From Oscillospiraceae bacterium (GTDB taxonomy: Bacteria > Bacillota > Clostridia > Oscillospirales > Ruminococcaceae), in the NCBI GenBank assembly GCA_018434245.1, contig JAHDPQ010000146.1, forward strand, positions 1-32,541: DNA of 32,541 bases, given 5' to 3'. The notes below the pieces were generated by a model. It made no database searches. It was not told the DNA's origin and was given only the letters and a program-made list of their open reading frames with translations. Each line of letters opens with the position of its first letter. Within the stretch, counting starts at the first letter, position 1. The position numbers and the translations under genes were made by a program. Below are positions 1 to 32,541 of this stretch, piece after piece.

Positions 1-665
1 AGCTCCGATCTGTCTTTTATTATGATTTTACGGTGCCCTTTTAATAGAACCAACCCTTCTTCCTGCAATGTGGCCAGCTTGCGGCTCAGGGTTTCCTGCG
101 TCATCCCAAGCTGGGATGCCAAATCCCCCTTGGTCATAGGCAAAAGGATCTCCTGCTTGCCCTCCGACAGCTCCAACAAAGCCCCTGCAACCCGCTTGGT
201 CACCGAGCTTAAACTGATGTCCTCGATGCGGTTTTCCGCTTTTTCTAGCCTTCGGGAGAGCTCATCCATCACCTTGAAGGCAATGGATGGGTATTTTGCC
301 ATCAGCTCCTTGAGGCGTTCCCCTTGCAGAACGCACATAATTGTCGCCTCCAGCGCTTGAGCGTTGTCGGTGAGGGGCAGGGAAGAAAAAAGGGATAGCT
401 CTCCGATAAATTCCCCCGGCTCAACCAATCGAAGAACCTGCTCCTTTCCACTGGCATTTAAGCGAAAAAGCTTGGCTTTGCCGGTATAGAGAACAAATAG
501 GGTTCCGCCCTCATCACCTGCTCGATAGATCGTCTCGCCTTTCTCAAAGCTGCGAGAGGAGGCAATCTCTACGATCTCCAGCTTTTCTTTATGGCTTAGG
601 CTGTCAAAAATCGGCACATACTCAATACAGCTTGCATGGCCTTCACAGTGGTGGTCGCATTGCAT
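1..665 (-). CDS. Crp/Fnr-family transcriptional regulator (3' end off window)
   Basis: Reverse-strand frame open to the left edge, so the C-terminus is missing. The protein has an N-terminal cyclic-nucleotide-binding-like beta barrel (about residues 15-130, with GEFIGELSLF in the usual place), a long dimerisation helix, and a winged-helix DNA-binding domain with the recognition region SQLGMTQETLSRKLATL near residues 180-200. The N-terminus is rich in Cys and His (C3, C7 and C13 in CDHHCEGHASC), as in redox- or oxygen-sensing Fnr-like proteins of Firmicutes; whether it binds an Fe-S cluster is inference. Two in-frame ATGs sit at 671 and 665. The one at 665 is chosen because the AAGGAGG (680-674) is 8 nt upstream of it, but only 2 nt from the other. 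It has its own promoter. The target genes are unknown; the neighbour on the right is the decayed liv remnant. Confidence 0.88.
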   Translation of the reverse strand, partial: MQCDHHCEGHASCIEYVPIFDSLSHKEKLEIVEIASSRSFEKGETIYRAGDEGGTLFVLYTGKAKLFRLNASGKEQVLRLVEPGEFIGELSLFSSLPLTDNAQALEATIMCVLQGERLKELMAKYPSIAFKVMDELSRRLEKAENRIEDISLSSVTKRVAGALLELSEGKQEILLPMTKGDLASQLGMTQETLSRKLATLQEEGLVLLKGHRKIIIKDRSE

Positions 666-733
666 TTGCATTTCCTCCTTCCATTCACCCGTTATTCAAC
701 TATCTTATGTTCCTAATCTAACGGTTGATATCT

Positions 734-762
734 ATTATACAGCGCATTAATTTGATTAGCAA
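734..762 (-). promoter_or_regulatory. Predicted sigma-A promoter of the Crp/Fnr gene
   Basis: Reading leftwards, TTGCTA (762-757) and TATAAT (739-734) are separated by 17 bp. They lie about 70 bp upstream of the regulator start. The -10 is a perfect consensus. Confidence 0.7.
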
Positions 763-854
763 AACAAAAGCGGCTTGTTCGATGTCACAGTGGCAGCTTT
801 TTTGATGCTCTGAATTTCATCAAGTGTCCAATGCTTTTATTTGTCGTAAAGTCA

Positions 855-879
855 AAGCCTCCGGCTTAGCCGGAGGCTT
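855..879. terminator. Hairpin, 11-bp GC-rich stem with TTA loop
   Basis: A perfect inverted repeat (855-865 against 869-879) with a 3-nt loop. No strong T-tract follows on either strand, so termination is only possible. It sits immediately left of the livM remnant and may mark the edge of an old rearrangement. Confidence 0.4.
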
Positions 880-919
880 GAATGGCTCTAGAAGAGCATG
901 ATACAGACAATGCCCCTAA

Positions 920-1629
920 AGGGCCCCCGAAAGGTCTGCCATCCTCATCGGAATACCGGTTCTGCGATTGAGAGCAGGTTATTATTCCATCGCTACCTTT
1001 GCTGTTGCATTTGTACTGCAAGAATTTTCAAACAACCTGACCTCTCTCACCGGAGGAGGAATGGGGCTAAGTTTTCCTATCCTTGGAATCGATGGAATCA
1101 ACACTTATTTTTACTGCAATATGCTGGCAATTCTAATTGGAATCACTGTTTTGTGCTCCATTCTCGCCAAATCCAGCTTGGGATATGCCCTTATGGCGAT
1201 TAAGGAGGATGAAGACGCGGCAAACGTACTGGGAATCAACAAACGGTGTTCAAGGTAATTGGCTTTGCCATCAGTAGCTTTTTGGCAGCCGTTGTCGGTG
1301 GAACCTACGGCAATTGGCTTACCTTTATTGAGCCAGTCAGTGCCTTTGACACTAACCTTTCCGTCATGCTCATCATCATGGCCATGGTTGGTGGTGCAGG
1401 TACGGTTTGGGAACCTCTGGTAGGTGCCGTGCTCATTTCTGCAATTTCTGAATTTTTGTGGAACCATTTCCTTTCGCTGCATCAGCTTATCCTTGGACTT
1501 CTGCTTATCCTTGTGGTTATGTTCCTGCCCAAAGGAATTATGGATATTTTCTTGTTCCGTGAGAAAAAGATCAACCTGAAAACGCTTGGACGAATATTCG
1601 CGGAAAATATTTCGAAGTACAAAATTTAG
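920..1629 (+). pseudogene. livM-like branched-chain amino-acid ABC permease, truncated and frameshifted
   Basis: Two overlapping frames together give the C-terminal part of a LivM-type inner-membrane permease. The first frame opens after a stop at 917 and reads ILIGIPVLRLRAGYYSIATF, then LTGGGMGLSFP and GYALMAIKEDEDAANVLGIN. The second resumes as FKVIGFAISSFLAAVVGGTY and runs to a stop at 1627-1629. Restoring one A in the short A-run at 1241-1243 would give GINKTVFKVIGF, a continuous LivM sequence, so the break is a single-base deletion. The first hundred or so residues are missing on the left, with no start or ribosome binding site there. Together with the cut livG that follows, this is a dead operon remnant; a sequencing error could explain the frameshift but not the truncations. 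Confidence 0.8.
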
Positions 1630-1641
1630 GAGGGCAGACGC

Positions 1642-1704
1642 ATGGAATTAATGCAGGTACAACATGCAACCAAGCGTTTTGGTGGCCTTTGTGCAAAAAC
1701 AGTG
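1642..1704 (+). pseudogene. livG-like ABC ATPase, 5' fragment only
   Basis: Behind a good AGGAGG (1628-1633) an ATG opens MELMQVQHATKRFGGLCA, the N-terminal beta strand of a LivG-type ATPase. The similarity stops after about 18 codons, before any Walker A motif. The sequence after it, to the stop near 1986, has no ABC features. The break coincides with the left arm of a 20-bp inverted repeat starting at 1705 and with the promoter of the next regulator, so the gene was cut by insertion or recombination at this point. Confidence 0.72.
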
Positions 1705-1770
1705 AAGTATCGTGTCAAGATAATTTTTGGCAAATATTATCTTGACACGATACTTTTAAAGCGTTATAGT
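1705..1770 (+). promoter_or_regulatory. Promoter with overlapping 20-bp inverted repeat (operator candidate)
   Basis: TTGACA (1742-1747), a 17-bp spacer and TATAGT (1765-1770) make a near-consensus promoter for the XRE regulator at 1854. The arms 1705-1724 and 1736-1755 are perfect reverse complements of 20 bp around an 11-nt centre, and the right arm contains the -35 box. A dyad covering a -35 next to an HTH gene is the usual layout for autoregulation. It may also fold as a hairpin in any transcript arriving from the liv remnant. Confidence 0.7.
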
Positions 1771-1853
1771 GTAGTTGTCAAATGTTATAATAATTATACA
1801 TTTAAAATTAACTTTTTTTATATTTTTGCGAAAAAAGTAAGAGAGGTAAGGGT

Positions 1854-2558
1854 ATGGAAAAATTATCAAAGCATGTTGGCAATCGAATCCGCACTTTTCG
1901 TAAAGTGCGTGGACTCTCTGTGGAGCAGCTTGGAGAGCGTATCGGGAAAAGCAAGGCTACGGTATACAAGTACGAAAGTGGACTGATCCCCATCGATGTA
2001 GATACCATAGCGAAGATTTCGAAAATCTTGAAAATTGAGCCCGCCTTTCTGTTTGATATTTCCTTCATAAAGTGCGAGACAAAACACAATATTGCTTTTT
2101 TTGATACTGGTCGCATCTATACATACTACTTCGACGGCCGTATAAAAAAAGTCGTGCGCTCGCTGCTCACGTTTCACCTCTCTCCCCAAAAAGACGAGAT
2201 TGTGGCCTCATTTTATATGAACCTGCCAGATTTTTCCAAGCCGGAGCATTCCAGATACATATATTCCGGTGCCCTATCCTCTCACGAAACGGTATCCTAC
2301 TTCATATTGGAGAATATAACCCTCCCGATTGAAACCCTGGTAATAGAAATGATGCACCCATTCCAGACAAGCGTAACGACGTGGGGGCTCTTCATGGGGC
2401 TCTCAGATCAGCCGCTTGCCCCCATGGCAACCAAGATGCTTTTTTCCAAGATATCGCTTACTAATAAGGAAATTGATGATTACCCCCTCGTTTTCACCAA
2501 AGATGAACTCAGGAATATCAAGGACAAAAATTCGCTGCTGCTATCAATCCGTGAATGA
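1854..2558 (+). CDS. XRE-family HTH transcriptional regulator
   Basis: A 234-residue protein. Residues about 7-60 form a lambda-repressor-like helix-turn-helix (RIRTFRKVRGLSVEQLGERI, then KSKATVYKYESG and the helix ending AFLFDIS). The C-terminal 170 residues, starting near SFIKCETKHNIAFF, match no domain I recognise; they are mixed alpha/beta in character with no transmembrane segment and may be a ligand or oligomerisation domain. The start has a purine-rich GAGAGG at 1840-1845. It is preceded by its own promoter with a dyad, which suggests autorepression. The AT-rich upstream region and its position inside a broken livG gene suggest it arrived by recombination. No partner genes are evident. 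Confidence 0.85.
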   Translation: MEKLSKHVGNRIRTFRKVRGLSVEQLGERIGKSKATVYKYESGLIPIDVDTIAKISKILKIEPAFLFDISFIKCETKHNIAFFDTGRIYTYYFDGRIKKVVRSLLTFHLSPQKDEIVASFYMNLPDFSKPEHSRYIYSGALSSHETVSYFILENITLPIETLVIEMMHPFQTSVTTWGLFMGLSDQPLAPMATKMLFSKISLTNKEIDDYPLVFTKDELRNIKDKNSLLLSIRE

Positions 2559-3021
2559 TAGGATTATTGCTGTCATCGGGCTGTCTGCTCGGTTTACGGC
2601 GCCGTATGCCGCAATGGAAATGGCAAGGTTCTTTGGCCTGTGACCACAGCGGCAACTAAATGTAGCAGAAAAAGCAGGTTATTCCATTACATCTTCCTAA
2701 ATAATGTCCCCCAATAGTAATTGTCATTAGACTGGGCTCTAGAAAATAGACATTGCATAAAAAACCTCCTATCGTGAGTTTGCTCTACGATAGGAGGTTT
2801 TTGAGACGGCAGGTCAAAAAGTATAAAATAATATTTAGACTATCAATCCCTTATACCAAAGGCAAGCTGGCATGAAGATATATGAGGATAGACACTCCTC
2901 TCAAAGGCTAATTGCTATTTGCTTAGCTGTCAGCCTATTACTACGATGGACATTTTCCGGTAAAAGATTTTGTATACCAAGCATGAACTACCGCCTTTGC
3001 CCTGGTGGAGGTTTGGCCGAC
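2559..3021. other. Intergenic region, no convincing gene
   Basis: About 460 bp between the convergent XRE gene and ligD. It contains the bidirectional terminator at 2760-2802. Short frames are present, including the tail of one ending at 2643, but none has a good ribosome binding site plus recognisable similarity. Confidence 0.6.
2760..2802. terminator. Bidirectional intrinsic terminator
   Basis: A 16-bp perfect stem (2760-2775 with 2787-2802) and an 11-nt loop. It is A-rich at the foot on one side and T-rich on the other, so it gives a U-tract on both strands. It separates the XRE gene (+) from ligD (-). Confidence 0.85.
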
Positions 3022-5463
3022 TTATTTTAGCAACTGATTCGTTTGAAAAAAACCCTTCCAGGGGTCGGAGTCACCAAGTCTTGACAGTGCATCCGCCATA
3101 TGGATGCCATTGGGAGCAACTGTATCCAGCTCCTCCCATGCAATGGGCATGGATACCCGGGCCCCTTGTCTTGCCCGTATGGAATAAGGGGCGATACTGG
3201 TGGCCCCTCTGCCGTTGCGAATCCAGTCGATGAATATTTTGTTTGTCCGTTTACTCTTTCTAACATTGCTGGTGTAGCGGTCTGGCCATTTTTGCTCCAT
3301 CACCTGAGCCACCTGCCTTGCAAAATCGTGAAATGTATCCCAGGAAACAGCAGGTTGTAACGGTACCACCACATGATACCCTTTGCCTCCACTGGTCTTG
3401 AGATAGGCAATAAGGGAAAGCTCGGTGAGGATGCTTTTAATGTCTTTGACACCTTGGCGCACCAAATCAAGGTCCATTCCCTCGTCGGGATCCAGATCAA
3501 ACACCATCACATCCGGTTTTTCCAGCTGATCTACCCGGCTGCCCCAGGTGTGAAACTCCAGCGTGCCCATCTGTGCTTCCCATATCAGCCCCAAGGTGTT
3601 TTCGATATAAAAGTACTCTTCCGGTTCCCCATCGCTGTTGGGAACAGTTATGGTGACGACTTCCTGGCTGCCCGACCCGGGGTGTTTTTTATAAAAGCAG
3701 GACTGCGATACCCCCTTGGGACAGCGGACGATGCTTAAAATCCGATGACTTACATAGGGTAGCATACGCTCCGCTACCTGAGCGTAATACTCCACTACCT
3801 CAGCTTTTGCAATGGGGGGATCGTCAAATATCACCTTGTCGGGGCTTGTAATCTTGATTCCTTCTATCAGGATACTGCTTTCTTTTGTTTCCATCGGCTT
3901 CACCAACGTTTCAGGGGATGGCTGGAACTGCATCTCGTTATCCGCCTGTTCTTTTTTTATATTTCTGGGGTCCTTATCCGTCCGCAAACCTTTGAAGCTT
4001 GCCTGTCTCAACAGATTTTCTTCGGTCCACTGGGCAAATTTAATTTCGGCTACCAACTTCGGCTCAAGCCAGGTGATGGCTTCGTTGGATCTTGCCTTGG
4101 GCGCAGATTGGAAGGGGGATTCTGTCTTTTGCAGACCTTGAAATGTTGCCTCCAGCTCTTTTATGTCGGCTTCTGTAAAGCCTGTTCCGGCCCGCCCCAC
4201 ATAAATGAGCTGGTCTCCTTCGTAGATGCCGAGGAGAAGGGAGCTGATCCCTTGATTTTTTTTATTGGAAAGGGTATATCCCCCAATGACGAATTCCTGC
4301 CTTTTATCACATTTCAGCTTGACCCAATCTCCGTTTCGGGTTCCGCTGTAGAGGGAATCGGCGTATTTTCCGACGATTCCTTCCATGTTCATACGGCAGG
4401 CGGCCAAAAAGCTCTCCCGGCCCTTGCCTTTGACGTGGCGGCTGTATTGTAGGTTGTTAGGAGCATTCTGCAGCAGGGATTCCAGCGTCTCTTTTCGTTG
4501 GATCAGAGGCTGCTCTCGGAGATCGGAACCGTCCAGAGCCAACAGGTCGAAGATGATGTAGGTGAGATTTTGGGGCTGGGAATTTCTCATATGGTTTTGT
4601 AGCGCCTGAAAATCTGTCCTGCCCTGGGCATCCGCAATCACCATTTCCCCGTCCAGCACCATGGCCCGCCCAGCGGCCCAATCCAGCAGAGAGTTGGCAA
4701 CACCCTGAAACCGCTGGGTGTAGTCGTTGCCGTTCCGAGTGATTAGCCGGGCACCTCCTCCCTCCACATACCCGAGTATTCGGTAGCCGTCGTATTTTAG
4801 CTCGAATAGCCAGTCTTCCCCGGAAGGAATCCCGCTCACCAGCTTTGCGAGCTGCACTTCGGTCTGGTTAAAGGGGTTTTTGGTGGTTTTATCCGGTATG
4901 CCTCCTTCAATTTCTGTCATGGTGCGCCCCGTGCGAATGCTGGTGGTAAACTGGGAAATCCCATCATTTGATCTGGCATACTCGTCTTTTTCTTTCAGCA
5001 GAAGCCAGTTGTTTTTATTCTCGCCGTCTTTTGCCTTCATCCGCACCAGAGCCCATTTTCCTCTGAGTCTTCTTCCCTGCAGGACAAATTTAAGGGAGCC
5101 GTTGACAAGGCCATCGGCTACATCCGCTTGGGGCTCCCAGCAGCCTTCGTCCCAAAGCAGGACGGTGCCTCCACCGTATTCCCCTTTGGGAATGATTCCC
5201 TCGAAGTTCCGATATTCCAAGGGGTGATCTTCCACCTGTATGGCAAGCCGCTTGTCCCGGGTGTTGTAAGATGGCCCCTTGGGCACTGCCCAGCTTAACA
5301 GAACACCCTTCCATTCCAGGCGGAAGTCGTAGTGATCCCGGCGGGCCATATGGTGCTGCACCACAAACCGAAGCCCCTCGTCAGGCTCTGCTATTTCACC
5401 TTGGGGTTCCAGAGTTTTTCCAAAATTTCGTTTTTGATTATACTCTTCCAACCTGGCTTCCAT
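3022..5463 (-). CDS. ligD: ATP-dependent DNA ligase D (PE-LIG-POL)
   Basis: The 813-residue multifunctional end-processing and sealing enzyme of bacterial non-homologous end joining, acting with Ku. The domain order is phosphoesterase, ligase, polymerase, as in Pseudomonas; Bacillus LigD lacks the phosphoesterase and mycobacteria put the polymerase first. Phosphoesterase (about 30-185): H38, H44, D46, R48 (HYDFRLEW) plus H80 and Y84. Ligase (about 205-500): nucleotidyl-lysine K223 in ELKYDGYRI, motif IV EGIVGK, motif V VKLK. Polymerase (about 535-810): D656/D658 in FDLDPD, SGGKGYH with H697, and D746. All expected catalytic residues are present. The start ATG overlaps the ku stop codon by one base, so the two are probably translationally coupled. 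Confidence 0.97.
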   Translation of the reverse strand: MEARLEEYNQKRNFGKTLEPQGEIAEPDEGLRFVVQHHMARRDHYDFRLEWKGVLLSWAVPKGPSYNTRDKRLAIQVEDHPLEYRNFEGIIPKGEYGGGTVLLWDEGCWEPQADVADGLVNGSLKFVLQGRRLRGKWALVRMKAKDGENKNNWLLLKEKDEYARSNDGISQFTTSIRTGRTMTEIEGGIPDKTTKNPFNQTEVQLAKLVSGIPSGEDWLFELKYDGYRILGYVEGGGARLITRNGNDYTQRFQGVANSLLDWAAGRAMVLDGEMVIADAQGRTDFQALQNHMRNSQPQNLTYIIFDLLALDGSDLREQPLIQRKETLESLLQNAPNNLQYSRHVKGKGRESFLAACRMNMEGIVGKYADSLYSGTRNGDWVKLKCDKRQEFVIGGYTLSNKKNQGISSLLLGIYEGDQLIYVGRAGTGFTEADIKELEATFQGLQKTESPFQSAPKARSNEAITWLEPKLVAEIKFAQWTEENLLRQASFKGLRTDKDPRNIKKEQADNEMQFQPSPETLVKPMETKESSILIEGIKITSPDKVIFDDPPIAKAEVVEYYAQVAERMLPYVSHRILSIVRCPKGVSQSCFYKKHPGSGSQEVVTITVPNSDGEPEEYFYIENTLGLIWEAQMGTLEFHTWGSRVDQLEKPDVMVFDLDPDEGMDLDLVRQGVKDIKSILTELSLIAYLKTSGGKGYHVVVPLQPAVSWDTFHDFARQVAQVMEQKWPDRYTSNVRKSKRTNKIFIDWIRNGRGATSIAPYSIRARQGARVSMPIAWEELDTVAPNGIHMADALSRLGDSDPWKGFFQTNQLLK

Positions 5464-6236
5464 TACGCCAAGGCCTTTTCATTTTGAGCCTTTTCCACAC
5501 TGGCCTTGAGGGCCTCCATTAAATCAATGACCTTGGCGGGGCCTTCGGACTGGGCGGCAACTACTTCCTGTCCGGAGATTTTGGTTTCGATAAGAGCGCG
5601 GAGCTTGATCTGATATTCGTCCTGATACTGGGCAGGATCAAAGGGGGTGTCCATGGAGCTGATCAAGGTCTTTGCCATATTGAGTTCTTGTTGGGAAACC
5701 TCCGGTCTGGTATATTGCTTTTGGAGCCCCCGGATGTCGTCGGCGTAGAACATGGTGGAAATGAGGATGCCGTCTTCCCGGGGGATGATGGCCATCAGGG
5801 TATCCTTGGTACCCATCACGGTTTTGCCAATGGCAATCTTCTGTTCATCCATCAGTGCGGCGCGCAGCAGCTCAAAGGCTTTTTCGCCTCCTGCCTCCGG
5901 TGCGGCCTGATAGGTTTTATCATAGTAGACGGGGGAAATCTGATTGAGCTGTGCAAAGTGAAGAATCTGAATGGATTTTTCCTTTTCCGTCTTGATTTTT
6001 TCAATCTCATCGTCTGTGACGACCACATATTTGTCTTTGTCGTACTCAAAGCCCTTTACAATATCCCCTGTCGTAATCTCCTGGCCGCAGTGGGAGCAGG
6101 TCTTTTTATACCGAATCCGGCTGTTGTCTTCCTTGTGCAATTGGTTGAAATGAATATCGTTGTCCTGAGTGGCGGTAAACATGGCGATGGGAATGGCAAC
6201 CATGCCGAATGTGATGACTGATTTGCGGGATACCAT
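5463..6236 (-). CDS. ku: Ku DNA end-binding protein
   Basis: A 257-residue bacterial Ku. It forms a homodimeric ring on double-strand break ends and recruits LigD. The core begins SVITFGMVAIPIAMFTA and includes RIRYKKTCSHCGQEI, then DIVKGFEYDKDKYVVVTDDE. The C-terminal tail ends in a short Lys/Glu/Ala-rich segment typical of LigD recruitment. The frame is open 60 codons further upstream, but the start at 6236 is chosen: it has GGAGGTG at 6251-6245, and the family N-terminus begins just here. ku and ligD share one base at their junction, which makes a two-gene repair operon. In spore formers such operons often act in the spore; no clear sporulation promoter is visible here. Confidence 0.95.
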   Translation of the reverse strand: MVSRKSVITFGMVAIPIAMFTATQDNDIHFNQLHKEDNSRIRYKKTCSHCGQEITTGDIVKGFEYDKDKYVVVTDDEIEKIKTEKEKSIQILHFAQLNQISPVYYDKTYQAAPEAGGEKAFELLRAALMDEQKIAIGKTVMGTKDTLMAIIPREDGILISTMFYADDIRGLQKQYTRPEVSQQELNMAKTLISSMDTPFDPAQYQDEYQIKLRALIETKISGQEVVAAQSEGPAKVIDLMEALKASVEKAQNEKALA

Positions 6237-6391
6237 AATAGAAACACCTCCGGATTTAGTGTTTCCAATTGAGGGATTGGTATCCAGAGCGGAGTACAAT
6301 ACCCGCTGTGCTGTAAATTTTATGGTAGAAATTGGGATGCTTCTGAGCCGTTGACAGTTGGGGAAAATCCATCCCCTGACCGAAAAGAAAG

Positions 6392-6427
6392 ATCCCACCA
6401 AATGGAAGGGAACCATCTTGGTGGGAT
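6392..6427 (-). terminator. Intrinsic terminator after the mutase gene
   Basis: A 10-bp stem (6392-6401 with 6418-6427) with an inner TGG/CCA pairing. On the minus strand a T-rich run follows (CTTTCTTTTC), and four Ts follow on the plus strand. It separates the permuted mutase from ku, so the NHEJ genes are probably an independent unit. Confidence 0.75.
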
Positions 6428-6487
6428 TTTCTGCGCCGCTCCGCTAATGGACACTCCATCCGGCGCTGTGGGTTTGTATCAATCGGA

Positions 6488-8056
6488 TTACCGATAGGGG
6501 GTGCCTTGACCCAGAACCATGGAATCGTAGGCCCGCTTGACCCGGTCGTAGTTCTTATCCCGATCCAGCACCAAACCTCTGCCGACGCCGCCGGCAATCT
6601 GGCCGGTGCCGATTTTCCGCAGTTGCTCCTCCAGTTCCGCCAGCAAAGCGGGGGCGCTTCCCGGCTCGGTGCTGCGTCCGTCAAAGATGACATGCAGCCA
6701 TACCCGGTCCAGCCCCTGCGTTCCCGCCATCCGGCAGATTTCCAGAGGGTAGTCGATAGAGCCGTGGGAGGATTTTTTGGTCAGGTAGGCCAGAAGATGA
6801 AGGTCTCCGCCTGTTTTTTTGGCGTAGTCCACCGTCTGTCGCAGCACCTGGTTGTCGGCAAAGGTACCGTTGGAAATGGCGTTGGAAAGGCGCTGGTCAT
6901 CCTGAGGGACTACCCGGCCCGCCCCCAGGTTCATGTGCCCCGCCTCGGAGTTGCCCGGCTTTCCTGCTTCCAGGCCCACATCCTCGCCGGAGGCATCCAG
7001 CAGGCTGTGGGGATAGGCGCGCAGCAGGCGGTCCCAATAGGGGGTGTCGGCCAGATGGATGGGGTTAGTTTCATCCTCCGCGCCCATGCCCCAGCCGTCC
7101 AGAATCAGAAGCAACACCCGGCCTTGACGGGGGGGATCCGCAGCCAGCAGACTTTGGCCCTCCATGGCTTGGGTGGGGGACAGCCCCATCAGCTGCAGGA
7201 TGGTGGGGGCTACATCCCCCAGCCGCCCGTCCTTGAGGGGAGCCGCTGCCCGGCACACTTCTTCATCCCCCACCACAACAAAGGGGACCTTGTTGGTGGT
7301 GTGGGCCACATGAGGCTGCCCCTTGGGGGTGTACAGTACCTCCAGATTGCCGTGGTCGGCGGTGACCACCACGGTAAAGCCCGCTTGCCGGGCGGCCTCT
7401 ACCAGTTCCTCCATAGCTTTGTCCACATGAGTGGCGGCAGCAATCTTGGCCTCCCGGTTGGTGGTGTGGCCGATTACATCCCCGTTGGCAAAGTTCACCA
7501 CAATGAAGGGGTACTGGTCCAGACGGCTGCGCACCTCTCTCACCACCTCAAAGATACTCAACTGGGGAATTTGATCAAAGGGGATGCCTTTGGGAGAGGG
7601 GATGCGCAGGTCGTCCTCCCCGGGGAAGGGCTGGTGGTGCCCCCCGTTGAAGAAGAAGGTTACGTGGGCGTATTTTTCCGACTCGGCACAGTGAAGCTGA
7701 GCAAGACCCGCCCGGCTGACCGCTTCCGCCAAGCCATCCATCACCTGACTGGGGGCAAAGGCGGTAGGCAGGTCTTTGAACTTTTCGTGGTACATGGTCA
7801 GGGGCACAAAGCGCAGCCCCGGCAGAAAGGTTCGCTCCACCGCGTCAAAATCAGGATCGGTGAACATGTCGGTCATCTCGATCTCCCGCTCTCCCCGGCG
7901 GCAGCAAAAGACCACGCCGTCCCCTGGACGGATTAGTCCCATGGGTGCACCTTCTGAATCGACTCGCACCAGCGGTTCCATAAAATAATCGGTTTGTCCC
8001 TGCCGGTAGGCTTGTTCTACGGCGCCAGCCAGCAGAGTTCCTCCCCGTTCATTCAT
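6488..8056 (-). CDS. gpmI: Circularly permuted cofactor-independent phosphoglycerate mutase homologue
   Basis: A 522-residue alkaline-phosphatase-superfamily protein with the full iPGM sequence in rotated order. Residues 1-305 match the usual second half (QAYRQGQTDYF, EKYAHVTFFFNGG, VNFANGDVIGHT, TADHGN, GDVAPTILQLMGL). Residues 312-522 match the usual first half (LLLILDGWGMG, GNSEAGHMNLGAGR, FDGRSTEP, LDRDKNYDRVKRAYD). Metal and nucleophile residues are kept: D320, S370, D193, H197, D234, H235, H252. Substrate residues are mostly kept: K128, R54, R57, H431, R493, R499. The usual Asp of DGRD is replaced by S462. The frame is continuous with no stops. The start has GTGGAG a few bases upstream. 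It follows the ABC operon's terminator, so it is expressed by read-through or its own promoter. The activity could be mutase, phosphatase or something related. Confidence 0.9.
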   Translation of the reverse strand: MNERGGTLLAGAVEQAYRQGQTDYFMEPLVRVDSEGAPMGLIRPGDGVVFCCRRGEREIEMTDMFTDPDFDAVERTFLPGLRFVPLTMYHEKFKDLPTAFAPSQVMDGLAEAVSRAGLAQLHCAESEKYAHVTFFFNGGHHQPFPGEDDLRIPSPKGIPFDQIPQLSIFEVVREVRSRLDQYPFIVVNFANGDVIGHTTNREAKIAAATHVDKAMEELVEAARQAGFTVVVTADHGNLEVLYTPKGQPHVAHTTNKVPFVVVGDEEVCRAAAPLKDGRLGDVAPTILQLMGLSPTQAMEGQSLLAADPPRQGRVLLLILDGWGMGAEDETNPIHLADTPYWDRLLRAYPHSLLDASGEDVGLEAGKPGNSEAGHMNLGAGRVVPQDDQRLSNAISNGTFADNQVLRQTVDYAKKTGGDLHLLAYLTKKSSHGSIDYPLEICRMAGTQGLDRVWLHVIFDGRSTEPGSAPALLAELEEQLRKIGTGQIAGGVGRGLVLDRDKNYDRVKRAYDSMVLGQGTPYR

Positions 8057-8076
8057 TCTTCTCCACTTCCTTTCGT

Positions 8077-8116
8077 AAAAAAGCGCCGGAAGAAGCCTTG
8101 GGTCCTCCTCCGGCGC
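8077..8116 (-). terminator. Intrinsic terminator after the ABC operon
   Basis: On the minus strand a 13-bp GC-rich stem (8116-8104 with 8095-8083, two G-U pairs, 8-nt loop) is followed by six Ts (8082-8077). This is a strong terminator between the last ABC gene and the permuted mutase gene. Confidence 0.85.
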
Positions 8117-8148
8117 GGACCAGTTCTTCCGGCCTCTTTGATTCTTAT

Positions 8149-9252
8149 TTAGATAATCATCCGCCGGGCCCGTTCCTTATCGGAGTCGTCCTCCTCCGCT
8201 GGATACCACATGGGGCTTGGGAACTTCAGGCGGCACGGCTCTCCTTCTTGGAACAAGTTGCGGTGCAGAGTCTGCACCCGCAGTATGTCGTCACCGACCG
8301 GCACCAGATACTCTACAAAGTCGGTGCGGAACACCCGCTTGAGCACCTTGGTGGAGTAGCCCTCGTCCCGGCCCATCTCAATGGTGTTGGGCCGGGTGGC
8401 CATCAGCATTTCCTTGTTGCCGCCGGTCTGAGGGGCGGCCCAAATTTGTTGGGAATGGTCCCCCTTGGCGTAGACCTTACCGTCCCGGATGTCCACGTGG
8501 GTAAAGTTGGACTGCCCCAAAAAGCTGTGGACAAAGCGGCTGGAGGGGCTGTTGTACAGTTCCACCGGAGTGCCGATCTGCCGGACGTTGCCCATATCCA
8601 TCACCAGCATCCGGTCGGAAAGAGCCATGGCCTCCGACTGGTCGTGGGTAACGAAGATGATGGTGAAGCCAAACTGCTTTTGCAGCTTCTTAATTTCAAA
8701 GCGCATGGTTTCCCGCAGCTGGGGGTCCAAGTTGGAAAGAGGCTCGTCCAGCAGCATCACCTTGGGGTTGACCACAATGGCCCGGGCCAGAGCGATCCGC
8801 TGCTGCTGCCCGCCGGAAAGATCGGAGGGGTAGATTTTTTCCATGCCGTCCAGACTGCAGTGCTTCAGAGCAACCTTGACCCGCTCCCGAATTTCGGCGG
8901 CGGGGCGCTTTTGCACCTGCAGGGGGAAGGCCACGTTGTCAAAAATGGTCATGTGGGGCCAGACGGCAAAGGCCTGAAACACCATGCCCAACCCCCGCTC
9001 CTCCGGCGGCAGATAGATGTTTTTTGCCTTGACCGATACGGCATGACCCCCCAGATAGATGGCACCTTCCGACAAATCTTCAAACCCGGCAATCATCCGC
9101 AGGGTGGTGGTTTTTCCGCAACCGGAAGGCCCCAGAAAGGAAAAGCATTCCCCTTCGTTCACCTTGAGGCAAAAGTCGTTGACAGCCGTCACCGTGCCCA
9201 AAGCCTTGGTGGTAAACCTTTTTGTGACATGTTCCAATACGATCTGTTCCAT
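8149..9252 (-). CDS. ABC transporter ATP-binding protein (Fbp/Pot type, second ATPase)
   Basis: A 367-residue cytoplasmic ATPase powering the importer encoded upstream. Walker A GPSGCGKT (41-48), Q-loop VFQAFAVWP, signature LSGGQQQR (145-152), Walker B VMLLDE (165-170), D-loop SNLD and H203 in VTHDQ are all present. The C-terminal 120 residues form a TOBE-like regulatory domain, as in iron, polyamine and sugar-phosphate importers. The start at 9252 is preferred over an ATG 15 codons upstream, because GGGGG lies just ahead of it and the family N-terminus begins at EQIVLEHVTKRF. It starts 4 nt after the permease stop. A terminator follows. Having a second, different ATPase in the operon is unusual and suggests a heterodimeric motor. 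Confidence 0.94.
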   Translation of the reverse strand: MEQIVLEHVTKRFTTKALGTVTAVNDFCLKVNEGECFSFLGPSGCGKTTTLRMIAGFEDLSEGAIYLGGHAVSVKAKNIYLPPEERGLGMVFQAFAVWPHMTIFDNVAFPLQVQKRPAAEIRERVKVALKHCSLDGMEKIYPSDLSGGQQQRIALARAIVVNPKVMLLDEPLSNLDPQLRETMRFEIKKLQKQFGFTIIFVTHDQSEAMALSDRMLVMDMGNVRQIGTPVELYNSPSSRFVHSFLGQSNFTHVDIRDGKVYAKGDHSQQIWAAPQTGGNKEMLMATRPNTIEMGRDEGYSTKVLKRVFRTDFVEYLVPVGDDILRVQTLHRNLFQEGEPCRLKFPSPMWYPAEEDDSDKERARRMII

Positions 9253-9256
9253 TGGG

Positions 9257-10987
9257 TCAGACCCCCTTCTTGTCTCTGGTGATCCGCTTGACCACATTGT
9301 TACAGATCATGATCAGCAGAATGGTGATCACCGACAAAGCTGCCGCAGGGGCGATCTGCCCGTTGATGCGCAGCTGATAGATGGCGACTCCCAGAGTGCG
9401 GCTGTTGGGGCCGTAGAGGAGCACCGATGTGGTCAACTCCCGCATGGCTGGGAAAAACACCAGGAAGAATCCCGAGATCATGGCGGGCTTGATCAAAGGC
9501 AAGGTAATGTCCCGCAGCGACTCCAGATGGGTGGCGCCACAGGCCCGGGAGGCTTCCTCTAACGAGACGTGAACCTGCTGTAGCGAAGCGGAACTGGATT
9601 TAAGGGTGTAGGTAAGGTACCGGGCCACATAGGCCACCAGAATAATCCAGATGGTGTTGTACAGGGTAACGCCAAAGAAAGCGCCGCTCCAAGCCAAAAT
9701 GCAACCGATGGCCAGCACCGTGCCGGGCAGAGAGTAGGGCAGCACCGCCAGCAGCTCCAGAACGCCCCGGCCCTTGGGCTTGACCTTGTAGATGACATAG
9801 GCCAGCATAGCGCCCAAAAACAGGCAGATAATGCCTGCGGCAAATCCCAAAAACAGGCTGTTGCCCACAGAATCCTTCACCATGGTGTTGTTGATGAGAA
9901 TCCGCTTGTAGTTTGCCACAGTGAAGTTTTCCGGAGCAAAGTTCAGACCGTAGGCCTTGATGAAGCTGACCAGCAGAATCATCACCAGCGGGGCCAGCAC
10001 CACCAGGACCAAAAAGACCAGAGAAAAGATGAGCAGTGGGTACTTGGCCGCCCGCAGTTTGATGAGAGCCGGGCGCATACTCTTGCCCTTGATGATGTCG
10101 TAGCGGCCTACCGTCAGCAGTTTGCGCTGCAGCAGCAGAGCAAGGGAAACCACCACTACCAGCACAATGGAAAGGGCCGTGGCCTGCCGGATGCCTTCAA
10201 AGCTACCGCCAGCCCGGTTCATCCGCTCCACAATCATGGTGGGCAGGGTGAAGATGTTCTGGGAAAAGCCCAGCATGGCGGGAATGCCGTAATTGGAAAG
10301 GGAAGTGATTAGTACCAGCAACACGCCGGAGGAAATGGCGGGAATGGTCAGAGGCAGGGTGATCCTGCGGATGACGTAAAACTGCTTGGCACCGGCAATG
10401 CGGGCGCTTTCCTCCAGGGTGGGGTCCATCCGCTCCAAGGCGCTGACCACCTGCATGTAGACAAAGGGAAAGTAGTAAACCACCTCAATGATGATGATGC
10501 CCATGACGGTGTTGATGTTAAAAGGTGCAGAGGCCAGGTTAAAGGTGTTCATCAGCCAGCGGTTGACATAGCCACCCCGGCCGGAGAACATCATATCCCA
10601 TGCCATGGCTGCCAAAAAGGGAGGAATCATAAAGGGGATGGAAAAGAGGAACTTCATCACACCCTTGAGGGGGATGTCGCTGCGGCCCAGCAGCCAGGCG
10701 AAAAAGACGCCCACTACTGTAGCCAAAGTGGTGGAGAACACCGCGATGATCAGGGTGTTCTTAATGGCGGTCAGGTTCTCTTTTTGCAGCAGGACGTTGA
10801 GGAACATCTGAAAATCGATCTTGCTGCCATCCCAGAAAGCGTAGTAAATGATCATGAATACCGGTAGAATAACCACCGTAATCAAAATCAGGTAGCACAG
10901 CAGAGTCATGATCCGGTCCAGATTTAAAAAGCGGCGGCCTTCCAGCTTTTCCAGATCGCTGTTTCTTTTTCTAGCAAACTTCTTCAT
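9257..10987 (-). CDS. ABC transporter permease, fused two-domain (FbpB type)
   Basis: A 576-residue integral membrane protein made of two fused binding-protein-dependent permease domains, about 12 membrane segments in all. Each half has its EAA coupling loop: EESARIAGA with downstream TLPLTIP (about 192-216), and EEASRACGATHLESLRDITLPL (about 477-500). The two halves form the complete translocation channel, so no separate partner permease is expected. It overlaps the upstream ATPase by 4 nt (ATGA) and is followed 4 nt later by the second ATPase. The substrate cannot be read from the permease. The family includes ferric, thiamine, 2-aminoethylphosphonate and hexose-phosphate importers. Confidence 0.94.
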   Translation of the reverse strand: MKKFARKRNSDLEKLEGRRFLNLDRIMTLLCYLILITVVILPVFMIIYYAFWDGSKIDFQMFLNVLLQKENLTAIKNTLIIAVFSTTLATVVGVFFAWLLGRSDIPLKGVMKFLFSIPFMIPPFLAAMAWDMMFSGRGGYVNRWLMNTFNLASAPFNINTVMGIIIIEVVYYFPFVYMQVVSALERMDPTLEESARIAGAKQFYVIRRITLPLTIPAISSGVLLVLITSLSNYGIPAMLGFSQNIFTLPTMIVERMNRAGGSFEGIRQATALSIVLVVVVSLALLLQRKLLTVGRYDIIKGKSMRPALIKLRAAKYPLLIFSLVFLVLVVLAPLVMILLVSFIKAYGLNFAPENFTVANYKRILINNTMVKDSVGNSLFLGFAAGIICLFLGAMLAYVIYKVKPKGRGVLELLAVLPYSLPGTVLAIGCILAWSGAFFGVTLYNTIWIILVAYVARYLTYTLKSSSASLQQVHVSLEEASRACGATHLESLRDITLPLIKPAMISGFFLVFFPAMRELTTSVLLYGPNSRTLGVAIYQLRINGQIAPAAALSVITILLIMICNNVVKRITRDKKGV

Positions 10988-12075
10988 TCCGCTGCCGCCT
11001 CCTTTGCATCGTAATATTTTTCGTTGAGGAAGGTAAGGCCCACCTGCTGCCCCTCTTCATACTCCTTGCCGCCCAGGGCGTCCAGAGTGCTGCGCTGCAC
11101 CCGCAGCTCCAAATCCCCCAGGCGCACAAAGTAGTTGTACAGGCTGCCCAAAAACACCGCTTGCTCGATGGTTCCTTTGACGGGGCTCTTGTCGTCAAAG
11201 ACGATGTCCATGGGCCGCACGCCCATGACCACGTTTTCTGCGTCATCCAGATAGCCCTCGGGCTTGCTGTCCCGGTAGCAGACCCGGCCTTTGCCGGTTT
11301 CCACCCAGTATTTTCCCTCCCGCCGGGTGACGGGGATAAAATTGGAAACGCCGATGAAGCTGAAGACAAACCGATTGGCTGGGTTTTTGATAATCTCCTC
11401 GTCGGTGCCGATCTGGCAGATGGAGCCGTCCTTTTCCATAATGACGATGCGGTCGCACAGCTGCATGGCCGCCTCCTGATCATGGGTGATGTAGATGATG
11501 GTGGTGTTTAGCCGCGACTGCATCAGGCGGATTTCCACCAGCATCTGCTCCCGGAGCTTAGCATCCAGGTTGGTGATGGGTTCATCCATGACAATGATGT
11601 CGTCGGAGGAGGTGAGGGCCCGGGCGATGGCCACCCGCTGCTGCTGCCCCCCGGAAAGCTGGGAGGGCATATACTTTTCGTAGCCGGTCATCTGAGCCTG
11701 TTCCAGGGCGTAGGTCACCCGCTTTGGAATCTGATCCTTGGGCACTTTCCTCTTTTTGAGGGGATAGGCTACATTGTCGTACACCGACATATGGGGCCAG
11801 ATGGCGTAGTCCTGAAAGACGATGCCGATTTTGCGGTTTTCTGGCGGGACGTTGACCCGCTCCTCTCGGCTAAAAACCGTTTTGCCATTGATGGTGACCT
11901 TTCCTTTTTCCGGGTTGAGGAAGCCGCACAGGCTGCGGATTGCCGTAGTTTTGCCGCAGCCGGAAGGCCCTACGATGCCCACGATTTCCCCGGGCTCCAC
12001 CGCCAGAGAAAAATCCTGCAGCACGATGTGATCGCCGTATTTGGCGCAGATATGTTCCAATGTTACCTTGGACAA
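10984..12075 (-). CDS. ABC transporter ATP-binding protein (first ATPase)
   Basis: A 363-residue ATPase with Walker A GPSGCGKT, Q-loop VFQDYAIWP, signature LSGGQQQR, Walker B IIVMDE, D-loop TNLD and H-loop ITHDQ, followed by a TOBE-like C-terminal domain (GVRPMDIVF region). It is clearly related to the second ATPase but much diverged from it. The start is a TTG (12075-12073, reading SKVTLEHICAKYG), with AAAGGGG about 12 nt upstream; no in-frame ATG fits better. Its stop overlaps the permease start as ATGA. It lies between the binding protein and the permease, after a hairpin that could lower transport-gene expression relative to the binding protein. Confidence 0.93.
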   Translation of the reverse strand: MSKVTLEHICAKYGDHIVLQDFSLAVEPGEIVGIVGPSGCGKTTAIRSLCGFLNPEKGKVTINGKTVFSREERVNVPPENRKIGIVFQDYAIWPHMSVYDNVAYPLKKRKVPKDQIPKRVTYALEQAQMTGYEKYMPSQLSGGQQQRVAIARALTSSDDIIVMDEPITNLDAKLREQMLVEIRLMQSRLNTTIIYITHDQEAAMQLCDRIVIMEKDGSICQIGTDEEIIKNPANRFVFSFIGVSNFIPVTRREGKYWVETGKGRVCYRDSKPEGYLDDAENVVMGVRPMDIVFDDKSPVKGTIEQAVFLGSLYNYFVRLGDLELRVQRSTLDALGGKEYEEGQQVGLTFLNEKYYDAKEAAAE

Positions 12076-12189
12076 GACGTATTTCGCCCCTTTCTATGTG
12101 ATCCCCATGTCCCACCTGCCGCCGGACCGGGAGCTGGCACAGGGTGCGTCAGCCCCCTGTTTTGGGCAGCTCTGAGGCAAAATGGGTAT

Positions 12190-12233
12190 GAAAAGTGCCG
12201 GCATACAGATGTTTGCCCCTTGTATGCCAGCAC
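12190..12233 (-). terminator. Attenuator-like hairpin between binding protein and transporter genes
   Basis: On the minus strand, arms 12233-12221 and 12207-12195 pair over 13 positions (one G-U) around a 13-nt loop and are followed by TTTTC. This is an intrinsic-terminator shape inside the operon. Partial termination here would make the binding protein more abundant than the membrane parts, which is common in ABC import operons. Confidence 0.65.
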
Positions 12234-12271
12234 CAATGGTTGTGTCTTTGTTTGTCAGAACTGGCGGAGTC

Positions 12272-13375
12272 TTAGCCCTTAAAGATGGCATCAAACCGGT
12301 CCAGCAGCTCGTTACTCACCTTGGCCAGATCATTCCAGTCGATGGGCAGAGCCTTTTCGGCCACGTCGGTGGCGGCCATCATGCCCTCGGGTAGCTCAAG
12401 GCCGTCTACGATAGGGGTGATGTTGTACTGGGTCAGCAGGGTTTGACCGCCGTTGGGGTCCAGAATAAAGTCATACAGCAGTTGGGCCAGTTCCAGATGA
12501 GGGGCACCCTCGGGGATGGCGATAGGGCAGGGAACCGCTACAATATCGGTGGTGTCGTGCCAGCCCAAGGGAGAACCTTCTGCGATGAGGTTCTTGGTGT
12601 TGTAGTCCACGCCAAAGGCCAGCTTGTAAGCACCGGAGGCCACACCGTTGTTGGTGGAACCGGAGCTGGACTGCAGCTCTGCACCCAGTTCCTTGAGCTT
12701 CTCAAAATATTCCCAACCGTATTTTTCGTGGTTGGTCAAAGCATAAACCAGAGCTTTGGTGGAGCCGGAACCGGTGGGGTCAGTGAGGACGATCTGGCCC
12801 TTGAAGGCATCATTGAGGACCTCGTCGTAGTTATGAGGAGCTTCCTCGTCGGAGCTGGTCATGGTACTGAAGGTCATCCCCATCAGCAGCAGACGGGCAC
12901 CGCTGTAGTAGCTGTCCGCATCCTTAAACTTTTCATTGATCCCCTCTGCAAAGGGAGATTCGTACTTGGTCAGGTGATCTTCACTTTTCAGGGAGATCAT
13001 GGCAGAGGGATCGGCCAGCCAGGCAAGGTCGCAGGCCACGGTGCCGGACTGGAACTCGGTGGCCAGCTTGGTGACACATTTGCCGGAAGTTGCGGCGTAA
13101 TAGTCCAGAGTCACGTTGGGGTACTTGGCCTCAAAAGCATCCTTCAAAGCGATGATGACATCTTCGCCGGTGGAGGAGTAAAGCATTACGGTACCTTTGT
13201 AGCTGGCGGGATCAATTTCGGTTTCGCCGGTGCTTTCTGCAGGAGCTGCATCGGTAGGAGTATTCGCTACAGACTGCGGGGCGGCAGTGGAAGGCGCTTT
13301 GGAGTTTCCGGAGCAGGCTACAGTTGCCAGAAGCATCAGCCCTGCCAGAATAAGTGCCATCACCTTTTTAATCAT
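12272..13375 (-). CDS. Extracellular solute-binding lipoprotein (Fbp/Afu-like)
   Basis: A 367-residue surface lipoprotein that captures the importer's substrate. The signal peptide is MIKKVMALILAGLMLLATVAC with a lipobox ending at C21, followed by a Ser/Thr/Ala/Pro-rich linker. The mature part starts YKGTVMLYSSTGEDVI and has the type 2 periplasmic-binding fold features of the ferric/thiamine/phosphonate cluster (LAWLADPSAMISLK, LTDPTGSGSTKALVYAL). I see no C-terminal adjacent tyrosine pair of the kind that binds iron in FbpA, so an iron role is doubtful. Afu-type homologues bind sugar phosphates. AAAGGA lies upstream of the ATG. It is the first gene of the operon and divergent from the AraC-type sensor, which is its likely regulator. 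Confidence 0.92.
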   Translation of the reverse strand: MIKKVMALILAGLMLLATVACSGNSKAPSTAAPQSVANTPTDAAPAESTGETEIDPASYKGTVMLYSSTGEDVIIALKDAFEAKYPNVTLDYYAATSGKCVTKLATEFQSGTVACDLAWLADPSAMISLKSEDHLTKYESPFAEGINEKFKDADSYYSGARLLLMGMTFSTMTSSDEEAPHNYDEVLNDAFKGQIVLTDPTGSGSTKALVYALTNHEKYGWEYFEKLKELGAELQSSSGSTNNGVASGAYKLAFGVDYNTKNLIAEGSPLGWHDTTDIVAVPCPIAIPEGAPHLELAQLLYDFILDPNGGQTLLTQYNITPIVDGLELPEGMMAATDVAEKALPIDWNDLAKVSNELLDRFDAIFKG

Positions 13376-13495
13376 TGATACCTTCAGTCCTTTCTTCGTT
13401 GACGAGCCACTTTGTTGTTTTCTAACCTATACGGTGCTCTTAGATCAAGCCGATAGCTGGGACACTGGTCCCTTGTGGCTATCCTGCCTAAATCC

Positions 13496-13524
13496 ATCTT
13501 AATAGACCCCGACAACCTTGTAAA
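13496..13524 (-). promoter_or_regulatory. Predicted promoter of the ABC operon
   Basis: Reading leftwards, TTTACA (13524-13519), a 17-bp spacer and TAAGAT (13501-13496), about 120 bp upstream of the binding-protein start. One of two related AT-rich repeats lies just upstream of the -35. Confidence 0.45.
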
Positions 13525-13529
13525 GTGCA

Positions 13530-13571
13530 AAAATCGGACTTTTTTTACATGTTCGAAAATTGGATTATTTT
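13530..13571 (+). promoter_or_regulatory. Two direct repeats between divergent promoters (regulator site candidate)
   Basis: Sequences at 13530-13545 and 13556-13571 match at 13 of 16 positions (core AAAATYGGAYT), offset by 26 bp. One flanks the -35 of the ABC operon and the other the -35 of the AraC-type gene. AraC proteins bind direct repeats in such positions, so this is a reasonable operator guess. Confidence 0.4.
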
Positions 13572-13575
13572 ATAT

Positions 13576-13604
13576 TTTAAAGCGGATTGACTATATGATA
13601 TAAT
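13576..13604 (+). promoter_or_regulatory. Predicted promoter of the AraC-type regulator
   Basis: TTTAAA (13576-13581), a 17-bp spacer and a perfect TATAAT (13599-13604). The -10 overlaps an in-frame ATG at 13603, which argues that translation starts at the later ATG (13633). Confidence 0.5.
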
Positions 13605-13632
13605 GAAAAGCAGAAGGAAGGTGTGCAACTTT

Positions 13633-15879
13633 ATGAAAAAAGAGCGGTTTCGCTTTGCACGGGTGGGGGGCAGAACTTCAATTTCCCTTCGGTTCAACAC
13701 CGTGGTTTTGTCCTGTTTTGTGCTGATTGCAGCCTTTTTGGGGCTGCTGTACCATCAGTTCCAGAAGGTGCTGCTGGAGTCCATCAACAATCTCAACACC
13801 GAATTTGTAGCTCAGGTGAGCGCCACCTCCGGCTTTGCGGAGGAATTTTTGCAGAACATGGCCAACCAGATCTTTTACACCCATTCGGTTTCCAAGCTCC
13901 GCTCCTATCAGGAGCTGACCAACCAACAGGTGATCGAGGGCATCCGGGAACTGAACTCCTTTGCGGCTTCCAGTACCATCATCGATTCCATCTACATATT
14001 TAACGGCAAGCAGGATTATGTCTACAGCACCTCCTCCACTGGGGCAGTGAGCGACGCCACCGATTCTTTTGCCGATCAGGCGGCGGTGGAGTTGTTTGGC
14101 CGGCGCAATGCCGCCCAGCGTCTGGTACCCATTCCCCGATACTCCCGTTCCGCCAACCGGTCCAGCAACCGGGAGCTCTACTCCTTCCTGTTCTTTGAGC
14201 TGGATAGCTCCGGCACCCCCCGGGACAACGCCATTATGTTCAACATCAGCAAAAACTGGTTTACCAAGCTCTACTTCAGCAACGATCCGGGAAACCGGGC
14301 GTTTATTGTCAGTGGGGAGAAGGAGCTTATTGCCCTGCAGAACGGCCTGTCCACCGACGAGTGTCAGAGCCTTTCCGACCGGGTTCTCCCCATGGCCCAG
14401 CAGGGCGACGACAGCGGCTACTTTGTCTATACGGCCCAAAATGGCGAAAAGAGCCTCTGCTTCTTTTCCGTCATGGGCAGTCACGACTGGTATTATGTCA
14501 AGACTGTTGGTTATGACCAGTGCCTCAGCGACCTGAAGGACATCGAAAAAGAGGCCATGATATTTCTGGCGGTGGGGTTTGCAATCCTCTTTGCGGGAGG
14601 CGCCATCATCTCCCTCAACATCTACCTGCCCTTTCAGCAGGTGGCCAACCGCCTTTCCCTCATCGAGCCCGGGGCCTCTCAGGATACCAGCCTGCTGCTG
14701 GACAGCCTCAACCGGCTGATCGAGACCAGCTCCAGCGCCGACCGGGTGCGGGATTCCCTGCAGGCTATGGTGCGGGGGGAGGTGCTGGAGGGGCTGCTGC
14801 AGGGAAGCCGCCAGTTCGAAAATCCCGCCGCCCTGATTGGGGAATACGACCTTAACCTCACCGGCGATGCGCCTCTGATGCTTTGTCTGGCCAGCGGCCT
14901 ACGGATGCCCCAATATCTGGAGTGCGCCCGGGAAACCATCCCCTATCGGGAGGGCGTGGTGATACAAAACGAATACACCGTCCTTTTTTTGCAGCCCACC
15001 GACCCTGCCTCCCTGTCCCCGGTGCTGCAGCAGCTGTGTGCCCGTTACCCCAGCGTCTGGTTTATCATAAGTCCCGAAATCACCGACTGGCAGATGCTGC
15101 CTCAGGCCTATGAAAAACTGTTGGAGACCTTCCATCTGCGGTTTCTCTTTCCCCGGGAGAAGCTCCTGTTTTCTGAAACCTTTGGTGAGCTGGACAACTC
15201 CTCCGCCGTTTTGGAACAGAAGATCGACCCCATCCTTTCCGCTTTGAAAAAGGGGTATGGCAACAAAACCATAGAGGCCTATCAGGATTTTGTCGCCTGC
15301 TTTGCCGGACAAAGCTACCGGAGCATCTCTTATGCCTTAACCGCTCTTTCCAACGCTGTCTTTAAGCTCTACTTCGAGGTATTCCCCAACCAGGACAGAT
15401 CCTATGAAGCCGCCTGCCGGGATTTTGAACAGCAGCTGAACACTCTGGTGGACATCGAAACCCTCAACCGCACCTTTGAAGAGCTGTTCACCCAAATTGC
15501 CGAACAGCTGCAAAAGGAGCGGCAGGCCAAGCGGGGTAACGCCATGGAAGAGATTATGGAGACCATTCAGGAGTGCTACTGCGACCCCAACCTTTCCTCC
15601 CAGTCTCTGGCCGACCGCTTTGGCCTTTCCTCTGCCTACCTCTGCCGCCTGTTTCGTCAAGTGAATGGCTGCTCCCTGATGGATTACATCAATCAGCTGC
15701 GAATGGCCAAGGCGCAAGAAATCCTCTCCGATCCTTCAGTCAAGGTGAAGGATGTTCCCGAGCAGATCGGTATCGAGAACAAGCAGTACTTTTTCATGCT
15801 CTTTAAGCAGACCACCGGACAGACCCCCAAGCAGTTTCAGACCGCCCGGCAGGAAAAAGAATCTGCCGCTCTGGTGTGA
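13633..15879 (+). CDS. Membrane-anchored AraC-family sensor-regulator
   Basis: A 748-residue protein with TM1 at about 22-40, an extracytoplasmic sensing region of roughly 265 residues (likely dCache-like), TM2 at about 307-331 (FLAVGFAILFAGGAIISL), a cytoplasmic middle region, and a C-terminal double helix-turn-helix of AraC type (about 636-748). The HTH includes LSSQSLADRFGLSSAYLCRL and TGQTPKQF. There is no receiver or kinase domain, so signal and DNA binding are in one chain. This is common for clostridial regulators beside solute-uptake operons. The ATG at 13633 is chosen because AAGGAAGG precedes it, while the upstream ATG lies in the -10 box. It is divergent from the ABC importer, which it probably controls in response to the same external solute. 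Confidence 0.9.
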   Translation: MKKERFRFARVGGRTSISLRFNTVVLSCFVLIAAFLGLLYHQFQKVLLESINNLNTEFVAQVSATSGFAEEFLQNMANQIFYTHSVSKLRSYQELTNQQVIEGIRELNSFAASSTIIDSIYIFNGKQDYVYSTSSTGAVSDATDSFADQAAVELFGRRNAAQRLVPIPRYSRSANRSSNRELYSFLFFELDSSGTPRDNAIMFNISKNWFTKLYFSNDPGNRAFIVSGEKELIALQNGLSTDECQSLSDRVLPMAQQGDDSGYFVYTAQNGEKSLCFFSVMGSHDWYYVKTVGYDQCLSDLKDIEKEAMIFLAVGFAILFAGGAIISLNIYLPFQQVANRLSLIEPGASQDTSLLLDSLNRLIETSSSADRVRDSLQAMVRGEVLEGLLQGSRQFENPAALIGEYDLNLTGDAPLMLCLASGLRMPQYLECARETIPYREGVVIQNEYTVLFLQPTDPASLSPVLQQLCARYPSVWFIISPEITDWQMLPQAYEKLLETFHLRFLFPREKLLFSETFGELDNSSAVLEQKIDPILSALKKGYGNKTIEAYQDFVACFAGQSYRSISYALTALSNAVFKLYFEVFPNQDRSYEAACRDFEQQLNTLVDIETLNRTFEELFTQIAEQLQKERQAKRGNAMEEIMETIQECYCDPNLSSQSLADRFGLSSAYLCRLFRQVNGCSLMDYINQLRMAKAQEILSDPSVKVKDVPEQIGIENKQYFFMLFKQTTGQTPKQFQTARQEKESAALV

Positions 15880-16294
15880 GCTAGTATGCCCCAAGAAAAA
15901 AGGGATAGACTATGCCGGAAGATTCCCTGCGGTGAATGGCTGTTCGGGCCCGACGACCAATTCAAGGGACCGGGGGCTCTGGGGGGGCTCAACCTCCCCT
16001 GAGGGGGCTGACGTAGTAGATAGACCTTGCGATAGCTTTGAACACCTGTGATACCCACAGAAAATCCCCCAGCATTATGAACTGCACCCCAATCGTTTTC
16101 AGTATATCAATACTGTCTAACTTTTGGGGTCATTTCATACCGGGGGATTTTTATTCTGCAAAGCGATGCCACCCCATCCGGGCGGTTGGCAGGGTTAGGC
16201 CCACCAGAAGTTTTTGCAGCTCTGCCCATATACCTTTACTGGCGGACGTATCAAGGATTTTCTTCCATAAGCAATCAATTGGAAGGGGAGACAT
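15880..16294. other. Intergenic region between convergent genes
   Basis: About 415 bp. It holds a G-rich/C-rich stretch near 15970-16010 and the imperfect palindrome at 16058-16157. No coding frame with a credible start or similarity was seen, and no clear terminator for the AraC-type gene. Confidence 0.5.
16058..16157. repeat. Imperfect 100-bp palindrome with IS3-like terminal sequence
   Basis: The outer arms share AAAATCCCCC / GGGGGATTTT (16061-16070 and 16142-16151). The inner arms carry TGAACTGCACCCCAA (16078-16092) and the inverted ACTTTTGGGGTCATTTCA (16120-16137). The motif ACCCCAAAAGTTAGACAG, read on the minus strand, resembles the terminal repeats of IS3-family (IS150-like) elements. 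No transposase lies between, so it is a remnant or a miniature element. Confidence 0.5.
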
Positions 16295-17554
16295 TTAAAA
16301 ATCCAGCCGCCCCGGGGACCGACGGCAAACCCCGGAGATGCCTGCGGCTGCCAACTTTTGCAGCAGGGGACCGCAGCTTTCCTGTGCGGTGTGAAAAAGC
16401 ATGGCCTGCTTTGCACCCAGCTGCTTTGCCAGCCTGAGAGCATCTTCTTCATCTTGATGGGCCTTAATGGTGATCCGCTTCGCCTGCACCGCCACCCTGT
16501 TTTTGACCCGGTAATCCTCCTTAAAGATTAGGGAGCCCATCACCCCTTTGGAGGTATGACCGGTGATGATGATTTGATCCGCCGGACAGCTCTTCATCCG
16601 CTCATAGTAGAACAGAGCCGCCTTGCTGGTGAGCATGCCGTCGGGGGTTAGAATCACACCGCCTTCCACCAAGGCCTGTTCTCGCTGCTCGTCACTGCTC
16701 AAGGAATGCACCGGAAGGTTTTTGGCCCATCCCCAGTCCTTCCCCTGATGCAGCCACTGCTGTTCTTTCAGCAGTGCATCGGCTTGGCACAGCACATCCT
16801 TCTCCGCCCAGATGGGGACATTTTCTAGGGTCTGACCCAGATACAGCAGAATATCGCAGCCCCGGCCGTTGGGGGGGACCGGAAGCAGTACCCGGCCTCC
16901 TGCAGCCACTGTGGCCTTCACCGATTGGAGCAGCGTTTTGTATTGAGTCTGCTGGCAAAGCTCCCTGCCGGCGTAAGCGCATTCCAGAATTGCCGTGTCT
17001 GCCTGGGGTGGAAGATCGGCCGCCAGAAGCTGCCCATCAAAGGTCATGTCGCCGGTGTACAGGAGAGTTTTGCCGCCCACGTTAAAATGAATCCAAATGC
17101 TGCCCAACATGTGGCCGCTCCGCCCCAGTGTCAGGGAAATGCCCTTCCAATTCTGGCTTCCCAGTTCCACGGGGCAAAAGTCCAGAAGGTTTACGTTTTC
17201 TTCCCGGAAAGGAAGAGTTCCGCCTCCGGCCTTGACAAAGCGAATCCACTTATTCATGAACCCCTTCACCATCTGGATGGTCTGGATTGTGGCGTAAACC
17301 GGTCCCCGGTAGCCCAGCTCGGCGAGATAGGGCAGGGCTGCCACGTGATCCTCGTGGGCGTGGGAAAGAAACACCCCGTCCAGAGACGTGGCGATTTGAG
17401 GGGTGAGGGCGGGGTAAATTCGCTCCTGCCCGGCCTCTAATTCCCGGCGGACACCACAGTCCAGCAGGACCAACCGCTGGCCAAGGCGCACCAAAAAGCA
17501 GCTGCGGGCATCCTCGCCGCTGCCGCCCAAAGACATCACCCAGTATTCTTCCAT
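16295..17554 (-). CDS. Beta-CASP metallo-beta-lactamase-fold hydrolase (putative RNase)
   Basis: A 419-residue cytoplasmic protein. The zinc site motif HAHEDH is at 65-70, with later ligands in GRSGHMLGS and LLYTGDM. A beta-CASP insert follows, with an acidic motif ILECAYA, GGRVLLPV, the motif IITGHTSKG and a final histidine in MLFHTA. This arrangement marks the CPSF/RNase J-related nuclease group that cleaves RNA, though the exact target is unknown. It lacks the long C-terminal extension of true RNase J and is closer in size to archaeal-type and YSH1-like single-chain members. A weak AGG precedes the ATG. It stands alone, separated by a terminator from the operon upstream. Confidence 0.85.
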   Translation of the reverse strand: MEEYWVMSLGGSGEDARSCFLVRLGQRLVLLDCGVRRELEAGQERIYPALTPQIATSLDGVFLSHAHEDHVAALPYLAELGYRGPVYATIQTIQMVKGFMNKWIRFVKAGGGTLPFREENVNLLDFCPVELGSQNWKGISLTLGRSGHMLGSIWIHFNVGGKTLLYTGDMTFDGQLLAADLPPQADTAILECAYAGRELCQQTQYKTLLQSVKATVAAGGRVLLPVPPNGRGCDILLYLGQTLENVPIWAEKDVLCQADALLKEQQWLHQGKDWGWAKNLPVHSLSSDEQREQALVEGGVILTPDGMLTSKAALFYYERMKSCPADQIIITGHTSKGVMGSLIFKEDYRVKNRVAVQAKRITIKAHQDEEDALRLAKQLGAKQAMLFHTAQESCGPLLQKLAAAGISGVCRRSPGRLDF

Positions 17555-17753
17555 CTCAGAAACCTCATTTCATCCCAGTCTTTTCTCGGTCCAACGGAGC
17601 CAAAACAGAACGCGGACTCAAGGCGAATGCAAGGGCTCCTCAATCATTTTATCATATCACAACCGCTGGACTGGAACAAGAAGGTTGCCATCCCGGATTC
17701 CATGTTGTAACATTCAAACAAAAGCTCCTTTTCCGGGGGCAGCCTCCAATGCT

Positions 17754-17788
17754 AAGGCCGGCACCGTTGTGATAGCGGTGCCGGCCTT
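17754..17788 (-). terminator. Strong hairpin terminator downstream of the YczE-like gene
   Basis: A 12-bp perfect GC-rich stem (17754-17765 with 17777-17788) and an 11-nt loop. T residues follow on the plus side and a weaker T-rich stretch on the minus side. It lies 40 bp past the end of the regulator-GNAT-YczE operon. Confidence 0.75.
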
Positions 17789-17828
17789 TTGCATCGGATC
17801 AGCCATATGGAAAGAAGCCGGGAGCTCC

Positions 17829-18590
17829 TCACTCCCGGAAGGCGCCCTCCACCGGACAGGGGAGGTCTTCCTCCGTGTTATCCTGAGATTGGGAACAGTC
17901 CTCCCCCGCATCATTCTCGGGGACAGGCTGCTCAGCCGGTGCTCTGTTCACCCCCTGCTGGAAGGCCTGCCACAGATCGGCAAGGTTGGCGTGGCGGACG
18001 GTCTTGGGATCATAGCGGAAGAGGTTAAAGGCCCCCTGCAGGAAGGGGCCGATGGTAAAGGCGGAAAGAACAGTGCCTGCCCCAACCTTGGCCCCCATCA
18101 GCCAGCCCAACAGCACCACGGTGATTTCCAGAATGGTCCGGCAGGTTCCCGGCACCACACGCAGGGGCCGGGAAACAGCCACCATCAGGGAATCTCGAGG
18201 CCCGGCTCCCATGGCGGCGGCCATATAATAATAGGTGCCCAGCGCCAAAATTGTCTGCCCTGCCAGCATCATCAATACCCCGCTCCCCAGATGTCCCATC
18301 TGGGGGATGAGGCGCAGACCTTGGATGAGGTCGATGAGCAGGCCGGGGAAGATGACATTGACGATGGTGCCCAACCCCAGAGGCTCCTTGAGAAAAAAGG
18401 AGATGAGGGTGGCAACGATTCCCACCAAAATGCTGCAGACGCCAAAGGACAGTCCCGTGACGTTGCTCAAGCCTTGATGCAGGCAGCTCCAAGGGTCCAG
18501 ACCAATGTTGGCCTGATACATCCCCACAATGCCTATGGCGGAAACCACCTGCCCCAGAATGAGATAAATGCTCCGTTTCCGATAGTTCAC
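17829..18590 (-). CDS. YczE/YitT-family integral membrane protein
   Basis: A 253-residue protein with five or so membrane helices. The family signature is visible early: GMYQANIGLDPWSCLHQGLS, then GLSFGVCSILVG and PLGLGTIVNVIFPGLLIDLI. The second half has the internal repeat MGAGPRDSLMVAVSRPL and VGAGTVLSAFTIGPFLQ. The last 40 residues are acidic, Pro/Glu-rich and probably cytoplasmic. The function of the family is not established; in Bacillus a homologue sits near surfactin genes. Translation probably starts at a GTG (18590) with GGAGGG 7 nt upstream, since that Shine-Dalgarno lies in the 14-nt gap after the GNAT gene. It is the third gene of an operon under the YheO-type regulator. Confidence 0.8.
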   Translation of the reverse strand: MNYRKRSIYLILGQVVSAIGIVGMYQANIGLDPWSCLHQGLSNVTGLSFGVCSILVGIVATLISFFLKEPLGLGTIVNVIFPGLLIDLIQGLRLIPQMGHLGSGVLMMLAGQTILALGTYYYMAAAMGAGPRDSLMVAVSRPLRVVPGTCRTILEITVVLLGWLMGAKVGAGTVLSAFTIGPFLQGAFNLFRYDPKTVRHANLADLWQAFQQGVNRAPAEQPVPENDAGEDCSQSQDNTEEDLPCPVEGAFRE

Positions 18591-18604
18591 GTTGATTCCC
18601 TCCG

Positions 18605-19381
18605 TCAGTGGCAGCGGTGGAAATAGAGCTCCCCCCAGCGGCCGGTTTCTTGATACCCAATAGAGCGATAGAGAGCGGAAACCGCATCATAGCCGCTGAT
18701 TAGCACAGGGGTTTTCCCCAGTCCCAGAACCCGGCGGGTGAGAAAGGCGGACATTTGGCGACCGTAGCCCCGGTTGCGATACTCAGGCAGAACCGCCACC
18801 GCACCAATGGCTCCCGTCAGGTCATCCTGAGATAGAATGCGTCCGGTTCCCACCAGCTGGCCCTCCACCTCCAGGGCATACAGTTCAGTAAGCCCCAGCT
18901 CCTGCCAACGCTTTAATTCGGTGGACCAGGGGGCGAATTGCAGGTGCTTCTGATAATAAGGGTGGCTACCCTGCAGAATGCCAAAGACGATCTCCGGCGC
19001 AGGGCTTGGAAGGATGCGGATGCCGGAATCCTCTTCCGGAAAAACAGGAGCATCACAGCGCATAAAAAAAGAGCTTTCCAAATCGCCACCCAGTTTCTCC
19101 TGAAGCTGGGTACACAGAGCGAGGGTGGAGTCTACCTCTATAATCTCGTTGTGTTCTAAAATAAACCTTTCCAGTGCCGGCAGATCGGGGATGCCGGGGG
19201 AAACTACAGTGAGGACGCCCCCCGTCAGAGAGAGGGCGGCGGGCAAGGCGTCTTCCAGCAGAAAGCTTTGGGCCGTACCGGCAATGTGAGCACACAGGCT
19301 ACGGGAGCCAAAGAGCCGCTCACAGGCACATACCTCCCGAAAGCGGGGGAGGGTCTTGTCGGTGGCCGGTAAACAGCTCAT
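18605..19381 (-). CDS. GNAT-family N-acetyltransferase
   Basis: A 258-residue protein. The C-terminal half is a GNAT fold: GQLVGTGRI, then IGAVAVLPEYRNRGYGRQM holding the acetyl-CoA pyrophosphate loop, and GYDAVSALYRSIGYQETGRW near the end. The N-terminal 120 residues are not a recognised GNAT part; they contain LLEDALPAALSLTGG and could be a degenerate GNAT domain that binds a substrate. The start overlaps the regulator stop by 4 nt (ATGA), so both are translated from one transcript. The acceptor substrate is unknown. Its place opposite an aromatic amino-acid lyase hints at an amine or amino acid, but this is weak inference. Confidence 0.83.
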   Translation of the reverse strand: MSCLPATDKTLPRFREVCACERLFGSRSLCAHIAGTAQSFLLEDALPAALSLTGGVLTVVSPGIPDLPALERFILEHNEIIEVDSTLALCTQLQEKLGGDLESSFFMRCDAPVFPEEDSGIRILPSPAPEIVFGILQGSHPYYQKHLQFAPWSTELKRWQELGLTELYALEVEGQLVGTGRILSQDDLTGAIGAVAVLPEYRNRGYGRQMSAFLTRRVLGLGKTPVLISGYDAVSALYRSIGYQETGRWGELYFHRCH

Positions 19382-20070
19382 GCTTCTTCCTCCTGTTGCA
19401 CTTTGTTGAGATAGCGGTAGATACTGGCAGGGGAGGAGCGAAGGACATCGGAGACGTGGACTACCGAACCCTTCAGCCGGAAGATGCCCTTTTCTTTCAG
19501 TCTGGCCACGATGCGTATCTTCCCCGCTTGCGTTAACTGATCCACCGACACCCCTTCCTCGTCGAGGATTTCCTGAATCACGCTGTCGGCCGCCGAGGTC
19601 ACCGAGTCGCCAAAGTGCTCGGTCTCGTCATTATCTTCAAAGCTGCTCAGAACATCGCTGCGAATGACGATGTTGTTTTCTACATAGCTGTCCGGGTGAA
19701 TGAGCTGGAAGAGCTGGCTGGAAAGGGCCTGAAATTCGCTATCATCAAAGTTAATGCAAAGCATTCCCACTAGTTTGTTTTCTTCATCTTTGATATAATA
19801 GGTAGAGGAGCGCAACATTTTGTTGCTTTTGGCCAAACCAATATAGTTGGTGTGGAAGTCCCGGCCGGCGGCATTTTCCATCATGGCCTTCATGGCCATA
19901 GCGGTGGGTGGAGAGTCCAGATCCCGGCCGCTGATGGAGCCGTTGACGATGGCGACAATGGAGCTTTCCTTCCCTCGAATGTCGTGAAGGGTGATTTCGT
20001 AGCTGGGCCCCAGCGTCAGCCCCAGGAACTCCACCAACTTGGTGTATTGTTTTAGCATGGCGCGATTCAT
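19378..20070 (-). CDS. YheO-type PAS/HTH transcriptional regulator
   Basis: A 230-residue DNA-binding protein. The N-terminal YheO-like PAS domain (about 5-120) includes FLGLTLGPSYEITLHDI, GRDLDSPPTA and KLVGMLCINFD. The C-terminal HTH_22-type domain (about 160-225) includes LTQAGKIRIVARLKEKGIF and SSPASIYRYLNKV. Relatives such as DauR control amino-acid catabolism genes next to them. It is divergent from the tryptophanase-type gene across about 360 bp and is the likely regulator of that gene as well as of its own operon. GAGGTG precedes the ATG at 20070. Confidence 0.88.
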   Translation of the reverse strand: MNRAMLKQYTKLVEFLGLTLGPSYEITLHDIRGKESSIVAIVNGSISGRDLDSPPTAMAMKAMMENAAGRDFHTNYIGLAKSNKMLRSSTYYIKDEENKLVGMLCINFDDSEFQALSSQLFQLIHPDSYVENNIVIRSDVLSSFEDNDETEHFGDSVTSAADSVIQEILDEEGVSVDQLTQAGKIRIVARLKEKGIFRLKGSVVHVSDVLRSSPASIYRYLNKVQQEEEA

Positions 20071-20282
20071 TGTGTCACCTCGTTGTTTGAAGGTTCAAGT
20101 GTACTTTCTTACCCTAAAAATACACTTTTCTAAAAGTATCATACCTGGATATTTGAGAAAAATCAAGAGATGAACCTATCAATATGAGAAAAAACGAATC
20201 ACAAATTAACCTATAAATAAACATGTATATAAACTACACAGTAATACGTGGATAGAATTGGGCGACATTTCACAATAATCCC

Positions 20283-20311
20283 TTGACAATATAGGAGAAT
20301 GGTGATAAAAT
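20283..20311 (+). promoter_or_regulatory. Promoter of the tryptophanase-type gene
   Basis: A perfect TTGACA (20283-20288), a 17-bp spacer and TAAAAT (20306-20311). The predicted leader is about 115 nt and ends in a small perfect hairpin (20397-20402 with 20406-20411) 8 nt before the GGAGG. The region 20095-20280 upstream is AT-rich and may hold regulator sites. Confidence 0.75.
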
Positions 20312-20431
20312 TATTCTCACAAAGGTACTGTCCGCCTGTCGCAGAGCCTGACGCCCAATCTCAGCTCTCGACGACCGGGGTATCCTCATAATGTCAGACG
20401 CACTATGCGTCAAATAATGGAGGTAATTATG

Positions 20432-22063
20432 ATGGAAAAGTACCCGTTGAACGTTCCCGCCCCCCGCTCCTTCTCCTATGTCAAGCGCAACCTTCCCCAA
20501 GTTACCGTAGAGCAACGTGAGCGTGCCCTTAAAGCAACCCACTACAACGAGTTTGCTTTCCCCGCCGGCATGTTGACGGTAGATATGCTCTCCGACTCCG
20601 GCACCACCGCCATGACCGATGTCCAGTGGAGCGCTATGTTCCTGGGCGACGAGTCCTACGGCCGGAACAAGGGCTACTATGTCCTGCTGGACGCCCTGCG
20701 GGATGTGTTTGAGCGCGGCGACAACCAGAAGAGAGTCATCGACCTGGTCCGCACCGACTGCCAGGACATCGAAAAGATGATGAACGAGCTGTACCTGTGC
20801 GAATACGAAGGCGGCCTCTTTAACGGCGGCGCCGCACAGATGGAGCGCCCCAACGCCTTTATTCTGCCTCAGGGCCGCGCCGCAGAAAGCGTCCTCTTTG
20901 AGATGATCCGCAAGATTCTGGGCGAGCGCCATCCCGGTAAGAAGTTCACCATTCCCTCCAACGGTCACTTCGACACCACCGAGGGCAACATCAAGCAGAT
21001 GGGTTCCATCCCCCGCAACCTGTACAACAAGGACCTGCTGTGGGAAGTGCCCCAGGGCGGCAAGTACGAGAAGAACCCCTTTAAAGGCAACATGGACACC
21101 AAAAAGCTGGAAGAGTTGATCGAAAAGCTGGGTCCCGAGAATGTGCCTCTGGTTTACACCACCATTACCAACAACACCGTTTGCGGTCAGCCGGTTTCCA
21201 TGGCCAACCTGCGTGAATCCAGCCGCATCGCCCACAAGTACGGCATCCCCTTTATGCTGGACGCTGCCCGCTGGGCCGAGAACGCCTACTTCATCAAGGT
21301 CAACGAGGAAGGCTACGCCGACAAGTCCATCGCCGCAATCGCCACAGAGATGTTCTCCTACTGCGACGGCTTTACCGCCTCCCTGAAGAAGGACGGCCAC
21401 TCCAACATGGGCGGCATTCTTGCCTTCCGGGACAAGGGCCTCTTCTGGAAGAACTTCTCCGACTTCAACCCCGACGGCAGCATCAAGACCGATGTGGGTA
21501 TCCTGCTGAAGGTTCGGCAGATTTCCTGCTACGGCAACGACTCCTACGGCGGCATGTCCGGCCGTGACATTATGGCTCTGGCTGCCGGACTCTACGAATG
21601 CTGCAACTTCAACTATCTGGACGAGCGGATTAAGCAGTGCGAGTATCTGGCCCAGGGATTCTATCAGGCCGGCATCAAAGGCGTTGTGCTTCCTGCCGGT
21701 GGACATGGCGTGTACATCAATATGGACGAGTTCTTTGACAACGAGCGGGGCCACGAAACCTTTGCCGGCCAGGGCTTTAGCTTGGAACTGATCCGCCGCT
21801 ATGGCATCCGTGTTTCCGAGTTGGGGGACTACTCTATGGAGTATGACCTGAAGACTCCCGAGCAGCAGGCGGAGGTCTGCAACGTTGTCCGCTTTGCCAT
21901 CAACCGCAGCCAGCTCAGCCAAGAGCATCTTGATTATGTCATTGCCGCAGTTAAGGCTCTGTACGAGGACCGGGATAGCATCCCCAATATGAAGATCACC
22001 ATGGGCCATAATCTACCCATGCGTCACTTCCACGCTTTCCTGGAGCCGTATCCCAACAAGTAA
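20432..22063 (+). CDS. tnaA: Tryptophanase/tyrosine phenol-lyase family PLP enzyme
   Basis: A 543-residue cytoplasmic beta-eliminating lyase. It would split an aromatic amino acid into pyruvate, ammonia and indole or phenol. Visible features are LSDSGTTAMTDVQWSAM, the cofactor-loop motif LPQGRAAESVLF, GQPVSMANLRE, DAARWAENAYFIK, and the PLP lysine (second K of SLKKDG, about K320). Near the C-terminus VSELGDYSMEYD aligns better with tryptophanase (AVEIGS) than with tyrosine phenol-lyase (MERG), so indole production is favoured but not proven. It is longer than the 460-470 residues usual for both enzymes, because of an insert of about 45 residues (about 96-140 here) just before LPQGRAAE. GGAGG (20419-20423) supports the ATG at 20432, or at 20429. 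An NSS-type transporter follows, as is common for such lyases. Confidence 0.88.
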   Translation: MEKYPLNVPAPRSFSYVKRNLPQVTVEQRERALKATHYNEFAFPAGMLTVDMLSDSGTTAMTDVQWSAMFLGDESYGRNKGYYVLLDALRDVFERGDNQKRVIDLVRTDCQDIEKMMNELYLCEYEGGLFNGGAAQMERPNAFILPQGRAAESVLFEMIRKILGERHPGKKFTIPSNGHFDTTEGNIKQMGSIPRNLYNKDLLWEVPQGGKYEKNPFKGNMDTKKLEELIEKLGPENVPLVYTTITNNTVCGQPVSMANLRESSRIAHKYGIPFMLDAARWAENAYFIKVNEEGYADKSIAAIATEMFSYCDGFTASLKKDGHSNMGGILAFRDKGLFWKNFSDFNPDGSIKTDVGILLKVRQISCYGNDSYGGMSGRDIMALAAGLYECCNFNYLDERIKQCEYLAQGFYQAGIKGVVLPAGGHGVYINMDEFFDNERGHETFAGQGFSLELIRRYGIRVSELGDYSMEYDLKTPEQQAEVCNVVRFAINRSQLSQEHLDYVIAAVKALYEDRDSIPNMKITMGHNLPMRHFHAFLEPYPNK

Positions 22064-22158
22064 GCTTTGCAAAGCGTATTGCGGCCTGTGTTGCCCACAA
22101 GGCGACACTGAAAAACACATTGTAACGTGACTGTGCCACGGAGAAGCGTACAGCAGAG

Positions 22159-22209
22159 AAAGGGCATCCGCAAGCTTATATCGACCCCGGCAGATGCCCT
22201 TTTTCTTTT
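22159..22209 (+). terminator. Intrinsic terminator after the lyase gene
   Basis: A 10-bp stem (22159-22168 with 22193-22202), a 24-nt loop, then TTTTCTTTT-type run. It lies between the lyase and the NSS transporter, so the transporter is read by partial read-through or from its own promoter. Confidence 0.75.
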
Positions 22210-22280
22210 GTATTTGGGAAAGAGGCTTTGGTAAAACGGAAACCCACAGCGCGACAATTTAGTAGAGAGGTGAAAGTGTT

Positions 22281-23675
22281 ATGTCAGCTCCTGAAACGAT
22301 CCTGGAAAAACGCGATGGATTCCAAAGCAAGTGGGGATTCATCCTCGCCTGTATCGGCTCTGCGGTAGGTATGGGCAACATTTGGCGTTTCCCCATCATG
22401 GTCTCCAAATATGGAGGGTTGACTTTCCTGATTCCCTATGTTATCTTCGTCGTTCTGATTGCCGCCTCAGGCGTCATCGGTGAGTTTTCCCTGGGACGCG
22501 CCGCCGGTGCGGGCCCTATCGGCGCCTTTGGACAATGTACCCAGACACGCACCGGCAACAAAAAAATCGGTGAGGCCATCGGCATCATCCCTGTGATCGG
22601 TTCCCTGGCTCTGGCCATCGGCTACACCGTAGTGGTAGGCTGGATCTTTAAGTATACGTTTTTATCTCTTTCCGGCGGGCTGTATGCCCTGGGCACCGAT
22701 ATGGGTGCCATCGGGGGTACCTTTGGGGCCACCGCTCCGGAGACTGCCACCCTTGGCGAGAGCATGGCCACCGTATTTGGAGGTGGTGCAGGCAACAACC
22801 TGTGGCAGATTATCGGTCTGGCAGTTAGTATGATCATTATGGCTATGGGAATTGCCGGCGGCATCGAGAAGGCCAACAAAATCATGATGCCGGCACTGTT
22901 CTTCCTGTTTGTGGCTCTGGGTATCTACGTGTTTACGCTGCCCGGCTCTCACGATGGCTACAAGTACATTTTTACCATGGACCCTGCCGGATTGGCCAAC
23001 TGGGAAGTGTGGATCTTCGCCTTTGGGCAGGCCTTCTTCTCCCTGTCGGTGGCCGGCAACGGCAGTGTGATCTACGGCTCTTACCTGAGCAAGGAGGAGG
23101 ATGTCCTCTCCTCCGCACGGAACGTGGCCGTCTTTGATACCCTGGCTGCTTTGCTGGCTGCTTTTGTCATCATCCCCGCCATGGCGGCAGGCGGCGCCGA
23201 GCTTTCTTCCGGCGGCCCAGGACTTATGTTTGTCTATCTGGTCAATGTGTTTAACGGTATGCCCGGCGGCCGGATTGTCGGCATGATCTTCTATGTCTGC
23301 GTGCTCTTTGCCGGGGTTACCTCCCTCATCAACTTGTACGAGGCTCCTGTGGCCACCCTGCAAGAAAAATTCGGCATAAAGCGTCTTCCCGCCGTTGCTA
23401 CCATTGGTGTTCTGGGCTGCATCGTGTCGGTGTGCATTCAGGGCATTACCTCCCCGTGGATGGACGGTGTTTCCATTTATATCTGCCCTCTGGGTGCCAT
23501 GCTGGCCGGTATCATGTTCTTCTGGGTGGTGGGCAAGGAAAAAGTTCTGGAAGCCGTCAACATGGGCGCCAAGAAGCCTGTGGGCAATTGGTTTATCCCC
23601 TTGGGCAAGTATATCTATGTACCTCTGGCTCTCATCGCCCTGATCGCCGGCGTTGTTTTGGGCGGTATCGGCTAA
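22281..23675 (+). CDS. Sodium:neurotransmitter symporter (NSS) family transporter
   Basis: A 464-residue membrane protein of about 11-12 helices. The NSS hallmark is at the start: WGFILACIGSAVGMGNIWRF with the unwound TM1 sodium/substrate site. Later are GYTVVVGWIFKYTF, FGQAFFSLSVAGNGSVIYGS (TM6 region) and FAGVTSLINLYEA (TM8, with Ser/Thr sodium ligands). It couples Na+ entry to amino-acid uptake. Next to a tryptophanase-type lyase the likely substrate is tryptophan or tyrosine, as for bacterial TnaT-type members. AGAGAGGTG lies ahead of the ATG. A terminator follows. Confidence 0.93.
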   Translation: MSAPETILEKRDGFQSKWGFILACIGSAVGMGNIWRFPIMVSKYGGLTFLIPYVIFVVLIAASGVIGEFSLGRAAGAGPIGAFGQCTQTRTGNKKIGEAIGIIPVIGSLALAIGYTVVVGWIFKYTFLSLSGGLYALGTDMGAIGGTFGATAPETATLGESMATVFGGGAGNNLWQIIGLAVSMIIMAMGIAGGIEKANKIMMPALFFLFVALGIYVFTLPGSHDGYKYIFTMDPAGLANWEVWIFAFGQAFFSLSVAGNGSVIYGSYLSKEEDVLSSARNVAVFDTLAALLAAFVIIPAMAAGGAELSSGGPGLMFVYLVNVFNGMPGGRIVGMIFYVCVLFAGVTSLINLYEAPVATLQEKFGIKRLPAVATIGVLGCIVSVCIQGITSPWMDGVSIYICPLGAMLAGIMFFWVVGKEKVLEAVNMGAKKPVGNWFIPLGKYIYVPLALIALIAGVVLGGIG

Positions 23676-23766
23676 ACCCAACATCCACCCTAGCCCCCAT
23701 CGATTCTCTTTCCGGCGAAGCACTCTCTTACAATCGTGTTTATTAAAATTTTATAGAATGATACCC

Positions 23767-23808
23767 CCCCTTCGATGCAGAAAATACTGCGCCGGAGGGG
23801 AATTTTTT
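23767..23808 (+). terminator. Intrinsic terminator after the NSS transporter
   Basis: The stem CCCCTTCG (23767-23774) pairs with CGGAGGGG (23793-23800), one G-U, and an inner GCAG/CTGC pairing is present. Six Ts follow at 23803-23808. Confidence 0.8.
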
Positions 23809-23958
23809 ATGCCATGGGGACTCCGCATTGGTTGCCGATCAAAACACTGAAAACTCAATATTTCGTCGAATATCCGGGCCTTTTTTTGTAAAAAATGCTA
23901 AAAGTCATGCCTTCACAAAAGAAATATACATGAAACTAACAAAAAATATAATAACCCA

Positions 23959-23987
23959 TTGGCTTTTTTATTGCTATCCTGTATAAT
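23959..23987 (+). promoter_or_regulatory. Predicted promoter of hppA
   Basis: TTGGCT (23959-23964), a 17-bp spacer and a perfect TATAAT (23982-23987). The start of transcription near 23994 would place the whole structured leader in the mRNA. Confidence 0.65.
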
Positions 23988-23998
23988 ACATACTAATA

Positions 23999-24111
23999 GA
24001 TGCACCTGATGATAGGGACCGATGGGAAAACCTCCGTTTTGACGAAAGGGAGGACTCCATAGGTCCCGTATTGCCCCCGGGACGGCACCATAGGTGCATT
24101 GCCGCCTCCGG
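23999..24111 (+). ncRNA. Structured 5' leader of hppA, candidate riboregulator
   Basis: A closing helix ATGCACCT/AGGTGCAT (24000-24007 with 24092-24099) encloses a long hairpin: GGGACC/GGTCCC (24015-24020, 24062-24067), ATGG/CCAT (24022-24025, 24057-24060) and CCTCC/GGAGG (24031-24035, 24049-24053). The 3' strand of the closing helix can instead pair locally, GCACC with GGTGC (24085-24089, 24093-24097), possibly extended by CGGC/GCCG. Such mutually exclusive helices 10-20 nt before an AAGGAG are typical of a translational riboswitch. I could not match it to a known class by eye. Confidence 0.5.
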
Positions 24112-24135
24112 AAAATAAACAAGGAGATGGTAGTC

Positions 24136-26118
24136 ATGCTTGAAAACTTGGTGTTCCTGGTGCCGGTCACAGGGGCCGTAGCTCTGTTGGTAGCCTTTGG
24201 CATTTCGTCTTGGATTGGGAAGAATGACGAAGGTACCGATCGTATGAAGGAGATCGCTTCTTACATACGGGAGGGGGCTATGGCTTTTTTGATGCGGGAA
24301 TACCGCACCATTGTGGTGTTTGCCGTGCTAATGTTCGCCTTACTCTGCTTCCTTATCAATCTGCCCACTGCAATTGCCTTTTTGCTGGGCGCTTTCTTTT
24401 CGGTTCTGGCCGGGTTCTTTGGAATGCGCACCGCCACCCGCGCCAATGTCCGCACGGCGGCAGCTGCCAAAAGCCACGGTATGGGCCTTGCCCTTAAAGT
24501 TGCGTTTCGGGGCGGAGCCGTCATGGGCTTGTGTGTGGTGGGCCTTGGCATTCTGGGGCTGGGAGCCCTGCTAATGGTGCTGGGAATGGAAAATGCCGAG
24601 ATGCTCACAGGATTTGGGCTGGGCGCTTCCTCCATCGCCCTGTTCGGTCGTGTGGGTGGAGGTATCTACACCAAGGCCGCCGACGTGGGGGCAGACCTTG
24701 TGGGCAAGGTAGAGGCTGGAATTCCCGAGGACGATCCCCGCAACCCTGCTGTCATTGCCGACAACGTGGGGGACAACGTGGGCGACGTGGCGGGCATGGG
24801 CTCCGACCTGTTCGAAAGCTATGTGGGCTCCATTATTTCCGCCATCACTTTGGCGGTCTCCATGCAGAGTGTTGCCGTGGTGCCGGGGATTCTCTTCCCC
24901 CTGCTGCTGGCAGCCATTGGAGTGGTCGCCTCCATTTTGGCCATCTTTCTGGTGGGAAGCAAAGAGGGTCAAAATCCTGCCACTGCTCTGAACGTGGGAA
25001 CCTACGCCAGCGCTTTGATTGTAATGGTGGCCTCCTTCTTCCTCAGCAAGGCCCTGTTTGGCGACCTGAAGAGTTTTGGAGCCATTACCGTGGGCCTGAT
25101 TGTAGGGGTGGCGGTGGGAGCCCTCACCGAGCGGTACACCTCCTCCGATTACAAATCGGTGAAAGAAATCGCCAGACAGGCGGAAACAGGCCCCGCCACC
25201 ACCATCATTGACGGTTACGCCGTGGGAATGCTTTCCACCGTGGGCCCTATTCTTCTGATTGCCGCGGGAATCCTTGCTTCCTACTACTTTGCCGACCTGT
25301 ACGGAATCGCTCTGGCTGCGGTGGGGATGCTTTCCACCACCGGAGTGGTGGTGGCGGTAGACGCCTACGGCCCTATTGCCGACAATGCGGGAGGCATTGC
25401 CGAAATGTCTAAACTGCCGGAAAACGTTCGCTCTATCACCGATAAATTAGACAGTGTGGGCAATACCACTGCCGCCATCGGTAAGGGATTTGCTATCGGT
25501 TCCGCCGCCCTCACCGCTCTGGCTCTGTTTGTCTCCTACGCCCAGATCGCGGGCCTGAGTAAGATCGACCTGCTGGACCCCCACGTGGTGGTGGGACTGC
25601 TTATCGGCGGCGTGCTGCCTTTCCTCTTCTCGGCACAAACCATGAAGAGCGTGGGCAAGGCTGCCTGTGAGATGATTGAGGAGGTGCGCCGCCAGTTCCG
25701 AGAGGATACGGGGATTATGGAGGGTACTTCCAAGCCCGACTATGCCCGATGCGTGGATATTTCCACCGCTGCTGCCCTAAAAGAAATGATCTTGCCCGCC
25801 CTGCTGGCGGTGGTGGCTCCCATTGCCACCGGCCGCATTCTGGGGGTGGAAGCTCTGGGTGGACTGCTGGCCGGCTCTCTGGTTTGCGGTGTCCTGCTTG
25901 CCATCACTATGTCCAACGCCGGCGGCGCCTGGGATAACGCCAAGAAGTACATTGAAGAAGGCAATCACGGCGGCAAGGGCAGCGAGGCCCACAAGGCCGC
26001 AGTGGTAGGGGACACGGTAGGAGATCCCTTTAAGGATACCTCCGGCCCTTCCCTCAACATCCTGATCAAGCTGATGACCATTGTATCCGTGGTATTTTTA
26101 CCCATCTTCTTAAAGTAA
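24136..26118 (+). CDS. hppA: Membrane-bound ion-translocating pyrophosphatase
   Basis: A 660-residue integral membrane enzyme with about 16 helices. It hydrolyses pyrophosphate and pumps H+ and/or Na+ out of the cell. The active site is visible as [20 protein letters not shown] (about 174-193) and DNVGDNVGD (209-217), with a second acidic set in [15 protein letters not shown] and [15 protein letters not shown] near the C-terminus. At the cation-dependence site it reads [10 protein letters not shown], with Ala (about A446) where K+-independent enzymes have Lys, so it belongs to the K+-dependent group. Whether it pumps Na+ or H+ cannot be settled by eye. The start at 24136 is chosen because AAGGAG (24121-24126) is 9 nt upstream; earlier in-frame Mets lie in the leader. 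Confidence 0.96.
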
Positions 26119-26490
26119 CACCGGCATCCATAAAATAGGCGTACGTATTAGCCACACTCCAACCAAGATCTTCAAGAGTGGCTGCACAGAAGTTTCCCAA
26201 ATAGAAAACAAGAGATGGCATGACATATTTTGCTGATATCACCATTGCCACCTACAAGCATACCATAAGCTAAGCCCCCCGCCTTACCGAGTAAAGGCAG
26301 GGGGCTTAGCTTATGGTTACCAGTATGGTAGGGTTTGACAGGCAGGAGCGGCAAATGTCAGCGAGCAAAAAAATATCATCTTACCCTTATACGATAGAAA
26401 AGTGTGAATAGGGCGGAGCCCATTTTGGTGGCCCCTTGAACTACTCATGTGAACTGATATAAATAGCGGAAAATAAGGTTAATTAAGAGA
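26119..26490. other. Intergenic region between hppA and the histidine kinase
   Basis: About 370 bp between convergent genes. It contains the long palindrome at 26262-26317 and a weaker hairpin near 26151-26184. No gene was seen. Confidence 0.6.
26262..26317. repeat. Long perfect palindrome (18-bp stem)
   Basis: Arms 26262-26279 and 26300-26317 are perfect reverse complements, and the 20-nt centre itself folds (GCCTT/AAGGC). There is no T-tract on either side. It may act as a bidirectional terminator for hppA and the kinase gene, or be a repeat-element end. Confidence 0.65.
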
Positions 26491-27762
26491 TTATGTAGTT
26501 GCCTGAAATATAAACCAGCCATCCTTGACCGAAAACTGGAATACACCGCCATGCTTTTCCACGATATGCGCCATGCTTTTTGTGCCAAAGCCATGCCCCT
26601 GTTCTTTTGACACAGGCAGGCCCTGATATAATATCGGTTCTGTTTGATAGCTGTTGCGGATGTCAATGCACAGCTTGTTATTTTTGGAATACATACGCAG
26701 CCGGATGATCCGTTTATTGCTGTCAGGTATATATTCAGAGGCTTGTATGGCGTTTTCCAAAGCGTTTGATAAGAGTGAACAAAGCTCGGTGTCGCTGAAG
26801 GGAAGCGAGACAGGCAGTTTCGCATCTACCGTCAGCATGATTTCCGCTTGATTTGCTTTGCCAGCGAAAGCGGACAAAATCAGATTGACGGTTTCGTTTT
26901 CACAAAAGCGTATGGGCGTGATAGCGTCGATGTCGGACTGGGCAGTCCGCAGATACTCCTTGATCTCATCGATGTGTTCCTTGGTTGCCAGTCCCTGTAA
27001 AAGAGCGAAATGGTGACGCATATCGTGCCGATAAGCCGCGGCATTCTGCTGCATCTGCCGCAGAGAAACAAACTCTGTCTGCGCCAGCCGAAACTGCGCA
27101 TCCAGCATATTTCGCTCTCTTTGGATGCTTGCCTGTTTTTGGGTTTCGGCATAGTACAGGAGGACAAACACAAAATAGAATGCCGATGTCACGAAGGGCA
27201 TGAACTGTACAGCCACCCGTGCTCCACTGTACATAAAATCGGTGTAAACAGTGGCGGCATAATCGAACAGATAGTAAAAAGCCGGCATGGCACCAAACAG
27301 AAGGCAGGATTTCACAGAGCGTTCCATTAGATGCCGAACCGATTTCACCGCATATTTTTGCAGGAACCAGTACATCAGAAACGCACCCGCAATATAACCG
27401 ACATGGTCCATGGGAGCACTGTCGAAAACTTCGCCTGCAACAGTACCGATCCAGCGGGGAGGCTGGCAGCACAGAAAGGAGACAAACATACTTGTGAGTG
27501 AAATCAGCCACGAACGCTTTAAGTAAAGGGCGATAAAAAGAGCAACCGGCAAATGGGAAAGCAGCGGATATATTTTTGCCGTCAAAGCCATGCCCCAGAG
27601 CCGCAGACAGACGAGCTGTAAAACAAATAAAATGACGGTAAAGTACCCAAACGCCAGATAATTTTTCCGTGTACGTACCATTCCGGCGAAACTGACCGCA
27701 ACCGATGCACCAAACAGCAGGGCAACAAAGTAACGAGAGAATTCAATGACAGTTTCTATCAT
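26491..27762 (-). CDS. GHKL-type sensor histidine kinase (LytTR partner)
   Basis: A 423-residue membrane kinase of the AgrC/VirS-like group. The N-terminal 200 residues form about six membrane helices and probably sense a peptide or envelope signal. A coiled-coil linker follows, then the phosphoacceptor region AAAYRHDMRHHFALLQGL (H246). The ATPase domain has the N-box CSLLSNALENAIQAS and the glycine-rich GHGFGTKSM. The start at 27762 follows GGAGGGGG by about 9 nt; an upstream in-frame ATG at 27792 falls within the response-regulator gene. It begins 4 nt after that gene's stop, so the two are co-transcribed. No AgrB/AgrD-like peptide genes are visible nearby. Confidence 0.92.
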   Translation of the reverse strand: MIETVIEFSRYFVALLFGASVAVSFAGMVRTRKNYLAFGYFTVILFVLQLVCLRLWGMALTAKIYPLLSHLPVALFIALYLKRSWLISLTSMFVSFLCCQPPRWIGTVAGEVFDSAPMDHVGYIAGAFLMYWFLQKYAVKSVRHLMERSVKSCLLFGAMPAFYYLFDYAATVYTDFMYSGARVAVQFMPFVTSAFYFVFVLLYYAETQKQASIQRERNMLDAQFRLAQTEFVSLRQMQQNAAAYRHDMRHHFALLQGLATKEHIDEIKEYLRTAQSDIDAITPIRFCENETVNLILSAFAGKANQAEIMLTVDAKLPVSLPFSDTELCSLLSNALENAIQASEYIPDSNKRIIRLRMYSKNNKLCIDIRNSYQTEPILYQGLPVSKEQGHGFGTKSMAHIVEKHGGVFQFSVKDGWFIFQATT

Positions 27763-27766
27763 CCGC

Positions 27767-28492
27767 TTATTCCCCCTCCATTTGATAGGCAAGATACTGC
27801 TCTTTCATCTCCCGCGCCTTGCCTTGTGCAACTGGGACAGTGGAAAGGGACTGTAAGGTTATCTGATGCTTTTCAATGGCATCCACATACTGCATATTCA
27901 CAAGATAAGAGCGGTGAGGTTTGATAAAACACCCATATTTCAGAAGATGATCACAGACCGAGGAAAAGGATTCTGTACATTCGATTACCTTGCCGGAGCG
28001 CAGGTGATAGAACACGTTTCTGCCGATGACCTCGGCAAAAGCCAAATTCGAAATCAGTATTTTTTGAATGCCCTCATTGCTCTTTACGATAACCGCATCC
28101 TCGTCTTTTTCCGCCTTGATCTGCTCCAACATATCGTCAAAGGTGAAGAACAGTTTTTCTTTTGAGATTGGCTTTAGTATGTAGTTGATGGCTTTCACGC
28201 AGTAGCTTTCCAAAGCAAACTCAGGCGATGAGGTAAAGAATAAAATCGGCGCGGTTTTGTCAAACGTGCGGATTTCCTTTGCGACATCAATGCCGGTAAA
28301 GCCCGGCATCATAATATCCAGACAGTATATATCAAACCGTTTTCCTTTTTCCAAGGCCGAAACCAGTTCAAAACCGTTTGGAAAGACGGCGTATTCGCAG
28401 TTAAAGTTTTTGGATGCTCTATATAGGTTTATGAGCTGTACCATATTGGATAGCTCGTCAATATTGTCATCACAGACCGCAATCTGCAGCAT
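27767..28492 (-). CDS. LytTR-family response regulator
   Basis: A 241-residue regulator. The receiver domain (1-120) has the acidic pair D8-D9, the phosphoacceptor D59 in YCLDIMMPG, the Thr/Ser position FFTSS and K107 in YILKPI. The LytTR DNA-binding domain (about 140-238) includes VFYHLRSGKVIECTESFSSV and FIKPHRSYLVNMQYVDAI. The start at 28492 is chosen because AAAGGAGGAG lies 6-7 nt upstream; a longer frame begins at 28525 but places that ribosome site inside the gene. It is the first gene of a two-gene unit with the kinase. Near-identical direct repeats lie 40-65 bp upstream. Confidence 0.92.
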   Translation of the reverse strand: MLQIAVCDDNIDELSNMVQLINLYRASKNFNCEYAVFPNGFELVSALEKGKRFDIYCLDIMMPGFTGIDVAKEIRTFDKTAPILFFTSSPEFALESYCVKAINYILKPISKEKLFFTFDDMLEQIKAEKDEDAVIVKSNEGIQKILISNLAFAEVIGRNVFYHLRSGKVIECTESFSSVCDHLLKYGCFIKPHRSYLVNMQYVDAIEKHQITLQSLSTVPVAQGKAREMKEQYLAYQMEGE

Positions 28493-28532
28493 AAGCACTC
28501 CTCCTTTGTTATTCCACTTCTCCAAACTAATT

Positions 28533-28557
28533 TTACCATAACTGAATTACCAAAACT
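28533..28557 (-). promoter_or_regulatory. Direct repeats upstream of the LytTR gene
   Basis: TTACCATAACT (28533-28543) and TTACCAAAACT (28547-28557) on the plus strand differ at one position and are 14 bp apart start to start. Read on the minus strand they contain AGTT cores that resemble LytTR half-sites, although the usual spacing is larger. This is a possible autoregulatory site. Confidence 0.35.
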
Positions 28558-28636
28558 ATGATTCATGTCGAAAAAATCATGTTTCATGCAGCGGGCGGTT
28601 TTTGAGAGGGATTTTTGATAGATTGAATGCAAGGGA

Positions 28637-28893
28637 ATGTTCCCTGTACACTACCCATACATGCTGGCCTTTGATAACCCTGTTACCATTGTGAAAGTGG
28701 ACACCGTATCCTACCTGTTCATGGGTGACGGCGCTACAAGCGGCAAAAACAAAACCGTTTGTCACCTTACTTGTTCTTTTCAATCGCAGGTCAGGATTGT
28801 GAGCAGCAAATAAGCTTTACTTATGACACGGGAGTAAACACCTGCCTTGAGGTTTATATCACCGATATGATTGAGGGCATCTCATTGGAATAA
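28637..28893 (+). pseudogene. Degraded coding remnant, unidentified
   Basis: An open stretch from 28637 reads MFPVHYPYMLAFDNPVTIVK, then VDTVSYLFMGDGATSGKNKT, and stops near 28813. A second frame beginning before 28790 reads QDCEQQISFTYDTGVNTCLE and VYITDMIEGISLE to a stop at 28891-28893. The two look like one short gene with a frameshift near 28785-28795. There is no clear ribosome binding site, and I do not recognise the family. The codon quality is better than in the other frames here, but this is a weak call. Confidence 0.3.
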
Positions 28894-29020
28894 TACCCTT
28901 ATGTACCAGCGGCAGGCAGAGGGCTTCATTTTCCCGCCGGGCATACAAGCTGCAAAACGGGTAGACAGACGAAATCTTGGCCTATCTGCCCATTAAAAAA
29001 TAAACAAGGAGGATCGTATT

Positions 29021-29575
29021 ATGCTGCCGACTTTCATTGCAATTATAGTAATTCTTGCGGCCATTGTCCTATGGACAATCTCCACCCAGCGCAGACTGGT
29101 GGTGCTGGACGAAAATATCAGCAATGCCATGAGTCAGATTGGGGTGCAGTTGTCAAGCCGTTTCGATGCTTTGACGGCTCTTTTGGATTTGACAAAGGGC
29201 TATGCGAGGCACGAAAGCGAAACGCTGATTGAAACCATTAAATCCAGACGAAGCGTCATTACGGCAAAATCTACGCCAAACGATGTGCTACGCCAAGAAG
29301 GAATTATTTCCGAAGCCTTGGGCAGGATTGCCATGGTAACGGAGCAATACCCAGAACTCGCGGCAAACCAAACCTATATCAAAACCATGGACGCAGTGCA
29401 AACCTTTGAAAACATGGTGCGCACCAGCCGCCTGATTTACAACGACAGCGTGACCAAGCTCAACCGCGAAATCCGAATGTTCCCGGTCTCCATGATTGCC
29501 TGGATGTTGGGCTTCCGGCAAAGAGAGTATCTTGTGGAGCAGGCTGGCAAGGCGGATATGCCCAGCATGAAATGA
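29021..29575 (+). CDS. lemA: LemA-family protein
   Basis: A 184-residue protein anchored by one N-terminal membrane helix (FIAIIVILAAIVLWTI). A long helical body follows, with the LemA hallmarks RRLVVLDENISNAMSQIGVQ, LSSRFDALTALLDLTKGY, YPELAANQTY and YNDSVTKLNREIRMFP. The biochemical role of LemA is not settled; it is linked to envelope biology. AAGGAGG lies 10 nt upstream. It is followed with a 4-nt overlap, or a short gap, by a DUF2207 gene, a pairing often seen for LemA. Confidence 0.93.
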   Translation: MLPTFIAIIVILAAIVLWTISTQRRLVVLDENISNAMSQIGVQLSSRFDALTALLDLTKGYARHESETLIETIKSRRSVITAKSTPNDVLRQEGIISEALGRIAMVTEQYPELAANQTYIKTMDAVQTFENMVRTSRLIYNDSVTKLNREIRMFPVSMIAWMLGFRQREYLVEQAGKADMPSMK

Positions 29576-29583
29576 GGGGCCCT

Positions 29584-29991
29584 ATGCGCAAAAAAGTGAG
29601 CGGCCTGATTCTGTGCTTTGCCCTGCTATTTGCGCTCCCTCTTCCCGCTTTTGCGGCAAATCAGGTGCATGCCATGGATATTCAGGCTGTCCTTTACGAG
29701 GACGGCTCCATACGCATCACGCAGAACTGGGAAGGGAGCTTTGAGGAAGGAACCGAAAGCTACATTCCCATGAATGCGCCCGATTACCTGACCATCAGTG
29801 AGCTTACGGTCTCCGACCAAAACGGGAGCTATAAGACGGTGCCAGATTGGAACATTGACTGGAGCTTTGAAGAAAAGGCAAGGAAATGCGGTATCCATGA
29901 TACGGATAGCGGGTATGAAATCTGCTTTGGCATCAGCCGGTACGGGCAAAACCGCTATACCATTGCGACAGTGCGGGCAGAACCTATTTGA
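29584..29991 (+). pseudogene. DUF2207 protein, N-terminal part only (interrupted)
   Basis: The gene opens with a signal peptide (MRKKVSGLILCFALLFALPL then PAFA) and the first half of the extracytoplasmic DUF2207 domain: MDIQAVLYEDGSIRITQNWE, YIPMNAPDYLTISEL, YEICFGISRYGQNRYTIATV. It then stops at TGA (29989-29991), before the rest of the domain and the membrane helices. The next frame (30022 on) is in the same register and contains the normal DUF2207 C-terminal segment, so a middle segment has been deleted and a stop acquired. An alternative ATG at 29572 overlaps lemA; GAGGGG supports 29584. A short secreted product is possible. Confidence 0.7.
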
Positions 29992-30021
29992 ATCAAAAGC
30001 ATTGTCTTAAAAGGTGGGATT

Positions 30022-30879
30022 ATGCCTGCCAAGCTCACGGATCTGACACCAACCGGTGAGCAGGAGCTGGGCGAGCTGATAGGGCTAAAACGGTATCTGA
30101 CGGATTTTTCGCTGGTTGCCGAGCGGGGCGTCAAGGAAATGCCGATTTGGAGGGAACTGCTGACCTATGCCATGCTGTTTGGCATCGCCGATCAGGTGGC
30201 GGAACAGATGAAAGAGCTATACCCGCAAATTTCTGTCGAGTTGACCGATTATAGCCAAAGCATGGTGACCGCCTACTCCTATCACTATTTGCTTTACAAC
30301 AATATGAAGCAAGCCGAGGAGCGGCGTGAGCGGAAAAGCGCAGCGGCGGCGGTGGGCATACGCTGCTATGCCAGCACCGTGCCGGAGCGCGCTATGGCGA
30401 TGGCATCGCAAATCTCCCAGTTTATTATGAACAGACAGATGACCCGCGCCCTTGATAAACTGGACGACGGCAAGGCAAACGGGTCGGCACCGGTACAGTA
30501 TTTTAATGTGCCAAAACCCTTTCGGGCGTTCAACGTAGAACTGCATTTCGACCACCCTTACTGGACGGTAATCAAATGCGACATGGACGGCCCCCGGTTT
30601 GATAACACTCACCCGGACGTGAATAACTACCTCCGCTCCTATCAGCAAAGCATGGAAGAACTTGAAAAACTGGTGGCTGCAATTAGGATGGTGGCCTTTC
30701 CCGGCGCAACCGAGCAGTCTGTTGCCCCCGGTATGGTGGGAATGGGGGCGTTACATATCAACATGGCTCCACCTGCCGACGCCATCGAGGAAATCAAGAA
30801 ATACAAGGCGCTCATGGAGGACGGCGTTATTTCCCAGCAGGAATTTGACGTCAAAAAACGACAGTTGCTTTGCATATAG
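30022..30879 (+). pseudogene. DUF2207 C-terminal fragment joined to a SHOCT-ended region
   Basis: A 285-residue frame. Its first 75 residues match the cytoplasmic end of DUF2207 proteins (GLKRYLTDFSLVAERGVKEM, then IWRELLTYAMLFGIADQVAE). The middle (about 85-240, including FRAFNVELHFDHPYWTVIKC) is unrecognised. The last 30 residues (DAIEEIKKYKALMEDGVISQ, then EFDVKKRQLL) are a SHOCT domain. No membrane segment remains. It is in frame with the preceding DUF2207 fragment, apart from one stop. The chimera suggests deletions that joined two genes. It could still be translated, since AAGGTGGG precedes the ATG. Confidence 0.55.
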
Positions 30880-30958
30880 CTTGAGTTAAGCTTGGCGGCG
30901 GTGAACGATCTCCTGCTTCAAGTTAAAAATAAAATTGTAGAAAAGGCGGAATAAGATA

Positions 30959-32541
30959 ATGAAAAAGATACTGAGCATTTTACTTGTGCTGAGCATGACA
31001 ATTTGCCTGCTGGGGGCGTTAAGCACAACAGTCAGTGCGGCGGCAGCTACAAAGATGTATGTGGGGGGTGTCGATGTCATAGCTGGCGGCTACTGGGTTG
31101 GCGACGGCGACGGCGGCATCACCTCTGAAGGCGCAAGCGAAAGTAATTATGCGGTTAAATATGTTCCCGACACTGGCACGCTCACCCTGAATAACGCAGA
31201 GATTACGAAATGCTACGATTGGGCGTCAGATAGATACAGCGCAGCCATCTATGTTAGGGGTGACCTAAACATCGAATTGCTGGGCAACAACATTGTTACC
31301 GGCAAGGACAACGACTACAGTTACGGCGTGTTTCAGTCGGACGGAACGCTCACCCTCAGCGGCAGCGGAACTCTAGAGGCAATTGCGGGAACAGCAACCG
31401 GTTACAGCTTCGGCATAAACGCCGATTCCCTTGCCATCAACGACGGCACGGTTATTGCTAAAGGCGGTACATCCGCTGGTAACAGTGTGGGCATCTCTGC
31501 TTATGGTTTGATTAGCATCACCGACAGCACCGTTACCGCCACCGGTGGGCAGACAGTATCTACATCTGCTTATGAAAGTAGCCACGGATTAAACTCAAAT
31601 GGCACAATTAAAATCAGCGGAGGTAGCGTTACTGCCACCGGAGGTAACACGTACTACAGAAGCGTGGGTTTGTATGGCATATATCGTATCACTATCTCCG
31701 ACGACGCTATTGTCCACGCCACAGGCTCTACAGCGACCGATGCTAAGGGAATGAGCTATGGTATAGGCACCAACGTTTTCGATCCCTCTATTACCATCTC
31801 TGGCGGCATGGTGACGGCACAATCCGGCACCGCGCCAATAACAAGTGCCATTAGAACCGCGCCCGTGCTTGGCGAATATTCAGGCTGTGAGTGGCGCATT
31901 TCCAAAGATGACGGCTTTAGCACCGATACATATACTTGGTCTGAATCCCACACCTATGTGGAGTTCAAACCCGGCTTTATTCCGGTCAACGACATTGCCA
32001 TGATCAGCGCCGACTCCGTGACAGTGAATACCGACCTTACGCTTGCGGGCACGATCACACCCGCAAACGCCACCAACAAGACAATTGTGTGGTCGGTAGA
32101 GGATGTCGGCACAACGGGCGCTTTCATCACTGACAGCACCTTTCGGGCAGCGTCGGCAGGCACTGCCAGAGTAAAAGCAACCGTTACAAACGGCTTGGCC
32201 ACAGATGATTACACAAAGACCTTTGATATTACGATAAGTGCGGAACCTGTTGTAACCCACACCATCACCGCAACGGCAGGCACAGGGGGCAGCATTTCCC
32301 CAAGGGGCAACGTAACGGTGAATAGCGGCGAACTCCAAAGTTTCGATATTACGCCGAACAGCAATTATTCCATTGCCGATGTAAAGGTGGATAATGTAAG
32401 CCAAGGCCGAATTACAAGCTATACCTTTGATACTGTAACCGCCGATCACACCATCACGGCAACCTTCAGCTACAACGGCAACGATTCCGGCAGCGGAGGA
32501 AGCTCCTCGGATGACGACAGCAGCCCTGTCACCATCACCCC
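30959..32541 (+). CDS. Secreted multidomain surface protein (3' end off window)
   Basis: At least 527 residues, open to the right edge. It has a signal peptide (MKKILSILLVLSMTICLLGA then LSTTVSA). Residues about 40-330 form a repetitive beta-rich region of the carbohydrate-binding/right-handed helix type, with recurring turns such as LTLSGSGTLEA, LAINDGTVIAKGG, ITDSTVTATGG and IKISGGSVTATGG. An Ig-like Big_2-type domain follows (about 340-430: LTLAGTITPANATNKTIVWS). Then comes a bacterial repeat of InlB/Flg_new type (about 432-500: ITATAGTGGSISPRGNVTVN) and a Ser/Gly/Asp linker from about 504. A wall anchor or S-layer domain would be expected downstream. AAGGCGGA precedes the ATG. The likely role is adhesion or glycan binding. 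Confidence 0.8.
   Translation, partial: MKKILSILLVLSMTICLLGALSTTVSAAAATKMYVGGVDVIAGGYWVGDGDGGITSEGASESNYAVKYVPDTGTLTLNNAEITKCYDWASDRYSAAIYVRGDLNIELLGNNIVTGKDNDYSYGVFQSDGTLTLSGSGTLEAIAGTATGYSFGINADSLAINDGTVIAKGGTSAGNSVGISAYGLISITDSTVTATGGQTVSTSAYESSHGLNSNGTIKISGGSVTATGGNTYYRSVGLYGIYRITISDDAIVHATGSTATDAKGMSYGIGTNVFDPSITISGGMVTAQSGTAPITSAIRTAPVLGEYSGCEWRISKDDGFSTDTYTWSESHTYVEFKPGFIPVNDIAMISADSVTVNTDLTLAGTITPANATNKTIVWSVEDVGTTGAFITDSTFRAASAGTARVKATVTNGLATDDYTKTFDITISAEPVVTHTITATAGTGGSISPRGNVTVNSGELQSFDITPNSNYSIADVKVDNVSQGRITSYTFDTVTADHTITATFSYNGNDSGSGGSSSDDDSSPVTIT

Follow-up and report, generated by a model that had tools for sequence, protein, structure and literature searches.

Cofactor-independent phosphoglycerate mutase (iPGM, encoded by gpmI) is a two-domain metalloenzyme of central metabolism in which a serine relays a phosphoryl group from one hydroxyl of glycerate to the adjacent one (PMC12077085). 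TM0415 is reported to be a myo-inositol kinase that uses PPi; its donor determinants are K171, R229, R232, F221 and M266, it has an RXGRGD motif, and D11, N78, Q141 and R145 contact inositol (PMC5931981). In Mitsuokella, Ins(2)P is reported to accumulate as phytate is degraded by a periplasmic phytase route (PMC7618129).

The window, by which we mean the whole 32,541-nt stretch of DNA analysed here, encodes a protein that resembles GpmI (TIGR01307; 1EJJ) in that both domains, the metal ligands, the serine nucleophile and several substrate residues are present. It differs from GpmI in the rotated order of its halves, in the replacement of Asp154 by Ser and in other fixed changes; the permuted genes also lie beside HAD phosphatases and not beside glycolytic genes. 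In a small family from anaerobic bacteria, a two-domain metalloenzyme of central metabolism has thereby been circularly permuted in nature; the permutation is fixed family-wide together with a changed active site, and it may provide a clean case of permutation and new specificity going together. TIGR01307 places the permuted protein above its cut-off, as it would any ordinary phosphoglycerate mutase, so that a change of role would escape notice. The features of the locus are listed in Table 1.

Table 1. Features of the permuted iPGM gene and the adjacent importer genes in the window
Feature	Position	Strand	Basis or remark
Circularly permuted iPGM, 522 aa	6488..8056	-	ORF, profile and 1EJJ alignment
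Usual second half of iPGM, residues 1-305 (metal ligands D193, H197, D234, H235, H252)	7142..8056	-	
Linker, residues 306-313, connecting the usual C- and N-termini	7118..7141	-	
Usual first half, residues 314-522 (D320, nucleophile S370, Ser462)	6491..7117	-	
Ser462 codon (Asp154 in normal iPGM)	6671..6673	-	
Hairpin resembling a terminator (stem of 13 pairs followed by T6), between ABC ATPase gene and permuted iPGM gene	8083..8116	-	
ABC importer ATPase, PotA/PhnT class	8149..9297	-	No NCBIfam importer model over cut-off among those listed
ABC importer permease, two permease domains	9257..10987	-	
Second ABC importer ATPase	10984..12075	-	
Solute-binding protein (SBP) of importer	12272..13375	-	
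AraC-type regulator, divergent from importer genes	13603..15879	+	

Rotated order of the iPGM halves and recurrence of the gene

The window protein aligned with 1EJJ in two swapped blocks: its residues 12-304 paired with 219-509, and its residues 314-522 paired with 6-214. In 1EJJ numbering the permutation break falls between 214 and 219. TIGR01307 matched the protein in two stretches at 465 bits (cut-off 330.65), with both domains present. Against our own profile of 33 normal GpmI proteins from the window's genus and family, the native protein matched as two domains (261.7 and 198.4 bits) whose order was reversed; once rotated, it matched as a single domain of 470.6 bits. With the same profile, the halves were in reversed order in all 38 permuted proteins, and the best single domain score was higher after rotation in 38/38. 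Because two profile matches become one full-length match on rotation in every case, these comparisons of sequence confirm that the window ORF encodes a complete iPGM in rotated order. The original prediction, made from the DNA alone, had described just such an arrangement, with the second half first and a linker (LLAADPPRQG) between the halves, and had proposed the alignment to GpmI after rotation; both the 1EJJ alignment and the profile searches bear it out.

The window genome (3.11 Mb, 185 contigs) carries a second permuted copy on contig C102 with 59% identity to the window protein, and also a normal GpmI (C115, 746 bits), which answers the question of whether the host retains an ordinary gene of this kind. 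PF00300 matched in 9/9 genomes tested, a model too broad to indicate a cofactor-dependent enzyme. The permuted gene was found in 3 of 11 genomes of the window's genus, one other genome having a copy of 57% identity and one a partial copy at a contig edge. When 297 genomes drawn from the family were scanned, with at most four candidates scored per genome, full-length matches were confined to the window genome, and the best match elsewhere was a half-match of 261 bits. A scan of genome contigs revealed 57 related loci in other assemblies, of which one (L077) was frame-broken and two (L079 and L085) were cut by contig ends. By record title their hosts were Clostridia/Bacillota, many from rumen or gut, except for three Chloroflexi or Anaerolineales (L062, L064 and L070). 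Among viral contigs, none of 47 pattern matches was confirmed as a permuted relative.

An assembly rearrangement within the gene had been named as the outcome that would overturn the prediction. The additional permuted copy that the window genome carries and the 57 loci from other assemblies, together with the copy in the genus, rule out such an artefact in practice. In a FastTree phylogeny of the 38 permuted and 33 normal proteins, the latter solely from the window's genus and family and not from other phyla, a single branch set the permuted proteins apart (support 1.0, length 1.19), and the window copy formed a long separate branch inside the permuted set. Proteins sharing these termini grouped with one another, a point that the original prediction had asked to be checked, and most of their genes lay near HAD and ABC-importer genes. 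Among the titles found in the open-licence PMC literature, none concerned a permuted phosphoglycerate mutase or a phytate or inositol-phosphate cluster with a HAD, importer or kinase of the kind described below; nothing was found there on an inositol-phosphate mutase.

Active-site residues and gene neighbourhoods

Residues D320, S370, H431, S462 and R493 of the window protein aligned with D12, S62, H123, D154 and R185 of 1EJJ, and R499, R54, R57 and K128 with R191, R261, R264 and K336. The seven metal and nucleophile residues (D193, H197, D234, H235, H252, D320 and S370) were invariant in 38/38 permuted proteins, as were the equivalents of 1EJJ H123, R185, R191, R261, R264 and K336, in agreement with the predicted retention of the former and of most substrate residues. 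The Asp of the DGRD motif, which has a role in binding, was replaced by Ser, as had been noted for the window protein, in all 38 permuted proteins, whereas all 33 normal proteins had Asp154. Further changes fixed in the permuted set included Phe to Arg53, Asn to Cys52, Pro to Gly55, Asp to Glu56, Gly to Ser429, Val to Ser430 and Ser to Gly432, and Gly494 occurred where 31 of the 33 normal proteins have Tyr. The changed positions presumably line the substrate pocket, going by work on 1EJJ, and the pocket of the permuted enzyme may be both roomier and more basic.

Neighbouring genes were called with our own codon model and grouped by BLAST at 56 loci, namely 54 of the 57 loci, which were fetched, and the two host copies. 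The first upstream gene encoded a HAD phosphatase in 53/55 loci; the two other first neighbours were ABC ATPases, one of them the window's. HAD genes also occupied the next upstream positions (49/53, 43/49 and 41/48), followed at the fifth by a divergent LacI gene (37/47). The 211 HADs fell mainly into four groups, one of which took two positions, so that the fuller loci have five HADs. Importer genes and a small protein without a Pfam match lay further upstream; a protein of about 190 aa without a Pfam match adjoined the importer SBP gene at L060 (3182-3760) and at 25 other loci. Matches of the cluster SBP to the PDB were weak and were to Fe3+ SBPs (best E 0.004). Downstream, the first gene encoded PfkB in 25/54 loci or MgtC in 16/54, and the second a membrane pyrophosphatase in 18/49.

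As a control, we inspected the surroundings of normal gpmI genes in 16 carrier genomes and in the host, with 8 kb per side or up to the contig end; at one of these loci (G349) the gene caller gave no gpmI. A PGK-like gene was present at 12 of the 17 control loci, an ABC ATPase at 6, a HAD at 2 and ABC exporter genes at 1, and the cluster SBP, permease, PfkB and iol genes were absent from all 17.

The twelve cluster PfkB proteins that we compared with the PDB had TM0415 as their best match (E 1.2e-58; next protein 1.5e-7), and the RXGRGD motif was found in 39/39 cluster-type PfkB proteins. In the twelve aligned proteins, the equivalents of K171, M266, D11, N78, Q141 and R145 were invariant, as were R229 and R232, and only F221 departed (Val in the first row) from the donor determinants and inositol contacts reported for TM0415; the donor and acceptor of the cluster kinase are putative. 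The window genome has a TM0415-like kinase on contig C20 (375 bits), beside HAD, LacI and MgtC genes. Among 14 selected carrier genomes, 12 had a kinase match at E 1e-15 or better, two of these 12, both Chloroflexi, reaching only 180-192 bits. At the kinase locus of the host, an endonuclease/exonuclease/phosphatase-family protein (L132, 6917-7960) adjoins the genes for HAD and LacI.

Genes for iol functions, an importer, HADs and the permuted iPGM were found in one region in four genomes (G329, G340, G321 and G351), and in a fifth (G337) with other genes between; G338 was read in two loci, and the region of G342 was without an importer. As in the iol pathway of the B. subtilis type, the clusters contain iolG, iolE, iolD and an IolB-like gene. 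At L074, IolG, IolE and IolD were over their cut-offs and IolB was below; the IolG-like gene of other clusters was below both IolG cut-offs. The clusters depart from the B. subtilis-type pathway in that IolC was over its cut-off in 0/12 cluster genomes tested, genes for type II GAPDH, a PGK-like protein, split transketolase and malate racemase being found instead. Type II GAPDH and the PGK-like gene were present in some clusters. At L127 (9306-18419), L119 and L074, iol genes occur with type II GAPDH, the PGK-like gene, split transketolase and malate racemase (LarAH6), some with malic enzyme, a set that possibly represents a non-standard inositol route. At two Chloroflexi loci (L064, 11554-15242; L062, 3930-6071), the genes that follow the permuted iPGM encode an iPGM of archaeal type (ApgM) and phosphoribulokinase/uridine-kinase-like proteins.

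IolE was over its cut-off in 32 of 50 carrier genomes and, as read from our tables, lay on the same contig as the permuted gene, 5-19 kb away, in 12 of the 32. It was not over the cut-off in the window genome (best 67 bits) or in 17 others of the 50; G336 likewise had none over the cut-off. Of 120 genomes of the family of G338, a set centred on G338 itself and including the previously known G307, four had IolE and three the permuted enzyme, all three with IolE, only G365 being new. Among 394 genomes of the order of G338, IolE was found in 36 and the permuted enzyme in two, both with IolE and one being the centre. Fisher's test of 32/50 against 36/394 gave p 1.4e-17, a value that ignores relatedness and sets genomes spanning more than one order against a single order. 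Normal iPGM was over its cut-off in 34 of the 50 carriers.

Possible role of the permuted enzyme

Since many permuted genes lie in clusters seemingly for importing and stripping inositol phosphates, such as plant phytate, the permuted enzyme has probably taken on a new job. The altered specificity suggested by the original prediction is now better supported by the Ser fixed in 38/38 proteins, the other fixed changes, and operons pointing to inositol phosphates, and it is still read from sequence; the evidence that tells most comes from loci other than the window. Tentatively, and with slightly less than even confidence, we favour a subfamily that keeps the two-metal phosphoserine chemistry and acts on inositol phosphates, not phosphoglycerate. 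We infer an inositol-phosphate phosphotransferase, perhaps a mutase.

In such a scheme, the ABC system would import phytate or a lower inositol phosphate, from which cytoplasmic HAD phosphatases would then strip phosphates. Using its serine, the permuted enzyme would shift a phosphoryl group from one ring hydroxyl to an adjacent one, the axial O2 being a possible starting point, by analogy with the O2/O3 exchange that normal iPGM carries out on glycerate. A TM0415-like kinase working in reverse could then turn the monophosphate so formed, together with Pi, into inositol and PPi, and the membrane pyrophosphatase could exploit the PPi, saving energy. Given the reported accumulation of Ins(2)P in Mitsuokella (PMC7618129), a step moving or removing its phosphate would be useful. 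That route shares with the present clusters the use of inositol phosphates in the gut, with Ins(2)P as an intermediate; it differs in that the phosphatases here, judged from their families, have no obvious extracellular role and would act after import. The whole pathway, which would be an undescribed one comprising import, a bank of HADs, the permuted iPGM as a mutase that shifts a stubborn axial 2-phosphate, a reversed PPi kinase that hands the remaining phosphate to Pi and an ion-motive force from the pyrophosphatase, is unlikely to hold in full.

The evidence does not distinguish transfer from hydrolysis. An inositol-phosphate phosphatase, in which the phosphoserine gives up its phosphoryl group to water, is somewhat unlikely in our view: it would suit the tandem HAD context, up to five HADs and the permuted enzyme would make six, the number of phytate phosphates (a count that is only suggestive), and loss of Asp154 might impair the step that hands the phosphoryl group back to the substrate, but the substrate-binding residues of the transferase half of iPGM are kept in 38/38 permuted proteins. 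It appears improbable that in most carriers, the window host among them, the substrate is another phosphorylated or phosphonate compound (a sugar phosphate, for instance) that has nothing to do with inositol. Importer parts do resemble phosphonate, Fe3+ and polyamine classes, the flanks fetched for L062 and L064 showed no iol genes, and 18/50 carriers are without IolE over the cut-off; the inositol-kinase signature and the enrichment of IolE argue against such a substrate, as does the TM0415-like kinase that the window genome too has beside HAD, LacI and MgtC genes. A permuted phosphoglycerate mutase of unchanged function, serving lower glycolysis after inositol breakdown, is very unlikely despite the conserved catalytic residues, the TIGR01307 score and the type II GAPDH and PGK-like genes of some clusters, given the change of Asp154 to Ser throughout the permuted set, the normal iPGM of most carriers, the PGK-like gene that in 12 of the 17 control loci lies near normal gpmI and not the permuted gene, and permuted genes with no such glycolytic neighbours, for example in the window.

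Several points also count against the inositol-phosphate reading that we favour, namely the GAPDH and PGK-like genes just mentioned, which would suit a phosphoglycerate enzyme, the window genome and 17 other carriers being without IolE over the cut-off, the weak Fe3+ matches of the SBP, the short match between the window SBP and the cluster SBP, and a hairpin at the window gene. Judging from the operons, phosphates of the phytate type may be used intracellularly by uncultured bacteria of the gut and rumen and by some Chloroflexi, a point of relevance to phosphate and mineral nutrition.

The importer locus in the window

The importer of the window is of the phosphonate/Fe3+/polyamine class, and from its position the AraC-type regulator is probably linked to it. 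Terminator-like sites in the scanned region numbered 8, against 8.4 in shuffles; the hairpin upstream of the permuted gene had the longest stem of these, and the 89-nt stretch containing it folds at -36 kcal/mol (z -3.32). Because this hairpin separates the two, we do not take co-transcription of the permuted gene with the importer genes as certain. The window SBP matched the cluster SBP over 124 columns only, starting in the leader. In the host, HADs adjoin the other permuted copy (C102) and the kinase is on C20; the window copy may serve another role than the copies in iol-linked clusters. Rfam gave no matches in the window at its gathering thresholds.

The end-joining genes LigD (3022-5463) and Ku (5463-6416) lie directly downstream of the permuted iPGM. 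The window also encodes a metallo-beta-lactamase/beta-CASP-type protein (16295-17554; archaeal aCPSF1 150 bits and type VII CRISPR Cas14 94 bits, both below cut-off) and a tryptophanase-subfamily protein (20405-22063) followed by a sodium-dependent transporter (22281-23675). A membrane pyrophosphatase of the sodium-translocating type (24094-26118) is over the NF001960 cut-off and belongs to the same similarity cluster as those beside the permuted iPGM elsewhere.
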